From the IMG/VR virus record IMGVR_UViG_3300028829_004004, positions 1 to 64,000 of that record: a stretch of DNA of 64,000 bases. One strand, written 5' to 3'. A program made the position numbers and the translations under genes. The notes under the pieces are model-generated. The model saw only the letters and a program-made list of their open reading frames with translations, was not told where the DNA came from and made no database searches. Below, in pieces: positions 1 to 64,000 of the stretch; position 1 is the stretch's first letter, and each line of letters starts with the position of its first letter. This DNA is from a virus.

Positions 1-3
1 CGA

Positions 4-267
4 ATGACCCCCGTAGACAAAGCCCTCGCTCTAATGAGGAAGGTCACCCACGGGCTGAATGGGATTGCTAACGATCCAGAGGTGGCAAAAAAGACAATCC
101 AGTGTATGTTAGATGAGATGTGTACACTATGCGACGAACTCACAGCAGTAAATCTACACATAACCGCAGAAGAAAGTAAACGCAGAAACAAACTACTGAA
201 CGAGATCAACAAGGGGGACGACGAGCAGTTGAAGATTGCTAAAGCTATCTCCCGAGATTTTCTCTAA
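4..267 (+). CDS. Small hypothetical protein
   Basis: Unrecognised 87-residue protein. It is charged and mostly helical in appearance, with two closely spaced Cys (CTLC) near the middle and a Lys-rich second half; no catalytic motif is visible. It is the first gene of a rightward group and ends 21 bases before the methyltransferase gene. Whether it is the first gene of its operon cannot be told because the window begins here. Confidence 0.6.
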   Translation: MTPVDKALALMRKVTHGLNGIANDPEVAKKTIQCMLDEMCTLCDELTAVNLHITAEESKRRNKLLNEINKGDDEQLKIAKAISRDFL

Positions 268-288
268 CCAACCGTAAAGGAAATAACT

Positions 289-942
289 ATGGACTCCCGC
301 GCACACGTAGGACCTAAGCCACTCTTCGATAAGATCGGAGAACACCAATTTGAAACCCTGCTTCAAGCCGGGGTACGTAAGACCCACAAGGTACTAGACT
401 ATGGGTGTGGTTGCCTACGTCTTGGCAAACACCTAGTCCCTTACCTTCGCAAGGGGAGCTACACTGGGCTTGACGTTGACCAGCAACTCCTTGATGATGG
501 AGTGCAGGAACTGACAGAAACTGTGAACAAAAAGAAGGCACCTACTTTTGTCTTAGGTGACCCTGAAAATTTTGACTCAGTGGAATTGCTGCAACTCTCC
601 GGCCCCTACAATTGGGCTGTGTACCATTCCATCTTTAACCATGCCTCTGTGGCGCAGGTGCAGGCCCTGCTCGCCGCTGCCTCATCCTACCTGAAGGAAG
701 GTGGACAGATCATCGCTACCTTTCTCGGTGGTGATGAGGACTATACGGGGGAGGATTGGAACTACCCACTTGCCCACACCTACACCCCCGAGACCGTTGT
801 GCAGTTGTTCCAGTACGCTGGTTTCACCAACGTAACTCTGCTCCCAGTGGAACATCCCACTGGGCAGACGTGGGTGACTGCTACTAAACCTGTAGAGGCT
901 AAACCTGTAGAGGTAGAGGAGACCACCTCAGAGAACCTGTAA
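289..942 (+). CDS. Class I SAM-dependent methyltransferase
   Basis: Predicted soluble methyltransferase of 217 residues. Residues 36-46 form the glycine-rich SAM-binding loop (LDYGCGCLRLG), and an acidic residue follows the next strand (GLDVD), as in Rossmann-fold methyltransferases. The C-terminus is a Pro/Glu-rich tail with a repeated KPVE motif. The substrate is not evident; small molecules or glycans are as likely as DNA, because no DNA-methyltransferase catalytic motif is seen. An ATG preceded by AAAGGAA fits the start, and a clear terminator follows the gene. Confidence 0.75.
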   Translation: MDSRAHVGPKPLFDKIGEHQFETLLQAGVRKTHKVLDYGCGCLRLGKHLVPYLRKGSYTGLDVDQQLLDDGVQELTETVNKKKAPTFVLGDPENFDSVELLQLSGPYNWAVYHSIFNHASVAQVQALLAAASSYLKEGGQIIATFLGGDEDYTGEDWNYPLAHTYTPETVVQLFQYAGFTNVTLLPVEHPTGQTWVTATKPVEAKPVEVEETTSENL

Positions 943-945
943 TAC

Positions 946-984
946 TAAAAGGGGATGCAGCACTTTGGCTGTGTCCCCTTTTTG
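946..984 (+). terminator. Rho-independent terminator
   Basis: The arms AAAAGGGGA (947-955) and TCCCCTTTTT (974-983) form a stem directly after the methyltransferase gene and end in a T run on the plus strand. This separates that gene from the virion-like gene downstream. Confidence 0.8.
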
Positions 985-988
985 AATC

Positions 989-1002
989 TGCAAACGTTTG
1001 CA
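989..1002. promoter_or_regulatory. Dispersed palindrome site 1 (intergenic)
   Basis: Perfect TGCAAACGTTTGCA. It lies between the terminator at 984 and the start codon at 1065, where an operator would sit. Confidence 0.85.
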
Positions 1003-1064
1003 AATAACAGCACAATCACCAATCTTAGTGACTAAGAGCTAGACTACCACAACACGAGGACAAT

Positions 1065-2420
1065 ATGAGTTTCCAGTTATTCAAGAATTTAGGACAATGG
1101 CTGCGCGGAGAAAACGCGCTGTCACCCACAATCACCGCTGAACTGGCAACCGGATCAGTATCCACAGATAATAGTACTGTGGCGCTACTTGGGCCAGCAG
1201 CTACATTTACAGGTACGGGTGAGCAGAACTTGCTGCCTCACGTAGGTGTCTTTTCCTTTGCAGATGTCGCGGGAACCCTGTACTTCGACTTCTCGGTAGA
1301 CGGGACCAACTGGCATGCATACCCTGTTGCGGGATTCACATGCTCCGCAGGTATCCCTGAGTTCCACACTGCTGTCAAACTGGGCAGGTACTTCCGAGTG
1401 CGCTATGTTAATGGAGCAGGCGGGCAAGCAACCTTCCGGCTATCCACTTACTTCGGTGACAACTTTGTTCCAAGCGTGGCACCCCTGAATCAATCATTGT
1501 CCCCCGACTCTGACGCTACCCTCGTTCGTTCAGTGGCCATAGGGGCAGAGCCTGATGGAACACTCACTAACACTAAGACAGACGGGTTGGGTTTTCAGAC
1601 GGCAACACCCCTGACTAATGGCGAGGTTTATTCAAGTGGGGTGCTAGATCTAAGAAACTATACTCAAGTTGAAACCCATGTACTCTCGGATAAAAACGGC
1701 ACAATCGACATAAGTTTCATCCGGGACTCGGCAGGAACTGACGTACTGCGTACCCTGCAAATTCCGTATGTTGGTGGATCTGGCTTCAAGACTTTCGCCG
1801 CACCTGCTTTCACCCCCTATGTCAAGTATGAATTTACCTGTGATGAGGCAGGGCAGGCCGATTTTTATTATGATACAAAGTTCTTAACTAAGTCTCTGAG
1901 TGCGCAAGTTCTGGGTGTAGACGACTTCATCGCACCCTCCATGGTGACTAACTTGGGCCGGAACATCATAGTGGGGCAAGACGGTGGAGGTACATTCAAG
2001 AACGTGACCACTGTAGAAACCACGAATGATCTGGGCACGTACACCAGTCTGCAAGTGGTCAACGGTGCGCGGCCATCTGAACTCTATGGACGTACTGCGG
2101 TGAGGGTGGTCTCTGACTCTGTTACGGCGGACGGCACACAGTACACGGTAACCGCAGACAAGACGCTCTATGTCACTGACATCATCATGTCGATTGAAGC
2201 TACGACCACTTCACAAGTTGATATCGAGGACGGCACGGCTGGTGGGGGAACGCTGCTCATGCCTTTGCGCATTCCCAACTCAAGTGGACAGTCAAGCGCA
2301 GTAACAGTAGTAGCGCACTCATTCACTGAACCAGTGCCCTTCACAACCGGTATCTACTTTGATATAACCACAGCAGGCACTGTCACCATCAGTAGCTTGA
2401 TAGTTGGCTACGAAGAGTAA
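1065..2420 (+). CDS. Putative virion structural protein
   Basis: A 451-residue protein rich in Thr, Ser, Gly and Val with a beta-sheet character and few charged stretches. The N-terminal third has the pattern of small beta-sandwich domains found in phage virion proteins (FDFSVDGTNWHAY, then GRYFRVRYVNGAG). The C-terminus resembles another jelly-roll-like domain. No signal peptide or enzyme motif is seen. It stands apart from the main leftward structural operon, so it may be an accessory, decoration or baseplate-attached protein. It starts at an ATG after GAGGAC. Confidence 0.6.
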   Translation: MSFQLFKNLGQWLRGENALSPTITAELATGSVSTDNSTVALLGPAATFTGTGEQNLLPHVGVFSFADVAGTLYFDFSVDGTNWHAYPVAGFTCSAGIPEFHTAVKLGRYFRVRYVNGAGGQATFRLSTYFGDNFVPSVAPLNQSLSPDSDATLVRSVAIGAEPDGTLTNTKTDGLGFQTATPLTNGEVYSSGVLDLRNYTQVETHVLSDKNGTIDISFIRDSAGTDVLRTLQIPYVGGSGFKTFAAPAFTPYVKYEFTCDEAGQADFYYDTKFLTKSLSAQVLGVDDFIAPSMVTNLGRNIIVGQDGGGTFKNVTTVETTNDLGTYTSLQVVNGARPSELYGRTAVRVVSDSVTADGTQYTVTADKTLYVTDIIMSIEATTTSQVDIEDGTAGGGTLLMPLRIPNSSGQSSAVTVVAHSFTEPVPFTTGIYFDITTAGTVTISSLIVGYEE

Positions 2421-2434
2421 CATCCTATAACTCT

Positions 2435-2500
2435 GGCTCCCTAAGTTACACATCAACCCAACCTTTGGTCAGGCGGGACGTGGGCTTAGGGAGCCTTCTT
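2435..2500 (+). terminator. Probable terminator, long hairpin
   Basis: Arms GGCTCCCTAAG (2435-2445) and CTTAGGGAGCC (2485-2495) are perfectly complementary over 11 bp, with a loop of about 39 bases, and are followed by TTCTT. The position just after the structural gene fits termination, although the T run is weak and the loop long. Confidence 0.6.
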
Positions 2501-2506
2501 CACTAC

Positions 2507-2520
2507 TGCAAACGTTTGCA
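2507..2520. promoter_or_regulatory. Dispersed palindrome site 2 (intergenic)
   Basis: Perfect 14-bp copy ending 17 bases before the metallophosphoesterase start codon and just upstream of its Shine-Dalgarno sequence. Confidence 0.85.
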
Positions 2521-2537
2521 AATGACAGGAGGTCCAA

Positions 2538-3401
2538 ATGAATTGGTCCGCTGAACAACTCACAAAAGTTACTACCGGAATTACCTTCAGCCTCAAGAGC
2601 CGTAAGGATACGGCCCGCGCACTGCTAATCAGTGACGCGCATTGGGACCACCCCTACTGCGACCGCAAGTTGTATGACAAGCACATACAAGAGGCAGTAG
2701 ATGAGGGAGTCCCTATCCTGTACAATGGGGATACCCTCTGCCTCATGCAAGCTACATCTGACCGCAGACAGAAGAAGGGACAGACACGTGAAGAGCATGA
2801 CGATCAAGACTACTTCCGTTCTGTATGTAAAGATTTCGCTGGCTCCCACGGTACAGCCGCCAACAACATCGCCATGCTCGGGTATGGTAACCATGAGACT
2901 GCTCCACTGAAATGGTGCTCAGTCGATCCTGTGCAACTACTTGCTGACCAGATTGAACTACGCACAGGCAAACGCCCCGTGGTTGGTGGGTATCGCGGCT
3001 GGGTATCCTTCCGTGTAAACCGCGGGAAGCGCCCCATGCACCGAGCTATCAACATGTACTACACACATGGAGCAGGTGGTGGTGGTCCGGTGACCAAAGG
3101 GGTCATCAAAACAAACAGACACAACGCATTCATCGACGGTGCTGACATCGTATGGATGGGCCACATACATGAAGAGTGGCAACTGAATACTCCCATGATT
3201 GCCATCAACAAGAATGGAAAAGAGTCCATGTACAAACGGTGGCATATCTGTACACCCGGATACAAGGAAGAATTCCTCGGGAGTAACCTTGGCTTCCACC
3301 ATGAAGGGGATCGCCCGCCTAAACCTACCGGTGCTAAGTGGTTGACCATCTACCAGAAAGGTGACGAACTCCGCACGGAGATCACACCTACCCGCGACTG
3401 A
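2538..3401 (+). CDS. Calcineurin-like metallophosphoesterase
   Basis: A 287-residue enzyme with the metal-binding blocks of the calcineurin-like phosphoesterase family in order: SDAHWDH near residue 32, NGDT near 63, GNHE at 117-120, THG near 176 and GHIHE near 208. These are the usual Asp, His and Asn ligands for two metal ions. Phage members act on DNA, nucleotides or phosphoproteins; the substrate cannot be named here. AGGAGG about 6 bases upstream decides the ATG at 2538. It is the last rightward gene before a convergent junction. Confidence 0.85.
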   Translation: MNWSAEQLTKVTTGITFSLKSRKDTARALLISDAHWDHPYCDRKLYDKHIQEAVDEGVPILYNGDTLCLMQATSDRRQKKGQTREEHDDQDYFRSVCKDFAGSHGTAANNIAMLGYGNHETAPLKWCSVDPVQLLADQIELRTGKRPVVGGYRGWVSFRVNRGKRPMHRAINMYYTHGAGGGGPVTKGVIKTNRHNAFIDGADIVWMGHIHEEWQLNTPMIAINKNGKESMYKRWHICTPGYKEEFLGSNLGFHHEGDRPPKPTGAKWLTIYQKGDELRTEITPTRD

Positions 3402-3411
3402 TTAACGCCTT

Positions 3412-3479
3412 CCCCCCTAGACCCCTTCTTGCATATCCGCGTATGTGGATCTTGTATAGGACTAGGGGGTTCTTTTTTT
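3412..3479 (+). terminator. Rho-independent terminator
   Basis: CCCCCCTAG (3412-3420) pairs with CTAGGGGG (3462-3469), followed by TTCTTTTTTT. It ends the rightward group at the convergent junction. There is no matching T run for the opposite strand. Confidence 0.7.
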
Positions 3480-3592
3480 GAGGGGTCGCCCTTTTCTCAG
3501 GGCTTCCCCCGCGTGTGTATTACGGATAGGTTGAGAAAATTTTTCCCGCTGCGTGACGTGTAGTCCGCTGGCACTGAGAAGAATTTTTCAAA
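3480..3592. other. Convergent intergenic stretch
   Basis: About 110 bases between the plus-strand terminator and the end of the RuvC-like gene. It holds a short GCCC/GGGC hairpin and A/T-rich blocks (AAAATTTTTCCC and GAATTTTTC). I see no gene and no clear terminator for the leftward operon. Confidence 0.5.
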
Positions 3593-4159
3593 TTATTTTA
3601 GGAGTCTAATTACTGGATCATTCTCTACAGTAATTACTGCGGCGATAGCATCCGCAATGTCCTCGAACTCCCCCTTGAATCCCGTCGTCTTTGACCGGGC
3701 GCTCTTATACTTGTCAGCAACTCCGGGGAACATAGCCGCGATTTCCTTCTGCATCTTGGCCTTACTTGCGTTCGCACATCCACCTACCCTCTTCTTCGAG
3801 TCCTTAGCGGGTACCTCCAAGAGAGGAAGTTCTAGTAGTGCCGTTATGCATGTGACAATAGCCGTAGCAAACGCCATCCCTTTCACCGCGGATGAGGACT
3901 TCCCTCCACCTGAGGGCTGCTCGGACACAACTACTAGTGGCTCGTAGTCATCTATGATAGCCTTGAGCTTATCGGTTATGTGAGCTATGCGGCGGGCGTC
4001 ATCGCTGCTCTTGTAGATGCCCCGCTTCTTATTCTCAGGCTTGGTTTGAATAGCTCCGCTTGCAACTACATCCCAACCCCCTGAGGCCGGGAGCATAATA
4101 CACCACCCAGTGCAAGTAAGGGATGGGTCTAACCCTAGTACAACTAGTGGGTCACTCAT
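3593..4159 (-). CDS. RuvC-like Holliday junction resolvase
   Basis: A 188-residue protein with the RuvC/RNase H-like layout. There is an N-terminal GLDPSLTCTGW strand with the first catalytic Asp, a middle SEQPSGGGKSS segment with a Glu, and a C-terminal EFEDIADAIAAV block with the last acidic pair. The lysine-rich segment SKKRVGG before it resembles the DNA-contact region. It would resolve branched DNA made during recombination or before packaging. It is the last gene of the leftward replication-recombination group. Confidence 0.8.
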   Translation of the reverse strand: MSDPLVVLGLDPSLTCTGWCIMLPASGGWDVVASGAIQTKPENKKRGIYKSSDDARRIAHITDKLKAIIDDYEPLVVVSEQPSGGGKSSSAVKGMAFATAIVTCITALLELPLLEVPAKDSKKRVGGCANASKAKMQKEIAAMFPGVADKYKSARSKTTGFKGEFEDIADAIAAVITVENDPVIRLLK

Positions 4160-4173
4160 TTACGCTCTTACTC

Positions 4174-5028
4174 CTATCTTGTTCCAAAACATTCAAACGC
4201 GAACGGGCACTTACATGCACGCTTGTCCTTCAAAGACAAACACTCCCTCATACTAGGGGGTGGTGGGGTGCCTGCGTCAATCGCCTCCCACAATGTGTGG
4301 ATCTTATCCACAGCCTTGTCCCACAACTCTGGTTCTGCCTTGTAGCTCAAGGTCATCATCTTCTTCGTGTTCATGTTTACGTAGAGGAACACAGTCTCCT
4401 CCATCCCTGTCATGTGCTGGTAGGCACACGCCTGTACACGGTTGTACTCCGGGGGTTGGCGATTACTGATGACGCTCTTGAATGACCACTCATTAGCTGA
4501 CTTGATCTCTAGGTGCTTGAGATCCTCCTCTAAATCATCAGAGGCTTTCACTTCGTCCCCCCTTGCTCCTGCCTCCAAGGCATGGAACACGCTGTTCATG
4601 CGGTTGTTACAGATCAACCCGTCAACATGCCCCGAGAGTTTTAGCTCCTTGTCATATAAGGTATACTCCTCGTAATGGAATGTACCCCCGTCGCATTCAA
4701 CGCAGGCGTCGGGATAGTAACAGTCCTTGTGGGAATGGTGGCAGGTGACACACACCCACTCCCCTTTGAGGAAACCAAGAGGACCAATCACAACTGATTG
4801 TAAGTACTCATGGATGAATGTTCCCAACGTAAAGGTGAAGTCAAGCTCCCGTGTCATCTCTACGTACTTGGCCTCAGGGACTTGGAAGTGTTTGTCCTTG
4901 AAGTACTCCTCCCAGATACACATGTTGAATATCTGGGAGGATCTCACATACTTGGGGGCCTCGAATACTTTCCTCTCCCCCGCAGTCTGCTTGAGAATGC
5001 GGGCAAGTCTCCCAGCCTCACACGCCAT
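4174..5028 (-). CDS. RecB/Cas4-like PD-(D/E)XK nuclease, Fe-S type
   Basis: A 284-residue nuclease of the RecB/Cas4-like superfamily. Motifs in order are an early GTFIHEYLQ helix, GHVDGLI with the metal-binding Asp, LEIKSANEW with the E-x-K pair, and QACAYQ. The C-terminus has Cys in the spacing C-x8-C-x-C-x5-C, which in this family holds an iron-sulfur cluster together with an upstream Cys. A further Cys group (CVTC and CVEC) lies mid-protein. It likely trims DNA ends during recombination. It overlaps the HAD gene by 11 bases. Confidence 0.75.
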   Translation of the reverse strand: MACEAGRLARILKQTAGERKVFEAPKYVRSSQIFNMCIWEEYFKDKHFQVPEAKYVEMTRELDFTFTLGTFIHEYLQSVVIGPLGFLKGEWVCVTCHHSHKDCYYPDACVECDGGTFHYEEYTLYDKELKLSGHVDGLICNNRMNSVFHALEAGARGDEVKASDDLEEDLKHLEIKSANEWSFKSVISNRQPPEYNRVQACAYQHMTGMEETVFLYVNMNTKKMMTLSYKAEPELWDKAVDKIHTLWEAIDAGTPPPPSMRECLSLKDKRACKCPFAFECFGTR

Positions 5029-5407
5029 GAGATGATACCCACTCCTCCAGTAGCTTGCGAGTCCTCTCCCAATCTACTTGGTGGTTAGCATCGAGGGGCA
5101 TACCTAACCCCCGGTCATCAATGTACAGGTTGGCGTAGGCTTTCGGACTACGGGTCCATGCCTCCTGCCCCGGTGTATGGTTAACCCCATAGAGGGTGAT
5201 GCCCCGGTTAGAGAACCAACGTACTGCCTCACGGAGTCCGTCGTCTGACCGCATTGTGAACAAGGTAATATGTGCTCCAATCTCCTCGGTCAACCAGCGA
5301 AGGGTCTCCACTGCTAGAGGGAGGTCGGGGCCTGTCTCAGGGTACCGCTGCTCAACAACAGTGCCATCAAAGTCTAGCCCTATATGGAATTCTGGGTGGT
5401 CATTCAT
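5018..5407 (-). CDS. HAD-like phosphatase
   Basis: A 129-residue protein with the HAD-superfamily motifs: LDFDGT near residue 12 (nucleophile Asp and general acid Asp), FTMRSDD near 50 (motif II Ser/Thr position), and YIDDRGLG near 96 (motif IV acidic pair). The small size, without a cap domain, fits the short BT0820-like members common in phages. The substrate is unknown, probably a phosphorylated metabolite or nucleotide. Confidence 0.7.
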   Translation of the reverse strand: MNDHPEFHIGLDFDGTVVEQRYPETGPDLPLAVETLRWLTEEIGAHITLFTMRSDDGLREAVRWFSNRGITLYGVNHTPGQEAWTRSPKAYANLYIDDRGLGMPLDANHQVDWERTRKLLEEWVSSHGV

Positions 5408-5411
5408 AAAT

Positions 5412-5741
5412 CTAATCTCCTTTCAAGGTGCTGAGTGGGACTACTGCCCACTCGTTCTCAAAGTTCTTGCAGTTGTTGAACACAACTACAATGGCAGGGT
5501 CGCGCGCCTGCCCGTCTGCCTCTGCTTGGATCTTCTGGAGATCCGCTAAGGTAATGCGGAAGGAGTTCATGTCAGTGGACTTTAAGTCTACCAAGAAATC
5601 CTCGAACTTGACATCTCCTTTGAAACCACTGATAGCCCCGGAACAAGGTTGCCGAAACCCTTTGTGCTTCTTAGCGAACTGCTTCTCAGCGTTGTTCACT
5701 TTCTTCTTCCTATTCTCTGGTGCATCAAACCGGAAAGCCAT
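5412..5741 (-). CDS. Putative Hjc-like resolvase/nuclease
   Basis: A 109-residue basic protein. The central segment reads as a minimal PD-(D/E)XK fold: a GAISGFKGDV turn with an Asp, then FLVDLKST giving the D-x-K pair, then a helix with KIQAEAD and a hydrophobic strand. This resembles archaeal Hjc-type junction resolvases. GGGAGGGAG upstream supports the ATG at 5741. It sits among recombination genes, which fits a DNA-processing role, but the family call rests on motif pattern only. Confidence 0.55.
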   Translation of the reverse strand: MAFRFDAPENRKKKVNNAEKQFAKKHKGFRQPCSGAISGFKGDVKFEDFLVDLKSTDMNSFRITLADLQKIQAEADGQARDPAIVVVFNNCKNFENEWAVVPLSTLKGD

Positions 5742-5744
5742 GGT

Positions 5745-6413
5745 TTACTCCCTCCCTAAAAACTTGAGTACCTGTTGTGACGCTGCCCACCCGGCTGACT
5801 CCTTGAAGGTAAGCTCAGGGAACTTCTGCTTGAACACACTAAGGGGATCATGCATGAAGACATCGAAGGATACCTCGCTCCATCGACCGTACTGCAAACG
5901 TTTGCACCACTTCGCCAAGGTCCCCCTATACTTCTCAACTAACTTGGTAGCTCGGTCGTTGGTAAGGAGATCCCGCACTAGGAAGCTATCCAGAATTCGG
6001 TTAAGCCTTCTACGTACATGGACGATGTGACACTTGATCCCCCGAGCTTCTAACTCTCTCACGTATACAGGTAGAGTTAGGGACAACCGAGGGTCTTTGA
6101 TACAGATAGCGGGACTGTCGTAACGATCAAGGATATCCTTCACCTGCTGGTCATACTTTGTCTCCGTCATTAGGTGGCTGAAGTCTGTCTCTAACTCAGA
6201 TAGAACCCAAGTCCCCGCCTCACCAAGGATAGTGTCATTGAGTCGCACTACCCTCTCATCCTCGAAGAACCCTTTGGGGTTGCCGCGGTCTGCGGGGATA
6301 AGGTCCAGCATCTGAACCGGCTCCCCTTTGTAGTGAGCACGGTAGAAAGTACCAGCCAGTGCCGAGGTACCAGACCGACCCACACCTACCAAAAGATAGC
6401 ATACCTCTGTCAT
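5745..6413 (-). CDS. Sulfotransferase-like P-loop protein (copy 1)
   Basis: A 222-residue protein starting with a strand and P-loop-like GVGRSGTSA (residues 10-18), the 5'-phosphosulfate-binding loop of PAPS-dependent sulfotransferases. KDPRLS at 105-110 fits the 3'-phosphate-binding region. It probably moves sulfate from PAPS to a sugar or other acceptor. It overlaps the recA-like gene by 4 bases, so it is translated from the recombination operon. A dispersed palindrome lies inside, coding CKRLQ. Two more sulfotransferase-like genes and an APS kinase lie on the right. Confidence 0.75.
   Translation of the reverse strand: MTEVCYLLVGVGRSGTSALAGTFYRAHYKGEPVQMLDLIPADRGNPKGFFEDERVVRLNDTILGEAGTWVLSELETDFSHLMTETKYDQQVKDILDRYDSPAICIKDPRLSLTLPVYVRELEARGIKCHIVHVRRRLNRILDSFLVRDLLTNDRATKLVEKYRGTLAKWCKRLQYGRWSEVSFDVFMHDPLSVFKQKFPELTFKESAGWAASQQVLKFLGRE
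5893..5906. promoter_or_regulatory. Dispersed palindrome site 3 (in sulfotransferase gene)
   Basis: Perfect 14-bp copy inside a coding region, read as CKRLQ on the minus strand. Confidence 0.8.
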
Positions 6414-7507
6414 GTTAAAGCTCCCACCACAATCGCGTAGAATACTTCGTATGCATCCAAATCATTTTGGAACTCTTTGATTAACCCATCCTTGCCTTTG
6501 GCCGATAGGGTAACCCCCGCCTCGGGTAGGTCGATCTTCCAAACCCCGGCCCCTACTTTGATTAAATCAAGTTTGCGCCCGTACTTGACAAGAGACTCAA
6601 TGTTGTTGATCTCCCCTGCCTCATACGTTGCCAGTAGCTTGCCCGCCTTTCTACTCTCGTAGTCCAAGAGGGCTAGGTGAAAGGTGTACTCCAGCTTAGG
6701 AGTGAACGTCTTGTTCTTGTGGGCAGTGCCATGGATTTCCACGTAAGCTGACTTCGCCTCACCGGGAGCGTCATGTACTTTCGCCTTAGTGTTGCGGAGG
6801 TGAATAGCCGGGTGGAACAGTTGCCCCTTACCACCGGGGAGGGTAGATGGGTCACCAAACATAACACCAATCTTCTCCCGCATTTGGTTTACACAAATGA
6901 GGGCGGGTCCTGTGCCCCGCTTCTCGGTTAACCCGTTGGTCCACTTGCGGAAACCCTTGTTCATCAGTCGCGCATGAAGTCCGGGGTTCTGCTTCTCAGC
7001 CCCATCCTCGATCTCCTTAGAGGGCAGAGTAGCCTCAATACTGTCAAGGATTATGAGGTCAACGGTGTTCTCCCGGATGGCGGTGTCAATCAAATTGATG
7101 GCGTCCTCCCCACAAAGGGGCCACACCACTAAGTTTCCTTCCGGGTCCATCCCATTTTGGATTGCCCACTTGACATCCAGTGACCCTTCCGTCTCTATCC
7201 ATAGAGCCGATCCCGGAATGAACTCCTCGCACTCACATGGGTAACGCTCCTTGCAGGTGTGGCAGTAGTTCACAACCTCAGAGCACGCCCTGAGTAGGAT
7301 GGTTGTTTTCCCGGAGGACTCTGGACCATACACGAGACTCGTGCGGTTGAAGGGCCAGCCACCTCCAAGGGCGAGGTCAAGTTCAAGAGAACCTGAGCGG
7401 AAGCGTTTCAGCTTGGGGATCTTACCTGCCATAGCTGATAACTCCCCGTCATACTTCTTGTTTATACGGTCTCGGAGATTCTTCAACCGTGTCTCTGTGC
7501 TCTCCAC
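6410..7507 (-). CDS. recA: RecA-like recombinase
   Basis: A 365-residue RecA/UvsX-type strand-exchange ATPase. Walker A is GPESSGKTT at 61-69, Walker B is the LIILDS strand, and the loop L1 region follows with RLMNKGFRK. It differs from bacterial RecA by a Cys cluster just after Walker A (Cys at about 82, 85, 91 and 93), which looks like a small zinc knuckle. The start is GTG at 7507; the RBS is weak and the gene is probably coupled to the upstream acidic-protein gene. It would drive recombination-dependent replication and repair. Confidence 0.85.
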   Translation of the reverse strand: MESTETRLKNLRDRINKKYDGELSAMAGKIPKLKRFRSGSLELDLALGGGWPFNRTSLVYGPESSGKTTILLRACSEVVNYCHTCKERYPCECEEFIPGSALWIETEGSLDVKWAIQNGMDPEGNLVVWPLCGEDAINLIDTAIRENTVDLIILDSIEATLPSKEIEDGAEKQNPGLHARLMNKGFRKWTNGLTEKRGTGPALICVNQMREKIGVMFGDPSTLPGGKGQLFHPAIHLRNTKAKVHDAPGEAKSAYVEIHGTAHKNKTFTPKLEYTFHLALLDYESRKAGKLLATYEAGEINNIESLVKYGRKLDLIKVGAGVWKIDLPEAGVTLSAKGKDGLIKEFQNDLDAYEVFYAIVVGALT

Positions 7508-7508
7508 T

Positions 7509-8060
7509 TCAGTTCACCAGTTCCGACATCTCGACTTCCATTAGTGCTGCTACCTTCTCCTTAGCGAAAACCGCGGCAGTGTCAATGTCTTCGACTCTAC
7601 AGGGAGTAGTGATTTCAATGTACACCTTGGCACCATTGTAGTCACCAAGGTTTACCGTGTTACCATAACCAAACCGGACACTCGCAGGGGCATGATTAAC
7701 TGGGGCTACTTCAATGTGGTCTTCATCACTGCTCTCTTCAATGACCTTGCCGTAGTGTGTCTTCTCCCGGTGGGTAGTCACTGTAGCTACTGCCTCTTGG
7801 ACTTCCTGAACTGGCTCGGCCTCTTCTGCCACGGGTTCCTCTTCGGGTTCCTCCGCCACTAGGACAGGAGCAGGGTCAGGTGGGTTGATGACTGCCCCGA
7901 ACTCATCCGTTTCAGGGGGAAGCTCTGGGACGGTGGTCTCTTCTTCCACTGGTGCTTCTTCTACAGTACTTGCCTCGGCCTCTTGCTTCTTACGAAGCTC
8001 TTCTAACCGTTGCAACTTCTTCTGCCGTAATTTCTCTAGGGCTTCTGCTCGTTCTCTCAT
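7509..8060 (-). CDS. Acidic recombination-operon protein, unknown
   Basis: About 183 residues from the ATG at 8060, chosen because AAGGAAG lies just upstream; a GTG at 8087 is the longer alternative. A basic coiled-coil start (LRQKKLQRLEELRKKQ) leads into a long Glu/Pro/Val linker. A compact C-terminal domain of about 60 residues contains NLGDYNGAKVYIEITTPC. The layout suggests a partner protein with a flexible arm, and the position between recA and the helicase suggests a mediator or cofactor. No family is recognised. Confidence 0.6.
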   Translation of the reverse strand: MRERAEALEKLRQKKLQRLEELRKKQEAEASTVEEAPVEEETTVPELPPETDEFGAVINPPDPAPVLVAEEPEEEPVAEEAEPVQEVQEAVATVTTHREKTHYGKVIEESSDEDHIEVAPVNHAPASVRFGYGNTVNLGDYNGAKVYIEITTPCRVEDIDTAAVFAKEKVAALMEVEMSELVN

Positions 8061-8070
8061 GGGGTCTTCC

Positions 8071-9429
8071 TTACTTTTTTCGTTCACGTGTGAAATCTAA
8101 CTTGGTATACACCTTCTCGCGTGCGCCGAAAAGGCCGTTGGCATAGGGGATTGCGCGGTCTACCACATCGACAACCATTGGAGGCTTCTTCTCCTTGGTA
8201 GGTCGCTGGATACGGCCTACCATCTGAGCGACCCTACTACGAGGTGTAGCAAGAACCAAAGTATCAAGGGAAGGAATATCGGTACCCTCTCCAAACATCC
8301 CATAAGTTGCCAGAACAACTCTGCACTCATCAGCCGTCGCACTCTCCATGTCGTCAGTAGAACGATATTTGACTATCTTACTTCCTGACGAGGATAAGAG
8401 ACCCTCAAGGCTGTCTAGTTGTTTTACTCTGTCGGTGAGCACAAGTGTTTTCCTACCGGCCTTGATTGCTCTCATGCAAACGTTTGCAATCATCTTGTTC
8501 CGGTCTTCGTCTTCTGCTATCATGGTTATCAACTTGGAGGTGTTCAGCCCACCTCCGCGGATCTTGGGGGGCGTCTTCTTTGCCTCCCACTCCATGACAT
8601 AGTAACTACCTTTAACGACTTGCCCGCGCATTGTAACAAGCTGCGGACCAATACTCCAATCGAGTAAGCACTTCAACCCATCCCGGCGATCCGGGGTAGC
8701 TGTGAGACCCAGCTTATAGCGGGCTGAGAAACTGTTAGCTACCTTGGAAAAGGTCTGGCTAGGGACACGATGTGATTCGTCGGACACAAGGAAACCAAAG
8801 TGGTCGAAGAACCCCGAGGCTCGGAAACTTTCGAGACGAGAGTACAAGGTCTGGAAGGTTGCGATCACAATGTGAGCATCCTTGACGCATGGCTCATTAG
8901 CCCGCACCTTGACTACCCGCGCCTCAGGCATGAACCTGTTGATCTCCCTCTCCCACTGGTCCATGAGGTCGCACTTGTGGACGAGGACAATAGTCGGGGT
9001 CTTCATACGTGCGATAAGGTGCAGGGCAGTGATAGTCTTACCCGCGCCGCAGGTTGCTTTGATCCAACCTCCGGTCTGCCCTTCACGGTACGCTTTGATT
9101 ACCGCCTCGTCAGCTACCTGCTGGCCCGGTCGCAATAGCCCCTCAAACTTTGGGGGTCTAGTCCATGGTCCTTTCAGGTGGCTATATTGGGTACAATCAA
9201 ACACTTCAAACCGGGTGAATGTTTTGAAGAAGTACTCACGTGGCATACCAAACCACACATCGCCACCTAGTGTGTTCCTCTCATAATGAGTAGAGACCTC
9301 CGGTGGTACCCCTTTTGCGTAGGGGTTCTCGACTACCAATGTAAGGTCTTCCTTCAACCGCTCAATACCTGTAGAGCCAAGGTCAACAGCGCGCGCCCAC
9401 GCTAATCTATCTAAGGTTACTCGTATCAC
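8071..9429 (-). CDS. SF2 DNA helicase, UvsW/XPB-like
   Basis: A 452-residue superfamily 2 helicase. Q-like upstream region LRPGQQ, Walker A TCGAGKT (Lys about 131), DESH box at about 217-220, motif III LTATPDRRDG, and motif VI QMVGRIQRP are all in order. The N-terminal 90 residues form an extra domain as in T4 UvsW. Such enzymes remodel R-loops and branched DNA to switch replication modes. The start is GTG 9429 with AGGAG upstream, and a good promoter lies just before it. A palindrome site inside codes ANVC. Confidence 0.8.
   Translation of the reverse strand: MIRVTLDRLAWARAVDLGSTGIERLKEDLTLVVENPYAKGVPPEVSTHYERNTLGGDVWFGMPREYFFKTFTRFEVFDCTQYSHLKGPWTRPPKFEGLLRPGQQVADEAVIKAYREGQTGGWIKATCGAGKTITALHLIARMKTPTIVLVHKCDLMDQWEREINRFMPEARVVKVRANEPCVKDAHIVIATFQTLYSRLESFRASGFFDHFGFLVSDESHRVPSQTFSKVANSFSARYKLGLTATPDRRDGLKCLLDWSIGPQLVTMRGQVVKGSYYVMEWEAKKTPPKIRGGGLNTSKLITMIAEDEDRNKMIANVCMRAIKAGRKTLVLTDRVKQLDSLEGLLSSSGSKIVKYRSTDDMESATADECRVVLATYGMFGEGTDIPSLDTLVLATPRSRVAQMVGRIQRPTKEKKPPMVVDVVDRAIPYANGLFGAREKVYTKLDFTRERKK
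8475..8488. promoter_or_regulatory. Dispersed palindrome site 4 (in helicase gene)
   Basis: Perfect 14-bp copy in coding sequence, read as ANVC, a different register from site 3. Confidence 0.8.
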
Positions 9430-9456
9430 TTCTGATTCTCCTAATTACTTTCTTGT

Positions 9457-9484
9457 ACTATACACCCTCAACCCCTAGAGTCAA
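9457..9484 (-). promoter_or_regulatory. Sigma70-like promoter, leftward
   Basis: On the minus strand TTGACT (9484-9479) and TATAGT (9462-9457) are 16 bases apart. The site lies in the 58-base gap between the polymerase stop and the helicase start and would drive the recombination genes. Confidence 0.65.
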
Positions 9485-9487
9485 GTG

Positions 9488-11332
9488 CTATTTCGCCTCA
9501 GACCAGTTGTCATGCACCCCTATATCCGCGTCCATGGGTACAGTCATTGGGTGAGCGTAGCGCATGTGGTACAGGATGATGTCACACACCTCGCTGGTTA
9601 GCACTTCCTCACACTCGAAGACTACCTCGTCGTGTACCTCTGCTACTAACCACACCCCCTTCCCCCAAAGGTCCAACTCTCTGAGGTCCTCTTTGATATC
9701 ACGCACCGCAGTCATCAAGTAATGGGCCTCAGCCGCCTGAATGGGTGCGTTAACCGCTTGGTTCAGGAAGTCTGCTCTCTTGTGCCGGTGGCTGCTTGCG
9801 GCATCTATCTCCTCACGGTCATACCTCCGTCGCCTGCCCCATGGGTCGGCAATGAAGTAGTTGTATATCACCTGCTTCTCAACATCGTGGTGCCACTTCT
9901 GTATACCTGTGTAAGCACTGAAAAAACTGCGCTGAACACGTTCCCATTCCTTCAAGGGGCCACCGTATTCCTTGTGTAGCTTCCACGGGGTAGCTCCAAA
10001 GCTCATAGCAAAGTTGCAGTTCTTCCCAATCTTGCGGGAAGTGTGGGCAATATCGGCTGTCTGCTGGTGGACATCCAGCCCATGGTAAAACCCCTTGAAT
10101 CCCTTGTCTTTCTCCTTGTTGGAGATAGTCCTCTTGTCTGCTTCCACCCCACACTTAGGACACTGGGTTAGGAGGGAGGTACTGTGCCCGGTTACCCGGC
10201 ATATCTTACACTGCCACGTCGTGTATGCCTCCCGCATCTTCTCATCTCCTGAGATGTCTGCGATGATCCGAAGCTGCGCTTGGGACAGGTCGGCTACTAA
10301 TAGCTTACACCCCTCACGGGTACCAATACATTGGCGGATACTCAGAGGACCGGGAACTACAGGTACGTTCTGCATATTGGGTTTTGAAGACCTCTTGCGC
10401 CCGGTGTAAGTGGTCTGCCAGAAGGAGGGGTGAATCCTACCGTCGATAGATTCTGTACACTTCTTCTGGAAAGGGTTCAGGTAAGTGTTCAGCATCTTTG
10501 ATGCATTGCGGTACTCAAGGATGTCCTTACAGAAAGGGTACTTCTCTGACAAGGTAGTGAGTATCTTCTGGTCTACCTTGTACCCACCCTTTTCTGTAAG
10601 CTCCACGTCCTTCTTTGGGAGGCGCACATCATCGAACAACCGCTCCCCCAACTTAGGGGAGCGGAGAGAGACATCATACCCTATGTGTGGGTACACCCGC
10701 ATCTCTGCATCATGGGCTTTCTTCTTGTATGCTTCGACTAGCTCGGGCATGTGGTTCCAGTGTACTCCATTACGTTCCATATCCGCAACGTACTTGGTCC
10801 CATCCATATACAACCAAAACACATCAAGGACTCCGTCCTCCTCAAGGCCGGGACGCACTACCTCCTGCCACAGACGGAGAGTTTGGCGCACGTCGTCCCG
10901 TGCATACTGGGCAAACTTCTTTACATCCGCTTCAGGGATAGCTGGTTCAAGTAGAGGGAGACCATGGAGGGGGTTAGCCTCGACAAACTCCACCATCTTG
11001 TAGCCAAAGTGTTTCTTTACTGAGTATTTAAGTCCTAGTTTCTTCTCGTTTTCATCTACCAGATTTAGCCCCATCATTGTGTCAGCAATGGCGAGATCAT
11101 CATACGAATCTATGTACCCTGCAATGAGCAATCCGTTGAGGTCAAACTTCAGATTGTGCCCAACCCAAAGGTCATCTTTGATAGCCCCTAATTGTGCGTG
11201 GATTTCGTCTGGATCACGGGTGTAAATCGTGGCTTCCTCAGTACCATCAGTGATAGCCAGCCCTTCCATCCTCCATGTCGGGCAGTACAACTCGGTATGA
11301 TTCGACTCAATGTCTATGCAGATATCTCTCAT
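9488..11332 (-). CDS. polA: Family A DNA polymerase with 3'-5' exonuclease
   Basis: A 614-residue replicative polymerase. The N-terminus has DEDD exonuclease motifs: D7-x-E9, HNLKFD at 59-64 and YARDD at 143-147. Polymerase motif A is VADLSQAQLR (Asp348), motif B is R433-x3-K437-x3-F441, and motif C is VHDE near 566-569. By alignment to E. coli Pol I, Glu710 is replaced by Gln353 and Tyr766 by Phe445, and the Phe762 position is Phe. A four-Cys insert (375, 378, 391, 394) lies between motifs A and B. No 5'-nuclease domain is present. It overlaps the GalE-like gene by 4 bases. Confidence 0.9.
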   Translation of the reverse strand: MRDICIDIESNHTELYCPTWRMEGLAITDGTEEATIYTRDPDEIHAQLGAIKDDLWVGHNLKFDLNGLLIAGYIDSYDDLAIADTMMGLNLVDENEKKLGLKYSVKKHFGYKMVEFVEANPLHGLPLLEPAIPEADVKKFAQYARDDVRQTLRLWQEVVRPGLEEDGVLDVFWLYMDGTKYVADMERNGVHWNHMPELVEAYKKKAHDAEMRVYPHIGYDVSLRSPKLGERLFDDVRLPKKDVELTEKGGYKVDQKILTTLSEKYPFCKDILEYRNASKMLNTYLNPFQKKCTESIDGRIHPSFWQTTYTGRKRSSKPNMQNVPVVPGPLSIRQCIGTREGCKLLVADLSQAQLRIIADISGDEKMREAYTTWQCKICRVTGHSTSLLTQCPKCGVEADKRTISNKEKDKGFKGFYHGLDVHQQTADIAHTSRKIGKNCNFAMSFGATPWKLHKEYGGPLKEWERVQRSFFSAYTGIQKWHHDVEKQVIYNYFIADPWGRRRRYDREEIDAASSHRHKRADFLNQAVNAPIQAAEAHYLMTAVRDIKEDLRELDLWGKGVWLVAEVHDEVVFECEEVLTSEVCDIILYHMRYAHPMTVPMDADIGVHDNWSEAK

Positions 11333-12312
11333 CGTGATTCCTCAGATTGGTGCCAGTTCCATGCTGTCTCGACAATGCTGTTGAGGGTCTCAAACCTTGG
11401 GGACCATCCCAATAAGTTTCTCGCCTTGTTGGCACACGCCACTAGAACGGGTGGGTCACCTTGGCGTCTACTGGATACCTTGAACTGGGGAGGTACTCCC
11501 GCGACTTGTTCTACTGCTGTGATAACTTGACGAACGGAGTGACCAGTGCCAAGGCCGAGGTTGAAGGCATCCGTTTCCCCTCCCTTGAGTAGGTAGTCAA
11601 GAGCGAGTAGGTGGGCATCCGCGATGTCGGAAACGTGAGTGTAGTCGCGGACGCACGTGCCGTCAGGGGTTGGGTAGTCTGTCCCATGTATGGTGATGTG
11701 ATCTGGTGTGGTAGCAGCCCGGATGACAAGAGGGATAAGGTGGGTTTCCGGGGAGTGCGCTTCTCCTACCTCCCCGTCGGGGTCCGCCCCCGCGGCGTTG
11801 AAGAAGCGAAGAACAACACAGCGGAGAGAGTGGGTGTGGCAGTGCCATTTGATCATTCTCTCAGCGAGTAACTTAGACTCACCATACGGGCTGGTGGGAT
11901 CTTGCGGTGCAGCCTCTTGGATTGGTTGTGAACTGGGGGCACCGTAGGTGGCACAGCTAGAAGAGAATATCATATGGCGAACAGCGGCCCGCCGCATTGC
12001 TTCGAGGAGACCCAAGGTATTAACCGTGTTGTTACGGAAATACTTGTCGGGTTCCTTCATGGACTCACCCACATAAGCATCCGCGGCACAGTGTACGACT
12101 GCGAGAATGGCGTAGACCTCGAAAGTCCGTTGCAGAAGCTGGGTGTCTGCGAGGTCCCCCACAACGAGAGGCCCCCACTTGACAGCCCATGGGTTACCGT
12201 TACGGAAATCGTCGTAAGTAACCGGGGTGAACCCAGCTTGCGCCAAGTGCTTGCACACCTGACTACCAATGTAACCCGCCCCACCAGTGACTAGAATGTT
12301 TTGGCCTCTCAT
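11329..12312 (-). CDS. GalE-like UDP-sugar 4-epimerase
   Basis: A 327-residue short-chain dehydrogenase/reductase of extended type. The NAD-binding loop is TGGAGYIG near residue 9, the catalytic region has SSSCATYG and YGESK (Tyr-x3-Lys), and a C-terminal sugar-binding region follows. UDP-glucose 4-epimerase interconverts UDP-Glc and UDP-Gal. In a phage this would feed UDP-galactose or a related sugar to the glycosyltransferases elsewhere in the window. Other NDP-sugar epimerases cannot be excluded. Confidence 0.8.
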   Translation of the reverse strand: MRGQNILVTGGAGYIGSQVCKHLAQAGFTPVTYDDFRNGNPWAVKWGPLVVGDLADTQLLQRTFEVYAILAVVHCAADAYVGESMKEPDKYFRNNTVNTLGLLEAMRRAAVRHMIFSSSCATYGAPSSQPIQEAAPQDPTSPYGESKLLAERMIKWHCHTHSLRCVVLRFFNAAGADPDGEVGEAHSPETHLIPLVIRAATTPDHITIHGTDYPTPDGTCVRDYTHVSDIADAHLLALDYLLKGGETDAFNLGLGTGHSVRQVITAVEQVAGVPPQFKVSSRRQGDPPVLVACANKARNLLGWSPRFETLNSIVETAWNWHQSEESR

Positions 12313-12313
12313 C

Positions 12314-12634
12314 CTACTCAGTTAGCATCCATTTAGGTATCTCAAGAGTAGCACGAATAGGGGATACCTCCTCTCCTCTGTCAAAGGAGTGAATCCACTC
12401 CTTTACCCTGTCAGGGTTCTCAATGATAGGGTCTGCATCTGGGTGGCTGTCCTCCCGACAATAGCTTATGTAGGGACCGGCTACACCGAAGTATATATCC
12501 TTCTTCACTCTCCTCCCAATCGCTAGAGAGAAAGGGCAGAAGCACACCGATCTTGGTTGCCCCATATCAATATCATTCTGGGTGACGTTGACTCTTACTT
12601 TTACCATCTCTACTCCCGTTACCTCTACTACCAT
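12314..12634 (-). CDS. Small protein of unknown function
   Basis: About 106 residues if started at the ATG at 12634. A longer frame runs back to 12706, but that would overlap the upstream gene and the palindrome, so the internal start is preferred. It contains CFCPFSLAIGRR and a C-terminal segment rich in charged residues. No family is recognised. It starts right beside a dispersed palindrome. Confidence 0.5.
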   Translation of the reverse strand: MVVEVTGVEMVKVRVNVTQNDIDMGQPRSVCFCPFSLAIGRRVKKDIYFGVAGPYISYCREDSHPDADPIIENPDRVKEWIHSFDRGEEVSPIRATLEIPKWMLTE

Positions 12635-12647
12635 TTCATTTACCCTT

Positions 12648-12661
12648 TGCAAACGTTTGCA
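12648..12661. promoter_or_regulatory. Dispersed palindrome site 5 (start-proximal)
   Basis: Perfect 14-bp copy in the 29-base gap between the end of one small gene (12664) and the chosen start of the next (12634). Confidence 0.8.
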
Positions 12662-12663
12662 TT

Positions 12664-12855
12664 TCAGTTCTTCTTCCCAAATTCTCGGTCGAGGCGCGCT
12701 TGCCAATCAGAGTTTATCCTGTCAAGCTCATCCGCTAACTCTCGTAGGTTACGGGCAGCATAGGCACCACCTGTATTCCACCAGTAGATAAGACCGTCCA
12801 CGTCTTGTACAAACTCCTCGCGTTCATACGCTAATTCCACGATGCTCACTGCCAT
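12664..12855 (-). CDS. Small helical hypothetical protein
   Basis: A 63-residue acidic protein that looks wholly helical, with regularly spaced charges and several Trp. The ATG at 12855 overlaps the stop codon of the glycosyltransferase gene (TAATG), which indicates coupled translation. No family is recognised. Confidence 0.55.
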   Translation of the reverse strand: MAVSIVELAYEREEFVQDVDGLIYWWNTGGAYAARNLRELADELDRINSDWQARLDREFGKKN

Positions 12856-13682
12856 TAGATTATGCCCTTAGCGATGTCGATCATCCCTTCTGCCCAGTGG
12901 TCAGTAGAGAAGCGGGCACGGACGAACTCCATCCCCTTCTTAGCAATCGCTGCACGCTCCTCAGGATTGTTCAGGTAGTAGTCAATCTTGTCGGAGAAAT
13001 CATCGACGCCTTGGAACGTACCGAGGTGTTCGCCGGGGGTGAACGTGTCAGTGATCTCGTCGCACTCATTTGTTAGGATGAACCCTCCTGCTGCCATGAT
13101 CTTAAACAACCGATCTGAGAACCCACCCAAACCCGGTTGAGTGAAGTTCAAGTTGATACGAGTCTCTGACACAGCAATGGCGTGCTCCTCCGGGGTGGCC
13201 TTACGACGGAACGGGAACTCCCGTGTATTCTTGTACTCCCTCCGGTGCCAGTTCTTGATCCGTCCTAGAAAGAGGACATCCCTAACTTTGGGAACGTCGC
13301 GGGGGTAGTCAAAGAGAGGATCGTACCCCTCAAACACATGGGGGACACTAAGCTGCTCCGCTAGTAAACGACTGTGATGTACCATCACCGTAGCGTTTCT
13401 CGCCCGCCGACGCTCACGCCCCGACCAGTGGTCTGTACCATCATTGTACCAATAGATTGTAGGGATCTTATCAGTCAACTCCTTGACATGTACAGGGTGG
13501 AACCCTCGGTACTTCCACACAATTGCGACATCCTTACCGGGGATGTTGTCCATCAAGTCTTTGTACACCTGAGGGTTACCGTTGTACTCAACAGGAGTTA
13601 CCTCATGTCCTAGTTTCTCAAGAGCGCGGACCTTCCCTGCCCCTACCCCTGTTGCAAACCTACCGCCGAAAACGATCTTCAT
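12855..13682 (-). CDS. Glycosyltransferase, GT-B, CgeB-like
   Basis: A 275-residue protein with a GT-B layout. The N-terminal strand is MKIVFGG, the middle has LFLGRIKNWHRREY, and the C-terminal half has RINLNFTQPG, then DRLFKIMAAGGFILTNE and a terminal helix. This matches the glycosyl transferase family 1 / CgeB-like group that uses a nucleotide sugar. The first domain is shorter than in most GT-B enzymes. It is set apart from the SSB gene by a terminator. Confidence 0.65.
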   Translation of the reverse strand: MKIVFGGRFATGVGAGKVRALEKLGHEVTPVEYNGNPQVYKDLMDNIPGKDVAIVWKYRGFHPVHVKELTDKIPTIYWYNDGTDHWSGRERRRARNATVMVHHSRLLAEQLSVPHVFEGYDPLFDYPRDVPKVRDVLFLGRIKNWHRREYKNTREFPFRRKATPEEHAIAVSETRINLNFTQPGLGGFSDRLFKIMAAGGFILTNECDEITDTFTPGEHLGTFQGVDDFSDKIDYYLNNPEERAAIAKKGMEFVRARFSTDHWAEGMIDIAKGII

Positions 13683-13708
13683 TTTACCATACCTTTAAGA
13701 GTCAGTGT

Positions 13709-13765
13709 TAAAAAAAGACCCGCGATTTCAGCGTGGCTCAGGAACAGGACGCTTACTCTCGCGGG
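13709..13765 (-). terminator. Terminator after the SSB gene
   Basis: Read leftward, CCCGCGA (13765-13759) pairs with TCGCGGG (13725-13719), with an inner GCGT/ACGC pairing, followed by a TCTTTTTTT run at 13718-13710. Confidence 0.75.
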
Positions 13766-13778
13766 GGTTAAGATTATA

Positions 13779-14450
13779 CTAGAAAGGAGGGTCGTCCAAC
13801 ACAGGCGCCGCGGATGCTGCCCCCACTGGGGCGCCACCAAACTGAGTGACTACCTCGTTCATCGCATCCACATTAGGCATGAGGATCTCTGCGAAGTCGT
13901 AGTCGTCGGTGTCCTTGAACTCCCAGTTGTCAAGGTCAATCATCTTACGGAACTCGAAGTCCTCACCTACTCCGGGAGACTTGGGGTCTTTGCCACGGAA
14001 GATGCGGAAAGCCGCGCCGCGAAGCGTGTGTCCATCTTCTTTGAGAAGACGACGCTTACGCTCAATGGTTTCCCATACCCCTGACTTGGCAATGAACAGG
14101 CGCTTGGTGAACCGGTGTTCGTTGCCATCCTTGTCTGTCCATGGGGAGCAGTCCACTACCGTGAACGCTGCCGCTTGGTACTTGTTGAAGCTCAAGTCAC
14201 AGTAGCCACAAGGCTCATCCAAGGGGGACATACACGTTCCCCAATTGCGGTAGGAACTACCAGACTTCCAGTTGTGCTCCAAGTAAATGAAGGGTTCCTC
14301 TGTGAGGAATACCACGGACTTTTCGCTGTCCTTAGGCATCCAGAAGCGGTTGCCCGCAGGGGATCGTTTGCCGCCGGACTCTTTTGCCTTGCGCTCTTTT
14401 TCCATAGCTGCACTGCCTGCGTCGAATCCGCGTTTGAACCAGTTTTTCAT
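13779..14450 (-). CDS. ssb: Single-stranded DNA-binding protein
   Basis: A 223-residue phage-type SSB. The central part is beta-rich with a Cys group (CMSPLDEPCGYC) that may bind zinc, as in T4 gp32. The C-terminus is an Ala/Pro linker ending in DDPPF, matching the acidic-Phe tip by which SSBs recruit replication partners. It is encoded next to primase and helicase (overlap of 4 bases with primase), which supports the call. Sequence similarity to bacterial SSB is low. Confidence 0.75.
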   Translation of the reverse strand: MKNWFKRGFDAGSAAMEKERKAKESGGKRSPAGNRFWMPKDSEKSVVFLTEEPFIYLEHNWKSGSSYRNWGTCMSPLDEPCGYCDLSFNKYQAAAFTVVDCSPWTDKDGNEHRFTKRLFIAKSGVWETIERKRRLLKEDGHTLRGAAFRIFRGKDPKSPGVGEDFEFRKMIDLDNWEFKDTDDYDFAEILMPNVDAMNEVVTQFGGAPVGAASAAPVLDDPPF

Positions 14451-15433
14451 AATGATATTGTCTCTCTAAACTCGTGTAATTGTAACTCGTTGGGGTCTTT
14501 GTTTGGGGGTAGTTTCTCGGTCAAATCTTCACAGCATGGTACTCTCCTTTCAAGTAGTTTGTGGGCTTGGTTGGCGCCTTTATTGCCAGCCGTGTCGTTG
14601 TCGAACATAACCCATGTTAGTAATTGTTCAAGTTCGATTTGGTCAATTTGTTCTCGGCTTATTGAACAGCCGCTGATAGCCACTGGCATTACTATCCCCG
14701 CCAACCCTAGCTTTGTTAGATGCTGCCAACAGCGCATGGCGTCAAATGGACCTTCAACCAGTATGTATGTTTTCGTTTCTCCCTCATAGTAAACGGGGGA
14801 GACAAAGCCTAACTCTGTCCTCGTTCCCCAGTAATGTTTCCACTTGTTGTCATCCTCACCGAGGGTTCTCCCACTTGCTCCTACAAACTTACCGGCAAGG
14901 GTATACACCGGGAACACTACCCGGTTATCCCTCTCATCCCACCGGCACCCAAAGTCGCGCCAAGTACGGGAGTCGAACCCTCGCTGAATGAGGTAATGCC
15001 CACCGGGATTGCAAACGGTTGCATTGGGGAGGTTGGTGTCAAACCAATTCCAGAGAGGGTCCATGTCATACACCTCCCTCACGTACTGTGGAGTACCTAG
15101 CCCACCTACAACGCGGCTTATTAAGGTGGATGGTCTACTCTCCTCAGCCATCAATGCCTGCCCCATCTCCCTAAGCTGGTCGCTCCCGCTGTAGATGGAG
15201 AGGGTGGTGAACAGTTGCCAGAACTTCCCCTTCTGCCCGCAACCGAAGCAGCGAAACGTGGAGGCACCATCATCATGGACTGACACAGTGAAGGAGGGAT
15301 TAGCGTCTGACCCCTCATGTGTCCACTGTGCGAATGGGCAAGAGAACTTCAAGTGATTGTTATTCTTCTGGATCGACAACTTGTCGGTTAGTCCTGCTGC
15401 CAACACATAATCTGTTACTTGATTCAGGTCCAT
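14447..15433 (-). CDS. dnaG: DnaG-type DNA primase
   Basis: A 328-residue primase. The N-terminal CHC2-type zinc finger uses Cys32, His39, Cys62 and Cys65. The TOPRIM domain has VEGPFDA for the catalytic Glu and FDNDTAG for the Asp pair. It is shorter than cellular DnaG because the C-terminal helicase-interaction domain is missing; the helicase is a separate gene just upstream. It would make RNA primers for the phage polymerase. A one-base variant of the palindrome lies inside. Confidence 0.85.
   Translation of the reverse strand: MDLNQVTDYVLAAGLTDKLSIQKNNNHLKFSCPFAQWTHEGSDANPSFTVSVHDDGASTFRCFGCGQKGKFWQLFTTLSIYSGSDQLREMGQALMAEESRPSTLISRVVGGLGTPQYVREVYDMDPLWNWFDTNLPNATVCNPGGHYLIQRGFDSRTWRDFGCRWDERDNRVVFPVYTLAGKFVGASGRTLGEDDNKWKHYWGTRTELGFVSPVYYEGETKTYILVEGPFDAMRCWQHLTKLGLAGIVMPVAISGCSISREQIDQIELEQLLTWVMFDNDTAGNKGANQAHKLLERRVPCCEDLTEKLPPNKDPNELQLHEFRETISL
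15010..15023. promoter_or_regulatory. Palindrome variant (GCAAACGGTTGC core)
   Basis: One mismatch from the core, inside the primase gene, read as ATVC. It fits the spacing of the perfect sites on either side. Confidence 0.5.
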
Positions 15434-15435
15434 GC

Positions 15436-16692
15436 CTAGTACGCCCCTTCTTCAAAGAGTTCTACCTTCTCAGAGTAGTCAAACTTCTTGTAGTCCCAGT
15501 TGGTCTTAAAGGAAGCTGTCCTCTTCTCCGCATCACGTAGCTTGAGGAACTGCCAGTTCATCTCCTTAGCCAACTCAAGGTCCTCGTTTTGTGAGAGGGC
15601 TACAACCACGTCAGGGTTGATCAACCACTCCTTAGCGTAGCGGACATTCCACCTCTCAGTGGACCCCTTGGTCATCCCCTTACCTGTCTCTGCTGCGTCC
15701 CCTAGCTGAGTGGTGACAACCCATGGGATGTTGGTGACTATTACCGCCCGCTGTAACTCTTCGATTACCCGGACCTGTTTCTCCCAATCGCCGCGGGTGC
15801 CTTTGGCTCGGAGTCGGTACCCACCGTCAAGCAATACCATGCGAGGTTTGTACCTGTAGCAAAGAGACAGGATGTCGTCTACGCAATTCACATACTGACT
15901 ATCAGCAATCTTCACGTCGCCACCGGGGGAATCCATCTCCTCTGCCATCGCGTTAGCCCACCGCTCTTCCTGTGCTGGGCTGAGTGTACCGTCACGTAGC
16001 TCAGTGAAGTCTAGTTGGTAACGGACGGAGTCGAGGCGGCGAGAGATACGTGCTTGTGCCATCTCAGTTGACACTATCAGAACACACTCGTCCTCTTTTA
16101 TCTTCCGAGAGGCGTCAAGTGCTGAGATGATAAGACTCCACGTCTTGCCCACCGTGGTGAAGCCCGCTAATACGTACAGGGTAGCCTCACACCACCCACC
16201 TGTCCACTTATCGAAACTCTCCCACATGGAGGGGATGGAACCCTCAGACTCCTTCGCCTTGTAATACGCTTCAAGACGCTCATCTGCGCTGAGTTTGAAT
16301 GACTTGACCGAATCCTCTTTGACTAACTCTGCCTGAAGCCCATCGAGTTGGGAGAAAAGAGCGAGGGCTTCCTCTACCTCGTTCTTTGAAACCTTATCCA
16401 TACCCTCATCTAAGATGGGGGACATCTGCTGTAGCACATGTCTCTTCTTGATGAGAGTGATTAGGTGGTCAAGGTCCCCCTCTTCCACCTCATGGGTTAG
16501 GTCTATTGGGAACTTATCCCCCACCTCGAAGGTGGTGGGAGTGCGGCCTCGTACACGGCACTCTCGGAGGTAAGTGAAGGCGTCTCGCGACTCACCAAGG
16601 AAGTGGTCATCCGAGACGCCCGAGGATATTACCTGCTCATAGGAGGAGTATGCCAGCACATGCTGAATGATTCTTGAGCCGATCGCTCCCAT
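15436..16692 (-). CDS. dnaB: DnaB-type replicative helicase
   Basis: A 418-residue RecA-fold hexameric helicase. The first 100 residues resemble the DnaB N-terminal helical domain. Walker A is GFTTVGKT at 177-184, Walker B is PRMVLLDG, and a Gln sensor TTQLGD follows. It unwinds the fork and should pair with the primase and loader encoded on either side. It touches the loader gene at one base (16692). Confidence 0.85.
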   Translation of the reverse strand: MGAIGSRIIQHVLAYSSYEQVISSGVSDDHFLGESRDAFTYLRECRVRGRTPTTFEVGDKFPIDLTHEVEEGDLDHLITLIKKRHVLQQMSPILDEGMDKVSKNEVEEALALFSQLDGLQAELVKEDSVKSFKLSADERLEAYYKAKESEGSIPSMWESFDKWTGGWCEATLYVLAGFTTVGKTWSLIISALDASRKIKEDECVLIVSTEMAQARISRRLDSVRYQLDFTELRDGTLSPAQEERWANAMAEEMDSPGGDVKIADSQYVNCVDDILSLCYRYKPRMVLLDGGYRLRAKGTRGDWEKQVRVIEELQRAVIVTNIPWVVTTQLGDAAETGKGMTKGSTERWNVRYAKEWLINPDVVVALSQNEDLELAKEMNWQFLKLRDAEKRTASFKTNWDYKKFDYSEKVELFEEGAY

Positions 16693-17267
16693 TAGTGGAT
16701 ACCTAGACGTTTAGACATTCTCGTTACTCGCTCTGCTCGGAAGTCCTTCCCGCCGATCTTGACCGGGTAGGTCGCCTCCCTACAAGCCTCATATAGGCCC
16801 TTCGCCTGTTTCTCTAACTGAGACAAAGGCATGTTTGTGGTCAGGATAGTAGGCTTCAACTCTGAGGTGCGGTACCTGAGAAGCTGCTCCACACGTCCTA
16901 AGGAATAGATGCGAGTCTTGTCATGGATTAACTCATCAATCACCAGCAACTCTGCTTCCTCCATCCTGTGGACGTAGGACTCGTACTCGTCAAACCGCGT
17001 GCTCTCAACGTAGTACTCTGCGATCTTATCGAATCGCACAAACAGCGCGGTCTTCGCTGCCTCTATGATTTTCTTTAGGGCAACACAGGCTATCGCGGTT
17101 TTCCCTGAGCCGTGGTCCCCCCAGAGGAGTAACCCCTGCCCCTCTGAAACCATACGCGGTAACTCATTTAGATAGCCGGTGACTATCTCTGAACTTATCT
17201 GCTCTTCAAGGGCACCCTCTCCCCAGTACAGCTTGGGTACCCTTGCCCGTTGTAAATACTTACTCAC
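16692..17267 (-). CDS. dnaC: DnaC-like helicase loader, AAA+ ATPase
   Basis: A 191-residue protein of the DnaC/IstB type. Walker A is GDHGSGKT at 50-57, Walker B is LLVIDEL near 107-113, sensor I is TTN and an Arg-rich C-terminal end carries sensor II. It would load the neighbouring DnaB-type helicase. The gene overlaps the initiator-like gene by 8 bases, a tight operon. Confidence 0.8.
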   Translation of the reverse strand: MSKYLQRARVPKLYWGEGALEEQISSEIVTGYLNELPRMVSEGQGLLLWGDHGSGKTAIACVALKKIIEAAKTALFVRFDKIAEYYVESTRFDEYESYVHRMEEAELLVIDELIHDKTRIYSLGRVEQLLRYRTSELKPTILTTNMPLSQLEKQAKGLYEACREATYPVKIGGKDFRAERVTRMSKRLGIH

Positions 17268-17967
17268 TGAATCCTGCCTCCGGTGAATCGTCTTCTTTGA
17301 ATCGCTTTAGCAGTGTCCGCTCATCAATAAAACCTGTGACCATAGTGTCACGGATTCGCCCAAAGAAGGACCCGGTGGCTAGTAAGTTGAGGGAAGGGGT
17401 TCCCTTCACCTTGAACTTCTCTTTGATCTCATCCCAGTTTTCCATGTAGAAGTGGACTGTCTTAACGTACCCGTCGAAGTCATCTGCCAACCAAGTTAGC
17501 AAACGTTTGCAATAGACACTTCCCATCTTGCTGCTGAGGGGGTAGGTTTTCTCGAACTTCTCCTCGTAGGCTTCCTTGAATACGTTGAAGGCTTTGCCTG
17601 AGGAGTGGCGTTTCTTCTTACCGAAAGCAGGGGCCGCTTTCTCAGTCAGTATCGAGTTCAACCCTGCGTTCCTGCTCTTAGTGAGTTTCTCTTTTACTGA
17701 CTCTGCTATCTTCGTTGCCGGGATAATGTGGTACTCCATCTCGGTTGCTTCATACTGAATAGGTCGGTTGTCTTCCGACAAAAGGCGTCGCCTCTTTAAG
17801 TCGGATATAGAAGCGGATACCCGACTAGGTAGCATCCCTAGTTGGGTGCTCATCTCCTTTACTGAGGGCGTCTCCTCAAAGCAACACAGAAGAGCATATA
17901 CTGCAATTGAGTTAGGGTTAGCTGTTGCGAACGCACCGGCCTGCAACGCCTGTAGGAAGTGTTCCAT
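17260..17967 (-). CDS. Winged-helix replication initiator-like protein
   Basis: A 235-residue protein. The N-terminal 70 residues form a winged-helix domain (SVKEMSTQLGMLPSRVSASISDLKRR), followed by a basic linker and a C-terminal helical domain with the Trp/Tyr pattern of replication organiser proteins of the DnaD/phage O class. First gene of the replication operon, right after a good promoter. It probably binds an origin and brings the loader. A palindrome inside is read as CKRL. Confidence 0.6.
   Translation of the reverse strand: MEHFLQALQAGAFATANPNSIAVYALLCCFEETPSVKEMSTQLGMLPSRVSASISDLKRRRLLSEDNRPIQYEATEMEYHIIPATKIAESVKEKLTKSRNAGLNSILTEKAAPAFGKKKRHSSGKAFNVFKEAYEEKFEKTYPLSSKMGSVYCKRLLTWLADDFDGYVKTVHFYMENWDEIKEKFKVKGTPSLNLLATGSFFGRIRDTMVTGFIDERTLLKRFKEDDSPEAGFSE
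17498..17511. promoter_or_regulatory. Dispersed palindrome site 6 (in initiator-like gene)
   Basis: Perfect 12-bp core GCAAACGTTTGC; the first flanking base is A instead of T. Read as CKRL on the minus strand. Confidence 0.8.
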
Positions 17968-17990
17968 GATTCTCCTTTTGGGTTGGGTCT

Positions 17991-18018
17991 AATATACACA
18001 ACCTTGTACAGTAGTCAA
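17991..18018 (-). promoter_or_regulatory. Sigma70-like promoter, leftward
   Basis: On the minus strand TTGACT (18018-18013) and TATATT (17996-17991) are 16 bases apart, 24 bases before the start codon of the replication operon. Same -35 and spacing as the promoter at 9457-9484. A 10-bp inverted repeat (17969-17978 and 18024-18033) brackets it. Confidence 0.65.
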
Positions 18019-18032
18019 CCCGGAAAGGAGAA

Positions 18033-19493
18033 TTAAGATGAGGAGGATTCTAGCTCCGGGGGGAGGAGAGCGAACTGATACATACTCATAAGCTCTGAGT
18101 TCCTTGCAGACCAGCGGGTAGACAAGCCAGTGAGGAGACACTTGTGGGTGACCGCAGGGTCCGTGTATGGGTCTGTCACGTTAACCACTAGGTTCACTTC
18201 CCGTATGGCGGGGATGAAAGGCCCAGACACTGAGAAGGAGGTAGCAAGCATCCGCTCCTCGTAGATGATGCGCTTCCCCACCTCTACAGCCTTCGCTTCA
18301 TCCTGTATGTATGGGTTGTCAACCCCCTCCATCCGATAGTTCTGGTCCTCGACTATCTCCTCAGAAGCAACTGTTAGAGTAATTCGGAAATCATCCAACT
18401 CGTTCTTGCGTTGGTTCTTCTGCCGGTTCTTGTTCTTGAGTCCTACCCCTTTCTGCTTCAGTCGTACATCAACCCACCTCGCACCATACTCACCCTCCCC
18501 CGCGGTGTGCGCCATGGGAAGCCGCTTCAACTCCTTATCGTCAGGAATAATGGTGTACACTTCCAACTCAATATCATTCATCTCCCCGACTTCAAACCCA
18601 CCGAACTTAGTGGCTTGTATTAGGATGTCCCCCGACTTGGGGTCCCTCTCCAACACTTCAAGGGTGATTGTGGAGTCAGTAGGGCTGACAACCATAGACT
18701 TCATCTGAGCATCGGTCAATACTTCCTTAGGGGTATAGCGTAACTTCACCCAATCCTGTGAATGTCCCATGACTTTCACAGTGTCTTGGTCTACAATCTG
18801 CCTGTTCCCGTCTTCTTGAGCGGAAAGGTACCGCCCTAAGACCTTCACCACCCCAATAAGTCGTAGGTTGGAGTCGGTGCTGGCAAAGCTGCTGATATTC
18901 TGCGCTGTGAGGGAGGTATCCACGGCAGAGTTTACGTCCTTCTTTACGTCGGTGACCAACGTACCATCACTCTTCACATACAACTCTACGTTGCACGCCT
19001 CTGAGATACGCCGGACTGCTTCCATCAAAGAGTCCTCCCCCACAATGATGGAGCTAAAGGTTTCCGAATCATCCTGTGTGACATCAAAGTAGGCTGAGTC
19101 AAGGGAACCATAGGTGGTGAGGAGGGTGGTCATCACCTGTGTGCCTGTCGTGGTGGTGAACTCCTCGGTCGCTACAGGACGCTGATCCAGTCCTTCTATC
19201 ACAGGGACTAGGGTGAAGTCCGCAACACTTGTTCCATCCCGTCCCTCCTTGCGGATAGCCACGTTCTTTATCTGCCCGACAAACAGGGTGTAGGTTGTCT
19301 TGTCGTAGTCTACGGTGAGGGTGAACAACTCATTTAAGTAGTTGGTCACATAGGGGGTATACTTGTCGTCCCTATTAGATAGACTGACAGTCGCTGAGGG
19401 GCTACCCCGTAATCGGAGGTTGGTGGAGAACCCTATGAGATCCTCCGGGTCGATTGTAAAGAAGATGTCGGAGGCGTCGGATGAAGAGGGCAT
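18033..19493 (-). CDS. Tail/baseplate hub-like protein
   Basis: About 486 residues from the ATG at 19493, chosen because it follows the upstream stop by one base with AAGGA before it; a longer frame reaches 19565. The protein is beta-rich, starts with a domain on coordinates and rates (TIDPEDLIGFSTNLRLRG), and has a mid-section like phage tail hub or late-control D-type proteins (SLMEAVRRISEACNVELYVKSDG). It ends in LESSSS, echoing the polyserine motif of the fibre proteins upstream. Assignment to the hub is by pattern and place. Confidence 0.6.
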   Translation of the reverse strand: MPSSSDASDIFFTIDPEDLIGFSTNLRLRGSPSATVSLSNRDDKYTPYVTNYLNELFTLTVDYDKTTYTLFVGQIKNVAIRKEGRDGTSVADFTLVPVIEGLDQRPVATEEFTTTTGTQVMTTLLTTYGSLDSAYFDVTQDDSETFSSIIVGEDSLMEAVRRISEACNVELYVKSDGTLVTDVKKDVNSAVDTSLTAQNISSFASTDSNLRLIGVVKVLGRYLSAQEDGNRQIVDQDTVKVMGHSQDWVKLRYTPKEVLTDAQMKSMVVSPTDSTITLEVLERDPKSGDILIQATKFGGFEVGEMNDIELEVYTIIPDDKELKRLPMAHTAGEGEYGARWVDVRLKQKGVGLKNKNRQKNQRKNELDDFRITLTVASEEIVEDQNYRMEGVDNPYIQDEAKAVEVGKRIIYEERMLATSFSVSGPFIPAIREVNLVVNVTDPYTDPAVTHKCLLTGLSTRWSARNSELMSMYQFALLPPELESSSS

Positions 19494-19494
19494 C

Positions 19495-20766
19495 TTAAAG
19501 ATCCTTGAAGGGTTGTACTTTATTATCGTAGACCACGGAACTATAACCGGATAAGAAGGGGGCATTAAGGATTGTCTCTAGGTTACTAGGGATCAACGTA
19601 ATGAACTCATGGTAGAACCGGCGGGAGAAACGGGCTAACTCACACCCCCTACATCTCCGGCCCTTCCTCTTCTGGGCTTCCGCGTCAGCGATTCTCTTCT
19701 TAGTCTTGTCTGCAAACGTTTGCAAATCGGGGAACAACTCAAGTATCTTGTCGCAGTCCTTCCAACATTGGGTAACCGTGTATGGCTTACCCCTACGTTT
19801 AGGGGGAGGTTGCTTCACAGGGGTCTCCTTCTCCTGTAGCGGGGAGGCGGGCACACCTGCAAGCATAGTACTAACCTTATCTACAGGGAGTTTTCTCTTG
19901 GGGGTGTACAGCCCGGATAGCTGCCGATCCTCCTTCAGTCCTTCTAATTTACTAGCCATACGTTTCCTTACAGCATACATGCCTTCAGTAATTTCCTTCT
20001 CCGGGTCACCTACCGGTTGCAAGGCGTACTCAATTGCCTCTTCAAAAGGGATGTGATCAAACGCCCGTAAGCCGCTATTCGCATAAGTGTTGTAGATGGT
20101 TACCCCTTCTGCCTCAAAGAATCTGCGGACTTCACTGAACATCAAGTTCAGCCCTGCGTAGGAGTTGTTGTTGGACCGGCACCCACCTGTATGTTTCTCC
20201 TCCTTGAACGAGTATGGTTGGTCGGGGTCCATGTGAAAATCGCACCCAACTATAAAAATTTTGGAGAACCCTAACTCATAAAGGAGGCGCATAGCTACCA
20301 GCATGACACTCCGTACGCCCGTTGCTTTCTTGTAGGTCTGGCCCTTCCCAAGTCCCCAGCATACCCGGTTAGAGGTGAGAAACTTCTCGGGGTCAAACCC
20401 CGTTTCCCTCGCGTACTGGTAGACGTTAGGAGCTTCCGTCAACTTTTTGGTATGGGGGACATCTAGCTCGGTGTCCCATAACTGCTTGGTGCAGAACCCT
20501 TGGGGGACAAACTTCATAATAGTCGGGTCAAAGTACACTGACTTTAGGAATCGGTCTGGAGGGTCAACACATGTCCACAAGTTGGGACGCACCGCTTTTG
20601 CTCCGTTGTTCACACACATCCTCGTTATGCCGGGTTTGTACAACAGCGACTTGTCAATCGCTGCCATAGCCTTTGGCCCATTAACGCAGAGGAAAGCAGA
20701 TGCCCCCTTCATCATACCCTTCAGGGGTACTGGTTCATCTTGGCAGTTTAGTATCATGGCGCTCAT
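19495..20766 (-). CDS. DUF115-like protein, putative sugar-modifying
   Basis: A 423-residue protein. The segment GFSKIFIVGCDFHMDPDQ resembles the DUF115/MptE-like Rossmann core found in flagellin-glycosylation accessory factors. An N-terminal part (AFLCVNGPKA) also fits that core. The C-terminal 120 residues are basic with a Cys pair (CRGC). In phages and bacteria, DUF115 proteins sit beside glycosyltransferases, as this one does. The reaction is unknown. A palindrome site inside is read LQTFA. Confidence 0.6.
   Translation of the reverse strand: MSAMILNCQDEPVPLKGMMKGASAFLCVNGPKAMAAIDKSLLYKPGITRMCVNNGAKAVRPNLWTCVDPPDRFLKSVYFDPTIMKFVPQGFCTKQLWDTELDVPHTKKLTEAPNVYQYARETGFDPEKFLTSNRVCWGLGKGQTYKKATGVRSVMLVAMRLLYELGFSKIFIVGCDFHMDPDQPYSFKEEKHTGGCRSNNNSYAGLNLMFSEVRRFFEAEGVTIYNTYANSGLRAFDHIPFEEAIEYALQPVGDPEKEITEGMYAVRKRMASKLEGLKEDRQLSGLYTPKRKLPVDKVSTMLAGVPASPLQEKETPVKQPPPKRRGKPYTVTQCWKDCDKILELFPDLQTFADKTKKRIADAEAQKRKGRRCRGCELARFSRRFYHEFITLIPSNLETILNAPFLSGYSSVVYDNKVQPFKDL
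19711..19724. promoter_or_regulatory. Dispersed palindrome site 7 (in DUF115-like gene)
   Basis: Perfect 14-bp copy in coding sequence, read as LQTFA, the third possible register. Confidence 0.8.
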
Positions 20767-21515
20767 CGCTGGACCTCAGTGTGAGTCTTAGTGTCGTTGT
20801 CTCGTATATGGTTGAGATGGTAAAGATAAGGGAGTGGCATGGATACCCTGCCTACCCTACGTCGGAAGGTTACATCTGACTTAGCTTTCTGGTACTTCTT
20901 CTCCCATGAGTAGTCACGGCAGTTGTTAGGAGGGATATAAAGCCCATCAAAATTCTCTCGCATAGATTTGACCGAAACGATCTGGCAGAAGCCTGCACCG
21001 CAGTTACGCCTCTTCTTCAACCGCGCTCCCTTGGCCTTACCGAAGGGATCTCTAACCCGGTACGGGTACTTATGCGCAGCAACTAGTTTGTCTGCATCCC
21101 CTACAGGCATAGAATACCTCCCGGTGTAGAACATCCGCTTGTCATTCTTGTTCTCCTCTAAGAAGGGGAGTAACTTCTCGAACCACCGGGGACCAAACAC
21201 CATATCACAATCTGAGAAGAATATGAAGTCTGCGTCCGACTCAGCTAACTGACGGTTTCGCACCAGCCCTCTGTACTGTAACGTCTCCGTCCCCACATAG
21301 GGGGTGTGCTTGAAGTCTATGACTATGTTGCTAGACTTAGGGAGGCTATCAAAGAAATGTAGAGTCTGCTCAGTGGTGGGGTTCCCTGTCCGTTCATCAT
21401 AAGCAACATTGAATACCAACTGTGGTATCTCACCAAGCTGCTCCAGTAGGGAGGAGATCATCCACGACATACGCCTTTGAAAATAGTGGCAGGATACTGC
21501 AATCTCAACTTTCAT
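20763..21515 (-). CDS. Glycosyltransferase family 2-like
   Basis: About 250 residues from the ATG at 21515, which overlaps the upstream stop as ATGA. GT-A fold: MKVEIAVSCHYFQ first strand, VRNRQLAESDADFIFFSDCDMVF with the D-x-D metal site, and a C-terminal catalytic region with CGAGFCQIVS and an Asp-Tyr pair. It transfers a nucleotide-activated sugar; the acceptor is unknown. Part of a four-gene glycosylation block downstream of the fibre genes. Confidence 0.7.
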   Translation of the reverse strand: MKVEIAVSCHYFQRRMSWMISSLLEQLGEIPQLVFNVAYDERTGNPTTEQTLHFFDSLPKSSNIVIDFKHTPYVGTETLQYRGLVRNRQLAESDADFIFFSDCDMVFGPRWFEKLLPFLEENKNDKRMFYTGRYSMPVGDADKLVAAHKYPYRVRDPFGKAKGARLKKRRNCGAGFCQIVSVKSMRENFDGLYIPPNNCRDYSWEKKYQKAKSDVTFRRRVGRVSMPLPYLYHLNHIRDNDTKTHTEVQR

Positions 21516-22195
21516 CGGGGGGAGAATCCGAGTCTTTTCATCTGGTACCTTAGTACAGGCTTCTCTAACTGGGTAGCTACATACCACATCACAGTGTCAT
21601 GGCTCGGGACCGGGAGTCGGTCACCACACAGTTTGCTGACTACCTTAGTTAACTCAGTTGACTGCAAACAGTAGTAGCTGGCTATCCGTTTATGTCCATA
21701 TCTCTCGTTGGGGGGTAGGCCCTCCGGGAAGAGCCGGGTTGCTCCGGGGAACTTATCTAACCACCAATCATCGAGTACGTTCAACCAGTGTTGGGTCTGA
21801 CCGGGGTCCCCTTTGACCTTGGTATACCCCCACTTGTGTCCGACTAGGTCGTAGTCGAACCACTCATCGAAGAAGACCTTACAGTACCTATCGTTGTTCC
21901 GCTGTAGGAGGTGAACGTCTGCGTCTAGCTTTACCCAGTAAGGGGTCTTTACTTTTTCCGCGGCAAGGAACACAAACCCTGACAGCATCTTTTCCCTTTG
22001 GTTGTCTCCCGCCGGGGGGAACTCCCACTCAAAGATCTGTAGGTCCTTAGCGGGGAGAATGGTGCGGATCTGTTCATCGGTTACTGAGTCGTCCCTAAAC
22101 ACAATGAGGGGGTAGGACATTATGTTCATCCGCTGTTTCCAGTTTGCTGCATTCATCTTGAACTTCTTCATGTACTTACGATCCACTGCGGTCAC
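21512..22195 (-). CDS. Glycosyltransferase-like protein, GT-A
   Basis: A 227-residue protein opening with the strand TAVDRKYM and holding KLDADVHL, a D-x-D metal-nucleotide site. Cys and His residues in the last third could line an active site. The start is GTG at 22195, since no better start lies between it and the upstream in-frame stop; GAGGT sits about 17 bases before it. Likely works with its neighbours on one glycan. The family is not certain. Confidence 0.6.
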   Translation of the reverse strand: MTAVDRKYMKKFKMNAANWKQRMNIMSYPLIVFRDDSVTDEQIRTILPAKDLQIFEWEFPPAGDNQREKMLSGFVFLAAEKVKTPYWVKLDADVHLLQRNNDRYCKVFFDEWFDYDLVGHKWGYTKVKGDPGQTQHWLNVLDDWWLDKFPGATRLFPEGLPPNERYGHKRIASYYCLQSTELTKVVSKLCGDRLPVPSHDTVMWYVATQLEKPVLRYQMKRLGFSPR

Positions 22196-22217
22196 AAACG
22201 TAACCCGCTCGTCTACC

Positions 22218-23726
22218 TCAGTGAACTACCCCTAAGTCTCCCTGTGCTTTGATCCCTATGTCCTGCACCCTCAAAGGGATGTGAAGCCTGCCCCGGAACC
22301 CACGGGAATTCCGAATGAGGGCTAACTCTGAGTCGCCCTCCTCTACCCCTCGGGATATCGGCCAGTTATCAAGCTGGAATTTAATCAGCTTAGTTGACCA
22401 CCATGAAGGGGAGGTTGACCCCGCCCTGACCCCGCGGTCTAGGAAAGAGATATGGTCTGCTTTCTGCGCTTCTGCTATACATCGAAGGTCCGCGAACTTA
22501 AACCCCTTGCCCGCCACCTTATCATCTTCCCAAATTATAGCATCGTGCTTGGTTTGTTCAAAACACCACTTGAGAGATAGACCATGCCCGACATTCTCAG
22601 TCCTCTGATGGAATACTGCGTCATCAAAGAGGGGAGTCACCTCTTTGATCTGGGAGAGGGTCTCCTCTATCTGAGACTCCATAGCAGGTACGTAATCAAG
22701 GTGTGCAACCCAACGTAACTTACACCCCTGCTTGTCAAACTTAGATAGGAAGTTACGCATTGCCTCCCCAACGGTAGCCCGTGGGACAATAGTGGTGACA
22801 ACGTCAAGCCACACCCCCTCACTTTTGGGAGGGTTCCTCCGAGAGGGAGGAGGGTAGATTGGGATAGCGGGTTCCTCTTGTACTTGCTCCACTTCAGGTT
22901 GTCCCCCTTTTGAAATGTAGGGAGATACTGGGAGACGAACCTTCCGCATGTGGTCGGATAGTGCTTTGTCCCCTAGCGGATCTGAAAGGTAAAGGAGTTC
23001 TTGTTTCTCCCAGTAATAACTACGCCACTTCTTACTTAATGCCCACTTGCCTGTGTGCTTCCTGCCATGGAAGTGGGCTACCACACACCCGTCAAGACTA
23101 CCATACCGTGCAGACCGATTGTACTCCTTGGGGGCAAGGTAATGTTTGAAGGAGGGGGCAAGGATCTGAGCACTAATCTCGTCTGGAATGAATAGGTTTT
23201 TTGCTGCCCCTAAGGGAGCGAGTTCTGTCCAGACCTTGATTATCTCGTGCCCCTTCTGGATACCAAAGACGCCTGTATTGATTGCCGTCCCATAGTTCAG
23301 GGCTTGCTCAATGTAGGGAGGGGAAACAATCCCCCGCCACCCTTCTATCCTGCCTTGGATAGTCTTACCTCGGGTGAACCAATCCTCGAAGTTAGTGAAG
23401 ACTAGCCCATGTGTCTCGGTCCACTCAAAAAGCTGAGAGATATCCTGCATTACAAGAGTGTCAGCATCTAAGAAAACAACAGTGTCGTGCTGGAGGTATT
23501 CCAGTATAGCCACTTTGGTGACCAGTGTTTTCTCCTGCCCCCTCTCCGGGAAGGTAACGATCTTCACCGAGTATGACTCGCACACGTCCATCAGTAGGGG
23601 GTGGGGTTCCCCCTCGTTATACACAACAACATCACCTGAGTAGTGGTCGCGTAAAGAGGCAATACTCACTGCCATGCGAACTAAACATTTGGTTCCAGAG
23701 TTAAAGTAAACTACAGCCTTGCTCAT
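22218..23726 (-). CDS. Two-domain glycosyltransferase (GT8-like plus GT2-like)
   Basis: About 502 residues from the ATG at 23726, selected because GGAAGG stands just upstream and it overlaps the previous stop (ATGA). The N-terminal half is GT8-like: a MAVSIASLRDHY opening and VVFLDADT with the D-x-D site at 87-89. After a Pro-rich linker (PPPSRRNPPKSEG) the last 200 residues form a second transferase-like domain with IIWEDDKV. Fusion suggests two sequential sugar additions. Confidence 0.65.
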   Translation of the reverse strand: MSKAVVYFNSGTKCLVRMAVSIASLRDHYSGDVVVYNEGEPHPLLMDVCESYSVKIVTFPERGQEKTLVTKVAILEYLQHDTVVFLDADTLVMQDISQLFEWTETHGLVFTNFEDWFTRGKTIQGRIEGWRGIVSPPYIEQALNYGTAINTGVFGIQKGHEIIKVWTELAPLGAAKNLFIPDEISAQILAPSFKHYLAPKEYNRSARYGSLDGCVVAHFHGRKHTGKWALSKKWRSYYWEKQELLYLSDPLGDKALSDHMRKVRLPVSPYISKGGQPEVEQVQEEPAIPIYPPPSRRNPPKSEGVWLDVVTTIVPRATVGEAMRNFLSKFDKQGCKLRWVAHLDYVPAMESQIEETLSQIKEVTPLFDDAVFHQRTENVGHGLSLKWCFEQTKHDAIIWEDDKVAGKGFKFADLRCIAEAQKADHISFLDRGVRAGSTSPSWWSTKLIKFQLDNWPISRGVEEGDSELALIRNSRGFRGRLHIPLRVQDIGIKAQGDLGVVH

Positions 23727-24178
23727 ATTGCCTTCCATTTCCCTAGTGGGCAGGACTCAACCGCGAGTCCCGCTTTCGCTACCATTATACAACCACAGTC
23801 CCCGCACACTCCCTCGTCAGGATCAAATAATGCGCATGAGTTGCAGATATCTAACCGAGTGTTGTGGACTTCTTTTGTTACCTTTATATGCTTGTCTCGG
23901 ACTAACCCCCTTATCACCCTCTTCCCTGCCCCGGCTAAGTTCTTAATCCTCTGAGGGAGAGGTGGTGGGGTTATGGGGGTGGTGGTGAGCCAGTGGTTAT
24001 TTTCAACACTCACCTCTTCGGGTACCCCCGCGGCACACTCGTACGCACAGGGAGCGTCTCGCCACTCAACCCCGTTGGATTCCGCTTGCGTGATAAGGTG
24101 ACGGCGAAAAGTGCAGTCCCGTAAACAAGCGTGACAAAAAGACTCCGGGACTGCCTTCTGCAAACGTTTGCATTTCAT
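23723..24178 (-). CDS. Cys-rich zinc-binding protein
   Basis: A 151-residue protein with two Cys clusters. The N-terminal one is C-x2-C-x3-C, and the C-terminal one has CNSCALF, then CGDCGC and a final CPLGKW, a pattern seen in phage and bacterial zinc-ribbon proteins near tail genes. The second and third codons onward contain a dispersed palindrome (MKCKRLQ). The function is unknown. It links the fibre genes to the glycosyltransferase block by a 4-base overlap. Confidence 0.6.
   Translation of the reverse strand: MKCKRLQKAVPESFCHACLRDCTFRRHLITQAESNGVEWRDAPCAYECAAGVPEEVSVENNHWLTTTPITPPPLPQRIKNLAGAGKRVIRGLVRDKHIKVTKEVHNTRLDICNSCALFDPDEGVCGDCGCIMVAKAGLAVESCPLGKWKAI
24159..24172. promoter_or_regulatory. 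Dispersed palindrome site 8 (at gene start)
   Basis: Perfect 14-bp copy beginning in the third codon of the Cys-rich gene, close to its ribosome binding region. Confidence 0.8.
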
Positions 24179-24192
24179 ATCTTACCTCTTAC

Positions 24193-25509
24193 TTAAATGT
24201 AAGGGAACGGGTCAGCAAACAACGAACCCGAAGGTGTGTAGTTTGATAGGCTAACCGTCCCGCCATTCCTTATGTAAACCTGATCTATGTAACCTTCAAC
24301 ATCTGCATCAGTATCTTCTAAATTATTTCCAAGACAGAGAACTCCGTCAGACTCATGGATAGTATCTGACAGGGTAAAAGAGTGGATGGAGGTACCGTCA
24401 AGAAAGATCTTCGCTGAACTACCCGACCGGGCTATTCGGACCTCATACCATGTGCTTGACGAGATAGATGAGGTGACATCCACCTGCTCAATCGTGAAGT
24501 CGGTCCCGTTAGATGTCCATGCGAAAGCGAGATACCAGATAGAGCCACTTTTATAGAAGTCCATGGTCCAATCGCGGAAGGGGGGTGCCTGCCACTTCGC
24601 GATGTGTGTCTGATTGTTCTCGTTCCCGTTCCAGAAGAAAGCATACTGAATAATGAAGTTGTTGTCAAGGAGATTAAAGCAGGACTGATCATCAACCAAA
24701 GCACCATCGTCAGAAGGTTCCTGACTACGAACGAGCGCGTAAGTATTATTCCCATTCATCTTTAGTGAATCGGTGCCCAAGTAAGACTCAGTGCCTGAGA
24801 CTGCCGCGCCTCCATTGAAAACAAGAGTGTGCCCTGCTGCGGAGACATCCTCATAAGTCCCACCGTCGAAGTTGAGAGCTAGTGGTACCTCGTCACAAAG
24901 TTCCGAACTAGAGGAGTTGTTACTGAGAGACGCGCTAGATGATGAGGAGCTAGAGGATGAGGAACTAGAACTCGATGACGAGGAGGAGTCGGTCCCCTCA
25001 CAATTGGCACAGGAGGGGTAGGGTCCAGACACATCTGTGATAAGGGTGAGTTCCTGACAAGGGTCGGAGTCCTCCTCAATGTCAGGGATCTCGTCAATGA
25101 TCTCGTAGCAGGTACCTGTTATTGAGACCACATCTCCTACATCGTACCCCGGTAACTCCTCCACACACACGTAAGCACAAAAGGGAGGTCCATCACACTG
25201 GTCTAACTTAAAGTATGATGGGCAACCCGATGAGCTTGAGCTTGAGCTTGAGCTTGAGCTTGAGCTTGAGCTTGAGCTAGAGGACGAGAGGAAGCATTCC
25301 TCGTACAACCAGTGGCCTAAACTAGAACTAGATGATGAGGAGTTAGACGAGAGAGAAGAAGAGGAACTGGAGGATGAGAGGAAGCATTCCTCGTACAACC
25401 AGTGGCCTAAACTAGAACTAGATGATGAGGAGTTAGACGAGAGAGAAGAAGAGGAAGAAGACTCTTCGTCGCAACAATTATCGCAAGCGTTCTCTATAGG
25501 CCAAAACAT
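24193..25509 (-). CDS. Serine-rich tail fibre with LamG-like domain
   Basis: A 438-residue protein. The first 200 residues alternate runs of up to about 20 Ser with short Cys-bearing segments. A 30-residue unit containing SLGHWLYEECFL is duplicated in tandem. The C-terminal 220 residues look like a concanavalin A/laminin G-like lectin domain (LALNFDGGTYED, then WYEVRIARSGSSAKIFLDG), typical of carbohydrate-binding phage adhesins. It is probably a receptor-binding or decorating tail protein. The Ser tracts are candidate O-glycosylation sites. Confidence 0.65.
   Translation of the reverse strand: MFWPIENACDNCCDEESSSSSSLSSNSSSSSSSLGHWLYEECFLSSSSSSSSLSSNSSSSSSSLGHWLYEECFLSSSSSSSSSSSSSSSSSSSSGCPSYFKLDQCDGPPFCAYVCVEELPGYDVGDVVSITGTCYEIIDEIPDIEEDSDPCQELTLITDVSGPYPSCANCEGTDSSSSSSSSSSSSSSSSSSASLSNNSSSSELCDEVPLALNFDGGTYEDVSAAGHTLVFNGGAAVSGTESYLGTDSLKMNGNNTYALVRSQEPSDDGALVDDQSCFNLLDNNFIIQYAFFWNGNENNQTHIAKWQAPPFRDWTMDFYKSGSIWYLAFAWTSNGTDFTIEQVDVTSSISSSTWYEVRIARSGSSAKIFLDGTSIHSFTLSDTIHESDGVLCLGNNLEDTDADVEGYIDQVYIRNGGTVSLSNYTPSGSLFADPFPYI
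25232..25279 (-). repeat. Hexanucleotide repeat coding serine
   Basis: Eight tandem GAGCTT-type units (the last GAGCTA) on the plus strand encode a Ser run in the fibre gene. Unit-number change keeps the frame. Confidence 0.85.
25286..25459 (-). repeat. 90-bp tandem duplication in the fibre gene
   Basis: Two nearly identical 90-base units, for example GAAGCATTCC at 25291 and again at 25381. Each encodes about 30 residues (WLYEECFL plus a Ser run). Confidence 0.8.
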
Positions 25510-25525
25510 CTAGGGAGTCCATTTC

Positions 25526-25819
25526 TCAGGGGAGTGTGGCAGGGTAAAAATCGGAGGCGGGATCGGACAACAAAGGCTTTACCTCAGCCTCTGTCAAAAA
25601 GGTAACCCCTGCGTCTACCATCTGTTGGACTGCGGCTGCTGCGGCAGGGATAGTCTGTGCAATGTCATTGTCCCACTCAATCAAACATAGGCGGGGATTG
25701 ACATCCTCACGACTTAAAACCACCGACTCCATCACCGTGTTTAACCCGGTGGCCCGGATCAACTGGATATGCTCCTCTGTTAACTGGGAGTGATGAATCA
25801 TTGCGTACTTGATATCCAT
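25526..25819 (-). CDS. Small tail-operon protein, unknown
   Basis: About 97 residues from the ATG at 25819, which overlaps the upstream stop (TAATG). It has a mixed helix/strand pattern, an Ala-rich middle (IPAAAAAVQQM) and a short C-terminal tail. Its place between two serine-rich fibre genes suggests a tail-fibre chaperone or attachment factor, but no motif shows this. Confidence 0.5.
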   Translation of the reverse strand: MDIKYAMIHHSQLTEEHIQLIRATGLNTVMESVVLSREDVNPRLCLIEWDNDIAQTIPAAAAAVQQMVDAGVTFLTEAEVKPLLSDPASDFYPATLP

Positions 25820-26992
25820 TAGCAAGGTACCTCAGTTTGGATGACAGACCCGAGCGAACCGTTAAAGTACTCGCCATCGTTACTGTTCCCGGATTGGTCT
25901 GGTATAGTGGACAGAGCCACTACCTCTTCCGCACGGTAGTGAATGAAAGTACTGACTGCGGGGGTTATAGGGCAAGCAGTCGCCCCACCAAAGTCCGCGA
26001 AGTCTGATGGGTCGTCATACCCTTTTGTGACAATAAACTCATCAAAGTAGCAATCGGGTTCCATCATCTGGATATAACTGGTGGGAGAAGCGAGAGTCCC
26101 TGTGATTGTGGTACTACTCGCTTCCACGGTATTGTCTATTATAATCTGGGCATTCCCTGTGGTGGTATTGATCCGAATAAGAACATGATGCCAAGCACTG
26201 TCTGCCCACCCCCCACCGGTTTGAATGCCAATGTCACCGGGGCGGTAGAAGATAGCGCGTATACTTGACCCTGTATCGGGCCGAACAAACATCCAAGTGT
26301 TGCCGCCGTTGTTGCCTTTGATAAATGGTTTTGCTTGGTTGGCTGAGATCCACTTCATAAAGAAACTGACGGTTGCTGTGTTCCCCCAACTTGAGAAACC
26401 AGAGTCAGTACGTAGGTAGTCATTACTCCCGTCGCTCTTAAACGACTCAGTAGACTCAAACCCTGCGCTGGAACTGGAACTGGAACTGGAACTGGAACTA
26501 CTTGAAGAAGAGCTACTCGAAGAAGAGCTACTTGAAGAAGAGCTACTCGAAGAAGAGCTACTTGAAGAAGAGCTACTCGAAGAAGAACTCGAAGAAGAAG
26601 AGCTACTCGAAGAAGAACTCGAAGAAGAAGAACTAGACTCAAGAGCACCAGAAGAACTGGAGGAGGAACTAGACTCAAGCGCGCCAGAAGAACTGGAGGG
26701 GACCAGAAGAACTAGAGGAGGAACTAGACTGAAGGGGACCAGAAGAACTAGAGGAGGAACTAGACTGAAGGGGACCAGAAGAACTGGAGGAGGAACTAGA
26801 CTGAAGGGGACCAGAAGAACTAGAGGAAGAACTGGAAGAGCTTTCAAAGACGCAAGCGTCACAGTCACTGAAGATAGCGTCTACGTCTTCCAACGTGTGA
26901 GTGATGGGGGCAACGGTAGTCCCCACCGATTGGTAGCATACCCCGTCAATGCGAAGCACCTCACCATAGTAGTCTTTTGTTACAACACTCAT
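25819..26992 (-). pseudogene. Serine-rich tail fibre, split by a frameshift
   Basis: Two frames together make one fibre-like gene. The first (26992 down to about 26700) starts MSVVTKDYYGEVLRID and enters GPLQ-polyserine repeats. The second (about 26700 to 25819) continues with GALE-polyserine repeats and a C-terminal LamG-like domain. Compared with neighbouring 36-base repeat units, the junction near 26695-26705 lacks 17 bases, which breaks the frame. It could be a real inactivation, a phase-variable state or a sequence-assembly error in the repeats. Confidence 0.65.
26470..26830 (-). repeat. Degenerate polyserine-coding repeats
   Basis: Short GAAGAAGAGCTACTC-type units (about 26500-26640) followed by 36-base units coding eight Ser plus GALE or GPLQ (about 26640-26830). 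Strongly biased codon use and near-identical units make this stretch prone to slippage. Confidence 0.75.
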
Positions 26993-28354
26993 TTACGCAC
27001 CAGAGCAGGGGTCAGGGCAAGCCCACCGGGGGTCTGCCGAATCGTTGATCAAGAAGGAGTAGCCCTCTCCCATACAAAGAGTCTGAGGCTCTATGGTGTA
27101 ACAGCAGGTTTCCGGGTTGATCCCCGTTACGACTGCGATACATACACATCTGTCGTCGCCTGAACTTGAAGAAGAAGAACTACTTGAGTTTGAAGATTCC
27201 GAGGACTTGAAGGCGGATGAACTTGAGGAAGAGGAAGAACTCGAAGAAGTAGAACTTGAAGAAGTAGAGCTTGAGGAACTTGAGGAGGAACTAGACTCAA
27301 GAGCACCAGAAGAACTTGAGGAGGAACTAGACTCAAGAGCACCAGAAGAACTGGAGGAGGAACTAGACTCAAGAGCACCAGAAGAGGAGTCGTCAAAAGT
27401 GTCGTCCTCCAATACCTCAACCTCTACCCGGCGAACACAGATGAGGCTGGCACCCGAGCTAGAGGAACTGGAGGAGGAGAGTTGGTCATTGGGGTCACCT
27501 TCAAACTCAGGGGGTACTGAAGGGACAGGATCGTTATCTGGGTCCTCCACTAGGAACTCGATATAGAAGCTACCGCGGCTCGCTGCCTCAGTACACTTGA
27601 ACTCAATGAACCGGTCAGTGGCGCGTTGTACTTCGATAGAACCTAGACCCACGTCGGAGTCGTCAATGTTCCAAGAGTAGGAAGCCGACGTTGGATTCTT
27701 TGTCAACCAATCTACTGTACACTGCTTGGTGTCCCCCACTACCATGAAAGGTTCTACCGTGAAGTCCGTGATCTTAGTAGTTCCGGGGCAGTTCCCCTTC
27801 ATGTTCTCTGTGACTAGGTTAGCTGTGTTAGTCACGGACACAACAGTGTCTCCGGGGGCACCACCTTGACCCAATGCGGCAGGAGCAGCCGCGGCTTCCG
27901 CGTTGAAAGTGTCTTGGTTCCTATTGGAGGAATTAAGGTGGTCCCTCCAACTCTCGCGGATCTCAAGGCTGAATGCCCCTACCTCTGAAGAGACACTAGC
28001 ACAGCCGCTATCATTGTTGGCGAATACCCGCCACTTCCACTTCATCCCTGAGTAGATGTGCTGGCCTAACGTCAGGTCGTATGTCTTTGTCTCTCCTGCC
28101 CCACTAAGTACCTTCTCACTGCGGACCATAGGTCCTCTGAAGTTAGTGTCGGGGCACCACTGCACAATGTAGAAGTCGGTGTTAGGCATCTCTTGCCACT
28201 CAAGAGTGACCCCCGACTCAATAACATCCTTGGCCTCGAACACCTTCTCGTTGTGAGGGTTCTTGAGGAAAGGAGGGGTAAGCGCACAAGCGGTGTACAG
28301 GTCTACTGGACCTGACCCCGCCTGTATAGAAATTGAATGTGCTTCTGTGGCCAT
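26993..28354 (-). CDS. Serine-rich tail structural protein
   Basis: A 453-residue protein. Residues 30-130 form a fibronectin type III/Ig-like beta domain (VTLEWQEMPNTDFYIVQW, then KWKWRVFANNDSG). A second beta region follows (DFTVEPFMVVGDTKQCTVDW). The last third is polyserine with GALE spacers, closing with a short Cys-rich module (CCYTIEPQTLC and CPDPC). It lies just downstream of the tape measure and a small tail gene, so a tail-tip or fibre-base role is likely. Confidence 0.6.
   Translation of the reverse strand: MATEAHSISIQAGSGPVDLYTACALTPPFLKNPHNEKVFEAKDVIESGVTLEWQEMPNTDFYIVQWCPDTNFRGPMVRSEKVLSGAGETKTYDLTLGQHIYSGMKWKWRVFANNDSGCASVSSEVGAFSLEIRESWRDHLNSSNRNQDTFNAEAAAAPAALGQGGAPGDTVVSVTNTANLVTENMKGNCPGTTKITDFTVEPFMVVGDTKQCTVDWLTKNPTSASYSWNIDDSDVGLGSIEVQRATDRFIEFKCTEAASRGSFYIEFLVEDPDNDPVPSVPPEFEGDPNDQLSSSSSSSSGASLICVRRVEVEVLEDDTFDDSSSGALESSSSSSSSGALESSSSSSSSGALESSSSSSSSSSTSSSSTSSSSSSSSSSSAFKSSESSNSSSSSSSSSGDDRCVCIAVVTGINPETCCYTIEPQTLCMGEGYSFLINDSADPRWACPDPCSGA
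27280..27392 (-). repeat. 36-base GALE-polyserine repeats
   Basis: Three near-perfect 36-base units, each coding eight Ser plus GALE, in the tail structural gene. The same unit type recurs in the broken gene at 26.6 kb. Confidence 0.8.
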
Positions 28355-28746
28355 TAGGTAGCGTACGAATTCACAGTGGTTACATGGAAGGACCCGCTGA
28401 TGTCAAACAAGCCGCCCCCGTACACTAGCGGTGGGTCTATCTCAAGGAAGCGTACCTCGTAAGAGTCCCCCCAGTATCCGTTGAAGGAACGTTCGTTCGG
28501 GAGATCGTTAACATCATAGTCTGTGTAGTAGCCCAGCATCTGAACGTAGTCTGCTTTGCTCCCCCCTTTGATGTTCCAAGGGATGAGTATATCACCGTCC
28601 CGGATATCGGGGGCCGCATGAAGGACGGTCCCTGCCGCGGTCTGGATATTCTGGAACCGCTTCTTAGGAGCGGCAGGCTTGTAGCTGAACTGTTTTGGTA
28701 AAGCAATGATGCCTATGTATGCGTAAGTAATCCCAGTAGTGGCCAT
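28354..28746 (-). CDS. Small tail protein after the tape measure
   Basis: A 130-residue beta-rich protein with aromatic-rich segments (FNGYWGDSYEVRFLEID). It directly follows the tape measure gene and overlaps the next gene start (TAATG). In siphophages this place is usually taken by distal tail or minor tail proteins. The family is not recognised from sequence alone. Confidence 0.5.
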   Translation of the reverse strand: MATTGITYAYIGIIALPKQFSYKPAAPKKRFQNIQTAAGTVLHAAPDIRDGDILIPWNIKGGSKADYVQMLGYYTDYDVNDLPNERSFNGYWGDSYEVRFLEIDPPLVYGGGLFDISGSFHVTTVNSYAT

Positions 28747-31700
28747 TATACAATTGCTCCAAGGCTGGCGTTAAAGAACATGTTCTCCAACTTGCGAGTC
28801 AACTCGTCCTCGTCTATGGATGTGTTAATCGTGACTTCTAAAGTACGGTTGTCAGTGATCTCGGTTGCTCCCCCCGTCAGGGAAGAGGTGGCGTCATCAG
28901 AAGTCTTAGGTACACCAGAAGAGGGTAGGCCCTGAGCCATGTCGTCAAGGAAGGCGGGCCGTAGCTCAAAGTCAGGACCGAGGGTACGCCCCTTCATGTA
29001 CTCCTGCCAGATCGCGTCTATCTCCTCTTTAGGGATAATATTACCCCCGGTCTTGTCCAAGATAAATGACTTAGCCCGGTCAATTGCCTCCCCCATCCGC
29101 TCCATGGCACCTTCCGGTATCTTATGAGCATCTGGGTTGGATAGTAGTGGAGCTAGAGGTGCGTACTTCGGTTCTTTGTGTGGGACGGGACGTAGTTCAC
29201 GCTGTTTCTCGCTATCTGGTTTACCCATCCGAGCTTTGATGGTCCCATACTCTCTTTGGCCAAGGGGGTGGGCAATCATCCCTCCCTCAGAGAAGATTGC
29301 AGCCCTTTCTCTTCGCGTAGCTTCTTTCTTCTCAGCCGCCTTACGACGCAACTCAGCTATCTTAGCAGCACGAGGGTCAAGGGTCCCGCGTGTCCGGGCT
29401 ATCGCTGCCTCCATCACTGCTGCCCCGTGCTTGGCTCGGGCGGATGCGTTCCCTATCTTCTGCTTGATGTTTGCCCCTAGCTTACCGGGTCTACCCGTTC
29501 GGAAGCGGTTGCCTAACTTCAGACCATTCGATGCAAACTTTTGCACCTTCTCCGCTGTGTTGTTAGCAACCTCTCCTACCTTCTCCGCTACCCCTCCTAC
29601 CTTCTCCGCTGCCCTCTTCGCTGCCTTCTTTGCGTTCTCCACAACTGTGATCGAGGGGTCGTCCGCAAGGAGGTCTAACCCTGAATCCTCAAACTCAGGC
29701 CCTTCACCTATCCAAGGGGGTACACTTACCTGCCATGGGTCTGGTCGTAGTCCGTCGATGATCGGAGTGCTTTCTGAGGCTTCCCCCTCTGCTGCCGCTG
29801 CTGGGGCCGGTTCGCCCGCTGCTGCTGGGGCCGGTTCGCCCGCTGCTGCTGCTGCTGCTGCTGCTGCCGCCTGCCCCCCCTCCTTCTCACCTTTCTCCGC
29901 TCCCCCCGCTAACTTCGCTAACTTCTCCGAACTGTCCGAGAGCATCTGTTGCACCCGAAGGAGGAGACCTAAAAATCCGGACTGCTCTTTGACTGCCTTA
30001 GGCTGCGCCTTAGTCTGCTCCTTATCCTCGTTGATGAGCAACTGAAGGTAGCTTTCAAGTATCCTCTTCTCCCCGGAAGCAGTAGCATTCTTGATCTCCT
30101 CCCGGACTGACGCAATCTCTTTGGCGTTACTATCAAGGAGAGACCCTATGGCCCCCTCTGTGTGGATATCGTGGGTGTACGCGCTACCACGAGTGTTGAG
30201 CGCCTTTGCCGCATCCGACACCTCGTCAGCGTCGGGGAGATCATCTGATCCTACTGCGGGAACCTGCGCGCCTAGCCCCGGTAGTTGGGCTGGGCCTGCT
30301 TGTTGTGCTCCAAAGAAGTTGTCTGCCGCTCTAGCCACCTCCAAGATGTCACGGATAAACGCCGCCCTAGCTCCCTCATCGAAGATTGAGTAGCCCTTAA
30401 TTGCGTTAACCACCCCCTCAATGAACTTCACCCCCATTGACTTGGCAAAGTCCCCGAGCGTACCATGTATGCTATCCATAGCGTCGGCAATAGCTTGGGT
30501 GACTTGGTTGGAGAACTCCTGAAGAGGATCATCCGCCTCGAGGATGGTGACGAAAGCCGCCACACCATTATGAAAGCTGTCAATAACCCCCTTTAGAGTG
30601 GGGATCATCTTCTTCACTGAGGCAGTGAAGGAATCGAAGATGATCGCCCCTGACTCCGCAAGGTTCGCCATGAATGGGAATAGCATCTTAGCAAAGAATG
30701 CGCCTAGTACCCTAAAGGCGTTGTACACTCTCTCTACCCATGACGAGCCTAACTCGTCGCTGATCCCAAGAGCTTTACGCAACTCAGCACTTCCGTCCAC
30801 TGCGGCTTTCCACGCTGTATTCATTGCAGCAAGGAAGCGGTTTAGGGAGTCACGAACTACACCAAAGTTCTCTGTGATCCCTTTAGTCAACCCGAGGAGG
30901 ACCGTGGGGATAAGGGTCTTCAAGACAATGACTGCCTTCACCACGAACTTAGTGAGAGTCCCGAGTTCTCGCATAATAAACTTGATCGACTTACCTAAAG
31001 TGCGTAAGAGGGTTTTGGACTTGCCCTTCCCTTCCTTAAAGATAGATGAGAATACAGAAGATACCGCTTCCCCAAATCCCTTGAACTCCACTATAGCTAC
31101 GTCGAGCAAGCTAGAGATGAAGGAGATTAGAGGGGGGACAACACGGTGAACCAGTGAGCGGGATTGCGCAAATAGCACTACCATAACTCCATGGACTGCC
31201 GAGAGGTTATCTGCAATTGAAGCCAAAGCGGCACTGAACCCACTTGTCTTTACGTTGTTCATCATAGTAAAGGCAGCGACAAGTTCGTCAATAACCAACG
31301 CAACTAAGCGGTCACTCTCCTTGACGAAGCTCATAATGATATCCTTCAAAGCAACGAAGGAGCGGGTCACCGATTCGATGACATCCATCTTGTTTAGAGC
31401 CGCTTTAACTTGATCAAACTTCCGTACCAAATTAGAGATGGTAGAGGCAAGTAGCATTACCCCGAAGACAAGCGCAGCTACCACAGGGAGGGTGGTAGCG
31501 GTGAGAGCTAAACCGATAGACTCGATAACTCCTGCGAAGGCTAAGACCACACCAGACAGGACCATGACCGATATACCAAATGCCAGCAGCCCTACTGAGA
31601 GAGTACCAAAAATCAACCCAAGGACCTGTGCCGCTTGCTTACTAGATTTTAGGAACACCAGTACGCGATCCGCTTGTTCTAGCGCCCACTCGATCAACTC

Positions 31701-33113
31701 TCGGAGAGGTTCCTTCACTGATTGGAAAACTTCATTAGAGATACTGGCGATCTTAGAAGATAACCGCAACAGCGCACCAATTACGTTGTCCTCAATCTGA
31801 TCTGCCATTGAGGCACCAAGGTTCCCCTCTTGCGCTTCCTTTACCCCTGAGGTTAACTGCTTTAACTTCTCAAGGTTCTTCAGCAGGGACAAAGCCGCCG
31901 GACCACCACGTTGACCAAAGAGTTGGTACATGGAGGCGACGTTAGTCATGTCGTCTTCCAACTCGTCAAGGCTGGCTCCCGCCTCCAAAGCAAGCTCACG
32001 GAAAAGAGCAACAGCTTCGTCAGGGGAGATGTCCTCGGTGACGTTAGAGACCGTGGTCATAATCGCGTCGGCATCAATGCCTCTACGACGGAGTGCCGCC
32101 ATAGACTTAGTGGCTCCAAAGCCTGCTTCTTGAATCTTCTCAAGTATCTGGATTAGTGATACCTTGCTCGGATCAATATCGTCAAAGTCCAATCCAAGAG
32201 TAGTTAGCCCCTTTGCCACAGATGAGTTAGAACGGTCGGACAGGCGGGTGAACACACGCGCAAGACCGGTACCAGCACGGGAACCGCGGATTGCTTGGTC
32301 AGCCATCACACCAATGGCGGCAGTGATCATCCCCAAGTCTTGCTCAAGGAGACTCGCTTGGCCACCTACGAAACTCAAAGCGGTCCCGATCTCGGGGATA
32401 GTACCACTAGAGTTCTGGGCTACTTTGCCGATACCGTCTACGACATCCATGATAGCCGCAGCGTTCTCTTCAGTGGTCTTGGTGCCATCGCTGCCAAGTT
32501 TGAAAGTCTTCGCGATCATACCAAGGGTAGACGCTGCCTCGGCTGGGTCGAGGTCGCCAATAGAGGCTAGGGTTAAGGAGGCGCGGGTAGTCGAGGCTAT
32601 ACGCGCATAATCCTTTATCGCATCTCCTGCTGCGTTAAGGCGCCCTGTCTCGGCAAGGCCCTTCACCGTGATCTGCTCCATCGCTTTCGCTACTTGGACT
32701 GCGTTAAAGCGCGTCTCCTCAGCGAACTTGATGGAGCTTTGGGTGAGCATGTCAAATTCTTTACTGGTCTCGCTAAGAACAGCCTTAGCACCGACCATGT
32801 CCATGGCACGCTCAAACTCAGCGCCCACTTTCATCATCTTCACAAACCCCTTGGTCATCGCAGCACCAGCGAACGTTGCGTTCAAGCCGGTGGTACGGAG
32901 GTTTCTTCCCACTTGGTTGACGTTGTTACCAAGTGCGCGCAGCGATTTGCTTGCCATTGCCGCGGTGGAGGCAATGGCTTTTACAGAAGCTACGGAGCTA
33001 ACAGTAGCAGTTTTTGCTACATTCTTAGTTAAGCGAGCCAAGCCGCCTATCTGTGTGACGGCTTGACTTGTATTCGCTATAACTTTTAAGGTAGCTGAAC
33101 CTAGGCCTGCCAT
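28746..33113 (-). CDS. Tail tape measure protein
   Basis: A 1455-residue protein, the longest in the window. The N-terminal 350 residues match the TP901-type tape measure core (LRTTGLNATFAGAAM, FNAVQVAKAMEQITVKG). Around residues 480-550 is a long hydrophobic block that could form transmembrane helices during DNA entry. A long helical section, an Ala/Glu/Pro-rich linker coded by GCT repeats (near 29.8 kb), and basic helical ends follow. It sets tail length; at about 0.15 nm per residue the tail would be roughly 200 nm, an estimate only. Confidence 0.9.
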   Translation of the reverse strand: MAGLGSATLKVIANTSQAVTQIGGLARLTKNVAKTATVSSVASVKAIASTAAMASKSLRALGNNVNQVGRNLRTTGLNATFAGAAMTKGFVKMMKVGAEFERAMDMVGAKAVLSETSKEFDMLTQSSIKFAEETRFNAVQVAKAMEQITVKGLAETGRLNAAGDAIKDYARIASTTRASLTLASIGDLDPAEAASTLGMIAKTFKLGSDGTKTTEENAAAIMDVVDGIGKVAQNSSGTIPEIGTALSFVGGQASLLEQDLGMITAAIGVMADQAIRGSRAGTGLARVFTRLSDRSNSSVAKGLTTLGLDFDDIDPSKVSLIQILEKIQEAGFGATKSMAALRRRGIDADAIMTTVSNVTEDISPDEAVALFRELALEAGASLDELEDDMTNVASMYQLFGQRGGPAALSLLKNLEKLKQLTSGVKEAQEGNLGASMADQIEDNVIGALLRLSSKIASISNEVFQSVKEPLRELIEWALEQADRVLVFLKSSKQAAQVLGLIFGTLSVGLLAFGISVMVLSGVVLAFAGVIESIGLALTATTLPVVAALVFGVMLLASTISNLVRKFDQVKAALNKMDVIESVTRSFVALKDIIMSFVKESDRLVALVIDELVAAFTMMNNVKTSGFSAALASIADNLSAVHGVMVVLFAQSRSLVHRVVPPLISFISSLLDVAIVEFKGFGEAVSSVFSSIFKEGKGKSKTLLRTLGKSIKFIMRELGTLTKFVVKAVIVLKTLIPTVLLGLTKGITENFGVVRDSLNRFLAAMNTAWKAAVDGSAELRKALGISDELGSSWVERVYNAFRVLGAFFAKMLFPFMANLAESGAIIFDSFTASVKKMIPTLKGVIDSFHNGVAAFVTILEADDPLQEFSNQVTQAIADAMDSIHGTLGDFAKSMGVKFIEGVVNAIKGYSIFDEGARAAFIRDILEVARAADNFFGAQQAGPAQLPGLGAQVPAVGSDDLPDADEVSDAAKALNTRGSAYTHDIHTEGAIGSLLDSNAKEIASVREEIKNATASGEKRILESYLQLLINEDKEQTKAQPKAVKEQSGFLGLLLRVQQMLSDSSEKLAKLAGGAEKGEKEGGQAAAAAAAAAAGEPAPAAAGEPAPAAAAEGEASESTPIIDGLRPDPWQVSVPPWIGEGPEFEDSGLDLLADDPSITVVENAKKAAKRAAEKVGGVAEKVGEVANNTAEKVQKFASNGLKLGNRFRTGRPGKLGANIKQKIGNASARAKHGAAVMEAAIARTRGTLDPRAAKIAELRRKAAEKKEATRRERAAIFSEGGMIAHPLGQREYGTIKARMGKPDSEKQRELRPVPHKEPKYAPLAPLLSNPDAHKIPEGAMERMGEAIDRAKSFILDKTGGNIIPKEEIDAIWQEYMKGRTLGPDFELRPAFLDDMAQGLPSSGVPKTSDDATSSLTGGATEITDNRTLEVTINTSIDEDELTRKLENMFFNASLGAIV
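29532..29545. promoter_or_regulatory. Palindrome variant (GCAAACTTTTGC core)
   Basis: One mismatch at the central CG, inside the tape measure gene. It lies in the widest gap between perfect sites (24.2 to 34.7 kb). Confidence 0.4.
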
Positions 33114-33841
33114 TTATTGTCCCTCGGAGTTTTGGTAACCTAATCCAAGTTTCATTATATCCCCAGACTCTGCCGTCTGTAGATTATCCTTTGCTTTTGA
33201 CTTACCCGGTTTCTTGCGAAAAGAACGCATAGCTTTGTCAAAAGCTGGCTTATCTGCGTTGACAGCAAGCCTTATCAAGGTGGCTACTTCTACCCGTTTA
33301 TCCGATTGCCTGTCCAGAACATACTCATACAGAGACTTTAACTGGCGGATAGTCAGTCTCTTGAGGGAGGCTAGAGTGTACCCCGGACAGTTCTCAATCA
33401 AGAACCAGAAGACGTGGTCTATACTTAGGTTGGGCTTCCCTCGCTTTCTTCTTCGCCTTCTTTTGCCGGAGGACCGAGTACCTCCTCTTTGAGTTCCAAA
33501 AAAAGTTCAGTCATCTCCTTGATAGGATTGACTCGGATGAATGCCTTCGCCAGCTTCATGGTGTCACGGATGCCAAGGCCAGCCACATCTTTCTGGCTCT
33601 TACTGCCTGAACGGGCGATCATGTTGGTGATACATTGAGTGAGTTGCTTGCTCTTGACCGCAGTCATAAAGATCTTGAACCCATCCCCGGAACTGAGTAC
33701 CTCCTTATCCAAGCCTTCATACAACTTGAAGAGGTCTGAGATGATGAATTGCACATCTTCAATCACGAGTTCACGCATAGTTACATCACCAATCGAAGTG
33801 GCGATAGTCTCATTGCGTTCAAGAATAGTTTGGTCTTCCAT
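33114..33841 (-). CDS. Tail assembly chaperone, frameshift fusion (gpGT-like)
   Basis: A -1 shift at the slippery heptamer T TTT TTG (33503-33497) joins the first 115 residues of the upstream frame to the frame that ends at 33114, giving about 242 residues. Past the shift the protein runs through a basic stretch and then FWFLIENCPGYTLASLK without any start codon being needed. Position just before the tape measure gene and this layout match the G/GT pair of lambda-like phages. The fusion protein would coat or guide the tape measure during tail assembly. Confidence 0.75.
33425..33841 (-). CDS. Tail assembly chaperone, short form (gpG-like)
   Basis: A 138-residue acidic, helical protein made when no frameshift occurs, ending in a Glu-rich tail. 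The N-terminus (ERNETIATSIGDVTMRELVIEDVQF) fits small tail chaperones. Normal decoding would give much more of this form than of the fusion. Confidence 0.75.
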   Translation of the reverse strand: MEDQTILERNETIATSIGDVTMRELVIEDVQFIISDLFKLYEGLDKEVLSSGDGFKIFMTAVKSKQLTQCITNMIARSGSKSQKDVAGLGIRDTMKLAKAFIRVNPIKEMTELFLELKEEVLGPPAKEGEEESEGSPT

Positions 33842-33851
33842 TTTGTGTTCC

Positions 33852-34136
33852 TTACCTGTCGCTCTTTAGTGCTCGAAAAAGAATGGTTCTGATGTCGTTG
33901 AGGTTTTGGGCGTAAGCCTTGGGTTCGACAACTGTCGCTCGGTTGAAGTAAGTCTTACGGAGAACGCTAACGTCCTCGGGGGTCTTCCCGGAGAAATGGA
34001 AATAGATAGAGACTCCTTTCCCGCTCTGCTTATCCCGCCTCTCGGCTTCCTCGAAGGTAAGCCCGTCTTGGCACATGAGGAAAGCGGCTTCCTCGATATC
34101 CTTTGTGCAGAAGGTCTGCGTGCTATCTGTACTCAT
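33852..34136 (-). CDS. Small tail-operon protein, unknown
   Basis: About 94 residues from the ATG at 34136; an upstream extension to 34238 would run through a terminator hairpin and overlap the tail tube gene, so it is rejected. It carries FHFSGKTPEDVSVLRKTYFNRAT, weakly like small DUF5659-type phage proteins. It lies between the tail tube gene and the chaperone. Confidence 0.5.
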   Translation of the reverse strand: MSTDSTQTFCTKDIEEAAFLMCQDGLTFEEAERRDKQSGKGVSIYFHFSGKTPEDVSVLRKTYFNRATVVEPKAYAQNLNDIRTILFRALKSDR

Positions 34137-34147
34137 AGTCTTTATCC

Positions 34148-34183
34148 TATAAAGGGGGCACCCCCAGATTGAGGTGCCCCCTG
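34148..34183 (-). terminator. Terminator/attenuator after the tail tube gene
   Basis: Read leftward, AGGGGGCACC pairs with GGTGCCCCCT and is followed by TTAT. It lies inside the structural operon and may lower expression past the abundant tail tube gene. Confidence 0.7.
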
Positions 34184-34192
34184 AGATTTTAC

Positions 34193-34657
34193 TTATGGAC
34201 CAACGTCGGCAACGGTGCCGAACGAACCAGTCGCACAATTCTTGAGGACTTCAAACTCCACTTCAACTGCGGACTCCTCGTCACGGCTGAAGTTCAGCTC
34301 ACCATCTGCTGTCGAGATAGCAGAGGGGAAGGTGAAAGTTCGGGTGGTAGAAGCAGGTCCGGGACCTACGACAATCAATGCCTTGGAATTCTCGTCATCG
34401 TCACCAATGATGGTGCCGACAACTGTCATGTCCCAAGCGTGTTGCAGGTTAGCAATTGTGGGTTCGAGAAGAGTGGTAGCAACAAACATCTGTTCGTTGT
34501 TCTTCGCCTTCTTAACCAGCCCAATAAACTGATCTGCCTGAACATCCGTGTACTCGCGAGTGGTGCGGACTCGGATACCATCTTTAGTAAATCCGACATC
34601 GCTACCACCCACCGAAAGGGTAGCTGCTCCGACGACAACATTCGTACAAGTTCCCAT
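34193..34657 (-). CDS. Major tail tube protein (probable)
   Basis: A 154-residue beta-rich protein (GDDDENSKALIVVGPGPASTTRTFTF and a C-terminal sandwich strand), typical in size and composition for siphophage tail tube subunits. It is preceded by GGAGG at ideal spacing and by a palindrome site, and is followed by a terminator, which suits a highly expressed gene. The call rests on order (connectors, then tube, then chaperones and tape measure) and composition. Confidence 0.65.
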   Translation of the reverse strand: MGTCTNVVVGAATLSVGGSDVGFTKDGIRVRTTREYTDVQADQFIGLVKKAKNNEQMFVATTLLEPTIANLQHAWDMTVVGTIIGDDDENSKALIVVGPGPASTTRTFTFPSAISTADGELNFSRDEESAVEVEFEVLKNCATGSFGTVADVGP

Positions 34658-34682
34658 CTTAACCTCCGGGGGTTTTTAAGTT

Positions 34683-34696
34683 TGCAAACGTTTGCA
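34683..34696. promoter_or_regulatory. Dispersed palindrome site 9 (intergenic)
   Basis: Perfect 14-bp copy in the 48-base gap upstream of the tail tube gene. Confidence 0.85.
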
Positions 34697-34705
34697 AGAT
34701 TCAGG

Positions 34706-35146
34706 TCAACAGTATGACCATCTTACTTTTACTGAGTAGACGCAATGCCAGACATTCCTTTCATCCATATGTTTCCCACCTACCACATCTATTATAGATG
34801 TGGATTGGACATATATATCACCATTTGAGAAATTCCAGTAACTAAATGAGTTAGGGGACTGGTCAAACTGGCTCTCAAACTCAGTCGCAATGTCCGACAT
34901 TATCTCTAATGTGGGGGCGATTATGTTGAATTCCACCACCCACTCACGTAACTCTATGGAGTCAGAACCAAGTAGGTAAGGGGCGCCCGGTGCCTCCTCG
35001 TAATACACACCTCGATCATAGTCGGATGTCTGGAAGCTGGCACGGGTTATCGTGGGCTTGAATGGGGAAACGGTGTACCCACATAGTGAAACTAGATTGG
35101 CATTAGCAACAAGACTCTGATGCAATGCTCGCCAGAACTTTTTCAT
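34706..35146 (-). CDS. Tail terminator/completion-like protein
   Basis: A 146-residue protein with alternating strands and helices (WVVEFNIIAPTLEIMSDIATEFE, then VYSVKVRW at the end). Size and order before the tail tube gene match the tail terminator family (lambda gpU-like). No residue-level signature can be checked by eye. It overlaps the HK97 gp10-like gene by 4 bases. Confidence 0.5.
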   Translation of the reverse strand: MKKFWRALHQSLVANANLVSLCGYTVSPFKPTITRASFQTSDYDRGVYYEEAPGAPYLLGSDSIELREWVVEFNIIAPTLEIMSDIATEFESQFDQSPNSFSYWNFSNGDIYVQSTSIIDVVGGKHMDERNVWHCVYSVKVRWSYC

Positions 35147-35658
35147 TTCCCTCCTCTCCTCGTTATCTGCCGAAGCAAGCAGAACATGAACTCTCTGACC
35201 ATCTCGTCCCTTTGTGATACTACCGCGGGGAGAACAAACGGATAACTTTTTGTACCCTGTTTCTCAATAGTTCGGATCACTGCTTTTGTGAAAGCGTAAG
35301 GATCTGCCGCCCCTACTTTCTCGACTACCCACTGGTAAATAGGCTGGAAGGGGGGAGTGTGAGGGCGCCCTCCCTCCTCGATAGCCGCGGCATACTTCAA
35401 ACCAAAAGAGCCTAGCGTAACCGATGGGCGCTGTCTTGAGAACACCCCTCCACCTGTAGTCCCTTTCTTAGTTGCGATGCTCCTAATCAAAGCCCCCCGC
35501 CACATCGTACGGTTCCGTCTGATGTTCTTGAGTATCTCAGGCTGCATCGTCTTCTTAACGGATTCATGTAGACAGTTGACCACCGTGTTGTCCTTAAAGA
35601 GAGAGGCTAGTAGGGTAGCCTTCAGGTTCAACTCTGACATGTCAATCTTAATCTGCAT
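35143..35658 (-). CDS. HK97 gp10-like head-tail protein
   Basis: A 171-residue protein. The middle has the family's YAAAIEEGGRPHTPPF turn and the end carries PFVLPAV, both usual in HK97 gp10-like tail-completion proteins. It lies between connector and terminator genes as expected. Confidence 0.7.
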   Translation of the reverse strand: MQIKIDMSELNLKATLLASLFKDNTVVNCLHESVKKTMQPEILKNIRRNRTMWRGALIRSIATKKGTTGGGVFSRQRPSVTLGSFGLKYAAAIEEGGRPHTPPFQPIYQWVVEKVGAADPYAFTKAVIRTIEKQGTKSYPFVLPAVVSQRDEMVREFMFCLLRQITRRGGK

Positions 35659-35662
35659 GGCT

Positions 35663-36025
35663 TTAAGCTCGGTCCTGTCTTACAACGAGAGAAACGTGGT
35701 GCTGGTTACCTAGTTCATCAATCTGGGCTTTTGCTTTGAGGACCCGGTACCGGATGTTAGTGGTGTTGTCTTCAATCTGAAAGGTGGAGGTATGCTCCAG
35801 CAACCTGTCTTGAATGAGGTCAACGTGTGCAACTACTTTCCAGATATTATCCGCCCCTCTACCTTGATCAAAGTCTTCCTGCATACCGTTGAGGGTAGTG
35901 AAGCGTGCTGAGACCGCGGAGGCAACGGTAGTCTCCGTAGTCCCTACGGTCCCATACCCGGAGTCTGCCGCGGTTATTTCGATGAGGTCAATACTGGAGA
36001 TAAGCCCCGAAGTGAGTACGCTCAT
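35663..36025 (-). CDS. Head closure-like protein
   Basis: A 120-residue protein with Thr/Val-rich beta strands (SAVSARFTTLNGMQEDF) and a final strand VSLVVRQDR. Position and size suggest a head-tail joining or closure protein. No motif confirms it. Confidence 0.45.
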   Translation of the reverse strand: MSVLTSGLISSIDLIEITAADSGYGTVGTTETTVASAVSARFTTLNGMQEDFDQGRGADNIWKVVAHVDLIQDRLLEHTSTFQIEDNTTNIRYRVLKAKAQIDELGNQHHVSLVVRQDRA

Positions 36026-36035
36026 GTGGTTCCCC

Positions 36036-36365
36036 TTACTTGACTAATGAATCTTGAAGGAGTTTTTCAAGTTTGTCCAACCTACGGTTATAGTCTGCTT
36101 CAATCTTTTCTGAGGAGGATTCAATCTTACTCCCCATGTTAGTTGTAGCTGTGTCTAACTTTAACCCTAGTCGATCAATTGCCATTAAGAGTTTGTCTTG
36201 ATCATGTTGGTAGTCCGACCGAAGCACATAGGTGGTGGGGATCTCGTCTACCTTATCTGCAAGGTGGGTAACGTCATCCACAATCATCTTACCGACAAAC
36301 CCTATAGCAGCAAAAGCCACTGCGAATACCGAGTGGAGGAGCCAATTAAGTGTCTGTTTGTCCAT
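36036..36365 (-). CDS. Membrane-anchored coiled-coil protein (holin/spanin candidate)
   Basis: About 109 residues from the ATG at 36365; upstream codons would overlap the previous gene. A single hydrophobic segment (WLLHSVFAVAFAAIGFVG) lies at the N-terminus, followed by a long helical, probably coiled-coil region (KIESSSEKIEADYNRRLDKLEKLL). This layout fits an inner-membrane protein with a periplasmic coiled coil, as in i-spanins, or a small holin. A second protein of the same layout is encoded at 40.6 kb. Confidence 0.5.
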   Translation of the reverse strand: MDKQTLNWLLHSVFAVAFAAIGFVGKMIVDDVTHLADKVDEIPTTYVLRSDYQHDQDKLLMAIDRLGLKLDTATTNMGSKIESSSEKIEADYNRRLDKLEKLLQDSLVK

Positions 36366-36375
36366 GCTAAGTCCT

Positions 36376-36759
36376 TTACTTTTTGTCACGATGCCCGTTC
36401 CATGCTACCCAACCGAACCAGTTGACAGCTTGATAGTATAAGTGGCGTTTGAAGAAGTTCACTTCATTGACCTCCATCGCTTGTAGGAAGATTCGGTCGG
36501 CTGTCTTCCTACTCACAATGCCGGTTGAATAAAGATAATCGTGTATCACTGCGGGTTTCGCCGCTTTCTTCTTTGAAGAAAGGAGAGAGCGGAAAACTCT
36601 TGGTACACTTGCATAGTCAGTTTCAAACCCGGCTGGGACCGTTATCTTCATGCCCTTCCCCTCGTCGTCACCTAACCAGAAGTCAAAGGGTTCCACCAAC
36701 CTGTCCTTCCCAGTGTCAGACACCTCCACCACCAGCGGTGATTTGAAACTAGACTTCAT
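36376..36759 (-). CDS. DUF1353-family phage protein
   Basis: About 127 residues from the ATG at 36759. It contains the family pattern TVPAGFETDYASVPRVFR followed by AVIHDYLY. DUF1353 proteins are common in phages next to membrane or lysis genes; their activity is not known. The start lies 5 bases past a palindrome site. Confidence 0.7.
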   Translation of the reverse strand: MKSSFKSPLVVEVSDTGKDRLVEPFDFWLGDDEGKGMKITVPAGFETDYASVPRVFRSLLSSKKKAAKPAVIHDYLYSTGIVSRKTADRIFLQAMEVNEVNFFKRHLYYQAVNWFGWVAWNGHRDKK

Positions 36760-36763
36760 GGTT

Positions 36764-36777
36764 TGCAAACGTTTGCA
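36764..36777. promoter_or_regulatory. Dispersed palindrome site 10 (start-proximal)
   Basis: Perfect 14-bp copy immediately upstream of the DUF1353 start codon, covering the expected ribosome-binding region. Confidence 0.85.
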
Positions 36778-36779
36778 TT

Positions 36780-37535
36780 TTATTGTGCCCGGAGATTGTC
36801 ATAGTCGCTGAATCGACTGACATGGGCGGAACTATCAGTTGACATGAAAAGGGTGGACATGTTAACGTACCTCCCAAGGATGCGGTCAATCTCTACATAC
36901 CCTGTGATGTTAGGGACGGCCCCTGACGTTCTCACTGCTGCCCCCTCAGTCTGGTACTCTACTTCGTAGTCGTCCCACTTCTCCTTATCCTTGACAAGGT
37001 CGGAGGACTTCAGAAGACCAGACTCAGAAAGACCTAAACTGTTTATTACTGCCAGTGTATACCCAGCACGTGATACAACTGCGGGGGTACTAGACATACC
37101 AAAGGTACCAACAACCTTTATATTGCGGTGACCTCTAGGCCAAAAGCTATTCTTAGCCACAGAAGCACGAACAGAGTCGGGAAACCCTACGTCTGTATAC
37201 AAGTAGTGGCCATTGATCTTGAAGTCTGTCCCCTCGGTGTAAGTCGTAAGTACCGTCCCATTAAGATCCACTTCCTCGACAGATGTTACCGAAATGATAG
37301 GGTAGCTATAAGAGGCGTGCTGAGGTAGGAACAAGAAAGACTGATCCTCACCACTTACGTAAACAGTGTCCGAAAGAGAGTGAAACTTATTCTGCGTTGC
37401 TTTCTCAAATATCTCTTCCACTTCGTCCAAGATAGTCTGGAGTTCATTATCACTCCAGTTGGTAAAGTCTAAGGCAGCGGTGGACCCGCTAGGACGGAAA
37501 GCCTTGAGACCGGAGACGGTCAGGAAATTGCTCAT
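36780..37535 (-). CDS. Head-tail connector-like protein
   Basis: About 251 residues from the ATG at 37535. The N-terminal helices (WSDNELQTILDEVEEIFEKAT) and the following beta part (YPIISVTSVEEVDLNG) resemble gp6/phage head-tail adaptor proteins. The C-terminal extension is Tyr/Asp-rich. It lies between capsid and tail genes. Confidence 0.55.
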   Translation of the reverse strand: MSNFLTVSGLKAFRPSGSTAALDFTNWSDNELQTILDEVEEIFEKATQNKFHSLSDTVYVSGEDQSFLFLPQHASYSYPIISVTSVEEVDLNGTVLTTYTEGTDFKINGHYLYTDVGFPDSVRASVAKNSFWPRGHRNIKVVGTFGMSSTPAVVSRAGYTLAVINSLGLSESGLLKSSDLVKDKEKWDDYEVEYQTEGAAVRTSGAVPNITGYVEIDRILGRYVNMSTLFMSTDSSAHVSRFSDYDNLRAQ

Positions 37536-37544
37536 ATAAACCAC

Positions 37545-37603
37545 CTCAGCGTGGGTTGGAAAGGGACTGCTTACCTAACGGTAAACCGTTAGCCGCGGGT
37601 TAC
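37545..37603. other. Short gap with a hairpin
   Basis: CTAACGGT (37575-37582) and ACCGTTAG (37585-37592) form an 8-bp stem with a two-base gap on either strand. There is no T run, so it is not called a terminator. Confidence 0.5.
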
Positions 37604-40552
37604 TCACACCCTCTTAGAGTATTTTTGGAACTCGTCTACGAGGAAGTCTGTACTTATTGCTTGCATACATGGGGCTTCCTTAGGGAGTCTAGCACAAGCC
37701 TTCCCTACTTCCCTCGTTAGGATACTCGCCCAACAGCGACAAGAGCTTGGTGTCTTTACGTTATGATGAATGTCATAAGAAGATATTTCCGCTGAGGAAC
37801 TCCCTCCTACTATAACCATAATTGGCTTTCCTAACAGATAGCCAATGTGGTTAGCCAGCCCTTCAACCGCAACGATATGGCGCATTCGGGAAAAAGTGTC
37901 AACAAGCTCATAGAAAGTGCTTACTCTTTTATCCACCACCCCGTCAAGTAAAGGCTCACTAATATGCCCCAATTGATGTACCTTATACTCGGAGGAGATA
38001 CTGGATATGAAACTCTGAAGAGTAGCCAAAGGAAGTTCCTTGCTCTTGAAGGGGGCACCTGCATTAGAGAAGGGCATTATGCCGACATGCCCCTGCCGCC
38101 CTTTGTGCCTAGTGGTCCTCTTCGGTACCCACACACCTACCTCAGCTATCGCTCCTCCCATACCCTCGACAATATGCTCTCCCCTGCGCCAGCACTCCCC
38201 GTAGTCAACATAGTTGAATTCCTTGCGGATGCACTTGCCTGTGGATACTGTGATACTAGGGAAGGTTTTCTGTAAAGGTTCCTTCATTGTCTCGGAGGTG
38301 TGGAAAACAATGGGAGAATTAGTGGACTCAATGACCTTGCGGATAAGCGCAGTTGCCATAACGATGTCCCCAATCCCCTGCTCCCTGACAAGTTTGATTG
38401 TAGGAGGGAGACTCAAAGACTTCCCGAACACTTCTCGTATCGCCTTGCGGTAAATACTCCCCACATTCTCGGGGTTGCAAAGCTCCTGTACCTTTGTCTG
38501 CATGGACTGTGTACGGTGCGCTACCGGGAATTCCCCTTGCTTTATCCTATGCACAATCCGCTTCAACGAGGTCTGGCAATCCTTACCATTACCAGTGAAT
38601 TTTACAAAGGTGACCTCCTTTGGGAAGAGGGAAGGAAGGGACCCTACCTTAGTGCAGACCACAGGGGTACCAACCCAACCAGCTTCAAGCACCACCATAG
38701 GCAGTGCTTCCTCCTCGGAGAGTAGGCAGAGGGCATCACATGACCTGAGCGTCGTTCCTACATCGTCAGAGGGGGGAACAAAATGTATCTTCTCCGAGGA
38801 ACCGCTCTCGTAAGCTATGCGGGTAAGCTGATCCTTGGTAAGGCTATCGCTGTCCATCCCTTGGATGATTAGGTTAGCGTCTAAGTCTCGCATAGCTCGG
38901 ACCAACCATGCAATCCGTTTGTTCCCATCAAACCTACCAATGAACCCTAAGACCGGCTTATCCCCGGAAAAGAACTTCTTCTTGCCCCCGGACAGCTTAG
39001 AGACACTCACTGGATTTGGGGTGAACGACGAGCCGGGAATGTCTTGGCAGATGCCCGGATTCACACAAAGAGTTTTGTCGATCACCGACCCCCAAGTCTT
39101 AGTGAATTCTGACCCCTCTACTGGGTAAGACGTATGGACAACCCGGACAGTTGTAGGTCTCCTTGTCAAGGAGCGGAGTGAAATGCAAAGCCTCTCATTC
39201 ATACCATAGAACAGGATGGTGTCAAACTGAGAAAGGAATTCTGACTCAATCTCATTATCCTCTAAGATAGTCGCGCCGAACTCTGTGACTAACTCGTTCT
39301 TGATGGTGGGCTGATGTCTCACCCGGTAGTTGTTGTATGCAACCACTGTGACATCGAAGTACCTTTTAAGCTGCCGGGTAACTTCTAAGGTTGCTACCTC
39401 CCCACCACCTTTGAGGTAATGAGGGAACACGACTAGCACACGTTGCCGCCGCAGTAGATCAGGTACCCCGCCACTAGATACTCTTGGGGTTACTTTAGCC
39501 TTGGGGAGAGAGATACCCAAACGGGAATTAACTGCTGAGACCACCTCGTTAAGAGAGAGGTTCTTCTGGCAGGCGAACTCGTGCTGACAGTCTTTAGGGT
39601 GGAGGTACACCTTGCCGCACGGGCAGTCCGCTTGGATAGCTGACACGGAGGTGTACATCCTAGCACAGTTCTCCTTCCGAGACGGACCAAGGAGAGCGAG
39701 GGTGGGGGTGTTGCATACTCCAGCCACATGGAGGAAGCAGGAGTCCACGCAAACTACCAACTCAGCAGTTTGGGCTATGGTCACTTGGTCAACCACACTC
39801 AAGTGAGAAGCATCTATCACATCGCCGCCAAACCTCTTAGTAAAGGAACCTTTTCCCAGAACAACCTTGTTAAAATTATCACCTAATTTTTTGAATAGGC
39901 TCTTCCAGTTATTGTCAAACCAGCACCTGTGAGCCGCAGAGGCGTCAGTATGGAAAGCAACAGTCCGCTTCTTCGGGTCAAGTAAAGTAGTGACAGCAGG
40001 GCTAGGGGTAGCTCGCTTTATAGTGGGAAGACGGATAACGGGGTTCTCAATCCGTAGGAACTGGAATGCCCGAAAATGAAAGCATCCGTCGTACACCACC
40101 TGAGGCCCCGACTTTAGAAAGTCTGCGAGACTAAGGACAATGTCAAACTTGTCCCTCCGTAGAGTAGAGGAGACTTCGTCAACCTCCTCTATCAACCTAA
40201 TGAAATCTTCGGCGGGAGGGCTGGGCTTTACCGCAACCATACAAGGGGACTGCTTCAGGTACCTTGCTACTGAGCAAGCGATGATCGCGTCTCCTATCCC
40301 ACCGGGGACCTCGATCAAGATAGAGCGCCCACTCCAATCCTTGGGAAGGGAGAGGTCGGGGGCCTGTGCTACACGGAGTAGCCCAGTGATGTCCAATTGA
40401 TCTTCCTCTACGACCTCAAAGAAGAACCCGCGTTGAAGTAACTTCTCTGCTTCCTCTTCAGAACAGGAGAAGGGAACCCCCTCTACAACCGTCCGTTTCG
40501 TGATGGGGGTAGTGTACCCACCTTTACCTGCTACCATACAGATCTTTTTCAT
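37604..40552 (-). CDS. Three-domain glycosyltransferase (GT9-GT4-GT9 type)
   Basis: About 982 residues from the ATG at 40552, with GGAG upstream; a longer frame overlaps the next gene. It opens with a 50-residue domain (VEGVPFSCSEEEAEKLLQRG) like small phage head proteins. The first ADP-heptose-like transferase domain has IEVPGGIGDAI. The middle GT4 domain has VLGFIGRFDGNKR and a C-terminal VVLEAGWVGTPVV motif. A second heptosyltransferase-like domain follows (REQGIGDIVMATALI). It lies inside the head operon between connector and capsid genes, an odd place for a sugar enzyme. Confidence 0.75.
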   Translation of the reverse strand: MKKICMVAGKGGYTTPITKRTVVEGVPFSCSEEEAEKLLQRGFFFEVVEEDQLDITGLLRVAQAPDLSLPKDWSGRSILIEVPGGIGDAIIACSVARYLKQSPCMVAVKPSPPAEDFIRLIEEVDEVSSTLRRDKFDIVLSLADFLKSGPQVVYDGCFHFRAFQFLRIENPVIRLPTIKRATPSPAVTTLLDPKKRTVAFHTDASAAHRCWFDNNWKSLFKKLGDNFNKVVLGKGSFTKRFGGDVIDASHLSVVDQVTIAQTAELVVCVDSCFLHVAGVCNTPTLALLGPSRKENCARMYTSVSAIQADCPCGKVYLHPKDCQHEFACQKNLSLNEVVSAVNSRLGISLPKAKVTPRVSSGGVPDLLRRQRVLVVFPHYLKGGGEVATLEVTRQLKRYFDVTVVAYNNYRVRHQPTIKNELVTEFGATILEDNEIESEFLSQFDTILFYGMNERLCISLRSLTRRPTTVRVVHTSYPVEGSEFTKTWGSVIDKTLCVNPGICQDIPGSSFTPNPVSVSKLSGGKKKFFSGDKPVLGFIGRFDGNKRIAWLVRAMRDLDANLIIQGMDSDSLTKDQLTRIAYESGSSEKIHFVPPSDDVGTTLRSCDALCLLSEEEALPMVVLEAGWVGTPVVCTKVGSLPSLFPKEVTFVKFTGNGKDCQTSLKRIVHRIKQGEFPVAHRTQSMQTKVQELCNPENVGSIYRKAIREVFGKSLSLPPTIKLVREQGIGDIVMATALIRKVIESTNSPIVFHTSETMKEPLQKTFPSITVSTGKCIRKEFNYVDYGECWRRGEHIVEGMGGAIAEVGVWVPKRTTRHKGRQGHVGIMPFSNAGAPFKSKELPLATLQSFISSISSEYKVHQLGHISEPLLDGVVDKRVSTFYELVDTFSRMRHIVAVEGLANHIGYLLGKPIMVIVGGSSSAEISSYDIHHNVKTPSSCRCWASILTREVGKACARLPKEAPCMQAISTDFLVDEFQKYSKRV

Positions 40553-40566
40553 TACTACTCCGTGTA

Positions 40567-40878
40567 TTAGTCTTCCCAACCCCCAAGGGTAAGGGAGAGG
40601 TTCGGCCAAGGTGCAGGTTCAAGGTTACCTACATGTCTGAGCTTATTGATCTCATCCCTAGCCCACCCGTGAAGCTGCCAGTGCTTGGACAACTGTGAGT
40701 CCTGCTTCTTGTCAAGCTCCGACTTCTGTGAGAGGTCATCAATCGACTCCATCATGTATCGCTGCCGTTCAGTCATTACCTTCATTTCGGCATTCGTATC
40801 GAATGTCCACTTCATTGAGAAACCGACAGCGGCAAAACAGATAGATACGAGTATCCCGTAGATAGCATCTTTAGTCAT
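40567..40878 (-). CDS. Small membrane-anchored coiled-coil protein
   Basis: About 103 residues from the ATG at 40878. An N-terminal hydrophobic segment (YGILVSICFAAVGFSM) is followed by a long helical region rich in Glu, Lys and Gln. The same layout as the gene at 36.0-36.4 kb suggests related roles, perhaps holin or spanin. It starts 16 bases past a palindrome. Confidence 0.5.
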   Translation of the reverse strand: MTKDAIYGILVSICFAAVGFSMKWTFDTNAEMKVMTERQRYMMESIDDLSQKSELDKKQDSQLSKHWQLHGWARDEINKLRHVGNLEPAPWPNLSLTLGGWED

Positions 40879-40893
40879 GGGGAGTTCCTCAGT

Positions 40894-40907
40894 TGCAAAC
40901 GTTTGCA
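40894..40907. promoter_or_regulatory. Dispersed palindrome site 11 (intergenic)
   Basis: Perfect 14-bp copy between the capsid terminator and the next start codon. Confidence 0.85.
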
Positions 40908-40947
40908 AGAAAAACCCCCACTAGGATTATCAGTCCTAGTGGGGGTT
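40908..40947 (-). terminator. Terminator after the capsid gene
   Basis: Read leftward, AACCCCCACTAGGA pairs with its exact complement over 14 bp (40947-40934 with 40926-40913), followed by TTTTTC. A strong stop for capsid transcription. Confidence 0.85.
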
Positions 40948-40970
40948 AGTGTGTCAACGATTAGCCATTA

Positions 40971-41957
40971 TTAGGCGTAGTCGGTACCACCCTCCGAGAT
41001 GTTGTTCGTGAGAACAACCATGTTGGAGTCTTCCACCTGTGCGTCAGCACGGGTGTGGATGGTAACCTCCCACGAATCGCTGCGAGGCTGACGGTCCCAC
41101 TCAATAGTGATGTCACGCTGGATGAACCAGATGAGGTTATTGAGGGGGGTCAACGGGATCTTCGTGCCGTCCGTTGCCGTAGTACCAATGGTGAGGTCAT
41201 CGGGCATCAGAGGAACTTCAAACAGCGGAATGCCGTAGGGGCGACTGATGAACTGACCCACAAGGGCACTGTCACCTGCGTTAGTAGCACGATCACTCGT
41301 GTCCAGTTCCCACTTGTCGTGGACTGACTGGCTGACAAGCCAGCGGTAGTCAGGCATAGCGACACGGAAGCGAATCGGAACCTTACGCTTTGCGTCATGG
41401 AAGAGCTTCTTGGACGAAGCAGTTCCGTTAGCATCCAGCTTCTGGCCAGCCGGGACGTTGTCGTCAAGGATCTTGAGGAAACCGTCGTTGGCACCGAGCA
41501 GGTTGTTGGAGTCACTCTGTGCATCACCGGTCGTCAGTGAGCTATCACCTTCGATAGCGGCGAGTTCGAGGTCAATGGCGATACGCTTCGAGAACATACC
41601 GAGGAGGGTGTCACGTACACCCGCACCTTCGATGTTGTCTTCGACAAAGTCAGTGACCAAGTCGAAAGCCGAACGGTACTTGACAGTGTCGTAGTCCACC
41701 TTCGACTCCGACGGAGTACGGGTAGAGACACTGGTAAGACCGACGTTGGCACCTTCCGTAACGATGGAACCAAGGTTCAGCTTGTTGATCTCGCCCTTGG
41801 CGTGGTCAACTTTGCGCGTGCGAACGTTCTTCAGCAAGATCGAGTGGTCAATGACAAGGTCAATAAACCGGTCTGCCTGCTTGCGGTTGAGAACGGAGTT
41901 GGGCAGATTGGTCTCGTTGATGGTCTTCGAGAGAAGCTGCTGGGGATCAATGTTCAT
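40971..41957 (-). CDS. Major capsid protein, HK97 fold
   Basis: A 328-residue protein with the usual capsid pattern: an N-terminal helical arm (SVLNRKQADRFIDLVIDHS), an E-loop region (RKVDHAKGEINKLNLG), a spine and a C-terminal A-domain with WFIQRDITIEW and a closing beta strand. It lies right after the protease/scaffold gene and before a strong terminator, as expected for the most abundant virion protein. No delta domain beyond that of the scaffold is seen. Confidence 0.85.
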   Translation of the reverse strand: MNIDPQQLLSKTINETNLPNSVLNRKQADRFIDLVIDHSILLKNVRTRKVDHAKGEINKLNLGSIVTEGANVGLTSVSTRTPSESKVDYDTVKYRSAFDLVTDFVEDNIEGAGVRDTLLGMFSKRIAIDLELAAIEGDSSLTTGDAQSDSNNLLGANDGFLKILDDNVPAGQKLDANGTASSKKLFHDAKRKVPIRFRVAMPDYRWLVSQSVHDKWELDTSDRATNAGDSALVGQFISRPYGIPLFEVPLMPDDLTIGTTATDGTKIPLTPLNNLIWFIQRDITIEWDRQPRSDSWEVTIHTRADAQVEDSNMVVLTNNISEGGTDYA

Positions 41958-41972
41958 TTGAATAGTCTCCTA

Positions 41973-42554
41973 TTAAGAAGCAAAAGGCCAGCCCTGAGGG
42001 AAGACCGAATTGGGATTAACGTCTTTGGGTTGACCCTCACCGAGTTCCCGAGTAGACGGGGTGGCGACGGACTTAGTTACATTCGCAACTGCTTCTTCTG
42101 TTTTCTCCAACCGGCTGAAAAGACCTGAAAGAGCGTTTACCAACTGGGCCTGCTTAGAGGCTTCCACGGGAATTGACTTCCCTGCCTCGGCTGGCTCCTC
42201 AATGGCAACCTCCTCTTCGACCTCGTCAGTCTCCTCTGTAGTAACCTCAGCTTCCTCGGTCACGCTCTTAACGAGACTTTCGGACAGAGCTTCAACAGAC
42301 TGAACAACCGACTGAAGGGCGGGGTCGAGAGTGGAAATGACACTCTCGGTTACCTTCTCAGTGAGGGACTTTACAAGCTCGTCCAACTCAGAATCAGCGG
42401 GTGCAGTGAAGAAATCGGAAAGTTGCTTGAGGACTGCAAAAATCTGGGTGCCCTCCGCGGGAATTTCTTCAAAACTCTCCCCCTCGATAGAGGCGAGATT
42501 CTTGAAGAGATCCTGAAGGCTAGTCCAGTTGTCTTCAGTGAACTTGATCTTCAT
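41973..42554 (-). CDS. Nested scaffold protein
   Basis: The ATG at 42554, in frame with the protease (residue 304), is preceded by AAGGAG (42567-42562) at 7-base spacing. It would yield a 193-residue acidic scaffold, matching the lambda C/Nu3 arrangement in which a free scaffold is made in excess over protease. Confidence 0.65.
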   Translation of the reverse strand: MKIKFTEDNWTSLQDLFKNLASIEGESFEEIPAEGTQIFAVLKQLSDFFTAPADSELDELVKSLTEKVTESVISTLDPALQSVVQSVEALSESLVKSVTEEAEVTTEETDEVEEEVAIEEPAEAGKSIPVEASKQAQLVNALSGLFSRLEKTEEAVANVTKSVATPSTRELGEGQPKDVNPNSVFPQGWPFAS

Positions 42555-43463
42555 TTCACTTCTCCTTGTGATGAAAGTGTATTTGAGTAAATTCGACAAT
42601 TCGTCTGACGCGCTCTGCGCCTTGGTGAGTTCTCTGTATGATTTTTCTTTCGCTACTATTACTTGAATACCTTTTCCATATTGGAAACTGAGTGTGTCCG
42701 CTACGGCAAATTCGGTGTCTGACATACGATACTGTAACTCGGAGCCGGTGTTAGATAACGGCAATATCTCAAATCCATTATTTTTTAACCACTCAGCCGC
42801 AGACTCCTCCGTAAAGATATCGGTACTGAAACTTAGTGCCAGCACATCAAGGGGAGGACTATCCGAAGAACTCTTAGTCTTGCTTTGGGTTGACTCCCCC
42901 TGCAAACTCTTAGCCAACTCAAAGGTGGCGTTGTAGTTTGCTGGAATGTGTACCAGCGAAACCTCCATCAGATCAATGGAGTGGGCAACTAAGTTCTCGA
43001 TCCCGTTGACGACGACCCGCGCCATACGGACAAGACCACGCCACGAGAAAGAGTTCAGTTCCTTTGACTCCACCATTCTCTGTGCGTCGGGGAACTCAAC
43101 CTGCGCCCGGACGAAGAGACCTCGCATACCAGAAACTCCGTCCGGTAACCGTTCCTTGCTCAGAGTGTCTACTGTGTTCCCACTCTCAAGTTCAACCACG
43201 TCCCAGTAGTCACCCGCGTCTGTTACCTTGGCAACAGTAGCAAATAATACCTTACCAACTGTGCGCTGGTTTCCCTTCTCATCGAAGGTGAAGTCATGGT
43301 TGATCATCAGTTGGGGGTTCGCCATGAACTGCTTTATGTTGAAAGCCTCTGGCGGGATAAGATCCTCCTCCCGGTCAGGGGAATTCATTGAAGCGAATCC
43401 CTTGACTATGGAAGCGTCCCCTTCAGACTTCTGAAGACAACTATGGAATTTGAATAGCTTCAT
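41973..43463 (-). CDS. Prohead protease fused to scaffold
   Basis: A 496-residue protein. The N-terminal 190 residues form an HK97/U35-type prohead protease with the catalytic triad visible as His56 (INHD), Ser140 (NSFSWRG) and Glu167 (LMEVSL). A middle linker of about 100 residues is not recognised. The last 190 residues are acidic and helical, the capsid scaffold. An internal start at 42554 can make the scaffold alone. Confidence 0.85.
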   Translation of the reverse strand: MKLFKFHSCLQKSEGDASIVKGFASMNSPDREEDLIPPEAFNIKQFMANPQLMINHDFTFDEKGNQRTVGKVLFATVAKVTDAGDYWDVVELESGNTVDTLSKERLPDGVSGMRGLFVRAQVEFPDAQRMVESKELNSFSWRGLVRMARVVVNGIENLVAHSIDLMEVSLVHIPANYNATFELAKSLQGESTQSKTKSSSDSPPLDVLALSFSTDIFTEESAAEWLKNNGFEILPLSNTGSELQYRMSDTEFAVADTLSFQYGKGIQVIVAKEKSYRELTKAQSASDELSNLLKYTFITRRSEMKIKFTEDNWTSLQDLFKNLASIEGESFEEIPAEGTQIFAVLKQLSDFFTAPADSELDELVKSLTEKVTESVISTLDPALQSVVQSVEALSESLVKSVTEEAEVTTEETDEVEEEVAIEEPAEAGKSIPVEASKQAQLVNALSGLFSRLEKTEEAVANVTKSVATPSTRELGEGQPKDVNPNSVFPQGWPFAS

Positions 43464-43481
43464 ATCTCAACTCCTATAAAA

Positions 43482-43495
43482 TGCAAACGTTTGCA
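43482..43495. promoter_or_regulatory. Dispersed palindrome site 12 (intergenic)
   Basis: Perfect 14-bp copy in the 45-base gap between the portal and protease genes, 19 bases before the protease start. Confidence 0.85.
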
Positions 43496-43508
43496 AACCG
43501 TGATATAC

Positions 43509-45017
43509 TTACCCCTCGTTGGGCGGGGCATCACTCGTGTATGGGTCAATACTAGTCATGGTTTCCATCTCATCTATGAATATTAAAGAGTTAGCCGACC
43601 GGATATAATTACGGTCCCCTCCTGTAATCTTATCCTTCCCTTGGTGAGCACGTGCCTCATTGATACTCAGGATGCCTGCGTCACAAAGACGTGTGAGCCT
43701 CTCACTTTCTGCGGCTCGGTCCTCCACATCCAGTGCTTCAAACTCGACAAAAGCCTTAGTGATTCCCAACCCTTTGCAGAACAACTTGTTGAGAACCCTC
43801 TGCCATGTTAAACGCAGAGGATCAACCACTCGGTTCTTATACACCTTAGATTGGGCTTCTCCCTTACCCGACCCGAGGCTCGCGTTATCCACAATACCTA
43901 CGATGGCGGGGGTCACCCCATGAGCCACAATGATCTCATTCCAGTTGTTCTTGCGGGTCTCTTGGAAAGACCCCTCCTTAGTGTCGGAGGAGAGTCGTTC
44001 AAAGATGACCTCGACATTCTCAGACATAGAGGAAGGGATAGGGATAACCAGTGTTTTATGAGCCGCTCCTTTGACCTCTCGGGAGAAGAACTGTTGGATA
44101 GTCTGCTTTACCTCGTCCGTCAACTCTGCCCCTTTAAGAATGATAGCATACTGGGGGACAGTGTTGTTCTCGAAGAACTGTAGGAAGAAATCCCGGATGT
44201 TGATATTGGCGATGAGGGAACCAACTGCTGGGATTATGTCAGGTAGCCCGTAGTACATCGACCGCGGGTGGAACTTAGGAATGAAAAGTATCTCATTCGC
44301 TGCCTCCCTAATGTCCTCCTCGGGGGTGAGGTCTCTCTTACTCTTCAGATTCCACTCTGCCTTACCTATGTCCCCATCAAGGAGAGGGTCGTAAAATTCC
44401 TTACTACCCTGTAAGTTTACTCTCTTAGGACTAAGGAGCTTCTGTCCGAAAGGGAGGTAGTAGGTATTCTTGCCCGAGGGGGTACGCTCTACGTAACCCC
44501 GGAACCCTTTCAAAGCTCGGATGCGGTTTGCGGGGAGATGATACAAGTGCCGAATCCTTCCGTCCAGTGCTCGTACTACCTCAATAGCGCAGTACCCGAT
44601 AGACTCTCGGTCAAGGGAGGCTTTCTCAACCACTCCCTCAAAGTTGTCAACATCATTACAGGTCAGTAGGAAAGACCGTAGAGTGTCCGCTTCCGTCTTG
44701 TCCGGTTGCTCGTCACCTGTACCGACAATCTTGTACTCCCGCTTAACAGAGTCCGTTGTCTTAGCAGACACACATCGGAAGTGGACAGCCTCAGCCTCAA
44801 GGAGAAGGGCTAACATGTCAGGGTCGTATCTCGGCTCTACGATATCGTTGTCCGAAACAGACTCTACAGTAGGATCTTTGGATGTCTCCTGTTGGCTCCC
44901 CGGCATAGACTTCCGGTACATCTGGTAGAAGGATGATCCGGTGGTGACCAAATCTTCTGCGGAGACCACCTCATCATTGATTATGTATGCCTTAACAGTG
45001 GGGGCGTCTTGGTCCAT
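43509..45017 (-). CDS. Portal protein
   Basis: A 502-residue portal of the HK97/PBSX type. It has the usual wing region (LALLLEAEAVHFRCVSAK), the stem helices with IEVVRALDGRIRHLYHLPANRIR, and a conserved KFHPRSMYYGLPDIIPAV segment followed by FFLQFFENNTVPQYAIIL. It is directly downstream of the large terminase and upstream of the protease, as in most siphophages. Confidence 0.85.
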   Translation of the reverse strand: MDQDAPTVKAYIINDEVVSAEDLVTTGSSFYQMYRKSMPGSQQETSKDPTVESVSDNDIVEPRYDPDMLALLLEAEAVHFRCVSAKTTDSVKREYKIVGTGDEQPDKTEADTLRSFLLTCNDVDNFEGVVEKASLDRESIGYCAIEVVRALDGRIRHLYHLPANRIRALKGFRGYVERTPSGKNTYYLPFGQKLLSPKRVNLQGSKEFYDPLLDGDIGKAEWNLKSKRDLTPEEDIREAANEILFIPKFHPRSMYYGLPDIIPAVGSLIANINIRDFFLQFFENNTVPQYAIILKGAELTDEVKQTIQQFFSREVKGAAHKTLVIPIPSSMSENVEVIFERLSSDTKEGSFQETRKNNWNEIIVAHGVTPAIVGIVDNASLGSGKGEAQSKVYKNRVVDPLRLTWQRVLNKLFCKGLGITKAFVEFEALDVEDRAAESERLTRLCDAGILSINEARAHQGKDKITGGDRNYIRSANSLIFIDEMETMTSIDPYTSDAPPNEG

Positions 45018-45024
45018 ATTATCC

Positions 45025-46674
45025 TCAAACTATTGAAATGTTAATAGGCACTGCTGTAGTCGAAGCTATCCTCGCAGCTAAGAAATCATACACATCCGCG
45101 TGTCTATGATGGTCCTTGCCCTTTGTCCAAATGAATTTCGTATTACCACTCTTGTCAGTAACACTTTCTCGGACACTATACAACATCTCTTTCAGATACT
45201 CACCACCGAGTAAGTCTCGGAAGTTAGAGGGGAGAATGTTCAAAGCAGACTTTAGGTCTGAGAATGTCTTGTCAAGAATAGTGGTCCGGTCACAGGTAAT
45301 GAATTTAGTCTTCTTGTCTACTTTCATTAACCTATCCAACCCGTCTGACCCGTACCTGTTCAGGTACACCGGGAAAGGCGCATTAGCTTGAAACTCTTGG
45401 GAGATCTTTGCCTCTGGCATAGAGTCAATCACTGCTGACCTTACGTTGTACCTTATCCCTATATTGACGAGTTCGTCTTTAGAGGGGATCTTCCCTACAA
45501 AGACCATCCGTCGTGCCCCCGTGGGAAGCATCTCGGATACTCTAACGTCAAAGGACTTACCAACGTCTATCCCCATAGAGCAGGGACCGGGGTGCATGTC
45601 GTTCTCTACACAAGAGTAATCGCCTCGGTTGTGGAGTTTGTAATCCTCACAACAACGTGCCAGTAGCTCGGGGGTCACCTTCACCCCCCACCCTGTGTAA
45701 CCTGTACCTAAGATGGAAGTCCAAAAATGTTTCATAAGTTCAGTGTCACCCACCGAGTTCCTAAAGTCTAGGAAGATCTCGGCAAAGGAACTGAGCTTAG
45801 ACTGAAGGCGAGTAAGGTGGTACCCTTCTATGTTACTGGATGGGTTGTTTGACACCCACTGTCCTTTACCAAACCGGTCAAAGGGGTCTCCACAGGAGGG
45901 GCATATGGGGCGAAGTTCTTTCCCCGGCTCCCACCCCTTGTCCATCAGTTCGTAGTCCACTGGTACGCCATCGTTATCTAAGATGGGAGTTACCACAACT
46001 TTGAACCAATCAAGTTCATTGTACTCACCACAACCACACTGCACATGCCAATGCCTTTGATCAGACTCTAAGAACTTCTCTTCAATGCCGTAGCCTTTCA
46101 CGGAGGGGTTAGCGATGAACCGCTTTATTTGGTAAGGGCTGGCGCCCACACGGTCGTCTGCGTAACTGATGTTAGACAGGGTACACTCATCGTACTCGTC
46201 CACCATTATACAATCCGCTGGGAATTCCCGGAAGTCAGAGCGGACGTTAGACCCGACAAACTTGATGACACCCTTACCGAAGTTCTTCATCGTGGTGTTG
46301 TCAAAGAACCCTGAGGATAAATACTTCTTGTACTCCCCCACCTGCTGGATACATTTGTCAATTCGATTCTGGACGTACGCGGTCTTGTGGTCGTGCTTGG
46401 GCAAAACGTAGAAGACACTCAAACCACAAGCTGCTTGGGCAAACAAGTCTATGATAGCCCACTCGGTCTTGAAGGACTGTGTTGACCCCTTAACCACAAT
46501 GTTGCGGGATAGGGTATTGTACAAGGGGAGAAGGTGGTCACAGCGATCAAAGGACATTCGCTGGCCGCGGGTGTTGCGGTGGTGGTTCTTCGCGAAATCA
46601 ACGCGGAGATGCCGAACCTTTAACAGCATCTCCGCAACTCTAAGCTGGTCAGCACTTAGTGATTCTAAACTCAT
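45025..46674 (-). CDS. Terminase large subunit
   Basis: A 549-residue packaging motor. Walker A-like KGSTQSFKT is at 62-70, Walker B CIMVDEYDE near 155-162, and the nuclease domain starts at SMGIDVGKSFD (Asp370). Two Cys pairs (213/215 and 258/261) may bind zinc as in lambda gpA-type terminases. It overlaps the small subunit gene by 4 bases. Confidence 0.9.
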   Translation of the reverse strand: MSLESLSADQLRVAEMLLKVRHLRVDFAKNHHRNTRGQRMSFDRCDHLLPLYNTLSRNIVVKGSTQSFKTEWAIIDLFAQAACGLSVFYVLPKHDHKTAYVQNRIDKCIQQVGEYKKYLSSGFFDNTTMKNFGKGVIKFVGSNVRSDFREFPADCIMVDEYDECTLSNISYADDRVGASPYQIKRFIANPSVKGYGIEEKFLESDQRHWHVQCGCGEYNELDWFKVVVTPILDNDGVPVDYELMDKGWEPGKELRPICPSCGDPFDRFGKGQWVSNNPSSNIEGYHLTRLQSKLSSFAEIFLDFRNSVGDTELMKHFWTSILGTGYTGWGVKVTPELLARCCEDYKLHNRGDYSCVENDMHPGPCSMGIDVGKSFDVRVSEMLPTGARRMVFVGKIPSKDELVNIGIRYNVRSAVIDSMPEAKISQEFQANAPFPVYLNRYGSDGLDRLMKVDKKTKFITCDRTTILDKTFSDLKSALNILPSNFRDLLGGEYLKEMLYSVRESVTDKSGNTKFIWTKGKDHHRHADVYDFLAARIASTTAVPINISIV

Positions 46675-47345
46675 AATTTGTTGCCATACTTCAACAAGTT
46701 CTCCACTGATTCTTTTACTTCATCTTCGCTCCGCTCTGCGGCAAGTTCAATGTCAGAACTCTTCTCTTGGAAACGCTCCAGCCCCTTGAACAGTTCCTCA
46801 GGGTTCTTCGGAATAACCCCTGTCTTGAATAGGAGGTCTAGCCGCATCTCTCTTGCCTTCAGCGCCGCTTGGTAGAACCTAGACTTAGATCCAGTGTCGG
46901 GGGCGTCCACTTGGACTTTGATAGTTTCACCGCTCTGGGTGACTACCTCTTGTGTAGCCTTCGCATTACTGGAGCGGGCTACCTCAAACAATGCGACACG
47001 CTCCAACTCCTCTAGCCATTGGACATTCTCGGCTACCATTGTCAAGGGATCAGTGTGGAGAATGTCCTCTCGGAAACGCTTCCCTAAACTCTTTAGGTCT
47101 TGATAGATAACACTCTTTGTTACGTTCAAGGCCGCGGCTATGTTATGCGTGGACACACCGCGAAGGCGCATCTCCCATACCTTGGCCATGCGGTTATCCC
47201 TTTCTTCTTTGGTAGGCATGAACCCTTTCGGTTTCTTTGGCGCGATCTCAACAGCCTTGGTGGGCTTGTAAGGGGCGGCGTCCTCATCCACAAGCTCCGC
47301 GTCAACCGTCTCCGCTTCAGTCTTAGCTTTTCGGAAGTCTTTCAT
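46671..47345 (-). CDS. Terminase small subunit
   Basis: A 224-residue protein. Residues 48-95 hold a helix-turn-helix (MRLRGVSTHNIAAALNVTKS), followed by a helical oligomerisation region and an acidic C-terminus for binding the large subunit. Order and overlap with the large terminase support the call; it would pick the packaging site. Confidence 0.75.
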   Translation of the reverse strand: MKDFRKAKTEAETVDAELVDEDAAPYKPTKAVEIAPKKPKGFMPTKEERDNRMAKVWEMRLRGVSTHNIAAALNVTKSVIYQDLKSLGKRFREDILHTDPLTMVAENVQWLEELERVALFEVARSSNAKATQEVVTQSGETIKVQVDAPDTGSKSRFYQAALKAREMRLDLLFKTGVIPKNPEELFKGLERFQEKSSDIELAAERSEDEVKESVENLLKYGNKL

Positions 47346-47956
47346 TTCTTCTCCCTGAAGATGTGTAACATGAGCAACTGTTTAGCTGTTATCCAGCCCC
47401 GCTTCAGGTACTGTGCTCGGATGCTTTTAAGTATGGTTTGATCTTTCTCAGGCAATAGATCTTCTCGGGCAAAGCAAGTCTGAAAGGCTTCCTCAACCTG
47501 CTCCCCTTTCATCTCAAAGGGTTTCAAGTCTTCGCCACTGTACCGCTGCTCACAGTAGTAGGAGCACCGGTCTCGGAACTTCTTCTCCATGAAGCTCTCA
47601 ATGATCTCACCTGACTGCACTCGCCTTGATACAAAAGAAAGGAACCCGTCTTTGGTCCCGTCCTCTAAGTCATAGTTTCCTTCTTCAAACTCCTGAAGTG
47701 CTTTGAAGAACTCGGGGGAGTCTGCGGAGAGCTTCTCCATGTAGTCAGGGTCCATCGCTCTCGTAAGTCGCTCCTCCATCTTATCCCGTCTTTCCGTAGA
47801 CCGCTTCTTCAATTTAGCTTTCAGTCGCTCCCTCCGAACTGACTCGGGGGAGAGGTCGGGTTGGGAACAGTACCGACAGAGGGTGATGGCTCCTCTAACA
47901 GTGAAGTCTTTCTCGGGGTCTTCCCACCCGCACTCGTTACAAAGTTGTGATTCCAT
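47342..47956 (-). CDS. Cys-rich protein before the terminase genes
   Basis: A 204-residue protein. Residues 6-30 form a zinc ribbon (CNECGW, then CRYCSQ), followed by a basic helical linker and a charged helical body. It is coupled to the small terminase by overlap, so a DNA-packaging or HNH-like accessory role is possible, but no HNH His-Asn-His set is seen. Confidence 0.55.
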   Translation of the reverse strand: MESQLCNECGWEDPEKDFTVRGAITLCRYCSQPDLSPESVRRERLKAKLKKRSTERRDKMEERLTRAMDPDYMEKLSADSPEFFKALQEFEEGNYDLEDGTKDGFLSFVSRRVQSGEIIESFMEKKFRDRCSYYCEQRYSGEDLKPFEMKGEQVEEAFQTCFAREDLLPEKDQTILKSIRAQYLKRGWITAKQLLMLHIFREKK

Positions 47957-47974
47957 ATTCAGTTTCCCTTGCCT

Positions 47975-48331
47975 TTAAGCGAAGTCGCGACGGACTATTC
48001 CCTGCTGCTTCCAGTGGACACGGCAGGGTTTATCCTCGATGAATGTGCGGATGACCTCAAACGTCTGAGAGTCTACGACAAAATGAGAGTAGAAAGCGTC
48101 GAAGTCTTCGTGGGGTTCAACGTCTATGGCGGGTGTGCCCATCTCACTGTCTCGGTAGAAGACTACCCCAAGTTCTTGCAAACGTTTGCTTTCTTGGTTA
48201 ACTTCGAGTTGAGTGTCCGACCAATCCGCGTCCTCTACGAAGTAGGGAATGCGGTGGAGTTCCAGCGGCATACAAGGAAGGAGACTGTACACCTGTATGG
48301 TGAAGTGGCGATCTTCGTATAGGTCGTCCAT
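47975..48331 (-). CDS. Small early-block protein, unknown
   Basis: About 118 residues from the ATG at 48331, which overlaps the upstream stop (TAATGG). Acidic, with a palindrome inside read as SKRLQ. No family recognised. Confidence 0.5.
   Translation of the reverse strand: MDDLYEDRHFTIQVYSLLPCMPLELHRIPYFVEDADWSDTQLEVNQESKRLQELGVVFYRDSEMGTPAIDVEPHEDFDAFYSHFVVDSQTFEVIRTFIEDKPCRVHWKQQGIVRRDFA
48177..48190. promoter_or_regulatory. Dispersed palindrome site 13 (in gene)
   Basis: Perfect 12-bp core; the last flanking base is T instead of A. Inside a small coding region. Confidence 0.75.
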
Positions 48332-48699
48332 TATGCTACCACCTCGCACAGCACACTCTTACCTGACTTGGTCTTTGCAATGATGCGGATGGAAGAGACT
48401 TGCAAGTCGTTAGCGATGAGTTCTTCATGCTGACTGCGCACGATGATACAAACAATCCCCCGGTCCTCCTCCGTGATGAACCACTTCGGTCCTTCCTCGG
48501 AGTTGCGGACAACAGCGTGGCATGTGATAAACCAGCCACCTTCATTTCCCGGCTCCGACTTCAAAGTAATTTGGTCGGAGTCGAAAGGTCTGACGATACT
48601 CGAAGGGATTGGCCCACGCTCTACAAACTGGGAGAACACCCCCGGTGGGATGAAGTCAGAAGAGTACTTCTGCTCGGGCTGGGTTTCTTCTATAATCAT
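48331..48699 (-). CDS. Small protein, unknown
   Basis: A 122-residue beta-rich protein with repeated Val/Ile strands (GIVCIIVRSQHEELIANDLQ). It overlaps both neighbours and belongs to a block of small genes between the hairpin region and terminase. Confidence 0.5.
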   Translation of the reverse strand: MIIEETQPEQKYSSDFIPPGVFSQFVERGPIPSSIVRPFDSDQITLKSEPGNEGGWFITCHAVVRNSEEGPKWFITEEDRGIVCIIVRSQHEELIANDLQVSSIRIIAKTKSGKSVLCEVVA

Positions 48700-49031
48700 T
48701 TCTGCTTTACCTTTTTCAAACGTGGCTCAAACTTCTGGAAGAGATCAATGATCTCCTCTGTGGAAAGGATGTGGCCCTTAATGTGCTGCCCGTCAGTGGG
48801 GTCTATAAAAGGGAACACGAGAGTACAAGCGTGGGGTGTTACGTCACACACCATCCCGGTGGGCTTGCACTTAAACTCAGGGATCGGGAAGCGTGCGTGT
48901 TGCCCCGCTTCACAAAGGGGGAGGGGTAGTTGCATCTTACCTCGCAAGATCGTCTTCTTCATATCTGCTCGGACATCTAGCAGAACTGCGGTGACAGTGC
49001 GGGAGCGTTGGGGTACGCGGATCTTAGTCAT
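48696..49031 (-). CDS. Small protein, unknown
   Basis: A 111-residue basic protein with a PFPFIDP-like turn region and a C-terminal helix (IIDLFQKFEPRLKKV). Coupled by 4-base overlaps on both sides. Confidence 0.5.
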   Translation of the reverse strand: MTKIRVPQRSRTVTAVLLDVRADMKKTILRGKMQLPLPLCEAGQHARFPIPEFKCKPTGMVCDVTPHACTLVFPFIDPTDGQHIKGHILSTEEIIDLFQKFEPRLKKVKQK

Positions 49032-49300
49032 TGGGAGTTGTCCTCGAAGGAATAGCTAGGGTTCTCACCTTGCTTCTCTTTCATCTCATGGAAGACACCT
49101 GAACCACAACGGATGAGGGTAGTGCCTGAGGCCAAAGAAACGTCGAGTTCATGTGACTCCATGCGGGGACAGTGGTGTACCTTGACTCGGGGGTCCGACT
49201 TCACTCGGGGTGAACCAAGTTTGCTTCCCTCTTTGTCCATGATCTCATGTTGGGCCTCGCCAATGGAGGACACCAAATCTAGTGCGGAGACTTTGCTCAT
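49028..49300 (-). CDS. Small protein, unknown
   Basis: A 90-residue protein with one Cys/His-bearing turn (VHHCPRMESHE) and a later RCGSG. Overlaps its neighbours by 4 bases. No family recognised. Confidence 0.45.
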   Translation of the reverse strand: MSKVSALDLVSSIGEAQHEIMDKEGSKLGSPRVKSDPRVKVHHCPRMESHELDVSLASGTTLIRCGSGVFHEMKEKQGENPSYSFEDNSQ

Positions 49301-49620
49301 TGGGACGGGTCCAGTTTTGCAAGAGGTAGCAAGCCGGGGGTTGTCTTGGTCTCGCCTCCTGCTTCACGTAGGTCCTCCAACTCCTCGAAAAGGAGTGCCT
49401 TGCCGTGGCAAAGGCTGAGGAGTACGCCGTCCTCGGTTTCCACCGGTTCGGAGAACAGAGGGCAGTAATCTGTGCAGGGTAGTCCAGCGGGGACCACCTT
49501 CCCGCGGTTGACCCCTGTCTTCGCCCGGTACCAGTGAGTGGTTGCTCGGCAGTCCTGCTGCTTTAGCAGCCCACGTCGATCAATGAATAGGTGACCATGT
49601 TTGTCGATCTTACCTTTCAT
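49297..49620 (-). CDS. Small protein with Cys-containing turn, unknown
   Basis: A 107-residue protein starting with KIDKHGHLFIDRRG and holding CTDYCPLF, a possible metal site. Overlaps its neighbours by 4 bases. Confidence 0.5.
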   Translation of the reverse strand: MKGKIDKHGHLFIDRRGLLKQQDCRATTHWYRAKTGVNRGKVVPAGLPCTDYCPLFSEPVETEDGVLLSLCHGKALLFEELEDLREAGGETKTTPGLLPLAKLDPSQ

Positions 49621-49835
49621 TCGGACAACTCTTTGGTTGCCGGGGCTTCCACAGTAACCTGCTCAGGGTGTGGGGGACGCCAGCCTGTCTGCATACGGAG
49701 AAGTGCTCTGATCCATGCGATGAGGGGGAGACCAAGCTGGCTACTCTGGTCTCGGTAGAACTCAAGTTCCTGTCCATCGAGGTACAGGTTAACGCGGACT
49801 CCCTTCGAGAGTCGGTTGGGGGTACTCTTGCTCAT
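49617..49835 (-). CDS. Small ribbon-helix-helix-like protein
   Basis: About 72 residues from the ATG at 49835, preceded by GGAAGA. The stretch VRVNLYLDGQELEFYRDQ then LPLIAWIRALL has the strand-helix-helix pattern of MetJ/Arc-type DNA-binding proteins. A longer frame reaches 50072 but would be a low-complexity basic stretch through hairpins, so the shorter start is preferred. It is the gene nearest the hairpin array and could be its regulator. Confidence 0.5.
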   Translation of the reverse strand: MSKSTPNRLSKGVRVNLYLDGQELEFYRDQSSQLGLPLIAWIRALLRMQTGWRPPHPEQVTVEAPATKELSE

Positions 49836-50418
49836 TGATGTCTTCCAGTTTTTCTTTGGTTTACCCGTGCGGTGTTCCCGCGTTGAGATAAACTTATACC
49901 CGTTCGGAGATAAAACAACCCGGTTTCCAGTTCTTTTGTTGGTTTTTCTTTTTTTTCTTTTTCCGTCAGGAGGATCTGATGGGGGTTTTTCTGATGGAAT
50001 CTTTTGAGGATGGCGAGCGGAGCGAGCCATGCCGCGCCGAATGGCGCGGAGAGGTGGCGCCGAAGGTGCCATCCTCGGAATCTTCCGGCCTACCCCCGTA
50101 GGGGGTAGACCAAAGAAGAAAATGTGTGTGATACAAATGTGTGTGATTCCGATTTCGGATTTACCCCTTTCCCCCTAAAGGGGAAAGGGGTATGCTCGAG
50201 ATCTAATTTTGCACGAATAGGGTACTACTACGAAGTAGTAGTACCTATTCGTACGCTGTAAATTAGTAATCTGTACTATATCTTTAGATATAGTACTAAT
50301 AATAAAATATATCTAAAAAGCGCGTGCGAGCGTGCGCGGAGCGTGCGTGCGCGCACCCGTACGTAACGCGCGTGTATGTGGGCACATACACGTACGTAAC
50401 ACGCGCGCCCCTAGTTGG
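49836..50418. other. Gene-poor region packed with inverted repeats
   Basis: About 580 bases with at least eight hairpins and a GC-rich patch. CCGCGCC/GGCGCGG (50032-50049), CTACCCCC/GGGGGTAG (50090-50108), a 13-bp stem at 50162-50192, an 18-bp bulged stem at 50213-50252 with flanking arms CTAATTT/AAATTAG, GTACTATATC/GATATAGTAC (50273-50296), and CGTGTATGTG/CACATACACG (50371-50392). A 13-base direct repeat (AAATGTGTGTGAT) starts at 50120 and 50135. It lies at the divide between leftward and rightward transcription. Candidate origin of replication, transcription hub or multi-terminator; no function shown. Confidence 0.7.
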
Positions 50419-50628
50419 CTACTGCCCGAGTCGGTTGCTGAGTTGCTGCGCCCATCCACCAGAAGAAGGGGGTGGTTCACTTTGTGTAGTCGTGGTCAGG
50501 TTTAGTTCTGCCACTTCGGGAGCTTTCTTACACCGGGCTAATCCTACGATCAAACCCAAGTTCACCAGATTGAAAGCTGCGCTGCAAATTAGAGCGATGT
50601 CTGTTAGATTGAGGGATGTGTTGTCCAT
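50419..50628 (-). CDS. Small membrane protein
   Basis: A 69-residue protein with one hydrophobic helix (IALICSAAFNLVNLGLIVGLA) near the N-terminus and a Thr/Pro/Ser tail. A GGAG lies 11 bases upstream. It is the first leftward gene before the hairpin region. Holin-like size, but a single helix is not enough for a call. Confidence 0.55.
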   Translation of the reverse strand: MDNTSLNLTDIALICSAAFNLVNLGLIVGLARCKKAPEVAELNLTTTTQSEPPPSSGGWAQQLSNRLGQ

Positions 50629-50665
50629 TACTACGAGTCTCCATTACTACTTCGTTTCTCTGAAT

Positions 50666-50693
50666 ACTGTAGTAGCAAAAGTAGAAAATTCAA
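50666..50693 (-). promoter_or_regulatory. Sigma70-like promoter, leftward
   Basis: On the minus strand TTGAAT (50693-50688) and TACAGT (50671-50666) are 16 bases apart, just upstream of the small membrane protein gene. Confidence 0.45.
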
Positions 50694-50709
50694 CAAAGGA
50701 ATGGAAAGG

Positions 50710-51288
50710 ATGTCTAACATTAACCGAAGGTTAGGTCTGGCGTTTGTTCATATCCCAAAGACCGGAGGAGTCGCTGTGTGCGAGTCCCTTGGGTTAGCAA
50801 TACGAGGGCATCAGCGTCTCTCGGAGATGCGCCGGTTCCGTCGTAGGTACTTCTCTTTCTGCTTCGTCCGCAACCCTTGGGACCGAATGGTCTCTGCCTA
50901 CTCGTACTTCAGGGCAGGGGGAAGAGGCCACCGGAATGATATCAAAACTATGCGCGTTGTGCGAGAGAGTTCTACCTTCCCTGAGTTCTGCTCACGATTA
51001 GAAGACCCCGAGTTTAAGCGAAGGCTAGAGAGATGTCGCTCCCCTCACTTCCTACCTCAGGTCCACTGGCATGACCCGCGGATTAAATTGGTGGGGAGGT
51101 TTGATAACTTTGCGGAGGACTTCAAGGAGGTCTGCACGCAGGTGGGCTTACCGGACACTGAGCTTTTAGTTCGGAATACTAGTGAGCACTTACCATACCC
51201 CGAGTACTACACTGAGAGTGCTGCTCAGATTGTTGAGCGGGTCTACAAAGAAGACATTGAAAAATACAACTACAAGTTTGGAGATTGA
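50710..51288 (+). CDS. Sulfotransferase (copy 2)
   Basis: About 192 residues from the ATG at 50710; the ATG at 50701 is too close to the AAAGGA box, so the second is preferred. HIPKTGG at 14-20 binds the 5'-phosphosulfate and CFVRNPWDR near 51-59 the 3'-phosphate of PAPS, as in the Sulfotransfer_2 family. It is the first rightward gene and is followed directly by an APS kinase gene, so the pair can supply and use PAPS. Confidence 0.8.
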   Translation: MSNINRRLGLAFVHIPKTGGVAVCESLGLAIRGHQRLSEMRRFRRRYFSFCFVRNPWDRMVSAYSYFRAGGRGHRNDIKTMRVVRESSTFPEFCSRLEDPEFKRRLERCRSPHFLPQVHWHDPRIKLVGRFDNFAEDFKEVCTQVGLPDTELLVRNTSEHLPYPEYYTESAAQIVERVYKEDIEKYNYKFGD

Positions 51289-51290
51289 TT

Positions 51291-51785
51291 ATGGTTATCT
51301 GGTTCACCGGGCTTTCCGGTTCAGGGAAGACAACACTCGCAAAAGAAATCCTCAAAGTTTTACCCCGCGGATTCCTTGTGGACGGGGACATGCTCAGAGA
51401 AGGGTTGTGTGCTGACCTCGACTTCGACCCACCCTCTCGGCATGAACAGGCACGGCGGGCCGCAGGAGTTGCCAAGATAGCTCATGCAAACGTTTGCACG
51501 GTAGCCTGCTCTGTGATTACCCCACTGGAGAAAAGCCGGGAGGTAGCACGTGAGATGCTCAAAGACTGTGACTTCAAAATGGTCTATGTCAGCACTCCAC
51601 TAAAGGTCTGTCAGCAGAGGGACCCCAAAGGACTTTACGCAAAAGTTGCTGCCGGAGAGATCACTAAGTTTACTGGAATCAGTAGCCCTTTCTGGCCCCC
51701 CGCACAATACGACTCTGTTGTGGACACAACTGATAGAACAATCACTGACTGCCTTGATCAGATTCTTTCTGATATCGGCTTGTAA
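51291..51785 (+). CDS. cysC: Adenylylsulfate (APS) kinase
   Basis: A 164-residue CysC-like kinase from the ATG at 51291, with GGAG upstream. GLSGSGKT at 7-14 is the P-loop, DGDMLREGLC at 31-40 and the DLDF-x6-R-x-E-x3-R block follow, then RDPKGLY and KFTGI near the end, all diagnostic of APS kinase. It converts APS and ATP to PAPS, the sulfate donor. No ATP sulfurylase is encoded, so APS would come from the host. A palindrome inside is read ANVC. Confidence 0.9.
   Translation: MVIWFTGLSGSGKTTLAKEILKVLPRGFLVDGDMLREGLCADLDFDPPSRHEQARRAAGVAKIAHANVCTVACSVITPLEKSREVAREMLKDCDFKMVYVSTPLKVCQQRDPKGLYAKVAAGEITKFTGISSPFWPPAQYDSVVDTTDRTITDCLDQILSDIGL
51485..51498. promoter_or_regulatory. Dispersed palindrome site 14 (in cysC)
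   Basis: Perfect 14-bp copy in coding sequence, read as ANVC. Confidence 0.8.
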
Positions 51786-51842
51786 TTAAAGGCAGACGTG
51801 CTAGAGTACCTACCAAAGGAATCCAACACATAAGGAATAAGC

Positions 51843-52115
51843 ATGGACCTTGAACGAGAAAAAGTAAATACATTGCGAGAGGCGGGGTTAGGCCACTCGG
51901 TAGCATTAGCAGCGGAAGGGATGTGCCCCACCTGTGCCGAGCCAGTTAGCATCGACGCCCTAGCTGAGGCGGGCTACCTAGCTTTCTACAATGCTTTCGG
52001 GATGTGCCTCGATTGCATTACCCTCCACAAAGAGGAAGACCCGGACGAGCTAATCCTCAAATGTGAACTCCGAGCACATGCTCTCCAAGAGGAGACTTTC
52101 AATGACTCTCTCTGA
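51843..52115 (+). CDS. Small Cys-containing protein
   Basis: A 90-residue acidic protein. CPTC and a later CLDC form a possible zinc-binding set. Its end overlaps the start of the sigma-like gene by 14 bases. Confidence 0.55.
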   Translation: MDLEREKVNTLREAGLGHSVALAAEGMCPTCAEPVSIDALAEAGYLAFYNAFGMCLDCITLHKEEDPDELILKCELRAHALQEETFNDSL

Positions 52116-52590
52116 GCTACAAAACACAGAAGGGTTGGTTGTCAATCTGATAGATAGGATGGCACAAGATCTTCTTGTGTTCTTTGACTTCCGGGACCTT
52201 GTACAGGATTGTATAATTGCGGTCTCAAAAGAGCAACACCGATTCGATGAGGCAAGAGGGAAGTGGTCCACCTTCGTCTCCGTAGTGGTACGCACGGTCC
52301 TTAGCAGGACCCGCACTAAGTGCTACCGGTTACCCCTCTCGCAAGACCCTACCCTCCCTGAGTTCTCGCATTGCCCCGACCCTCACCCTCTACCTTGGGA
52401 AGGTGTGTCCCGAGAGGATATCGCAAGCGCGTACCTCTGCCTCGATGAGAGGGAGAAGAAAGTAGTGGAGGACTTCGTCCATAAGGTGAACCAAGAAGAG
52501 ACCGCGGAAGAGTGGAACATTCACAGGACACGGGTCGCGCAGATCAGAAAGCAGGCTTTTGAAAAAATTAGAACCACCCTCGTAAGGTAA
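52102..52590 (+). CDS. Sigma factor-like protein
   Basis: About 162 residues from the ATG at 52102. A region 2-like helix (FRDLVQDCIIAVSKEQHRFDE) is followed by WSTFVSVVVRTVLSR. A C-terminal region 4-like helix-turn-helix (DEREKKVVEDF, then TAEEWNIHRTRVAQIRKQA) ends the protein. This is the two-domain plan of short extracytoplasmic-type sigma factors. It may direct host RNA polymerase to phage promoters. Confidence 0.65.
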   Translation: MTLSELQNTEGLVVNLIDRMAQDLLVFFDFRDLVQDCIIAVSKEQHRFDEARGKWSTFVSVVVRTVLSRTRTKCYRLPLSQDPTLPEFSHCPDPHPLPWEGVSREDIASAYLCLDEREKKVVEDFVHKVNQEETAEEWNIHRTRVAQIRKQAFEKIRTTLVR

Positions 52591-52594
52591 TCAC

Positions 52595-53407
52595 ATGAAC
52601 ATCTACATCGCAGGACCGATGCGGTCCAAACCTGAATTTAATTTCCCTGCCTTCTTTGAGGCGGCTGAGTGGCTGTCTAGCTTAGGGCTGAATCCCATTA
52701 ACCCCGCGGAGTTCGACGTTGACCGGGGGTTCGATCCCCGCAGTGGAAGAGGGCAGTTGGTTACCCCTGAGTTCATCGCGGACGCTATCCGGCGAGACGT
52801 GGGTCTCATCCTAGATGAGGCGGAAGGGATTCTAATGCTCCCCGGTTGGACTGAGAGTATCGGAGCGTCAGCAGAGTACGCCCTCGCACGATGGAAAGAA
52901 TTGCCGGTGTTCAAGCGAGATGGTGACCTCCTCGTAGGAGAGGAAACCATAGGCCCACTTGATATGGAGTACTCTGAAGAGAAGAAGCAGAAGTTCACCC
53001 CTGACCCGGTGGTCAACACATCTGTCCCGAAGGGAGATCACTTATTCAATGCCAACTGGCCATTCACTGACCCCTCAGTTGAAGAGGAGGAAGACGTTCT
53101 TGAGGAGGCGCTTCGTCTCACAAGAGGCGACCGGCAGAACCAGTATGGCCCACCAGACCAAGACTTCCGACGTACCGCAGATATGTGGACCGCTTTGAAG
53201 GGGGTGAAGTTTGAGCCAAAGGATGTTGCCATGTTCACTATCTGTATGAAGCTCTCTCGGGAGACGCACCAGAAGAAACGTGATAACTGGGTGGACATCG
53301 CAGGGTACGCCCGGTGTGGTCACATCTGCGCTGAGGCCGCGGCACAGCGGGAAGTGGAACAGGACGAGGAGTGGAATTACTGCCGTATCAATCGAGGTGC
53401 AGAGTGA
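52595..53407 (+). CDS. DUF4406 plus DUF6378-like fusion
   Basis: A 270-residue protein of two parts. The first 110 residues match the nucleoside 2-deoxyribosyltransferase-like DUF4406 (MNIYIAGPMRS, later DEAEGILMLPGWTES). The last 110 match the DUF6378 pattern (LTRGDRQNQYGPPDQDF, then CMKLSRE and WVDIAGYA). An acidic linker joins them. A role in nucleotide handling or base modification is plausible and fits the nearby thyX. Confidence 0.7.
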   Translation: MNIYIAGPMRSKPEFNFPAFFEAAEWLSSLGLNPINPAEFDVDRGFDPRSGRGQLVTPEFIADAIRRDVGLILDEAEGILMLPGWTESIGASAEYALARWKELPVFKRDGDLLVGEETIGPLDMEYSEEKKQKFTPDPVVNTSVPKGDHLFNANWPFTDPSVEEEEDVLEEALRLTRGDRQNQYGPPDQDFRRTADMWTALKGVKFEPKDVAMFTICMKLSRETHQKKRDNWVDIAGYARCGHICAEAAAQREVEQDEEWNYCRINRGAE

Positions 53408-53613
53408 AACGTAAGAAAAGACATAACGACCCTGACCTTCGTAGTAAGGCAATGTACATTAGCGTTAGCCTCCCGGTATTACAGGCACTAGAGGGAGTAC
53501 GGCCTCTGCTTAACGGAAGTTCAGGGGCTTACCTCGGGGTGTATAAACATGCGGCAGCTACCCTCTGCCGTGAATTGGAGTGGGAAACTTATGGGGAGGT
53601 GCAAGGTGATTAA
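53404..53613 (+). CDS. Small basic protein, unknown
   Basis: About 69 residues from the GTG at 53404, overlapping the upstream stop (GTGA). Basic start (KRKKRHND), then YISVSLPVLQAL. Possibly DNA-binding; no family recognised. Confidence 0.45.
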   Translation: MKRKKRHNDPDLRSKAMYISVSLPVLQALEGVRPLLNGSSGAYLGVYKHAAATLCRELEWETYGEVQGD

Positions 53614-53944
53614 GGAATTTGACGATATCGTAGAATACCTACTTGACAATGGGTGGACACAATACACAGCATACGATACTAAGGTAGGGTGTCAGGACTT
53701 CTACAAGGTCTTCCCCACGCCTCACGGGTGTAGGGGGACAGGAAACCCCGGAATAGAAATCACTTGCCGGGTACAGCGGTTCATGGATGTAACTGTGTTT
53801 AGTTTCACCCTGCAAGGGGAGACTGTAAACGGAGGGTTCAAACTGAGTCGGTATGACCTTACTGATGATTTCGCTGAGGCTATCAAGGTGACCAACGACA
53901 TGGTTGCCCTGTGGGAAATAGCAAACATACCGAGGGTTGGATAA
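53606..53944 (+). CDS. Small hypothetical protein
   Basis: About 112 residues from the GTG at 53606, with GGGGAGG 6 bases upstream deciding the start. Mixed alpha/beta with Cys near the middle (GCQDFYKVF). Its stop overlaps the thyX start (TAATG). Confidence 0.5.
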   Translation: MIKEFDDIVEYLLDNGWTQYTAYDTKVGCQDFYKVFPTPHGCRGTGNPGIEITCRVQRFMDVTVFSFTLQGETVNGGFKLSRYDLTDDFAEAIKVTNDMVALWEIANIPRVG

Positions 53945-54600
53945 TGAGTATTCCACACGTAGAGTTAGTTACACACACCCCCAACCCTGAGTACATGATG
54001 GCTAGGGTTGCTAGGGTCTCTAATCCTAAGAACCAAGATAACCCTAAGTTTGGGAAATTATTAAGGTATATGATAAGGGAAAAGCATTATTCACCCTTTG
54101 AACACGCCAGCCTCACGCTGAAGGTCACGACGACATTGGACATAGCGACACAGATCCTCCGTCACCGTAGCTTCACATTCCAACAACTCTCTCGTCGTTA
54201 TGCAGGGGACAAAGAGGCGCCAGTGGTGATGCACATACCTGAGCTTCGGGCACCCCACCCCAAGAATCGTCAGAAGTCGGTGGAGACCCTCCCCCAACCG
54301 ATTCAGGACATGTACGCAAGACATATCAATCACCTCTTCACATTAGCGGAGGAACTCTATCAAGATATGCTTGAGGATGGGGTTGCTAAGGAGTGTGCCC
54401 GAGCAGTACTCCCACAGGCAACGCAGACTACCCTCCACATGACCGGGTCCTGCCGTTCGTGGTTGCATTACATTGCCCTGCGTGGCGGGAACGGCACACA
54501 GAAAGAACACATGGCAGTGGCCGAGCAAGCCAAGGGGATCTTTCGAGAAGTATTCCCCACCGTCGCCGGAGCGGTGGATAACCTGAACTGGGAGATTTGA
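53944..54600 (+). CDS. thyX: Flavin-dependent thymidylate synthase ThyX
   Basis: A 218-residue enzyme from the ATG at 53944, coupled to the upstream stop. The ThyX signature RHR at 73-75 followed by QQLSRRY (Ser83, Arg84) is present, as are the flavin- and folate-contacting HMTGS and RSWLHYIALR segments near the end. It makes dTMP from dUMP with FAD and methylene-folate. It would keep the thymidine supply for phage DNA replication. Confidence 0.9.
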   Translation: MSIPHVELVTHTPNPEYMMARVARVSNPKNQDNPKFGKLLRYMIREKHYSPFEHASLTLKVTTTLDIATQILRHRSFTFQQLSRRYAGDKEAPVVMHIPELRAPHPKNRQKSVETLPQPIQDMYARHINHLFTLAEELYQDMLEDGVAKECARAVLPQATQTTLHMTGSCRSWLHYIALRGGNGTQKEHMAVAEQAKGIFREVFPTVAGAVDNLNWEI

Positions 54601-54602
54601 CG

Positions 54603-54740
54603 ATGCTTGTTTGCGTAGACTGTGACCAATACGTGGACCCGGTGGAGGAACAAACTAAGTGGGGGGACCTTGAGTGCCGGTGTGGTGGGACCTTGTTCAT
54701 AGAGGAACCCGACGATCCCCCTGAAATGGAGATAAAGTAA
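54603..54740 (+). CDS. Tiny zinc-ribbon protein
   Basis: 45 residues: VCVDCDQY and later CRCGGTLF form a C-x2-C and C-x-C zinc ribbon, then an acidic tail. It ends by sharing a base with the next ATG. Too short to place in a family. Confidence 0.55.
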   Translation: MLVCVDCDQYVDPVEEQTKWGDLECRCGGTLFIEEPDDPPEMEIK

Positions 54741-55018
54741 TGGGCTGGGAAAGAGGAAGGTTTAAGTTCGTTAAGCCCCCCTCAAAGCAGGCTGAGATGG
54801 ACAGCCCTTTCCATGCAGAGTGTAGGGGGTTTATTGCGGGGATAATTACCGCCATAGTTATCTTCATGGTTACCTTAGCTGCGACGGGTCTCCTCGAACA
54901 AGAAAGAGCGTGCGAAATATTTCTTGACGAACAGGGGGAGATTGTTTGGATACAAGGTGACTACTTGTTACGACATGATGTCGGGGCCTCTTCTCAGACC
55001 AACACCCACACGGACTAG
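54740..55018 (+). CDS. Small membrane protein
   Basis: A 92-residue protein with a cytoplasmic-looking basic start and one strong hydrophobic helix (FIAGIITAIVIFMVTLAATG), then an acidic outer part. Function unknown; a lysis or exclusion role is possible. Confidence 0.55.
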   Translation: MGWERGRFKFVKPPSKQAEMDSPFHAECRGFIAGIITAIVIFMVTLAATGLLEQERACEIFLDEQGEIVWIQGDYLLRHDVGASSQTNTHTD

Positions 55019-55024
55019 CTATCA

Positions 55025-55279
55025 ATGATCACTGGTGCTCTACCTATCCCTCCCTCTGCGTGCCCTTGTAAGGACTATGCAAGAACCGACATACTAGAGG
55101 GAGGACACTCCTCTAGGTGCCCAAATAAAGACCGGGTGGCAGTAGACCTTGGGTGGTTAAAGCTACGGATCAACCACCTAATGAGGCGCGGGCTTTCAGT
55201 CAGTGCCGCCTTTGAGAAGGTGGAAGAGGAACTCTCACGCGAGAAGAAGTATGAGTCAAGAGAACTCAACCCATTCTAG
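55025..55279 (+). CDS. Small Cys-containing protein, unknown
   Basis: An 84-residue protein with a Cys pair (CPCKDY), a later Cys (RCPNKD) and a charged helical C-terminal half. It overlaps a palindrome at its stop codon. Confidence 0.5.
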   Translation: MITGALPIPPSACPCKDYARTDILEGGHSSRCPNKDRVAVDLGWLKLRINHLMRRGLSVSAAFEKVEEELSREKKYESRELNPF

Positions 55280-55291
55280 CAAACGTTTGCA
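55278..55291. promoter_or_regulatory. Dispersed palindrome site 15 (intergenic)
   Basis: Perfect 12-bp core (first flank A instead of T) covering the end of one gene and lying 12 bases before the next start codon. Confidence 0.8.
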
Positions 55292-55303
55292 TGGAGAAAA
55301 CCG

Positions 55304-55987
55304 ATGGACAAAGTAATCCTCAGTATGCACTTCGAGAAGTGCGGTGGCACTACCCTCAGATACTTCTGGAAGAAATCCTTCAACGACTCTGAGTTCTTCT
55401 TATACGAGCCTCACCTCTATGAGCATAACGTCCTCATAGAAGAGATTGATGAGGGCGTGGGGCAGTACAAAGATGTTAAGGTAATTCACGGACACTTCGC
55501 GCATGGGCTGCACCTTTCCCTAACAAGACCGTGTGAGTACGTGTGCGTCCTCCGTGATCCAGTGGATCGGTTCATTAGTCACTTCAACCATTGGCGGGAG
55601 TGGGGTCAGGCACCCGCGGGGAGTAACGTCACCGGACAAAAGATAACGATCGAAGAGTTCCTTGAAGACCCCAGCAGTAACAGCATACGCAACCTCATGA
55701 CGAAGAGGTTAGCGGGGTTAGGGTTAACGACAGACGCTACTTGCGAGGACTTCGAGGAGGCAGCTAAGAACCTCAGTGCCTTTTCCGCGGTGGGTTTTGT
55801 TGATAACCTCCCAGAGTTTGGTAAAGAGATCGCGCACAAGTTCGGGTTGAAGGATGCTAACTGTGACTTCAAACTAAACTCCCAGAGACTCGGGACGGTG
55901 AAGCACAAGTTGCCTAAAGAAACGTTAGAGAAGATAGAGATTCTGAACTATTGGGACAGACGGCTCTACAACTCAGTAGTAAAGTAG
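55304..55987 (+). CDS. Sulfotransferase (copy 3)
   Basis: A 227-residue Sulfotransfer_2-like protein. HFEKCGGTT at 9-17 is the phosphosulfate-binding loop and VLRDPVDRF at 82-90 the 3'-phosphate site, with a final NYWDRRLY. It probably transfers sulfate from PAPS to a glycan. The other two copies and the APS kinase make a complete supply-and-use set except for ATP sulfurylase. Confidence 0.8.
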   Translation: MDKVILSMHFEKCGGTTLRYFWKKSFNDSEFFLYEPHLYEHNVLIEEIDEGVGQYKDVKVIHGHFAHGLHLSLTRPCEYVCVLRDPVDRFISHFNHWREWGQAPAGSNVTGQKITIEEFLEDPSSNSIRNLMTKRLAGLGLTTDATCEDFEEAAKNLSAFSAVGFVDNLPEFGKEIAHKFGLKDANCDFKLNSQRLGTVKHKLPKETLEKIEILNYWDRRLYNSVVK

Positions 55988-55998
55988 GAGAAGAGAGT

Positions 55999-56286
55999 AT
56001 GGTCAGTATTGATTTACCCACCGCAAGGGAGCAGAGGGAAGCAGTCCAGAAGGAAGGTATCTCGGAGAAGACATTAGAGGTGGTACGGAAGCAGTTAGCT
56101 GACGCTGCTAAGAGTGGGTGGGGGTACACTCACTTCACCGAGGCTATGAGTTGGGATGAAGTTGTCCTCTTACGTGATGTCCTCATTGAGAAAGGGTACA
56201 CCACTAGCCTCTCGTTTGGAGAGAGTAACCCACGTACGCTGCAACCGTACACCTTTGACCTTCGAGTAGCATGGCTAGGTGAATGA
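55999..56286 (+). CDS. Small hypothetical protein
   Basis: A 95-residue protein from the ATG at 55999, which has GGAG upstream. Helical first half with charged residues, then an alpha/beta end. Overlaps the next gene as ATGA. No family recognised. Confidence 0.5.
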   Translation: MVSIDLPTAREQREAVQKEGISEKTLEVVRKQLADAAKSGWGYTHFTEAMSWDEVVLLRDVLIEKGYTTSLSFGESNPRTLQPYTFDLRVAWLGE

Positions 56287-56450
56287 AAGGGAAACCTAAA
56301 GCAAAGTGTTTAGCCTGCAACACTGAGTTAGCAGGCGGAAAGAGGAGCCGGTGCCCCCACTGTAACTCTTCTAATATAGAGTGGCCCTTCGACATGACAT
56401 CCTATGAGGGTGAGCGGAGGCAAGCGAAACGTCAACAACACCAGAGGTGA
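56283..56450 (+). CDS. Tiny zinc-finger protein
   Basis: 55 residues with CLAC and CPHC, a compact zinc ribbon, followed by a basic tail (ERRQAKRQQHQR). Probably nucleic-acid or protein binding. Overlaps the previous stop. Confidence 0.55.
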   Translation: MKGKPKAKCLACNTELAGGKRSRCPHCNSSNIEWPFDMTSYEGERRQAKRQQHQR

Positions 56451-56453
56451 CAA

Positions 56454-56570
56454 ATGAAATTCCTTATCCTAACCCTTTTGATTATCGTAACTACTGGATG
56501 TCAGACGGCACTACCTGAACAGGAGATAACCGTAGAACCTATCCTGCTCGGTGTAAAGGTGGGATTTTAA
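56454..56570 (+). CDS. Tiny lipoprotein (o-spanin candidate)
   Basis: 38 residues: MKFLILTLLIIVTTGC forms a short signal with a lipobox-like TTGC, then an acidic mature part of about 22 residues. This is the size and plan of an outer-membrane lipoprotein; Rz1-like spanins are the best-known phage case, but they are usually longer and Pro-rich. Suggests a Gram-negative host if real. Confidence 0.5.
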   Translation: MKFLILTLLIIVTTGCQTALPEQEITVEPILLGVKVGF

Positions 56571-56572
56571 CA

Positions 56573-56746
56573 GTGCTCACTATTATGATATGCTGTCCTT
56601 GGGGGCGCGGGTTAGTCTCCGTAGTATGGGAAGCCCGGAGTGAGGTCAAGCGGTACCGGATCTCATTCTTCCTACGTAAAGGCCAGAGGTTCCCTTCCCC
56701 TCCCCACGTCCTACGACTAGGGCGTATTGTAGAGGTCACCAAATGA
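56573..56746 (+). CDS. Small basic protein, unknown
   Basis: 57 residues from the GTG at 56573, with a Cys pair and an Arg/Pro-rich tail, ending as ATGA on the glycosyltransferase start. No recognisable family. Confidence 0.4.
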   Translation: MLTIMICCPWGRGLVSVVWEARSEVKRYRISFFLRKGQRFPSPPHVLRLGRIVEVTK

Positions 56747-57603
56747 GCAACGGTGTCTTTTACTACTCCAACTTTGCTAAGATCACTCCACTGTTAGCAG
56801 TGTCCATCCACAGTCTCCGAAAGTTCTACGATGGTGCCATCCACGTCTGCTTCGGTCCTAGTACCCCCGAGTTCTTTTTGAACGAGGCTCGCAACAGTAA
56901 GGACTTTACACATAATGTAGTAGACAAACTTTACTACGAGGGGAGAGTGAAGACCGCGCAGCAAGGATGGTACGAAAAGCCCTTTGCCCTAAAACACCAC
57001 TCCCCCTTTGAGAACACCTTGTTCTATGATGTCGATCATGTCTTCTACAAAGGGTTAGACCCCGCATTATTCCAGCTTATAGAGAAGGAAGGTATCTTCT
57101 CGGCTGTTGCAGAGGGTCTCCCCCGGAGGAACCGGAAGATATGCCAAGAGATCAAAGCGGCTACAGGGGTTGAGTTAGAAAACTCCCCAAGGATTAGTGG
57201 TGCCTGCATAGGATACAATAAGCAGTCAGGTTATGTGGACGATTGGATTCATTGGTTTCGGGTATTCCGAAAATACGGGCGAGGGGCCATAGGAAGAAAC
57301 AGTGAGGAGTTCGGGTTAGGGTTTGTGTTCAACCACCTCGGCAAAGGGGTGAGGATACCCCCTGACATTAGCTATGGGTACCCACGCAGAGGTCTCTTGA
57401 CTGAAGTACCTGAAGGGGTGACTGCCATCCACTTCTGTGCAGGTCGGTACTCACGCGGGGAACTCTGGTCAAAAGCCTACGCCGAAGCGTACAAGGCAGA
57501 CTACATGGGTACACGGCGTCTCCTAGAGGAGTACGCTAAAGCTAATGGGGCAGTAGCTCGATTAAAGAACAATCTGGGTGATAAAGTGAGTGGACCAGCT
57601 TGA
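56743..57603 (+). CDS. Glycosyltransferase, GT8-like
   Basis: A 286-residue GT-A enzyme. The opening VFYYSNFAKITPLLAVSIHS and the LFYDVDHVFYKGLD segment (D96-x-D98) match GT8-type transferases; AIHFCAGRYSRG near the end supplies a late His. It would add a sugar to a phage or host acceptor. Encoded among sulfotransferase and methyltransferase genes. Confidence 0.65.
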   Translation: MSNGVFYYSNFAKITPLLAVSIHSLRKFYDGAIHVCFGPSTPEFFLNEARNSKDFTHNVVDKLYYEGRVKTAQQGWYEKPFALKHHSPFENTLFYDVDHVFYKGLDPALFQLIEKEGIFSAVAEGLPRRNRKICQEIKAATGVELENSPRISGACIGYNKQSGYVDDWIHWFRVFRKYGRGAIGRNSEEFGLGFVFNHLGKGVRIPPDISYGYPRRGLLTEVPEGVTAIHFCAGRYSRGELWSKAYAEAYKADYMGTRRLLEEYAKANGAVARLKNNLGDKVSGPA

Positions 57604-57656
57604 CATCACGGAGATCGGTGGTAGAGTTACCCGCCACAGAAACAAAGGAGGAACCA

Positions 57657-57938
57657 ATGGAAGAGAGAAAGTTACTAGATGCCCCCGCGGCGAGAGACCT
57701 ATATGACGAGTTTTGGGGAGAGCTTCGTAAAAGCTCCCTCATTCAGGACAAGCTCAAAGAGTGTCTGGAGAAAATAGAGGCCGCGGCTAGAGAGGGGAAA
57801 GATATCGTGCGTATACCCGCAGCAGAGTTTGACCTGACCGGCCCCCACCGTGAGGCTCTTACTCACCAACTTGACGAGTTGGGTTTTTCTTTTAACCTGT
57901 ACTCCGCGACTTGGGAGATAAAGGGATGGGGGAAGTAG
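57657..57938 (+). CDS. Small hypothetical protein
   Basis: About 93 residues from the ATG at 57657, preceded by an almost perfect AAAGGAGG. Acidic and helical, with a terminal strand (FNLYSATWEIKGWG). No family recognised. Confidence 0.55.
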   Translation: MEERKLLDAPAARDLYDEFWGELRKSSLIQDKLKECLEKIEAAAREGKDIVRIPAAEFDLTGPHREALTHQLDELGFSFNLYSATWEIKGWGK

Positions 57939-58162
57939 AGGTGATTACTGACGAGAAGCCTACCACCTCCGTTCAACTACGGGTGTTCGCTATTTGCGGC
58001 CTTGGTTTAGATGGGAGGTTTGTCCATCAAAGCGATCTCCTCTGGTTAGAGGGAATAGTCAGGAAGTACCCCAAATGGACAGTCGATGAATTGCAACCGT
58101 TTGCATCTGGGGAGGGAGGAGTCTGCAAGATGGAACCAACAATCAAGGAACAATACAAATGA
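57926..58162 (+). CDS. Small hypothetical protein
   Basis: About 78 residues from the ATG at 57926, overlapping the upstream gene by 13 bases. It contains a palindrome variant (read as LQPFA). No family recognised. Confidence 0.45.
   Translation: MGEVEVITDEKPTTSVQLRVFAICGLGLDGRFVHQSDLLWLEGIVRKYPKWTVDELQPFASGEGGVCKMEPTIKEQYK
58092..58105. promoter_or_regulatory. Palindrome variant (GCAACCGTTTGC core)
   Basis: One mismatch from the core, inside a small gene; in the same register as site 7. Confidence 0.5.
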
Positions 58163-58530
58163 CGCCGTGTGCGCCTTACGCCCTTAGTAAATTAACTGGC
58201 ATCCCCTTCCACGATGTGCTAGACTTGTGGAAGCGCGCCTTCCGCCTCGATGATGATTGGGATGGACTTGGTACAGATGTCCAATGTGCGGGACTGCTTT
58301 GGAAGTTCAACATGCGGTTGGTCCCCCTCCAATCATACGCACGTAGCCTCCCCGATGTCTACGCAGACCTGCAAGAGTCTGAGGGGCAGTACCTTATATT
58401 CTTTGGTTGCCATTGTGTAGTCTTGCGCAGCGGTAAGATCATAGACCGGTATGGTAGCCACACCATAGCAGACTACCCTTGGGAGGGAGATGTTACAGTA
58501 GGTGCAGTTCACAAGGTAATAGAGGAATAA
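58159..58530 (+). CDS. Papain-like fold protein (tentative)
   Basis: A 123-residue protein with an early CAPYALSKLTG helix and a late HCVVLRSGKIIDRYGSH strand, the Cys and His order of papain-like and C39-like peptidases. The call is a pattern guess; the fold may have another use such as transglutaminase-like chemistry or be inactive. Confidence 0.45.
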   Translation: MTPCAPYALSKLTGIPFHDVLDLWKRAFRLDDDWDGLGTDVQCAGLLWKFNMRLVPLQSYARSLPDVYADLQESEGQYLIFFGCHCVVLRSGKIIDRYGSHTIADYPWEGDVTVGAVHKVIEE

Positions 58531-58570
58531 AGATGGAAGCAATAGATGCAGAAGATGATCGAAGGCCAGT

Positions 58571-59071
58571 ATGAAACTCCATATTGGATGCGGGAAGAAG
58601 TACATGAAAGGGTGGGTGAACATAGACGTAAACCCTAGACTAAAGACCGACCTGTGTATAGATGTTGACAAGGGATTACCCTTTGATGATAGTTCAGTCA
58701 CAGAGGTTAAGATGCACCACTCCCTTGAACATGTTAAGGGGTACCTCCAATTCATAGAGGAACTCTACAGGGTGTGTACCAAAGATGCGCTGTGGCACAT
58801 AACCGTACCGTACGTAACGTCGTCACACATGAACATGGTCAACCCCTACCACCATACCCACTTCAATGAATTCTCTTTCGACTTCTTTAACCCAAAGAAG
58901 CTGAGAGGCAGCGCACACGAAATGAATAGTGCGAAGCTGAATGTAGTGTCCTTTGACCTCACCTACTTCCCGGAGTCCCGTCACCTGACAAAGGAAGAGA
59001 AAGAGTTCGCACGTAGACACTACTGGAACGTAGTCTCTCAGGTTCACTTTAAGATAAAGGTGATCAAATGA
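58571..59071 (+). CDS. SAM-dependent methyltransferase
   Basis: A 166-residue class I methyltransferase. KLHIGCGKKYMKGWVNIDV at the N-terminus is the SAM-binding loop plus acidic ribose-binding residue; HHSLEHV follows as motif IV. The short length and PYHHTHFNEFSF region match small phage or sugar methyltransferases. It could methylate a sugar made by the nearby glycosyltransferase. Confidence 0.7.
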   Translation: MKLHIGCGKKYMKGWVNIDVNPRLKTDLCIDVDKGLPFDDSSVTEVKMHHSLEHVKGYLQFIEELYRVCTKDALWHITVPYVTSSHMNMVNPYHHTHFNEFSFDFFNPKKLRGSAHEMNSAKLNVVSFDLTYFPESRHLTKEEKEFARRHYWNVVSQVHFKIKVIK

Positions 59072-59097
59072 ATGCTGATGAAGCCGGAGGAGAGTAA

Positions 59098-59448
59098 ATG
59101 AGTTTAGACATTTCACTATACATGGACGTGGACACAGGTGGACCCGAGCTACACCGGGTGACATTGTATGAAGCTAACTACACACACAACATAACAGCGA
59201 TGGCTAGGGAAGCGGGGCTGTACGAATGTATCTGGTGCCCTGAAGACCACACCTCTTTTCCAGTGGCAGGTGCATTGATCGGCCCTTTGAGAGAGGGGCT
59301 GCTTCGTATGCGAGAGGACCCGGAACGGTTCACTGCTCTCAATCCAGAGAACGGGTGGGGGAGCTACGATACTTTCCTAGATTGGGTAGACAGGTACTTA
59401 CACGCCTGCACCGAACATCCGAAAGCATCTATCCACACTTGGAGATAA
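59098..59448 (+). CDS. Conserved-looking small phage protein
   Basis: A 116-residue protein beginning SLDISLYMDVDTG and holding YECIWCPED and a C-terminal FLDWVDRYLHAC helix. The layout recalls widespread small phage proteins of unknown role. GGAGG stands upstream of the ATG. Confidence 0.55.
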   Translation: MSLDISLYMDVDTGGPELHRVTLYEANYTHNITAMAREAGLYECIWCPEDHTSFPVAGALIGPLREGLLRMREDPERFTALNPENGWGSYDTFLDWVDRYLHACTEHPKASIHTWR

Positions 59449-59451
59449 ACC

Positions 59452-59733
59452 ATGGACAGCGAAGAAACCATTGCTTACAACAAGGGGATTGAAACCGCGA
59501 TCTCTCTAGTACATGAGAGTGTCTTCTGCCCAGAGGACCGAGAGACTATCCTCTGCGCTTTAGCCAGTAGTAAACTCACAGTACCCGAGGAGCTATCATC
59601 ATCATCTGAGGAAGAGGAAGAGGATTGGTACGCGCCTTTGGCCTGCGCAGCACCACACCAACAGGAACAAGAAAGCACAGTGAAAGAGAAAACGAGACCA
59701 GCCCCGCCTCCGGGGCAGGACGCATGGAGATAA
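59452..59733 (+). CDS. Small acidic protein
   Basis: A 93-residue protein with a Ser/Glu-rich acidic stretch (LSSSSEEEEEDW) and Pro-rich end. Function unknown. Confidence 0.45.
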   Translation: MDSEETIAYNKGIETAISLVHESVFCPEDRETILCALASSKLTVPEELSSSSEEEEEDWYAPLACAAPHQQEQESTVKEKTRPAPPPGQDAWR

Positions 59734-59738
59734 ACAAT

Positions 59739-59933
59739 ATGAAAACAACAACCCCCGTAACTAAACTAGCCAAATGGTTCGCCGCGCATATCCGGCCTGA
59801 CTTCATCCTATCCCCCATTGCCACTAGTAATATTAAGTACCGCTACCCCGGAGACCTCTACGTAGGGAAGACAAACGTCTTCATCTTCGGAGTAAGAGTA
59901 GCCCAATTCCAACGCACCGCACCTTGGGACTAA
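59739..59933 (+). CDS. Small basic protein
   Basis: About 64 residues from the ATG at 59739. Basic, with a hydrophobic strand (KTNVFIFGVRV). No family recognised. Confidence 0.4.
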   Translation: MKTTTPVTKLAKWFAAHIRPDFILSPIATSNIKYRYPGDLYVGKTNVFIFGVRVAQFQRTAPWD

Positions 59934-59934
59934 C

Positions 59935-60057
59935 ATGGAAGTAACACTAAATGCAAACGTTTGCATGAGCCTATCCTGCGCTAGAGCGGGGTTGCAGCCG
60001 ACGCGCCATGATTGTAAGGGATCTCTCGAGTACGGGAGCCACAAGCCCCATCTCTAA
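59935..60057 (+). CDS. Possible tiny protein over a palindrome
   Basis: A 40-residue frame beginning MEVTLNANVC, three Cys and a basic end. It may be an accident of reading through the palindrome at 59952-59965. Weakly supported. Confidence 0.25.
   Translation: MEVTLNANVCMSLSCARAGLQPTRHDCKGSLEYGSHKPHL
59952..59965. promoter_or_regulatory. Dispersed palindrome site 16
   Basis: Perfect 14-bp copy just after a small gene ends; only 304 bases from site 17, the closest pair in the window. Confidence 0.8.
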
Positions 60058-60094
60058 TGCGCAAGAAAGTGTTAATAAATTAGCTTTTAATGGC

Positions 60095-60122
60095 TTTATT
60101 GCTCATTAACCGCCATTATAAT
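60095..60122 (+). promoter_or_regulatory. Possible rightward promoter
   Basis: TTTATT (60095-60100) and a perfect TATAAT (60117-60122) are 16 bases apart in a gene-poor stretch. The -35 box is poor. Confidence 0.35.
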
Positions 60123-60165
60123 AGCGATATGGAGGATTCGCATAGGGTGCCTGTGTGATGAGTGT

Positions 60166-60288
60166 ATGAAGTGTGAGTGGAAAGACGATGTCCGCACAGA
60201 ATGGCAGGATACTTGGGAAGAAGCATTAGAACAGTGGGAAGAGATGATGGCAGAATGCAAACGTTTGCAACCAGAGAAACTAGGATGA
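60166..60288 (+). CDS. Tiny acidic protein
   Basis: 40 residues from the ATG at 60166 with many Glu and Trp. In frame upstream lies CLCDECMKC, a tight Cys cluster, and GGAGG at 60131, but no standard start codon precedes it, so the true start is unclear. Includes a palindrome read as CKRLQ. Ends overlapping the next ATG. Confidence 0.4.
   Translation: MKCEWKDDVRTEWQDTWEEALEQWEEMMAECKRLQPEKLG
60256..60269. promoter_or_regulatory. Dispersed palindrome site 17 (in a tiny gene)
   Basis: Perfect 14-bp copy, 16 bases before the next ATG (60285). Confidence 0.8.
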
Positions 60289-60401
60289 AAACTGATAGAA
60301 TAGAACTCACTGAGTACAAAGACTTCCGCATAGGCAGCATCATCCAATCCTACTTCAAAGGATACCCGCGCCCGCATATACCACATCTCCCCAGCAGGTG
60401 A
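60285..60401 (+). CDS. Tiny protein, unknown
   Basis: 38 residues, overlapping the previous stop (ATGA), with Pro and Arg in the last third. Nothing recognisable. Confidence 0.35.
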   Translation: MKTDRIELTEYKDFRIGSIIQSYFKGYPRPHIPHLPSR

Positions 60402-60430
60402 ACCTAACAGATAAACACTAGAGAACACAG

Positions 60431-60649
60431 ATGAATAACCTAGATAAAAGCGGGTGGCGCGAAGTCACCCCTAGACTAGTCAATACCTTCTATGACACCG
60501 CCCCACCCTATTGCAGACAATGTAAAGAGGAGATTCCTGAATCAACACTAGTCACTATAGATACAGATGGTTTGCACGACGGCGGCTTTGTCTGTACTAC
60601 ATGTACAGAAGCAATATTAGATAAGATCCGCCAGAACTTCAACCTATGA
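60431..60649 (+). CDS. Small zinc-ribbon protein
   Basis: A 72-residue protein with CRQC and CTTC, a zinc-ribbon pair, and a short C-terminal helix. Overlaps the next start (ATGA). Confidence 0.55.
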   Translation: MNNLDKSGWREVTPRLVNTFYDTAPPYCRQCKEEIPESTLVTIDTDGLHDGGFVCTTCTEAILDKIRQNFNL

Positions 60650-60720
60650 ATACTACTGAAGACACCGACTGCGATAGCTGTGGCGATGGTTATCCATCGC
60701 AAGAACAAGGGGAAGGCTGA
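60646..60720 (+). CDS. Very small Cys-pair peptide
   Basis: 24 residues with CDSCGDG, between two Cys-rich genes, overlapping both. May be a peptide or only a coupling frame. Confidence 0.3.
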   Translation: MNTTEDTDCDSCGDGYPSQEQGEG

Positions 60721-61067
60721 TGCACCAAGTACTTTGCGATACATGTGGCGCTGTTTGGGGCAAAGAAGATCGGGAGTCGCTATATCTCGTGAGTCCCACC
60801 ATGCAGACCGTGTACGGGATTGACGCTTGGCCTCAATTCGGATGGAAGGGAGACCAATGCAATGCCTGCGTTCACAAGGCGATGGAAGACATTCGATTGG
60901 TCGATGAGCGCGAGATGGACACGCTTCGCTACGGCTGGAAGGAAGAGCGTGAGCGTCGGCTGAATGCGGATGAGCCAATTCTGCCTGTTTTCAGGGCGAC
61001 GGATAACGACAAGAACAACTGCGAGCGAAGCGAGTCTGTTGATTCGATTTGTTCGGATAAGGAGTAA
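60720..61067 (+). CDS. Small Cys-rich protein
   Basis: A 115-residue protein opening LCDTCGAVWG and having CNACVHKA, a zinc ribbon, then a charged helical end. Base composition changes around here (see findings). Confidence 0.55.
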   Translation: MHQVLCDTCGAVWGKEDRESLYLVSPTMQTVYGIDAWPQFGWKGDQCNACVHKAMEDIRLVDEREMDTLRYGWKEERERRLNADEPILPVFRATDNDKNNCERSESVDSICSDKE

Positions 61068-61074
61068 TACGAAT

Positions 61075-61233
61075 ATGGACATCACAGGAAAAACCATCAC
61101 CAAAGTCACCGAGATGAAAAAACCGGAATACGACGATACCGGCTGGCTTAAGATCGACTTCACGGACGGGACTCACTGCGTCATCTATGCCGGATACTTC
61201 GGATACACGGGAAAGTCAGAAGACGAGGGATGA
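61075..61233 (+). CDS. Small hypothetical protein
   Basis: 52 residues, DITGKTITKVTEM with beta strands and a YFGYTG turn. Its end overlaps the next ATG. Unknown. Confidence 0.45.
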   Translation: MDITGKTITKVTEMKKPEYDDTGWLKIDFTDGTHCVIYAGYFGYTGKSEDEG

Positions 61234-61466
61234 AGCACTCCCCCACGCCATATTTGACATGTGACAACTGCTCGCGCAAGATCGAGTGCCATGATAACGG
61301 GCACATGAAATACCCCATCGCGACAAAGGGAAAAATAGATGGTCCTGAAGGGTGGTATACGGTGGAATTCCATATAGGTGACAAGCTGTGGGATTTCTGT
61401 TCACTCAAGTGCGGTTCTAAATTCTTAGGCCGTAAGCATGAACACCAAAAAAAGGTGCGTGGATGA
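61230..61466 (+). CDS. Small zinc-binding protein
   Basis: A 78-residue protein with CDNCSRKI and CSLKCG, likely one zinc site, and a basic tail. Overlaps both neighbours by 4 bases. Confidence 0.5.
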   Translation: MKHSPTPYLTCDNCSRKIECHDNGHMKYPIATKGKIDGPEGWYTVEFHIGDKLWDFCSLKCGSKFLGRKHEHQKKVRG

Positions 61467-61696
61467 AGGAGGCATGGATAGGAACCGGAGTCGCAGAGTT
61501 TCGCTGCAACGCATGCGGACGGGTTGTTACACGCAATCTCGGATGGAAAACGTGGCACCCTAGTCACTGCGGTGCCATGGATAGACATGCGCGTCTGTAT
61601 CGGATATCAGCGCCAGCAAGAGAAGATAACGCGGCCATCTGCGCGGATGCGCAGAATGGGCCTGGTTATCGAAACTCAGAACAAGGAGAGGACTGA
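61463..61696 (+). CDS. Small zinc-binding protein
   Basis: A 77-residue protein with CNACGR then Cys/His residues (HPSHC). It belongs to the run of ATGA-coupled small genes. Confidence 0.45.
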   Translation: MKEAWIGTGVAEFRCNACGRVVTRNLGWKTWHPSHCGAMDRHARLYRISAPAREDNAAICADAQNGPGYRNSEQGED

Positions 61697-61697
61697 G

Positions 61698-61883
61698 ATG
61701 CAGCCCATGGGACGCAAACCTGTGAAATTCCCCGGAAAGCGTGACTGTCACCCTCCGAAAGGTCTTGTGAACTGGTGGGAGGCCGATTTCGGGAACGGGG
61801 AGAACAAGAAATCTGCCCGACAAGAAGCGAAGCAGGCAATACGAAATCAAGAGGAAGAGTATAACGACGAGGTCCAGCCATGA
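61698..61883 (+). CDS. Small basic protein
   Basis: 61 residues from the ATG at 61698 with a GGAGAGGACTGAG Shine-Dalgarno region. Contains WWEADFGNGE and a basic helix. Unknown. Confidence 0.45.
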   Translation: MQPMGRKPVKFPGKRDCHPPKGLVNWWEADFGNGENKKSARQEAKQAIRNQEEEYNDEVQP

Positions 61884-62173
61884 GCGATAGCGAACTGGCT
61901 GCACCTCTTTGTTATGCCGAGGTCTACGTACATCGGCATTTCGCAACACATCAGCCGATTGATATTGACGTGTTCAGGTGGAGCGGCGACAGATACATGT
62001 TGGGCGTTCTTGAAGAAACCGAAATTGGTGATCTTGAGGACTGCTTACTTGGGCTGCCAACCGAGCAGGCAATCAGTGTGAAGATCACCTTCGCTCGCGA
62101 GGACGAATCCTTGGACGGTCCGCCAGTGTGGGCATATTACGTGGAGTCAATCACTCAATCGGAGAAGTCGTGA
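61880..62173 (+). CDS. Small acidic protein
   Basis: A 97-residue acidic protein with mixed helix and strand; overlaps the next start. Unknown. Confidence 0.45.
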   Translation: MSDSELAAPLCYAEVYVHRHFATHQPIDIDVFRWSGDRYMLGVLEETEIGDLEDCLLGLPTEQAISVKITFAREDESLDGPPVWAYYVESITQSEKS

Positions 62174-62436
62174 TGCAGTACGAGGGCAAACTCTATGGGA
62201 AGGTCGGCCGCAAATACTTCCCGCTCGAAATGGATTCCGCTGACGTTGACGTGCTCAAGCGCGCGTTGGCCGATTGGCTGGATTGCTGGGATACGCCCGA
62301 CGAATGGATGAGGTGTCGCAACAACGCGAAAATTGCGCTTGGTCGCTCGGCCGACCCTACGGAATATACCTGGCCAGATAACGACCAGCTCTGCTCGAAT
62401 GAGCAGCAGCGGCTGGTTGGCGAGGTGTCGGAATGA
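62173..62436 (+). CDS. Small hypothetical protein
   Basis: 87 residues from the ATG at 62173, which overlaps the previous TGA. Starts with a beta hairpin (YEGKLYGKVGRKYF), then a helical acidic part with WLDCWDTPDEWM. Unknown. Confidence 0.5.
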   Translation: MQYEGKLYGKVGRKYFPLEMDSADVDVLKRALADWLDCWDTPDEWMRCRNNAKIALGRSADPTEYTWPDNDQLCSNEQQRLVGEVSE

Positions 62437-62643
62437 GCGGCAATCACGTAATGGGCGAGGTGTGGGCATCCGCCGATAGCCGCACGGTTGCGCTCTTTGA
62501 GGTGCATCCACGCGGTACCAATCAACGACGAAGAGGCACACGGCCATTGGCGGCACATTGCGACCTTGACGCCGGGGGAACTCTGTGCCGCGATTTTGGC
62601 GGCTGCTGAAGCAAAAGCTAACAACCGGATATCCGAACAATGA
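62433..62643 (+). pseudogene. Small gene with a likely frameshift
   Basis: The ATG at 62433 overlaps the previous stop, and the next gene start overlaps a TGA at 62641-62643, yet no single frame spans both. The first frame stops at 62609. The second has a good-looking end (HWRHIATLTPGELCAAILA) but no start. The 211-base length is one more than a multiple of three, which fits a one-base insertion near 62510-62530. Confidence 0.5.
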
Positions 62644-62879
62644 CTGACTACGAAAAGGCAAAAGCTGCGGGACTGACGCAAGTTGACCGATGGGGTGAGG
62701 GCAAAGAACATCACCCTATGTCAGAGAGAATCGCCAACTTCCTTGTGGATCACGATTATCACGACTATGGGGATTATTTTTGCTGGAAGTTGGGAGGCGA
62801 TGGGGACAATGGCGAGACGCTCGCCTTCCAGATGGATGCTTTTTTTGAACTTCTGGATAACGCCAAGGATCTCCCATGA
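62640..62879 (+). CDS. Small hypothetical protein
   Basis: A 79-residue acidic protein with many aromatics (HDYHDYGDYFCWKLGG). Overlaps the methyltransferase start by 4 bases. Unknown. Confidence 0.5.
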   Translation: MTDYEKAKAAGLTQVDRWGEGKEHHPMSERIANFLVDHDYHDYGDYFCWKLGGDGDNGETLAFQMDAFFELLDNAKDLP

Positions 62880-63616
62880 CTGAACGAGGAACGAGAGAAG
62901 GCATTGGCGAGCATCCGCTTGTTCTGCTTGACCTGTTTTGCTGCGAAGGTGGAGCGGGCGAGGGCTATCGACGGGCGGGGTTCGACGTGGTGGGCGTGGA
63001 CATCGAAGATAAAAGTGGGCGCAACCCGCACCGCTTTATTCAAGGTGAAGCGTTGGAATATCTCGCCGCACACGGTCACGAATACGACATCATTCACGCT
63101 AGCCCGCCTTGCCAAAGTTACAGCAAGAACCTGAAACACATGGCCGCACCGAAACCGATGCTGATCGAGCCGACAATAGAACTCCTAAAAAGCACGGGGA
63201 AACCGTGGATCATGGAGAACGTCGATGGCGCACCGCTAGCGACCAGAAGTGAAAACGGCAGGCATGGCGTCGTCCTCTGCGGAACGATGTTCGGAAAGCG
63301 TGTTTACCGACATCGGATCTTTGAAACCTCGTTCCCGATTGTAGCGCCTCGCCCGTGCGACCACTCACGGAAGGCAATGAACCCTTTCAAGCACGAAGGA
63401 TGGTATCGAATCCGTGAGGAGTTCGGGACGGAACACACGCCCGAGAAAGTGTGGCGGCTAGAAATGGGCTTGCCTTGGATGAGCAAGCAGGGAGCAAGGG
63501 AAGCCGTGCCGCCCGTGTTCACGGAATACGTGGGGCGTGAATTTTTGAAGCAGAACGCCGAGATCAGCGGCTTGTCCGCTGCATCGGCTGGTTATCAATC
63601 GCAGGGAGAAGACTGA
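62876..63616 (+). CDS. dcm: DNA cytosine C5-methyltransferase
   Basis: A 246-residue enzyme. LDLFCCEGGAGEG is SAM motif I, VDIE follows, and ASPPCQS near 75-81 (Cys79) is the catalytic motif. ENV-like MENVDG is motif VI, and RHRIFE is present. The middle is short, so the target-recognition region is small, which is common for phage orphan methyltransferases. It would protect phage DNA from restriction; no paired nuclease is seen. Confidence 0.85.
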   Translation: MTERGTREGIGEHPLVLLDLFCCEGGAGEGYRRAGFDVVGVDIEDKSGRNPHRFIQGEALEYLAAHGHEYDIIHASPPCQSYSKNLKHMAAPKPMLIEPTIELLKSTGKPWIMENVDGAPLATRSENGRHGVVLCGTMFGKRVYRHRIFETSFPIVAPRPCDHSRKAMNPFKHEGWYRIREEFGTEHTPEKVWRLEMGLPWMSKQGAREAVPPVFTEYVGREFLKQNAEISGLSAASAGYQSQGED

Positions 63617-63831
63617 TGGGAACCGGACAGAGAAAGGCGCGGGAGGATGAGGAAGACTATATCGACTTATGTGAGAGGTTTGGTGAGGTAGTACAAACCA
63701 AAACCACTGTCGTAGGTGGAGGATGGGGACGGCGGGTCACTTTTGTAGACTGTTATGGTTCGCATGCATCTGAGTTGAGCCGTAGAGCTAACGCGGCCAT
63801 CTCAGACAGAAATCTGCGTGGCGACACGTAG
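63616..63831 (+). CDS. Small hypothetical protein
   Basis: A 71-residue protein with a Gly-rich strand pair (TTVVGGGWGRRVTF). Touches the methyltransferase stop by one base. Unknown. Confidence 0.45.
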   Translation: MGTGQRKAREDEEDYIDLCERFGEVVQTKTTVVGGGWGRRVTFVDCYGSHASELSRRANAAISDRNLRGDT

Positions 63832-63847
63832 CTGGAATACAACAAAA

Positions 63848-63930
63848 GACACGGTAGCTCAGGGCATTTAGTGGTAGAGCACCCGAGACTAATCGGAGAG
63901 GTCGTAGGTTCGAGTCCTACCCGTGTCTCC
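63848..63930 (+). tRNA. tRNA-like gene with CUA at the anticodon position
   Basis: The acceptor arms GACACGG/CCGTGTC, a D arm GCTC/GAGC and a TTCGAGT T-loop with GTAGG/CCTAC all fit. Counting from the T arm, bases 63889-63891 (CTA) are in the anticodon place, which would read UAG. But the anticodon stem pairs only if slipped by one (CCGA/TCGG), leaving a six-base loop, and base 33 is A instead of T. CCA is not encoded. It is a defective, unusual or suppressor tRNA. Confidence 0.6.
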
Positions 63931-63982
63931 TTTGTATTTCCGCCAAGAGCCTAAGCAACCATGATGACACCCTTTAAGCATT

Positions 63983-63996
63983 TGCAAACGTTTGCA
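63983..63996. promoter_or_regulatory. Dispersed palindrome site 18
   Basis: Perfect 14-bp copy after the tRNA-like gene, near the window end. Confidence 0.85.
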
Positions 63997-64000
63997 TAGC

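Follow-up and report, generated by a model that had tools for sequence, protein, structure and literature searches.

The window analysed here is the whole stretch of 64,000 nucleotides corresponding to positions 1-64,000 of the viral record IMGVR_UViG_3300028829_004004, which comprises 65,525 bases, is classed as linear and may be incomplete, its source being an uncultured tailed bacteriophage. It contains an APS kinase gene, three sulfotransferase genes (ST1, ST2 and ST3) and several genes for sugar enzymes (Table 1). The first 25 kb had no Megablast match among phages, and no tRNAs that could hint at the host were found in the record.

Table 1. Predicted sulfation, sugar-enzyme and capsid genes of the window.
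Feature	Position	Strand	Evidence
ST1, PAPS-dependent sulfotransferase (Sulfotransfer_2)	50713-51288	+	PF03567, phrog_3347, copies in L006 and L077
APS kinase (CysC-type)	51291-51785 from ATG; alternative TTG start at 51285	+	PF01583, TIGR00455, PDB alignment, residue survey
ST2, sulfotransferase (Sulfotransfer_2/_1, weak)	55304-55987	+	PF03567, PF00685
ST3, GMHRSGTS-type sulfotransferase (Sulfotransfer_3 family via relatives)	5745-6413	-	alignment members, predicted fold
Double glycosyltransferase, 1001 aa, GT9-like and GT4-like domains	37604-40609	-	PF00534 E 6e-20, PF01075 E 1.9e-8
Major capsid protein, possible sulfoglycan carrier	40971-41957	-	tblastn to annotated major capsid proteins, ~30% identity
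UDP-glucose/galactose 4-epimerase (GalE), nucleotide-sugar supply	11329-12312	-	TIGR01179, 415.6 bits, cut-off 262.3
Glycosyltransferase (Glyco_trans_1_2)	12855-13682	-	PF13524 E 3e-25
Putative GT-A-like glycosyltransferase	56743-57603	+	FYDVDHVFY, DxD-type motif; identity inferred from sequence only

The APS kinase gene, already proposed at 51291 in the initial annotation, proved to be complete, its product spanning the full Pfam domain PF01583 (E 2.8e-42, 144.8 bits against a cut-off of 21.1) and exceeding the cut-off of the NCBI apsK profile TIGR00455 (153.2 bits, cut-off 138.7), while remaining under that of the PRK03846 subfamily (152.3 bits, cut-off 163). M. tuberculosis CysC is its top PDB match (E 1.8e-32), and the P-loop GLSGSGKTT and the DGD, RDPKGLY and FTGI motifs are all intact. 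Two signature positions vary, EN-x-RR being replaced by EQ-x-RR and ISP by ITP. The Asn of the former motif, which we take to contact APS, is present in 125 of the 130 kinases surveyed, with Gln appearing only in the two from the window and its relative L006, and ITP is displayed by 5/130; this Gln could alter the use of APS. The 80 best cellular matches show 39-50% identity and the kinase tree places the window and L006 on a long, mainly viral branch, for which reasons a recent host origin was rejected.

The start of ST1 was chosen from its homologues in L006 and L077; upstream there is also an in-frame ATG, at 50701. Its product matches PF03567 (E 2.6e-11) and phrog_3347 (E 9e-22), and exhibits VHIPKTGG as 5'-phosphosulfate-binding motif and VRNPWDRMVSAY as 3'-phosphate-binding motif. 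The other two sulfotransferase genes also lie where they had been announced, the family evidence being weak for ST2 and indirect for ST3. ST2, with motifs FEKCGGTT and LRDPVDRFISHF, scores 28.6 bits with PF03567 and 25.4 bits with PF00685, both above the cut-off of 22 but weak. ST3 alone matched no Pfam family; it is placed among the sulfotransferases through its relatives and predicted fold, PF13469 (Sulfotransfer_3) being matched by 20 of the 23 aligned sequences, and its AF2 model (pLDDT 89.6) retrieving in Foldseek sulfotransferase chains for all the top twelve PDB hits. Annotated phages searched with ST2 and ST3 gave no useful matches. Altogether, the family assignments of the kinase and the transferases, as judged from their sequences, are nearly certain.

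As initially described, the kinase gene directly follows a sulfotransferase gene, the stop codon of ST1 occupying positions 51286-51288, so that both genes abut if the ATG is used or overlap if translation starts at the TTG; a GGAG is found 7 nt upstream of the ATG in both the window and L006, and the two genes are predicted to be translationally coupled. Two distant relatives, L006 and L077, carry a 51% identical copy of ST1 with the same kinase neighbour, while kinase identity to relatives is 67%, and 83% over 65 aa. Values of pS for the pair amount to 0.75-0.86 (synonymous sites being saturated) versus 0.09-0.34 for pN, and in two relatives the pair is under strong purifying selection. On the contrary, ST2 is not at the syntenic place in L006 or L149, and the relatives' sequences leave the ST3 region uncovered. 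Thus, the three sulfotransferase genes originally listed do exist, but what relatives conserve is ST1 with the kinase rather than the whole set. The operon of this pair also includes ThyX and a sigma-like gene, and its strand is opposite to that of the structural genes, so its timing relative to them may differ.

The association between both activities extends to other viral records. No viral contig matched when scanned with the single kinase sequence, and 99 were found with the kinase alignment as query. A sulfotransferase above the cut-off occurs in 26 of 50 viral APS-kinase records, several of which may be bacterial or prophage-flank DNA, and in 15 of the 50 it lies at most 5 kb from the kinase versus 4.3 expected if placement were random, a count of 15 being attained in none of 20,000 runs. 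When the two relatives are left out and only contigs of at least 50 kb are considered, proximity within 5 kb is observed in 11/20 records versus 2.0 expected. ThyX-anchored controls contained a sulfotransferase in 3/35 records, one of them at that distance or closer (proximity in kinase versus ThyX records, Fisher p 0.003, relatives excluded); the control contigs being shorter, length partly confounds this contrast between records, but not the placement test within records. CysD/CysH-type genes appear in only 4/50 viral APS-kinase records, and in phage L033 a sulfotransferase, a GT10, an FkbM methyltransferase and the APS kinase form a single gene run. Considering that sulfotransferases are frequent and near, and CysD/CysH-type genes rare, the viral 'cysC' looks mostly like a supplier of PAPS for sulfation and not like an assimilatory gene. 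The pairing being real, conserved and present across many phages, the proposal that PAPS made by the kinase would serve as donor for the sulfotransferases appears to be the best reading. 'Pseudomonas phage Y4' (OQ572406, UNVERIFIED), considered as a precedent, was not counted as a phage because it reads as bacterial chromosome, with a histidine kinase and O-antigen-type genes.

Regarding potential acceptors, the 1001-aa double glycosyltransferase has the capsid genes on one side and the head-tail adaptor gene on the other, a position kept in all three relatives, with 66-67% identity in L148 and L149. The GT-like gene at 56743 is not conserved in relatives, and its product matched no family among the Pfam, PHROG and NCBI family profiles. 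Glycans had been suggested as targets from the outset, and the sugar enzymes encoded by the phage make them plausible acceptors.

These observations are consistent with a phage that makes its own sulfate donor in order to sulfate glycans it builds itself, probably located on the virion, a reading to which we assign a probability of roughly 0.55. Host ATP sulfurylase would make APS, which would become PAPS through the phage kinase. Transfer of sulfate from PAPS would fall to ST1, produced in tandem with the kinase, with further transfers by ST2 and ST3. Sugar chains made by GalE and the glycosyltransferases would be the most likely acceptors and the virion the likeliest carrier, because of the large double glycosyltransferase inside the capsid/head-tail gene block. 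The role of the kinase in providing PAPS for sulfation is highly probable, that of glycans as acceptors somewhat probable, and the location on the virion rather than on the host surface, suggested by gene position, is put forward tentatively. Bacteria with APS reductase reduce APS directly, and contain ATP sulfurylase and little PAPS; a kinase without sulfurylase would fit such hosts.

ATP sulfurylase (Sat, PF01747), pointed out from the beginning as the only missing step, was indeed not found in the record, and neither was PF01507 (CysD/CysH, including PAPS reductase); as far as this possibly incomplete record extends, no CysH or CysD/Sat stands beside the kinase as in an assimilatory sulfate reduction set. 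These absences, together with sulfotransferases instead of CysD/CysH as companions of viral APS kinases and with the coupled gene order kept in relatives, make it highly improbable that the kinase belongs to the usual auxiliary metabolic genes, enhancing the assimilatory reduction of sulfate to supply cysteine, with ST1 as an incidental neighbour, even though reviews and virome papers list viral cysC in this way (PMC12713726, PMC12766990, PMC8066274) and the PAPS_reduct family matches three neighbours of viral APS kinases. Very unlikely too is a kinase that drifted to another substrate and makes no PAPS, leaving the sulfotransferases to use host PAPS: the replaced Asn, the rare ITP and the long branch would favour it, but the remaining signature residues, the TIGR00455 score, purifying selection and the retained coupling to ST1 oppose it.

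The nature and location of the acceptor admit further alternatives. Sulfation of protein tyrosines of virion or host, as by TPST or RaxST, would agree with tyrosylprotein sulfotransferases being the nearest solved folds to the ST3 model and with RaxST-type systems coupling PAPS supply to a sulfotransferase; nonetheless, ST3 shares only 15-18% sequence identity with those enzymes, ST1 belongs to Sulfotransfer_2 and to phrog_3347 (Galactose-3-O-sulfotransferase), groups made up mainly of enzymes acting on carbohydrates, and sugar enzymes abound in the genome, so this option is considered quite unlikely. Phage glycosyl- and acyltransferases often modify the host O-antigen, and the sulfotransferases might similarly act on glycans of the host surface, such as LPS or capsule, so that receptors are masked or other phages are kept out. 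The ST1-kinase operon standing apart from the structural one, with metabolic and sigma-like genes, would suit such a role, as would the sugar cluster of P. aeruginosa deposited as phage Y4, which groups a sulfotransferase, a GT and an APS kinase. However, the conserved double glycosyltransferase lies within the head gene block, and no O-antigen flippase or polymerase was detected among the genes searched (part of the ORFs), making modification of the host surface possible but rather unlikely.

Bacteria also offer cases in which genes devoted to PAPS supply are linked to a sulfotransferase gene, as in NodP/NodQ-NodH for rhizobial Nod factor sulfation and RaxP/RaxQ-RaxST of Xanthomonas, systems that include ATP sulfurylase and sulfate a lipochitooligosaccharide or a peptide. 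Among viruses, gene sets comparable to the present one are already reported in giant viruses of amoebae, the glycan clusters of Moumouvirus australiensis and Cotonvirus japonicus containing a SAT/APS kinase (Ma457), a sulfotransferase (Ma461) and a multi-domain GT (Ma468), with sulfated sugars predicted but not validated (PMC10117803). APS kinase, sulfotransferase, nucleotide-sugar enzymes and a large multi-GT protein similarly share one genome here, but in a tailed phage, with a stand-alone kinase instead of one fused to ATP sulfurylase, and with three short sulfotransferases and genes spread over several places rather than in one contiguous cluster. The 'sulfotransferase' of Stenotrophomonas phage DLP_6 (phrog_3347) is of the same family as ST1, and no complete APS kinase was matched in that phage. 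Aquatic viruses likewise carry an APS kinase, cysC being listed as a viral auxiliary gene under assimilatory sulfate reduction (PMC12713726, PMC12766990, PMC8066274), whereas a sulfotransferase is its partner in this phage and in roughly half of the viral records analysed, CysD/CysH-type genes being rare. Therefore, the initial statement that no such phage system had been described stands for the pairing in tailed phages, for which the literature search found no paper, but not for novelty overall, given the giant-virus clusters and the earlier listing of cysC.

A broader proposal, which we regard as unlikely, is that a dedicated pathway placing sulfated glycans on virions is widespread among tailed phages, the missing sulfurylase step being performed in many of them by a phage-specific adenylyltransferase of 132-155 aa, such as that at 6495-6959 in L033, beside or fused to the APS kinase, which would amount to a minimal PAPS synthase of phages, and the window phage being a stripped version that depends on host APS; a search for this small adenylyltransferase in six genomes yielded nothing beyond weak, partial matches. 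With the kinase read as PAPS supplier, the interpretation of cysC, a commonly reported auxiliary gene, would shift from sulfur assimilation to sulfation, and a defined gene set is now open to testing. If virions do bear sulfated glycans, this would add a new kind of surface chemistry to those of tailed phages, affecting how the particles adsorb, how stable they are and how they evade recognition by the host or in the environment.

The source record, an IMG/VR virus record of 65,525 bases, of which the window comprises bases 1-64000, is possibly incomplete at its ends and corresponds to a tailed phage, with matches to terminase, portal, head protease, tape measure and baseplate-type proteins. 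Its APS kinase, already proposed in the initial annotation, matches PF01583 (E 2.8e-42), scores over the TIGR00455 cut-off and aligns over almost its full length with M. tuberculosis CysC, the P-loop, DGD, RDPKGLY and FTGI motifs being all intact; its family assignment is unmistakable. The EN-x-RR motif reads EQ-x-RR in 2/130 kinases, solely in the clade formed by the window and L006, a stretch of a distant relative, a change that may bear on APS binding. Regarding the sulfotransferases, ST1 and ST2 exceed Pfam cut-offs, ST2 weakly, while ST3 alone gave no family match in the Pfam search. Nonetheless, ST3 falls in a viral family marked by GMHRSGTS...NPKG.FE...KDPR as its signature, Sulfotransfer_3 is matched by 20 of the 23 members of its alignment, and the twelve best PDB matches of the AF2 model derived from that alignment (pLDDT 89.6) are all sulfotransferases, tyrosylprotein sulfotransferases on top, at low identity. 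Since both relatives and predicted fold point to a sulfotransferase, the proposed count of three is correct. Neither ATP sulfurylase, whose lack had been claimed, nor any PAPS reductase/CysD family member was found in the record, incomplete as its ends may be.

The kinase directly follows ST1, as previously described, with TTG 51285 or ATG 51291 as candidate starts; a GGAG lies 7 nt 5' of the ATG, which is the more likely start, and L006 shows the same junction. Immediately 3' of the pair lies a gene for a sigma-70 region 2/4-like protein, which may serve this operon as a phage sigma factor. A divergent intergenic region of ~630 bases, likely a promoter region, separates it from the structural operon.

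Features of the window and of other viral stretches (L-numbers)
Feature	Stretch	Position	Strand	Remark
ST1	window	50713-51288	+	stop 51286-51288
APS kinase	window	51291-51785	+	
ST2	window	55304-55987	+	
ST3	window	5745-6413	-	
Sigma-70-like protein	window	52084-52590		
Divergent intergenic region	window	50073-50700		
Major capsid protein	window	40971-41957		
Double glycosyltransferase	window	37604-40609	-	1001 aa
Small adenylyltransferase	L033	6495-6959		also L008, L011, L019, L052, L055, L070 and others
Small adenylyltransferase fused to APS kinase	L044	5911-6954		
246-248 aa protein, Xanthomonas phage AhaSv	L386	3078-3824		
246-248 aa protein, Stenotrophomonas phage Bhz60	L385	3087-3827		adjoins gene annotated NADAR
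APS kinase with HAD-like domain	L011	5923-6864		weak Pfam match
APS kinase with HAD-like domain	L019	5914-6879		
APS kinase with HAD-like domain	L021	5701-6864		N-terminal DUF2061
Three tandem ST1-like genes	L086	5408-7327		

All relatives found are distant, except for one record (L147) identical to the window across the 18.6 kb compared. In both IMGVR_3300000117_000648 (L077/L148) and 3300021356_000134 (L006/L149), with terminases ~79% identical to that of the window, the ST1-kinase pair is present in unchanged order. At synonymous sites the pair has reached saturation (0.75-0.86), against non-synonymous differences of 0.09-0.34, indicating that both proteins are maintained. Neither ST2 nor the glycosyltransferase-like gene at 56743 is matched by any gene in the syntenic part of L149, which does not reach the ST3 region. 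Considering that (i) the 80 best cellular matches of the kinase share 39-50% identity with it, and (ii) window and L006 form a long-branched 100/100 clade among mostly viral rows, with one archaeal row near, the kinase was not recently acquired.

The association extends beyond these relatives. The alignment query identified APS kinase genes in 99 viral stretches, of which 80 were kept, and 50 non-redundant records were analysed, part of which may be bacterial DNA, as the kinases of some branch with bacterial ones in the tree. A sulfotransferase over cut-off occurs in 26/50 (Sulfotransfer_2 in 14, Sulfotransfer_3 in 14), at a distance of less than 5 kb from the kinase in 15 records versus 4.3 expected from random placement in the same contigs, with 0/20,000 runs reaching 15; leaving out the window's relatives and contigs <50 kb, the figures are 11/20 versus 2.0. 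In an independent ThyX-anchored set, sulfotransferases appear in 3/35 records, once within 5 kb (Fisher p 0.003, relatives left out), weaker evidence than the placement test because ThyX contigs are shorter. CysD/CysH-type genes exceed cut-offs in 4/50 records. Conversely, an APS kinase is within reach of just 2/61 ST1-like loci, most phage sulfotransferases thus having no kinase nearby; L086 carries its tandem on a viral contig with no APS kinase close. The genes closest to viral APS kinases represent, among other families, sugar epimerases/dehydratases, sulfotransferases and a cytidylyltransferase-like family. L002 (OQ572406.1 23272-29718), named Pseudomonas phage Y4 (UNVERIFIED), encodes a histidine kinase, a glycosyltransferase, a 414-aa sulfotransferase-like protein and an APS kinase; it was rejected as phage DNA, its gene content reading as bacterial chromosome.

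In 22/50 records, a 132-155 aa adenylyltransferase-family protein (CTP_transf_like/NMNAT-like), ~60% identical among most aligned phages, adjoins the kinase or lies within 1 kb; L053 has a more divergent further copy at 0.8 kb. None was detected in the window, in other examined viral loci without APS kinase or in 80 cellular kinase loci. The protein is considered phage-specific; among solved structures, archaeal NMN adenylyltransferases are the closest to it. A tempting conjecture is that it acts as a compact ATP sulfurylase; an NAD-related role is also possible, because related kinase-adenylyltransferase proteins of Casjensviridae phages adjoin a NADAR gene. In these cultured phages, the related part is C-terminal in a 246-248 aa protein annotated as kinase or hypothetical. 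The C-terminal HAD-phosphatase-like domain of some phage APS kinases is possibly a PAP-recycling phosphatase.

The initial observation is confirmed and its interpretation borne out in part: the protein families, the ST1-kinase coupling, its conservation and the statistical linkage are established; beyond these, the phage kinase would convert host APS into PAPS, ST1-ST3 would consume it, and glycans would be the acceptors. A kinase without sulfurylase would suffice where the host makes APS but little PAPS. The window also encodes GalE (TIGR01179, 415.6 bits), a Glyco_trans_1_2 protein and the double glycosyltransferase, with GT9-like and GT4-like domains and no match among annotated phages. In the window and both relatives the latter's gene sits between capsid genes, including the major capsid gene, and the head-tail adaptor gene, so that sulfated glycans would most likely be carried on the virion, modification of the host surface being a serious rival.

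Among published systems, the Moumouvirus australiensis/Cotonvirus cluster comes closest, with SAT/APS kinase, sulfotransferase and a multi-GT protein, for which sulfated sugars were proposed without validation (PMC10117803), whereas the present set belongs to a tailed phage. Reviews and virome surveys treat viral cysC as a sulfur-metabolism gene, mostly assimilatory (PMC12713726, PMC12766990, PMC8066274). The claim that no such phage system had been described is to be qualified by these cases; for phages, no paper joining sulfotransferase and APS kinase was found in the open full-text literature, subscription journals being mostly outside the search. A virus-encoded sulfation gene set, earlier known from giant viruses, is now found in a tailed phage, with evidence for its wide spread.
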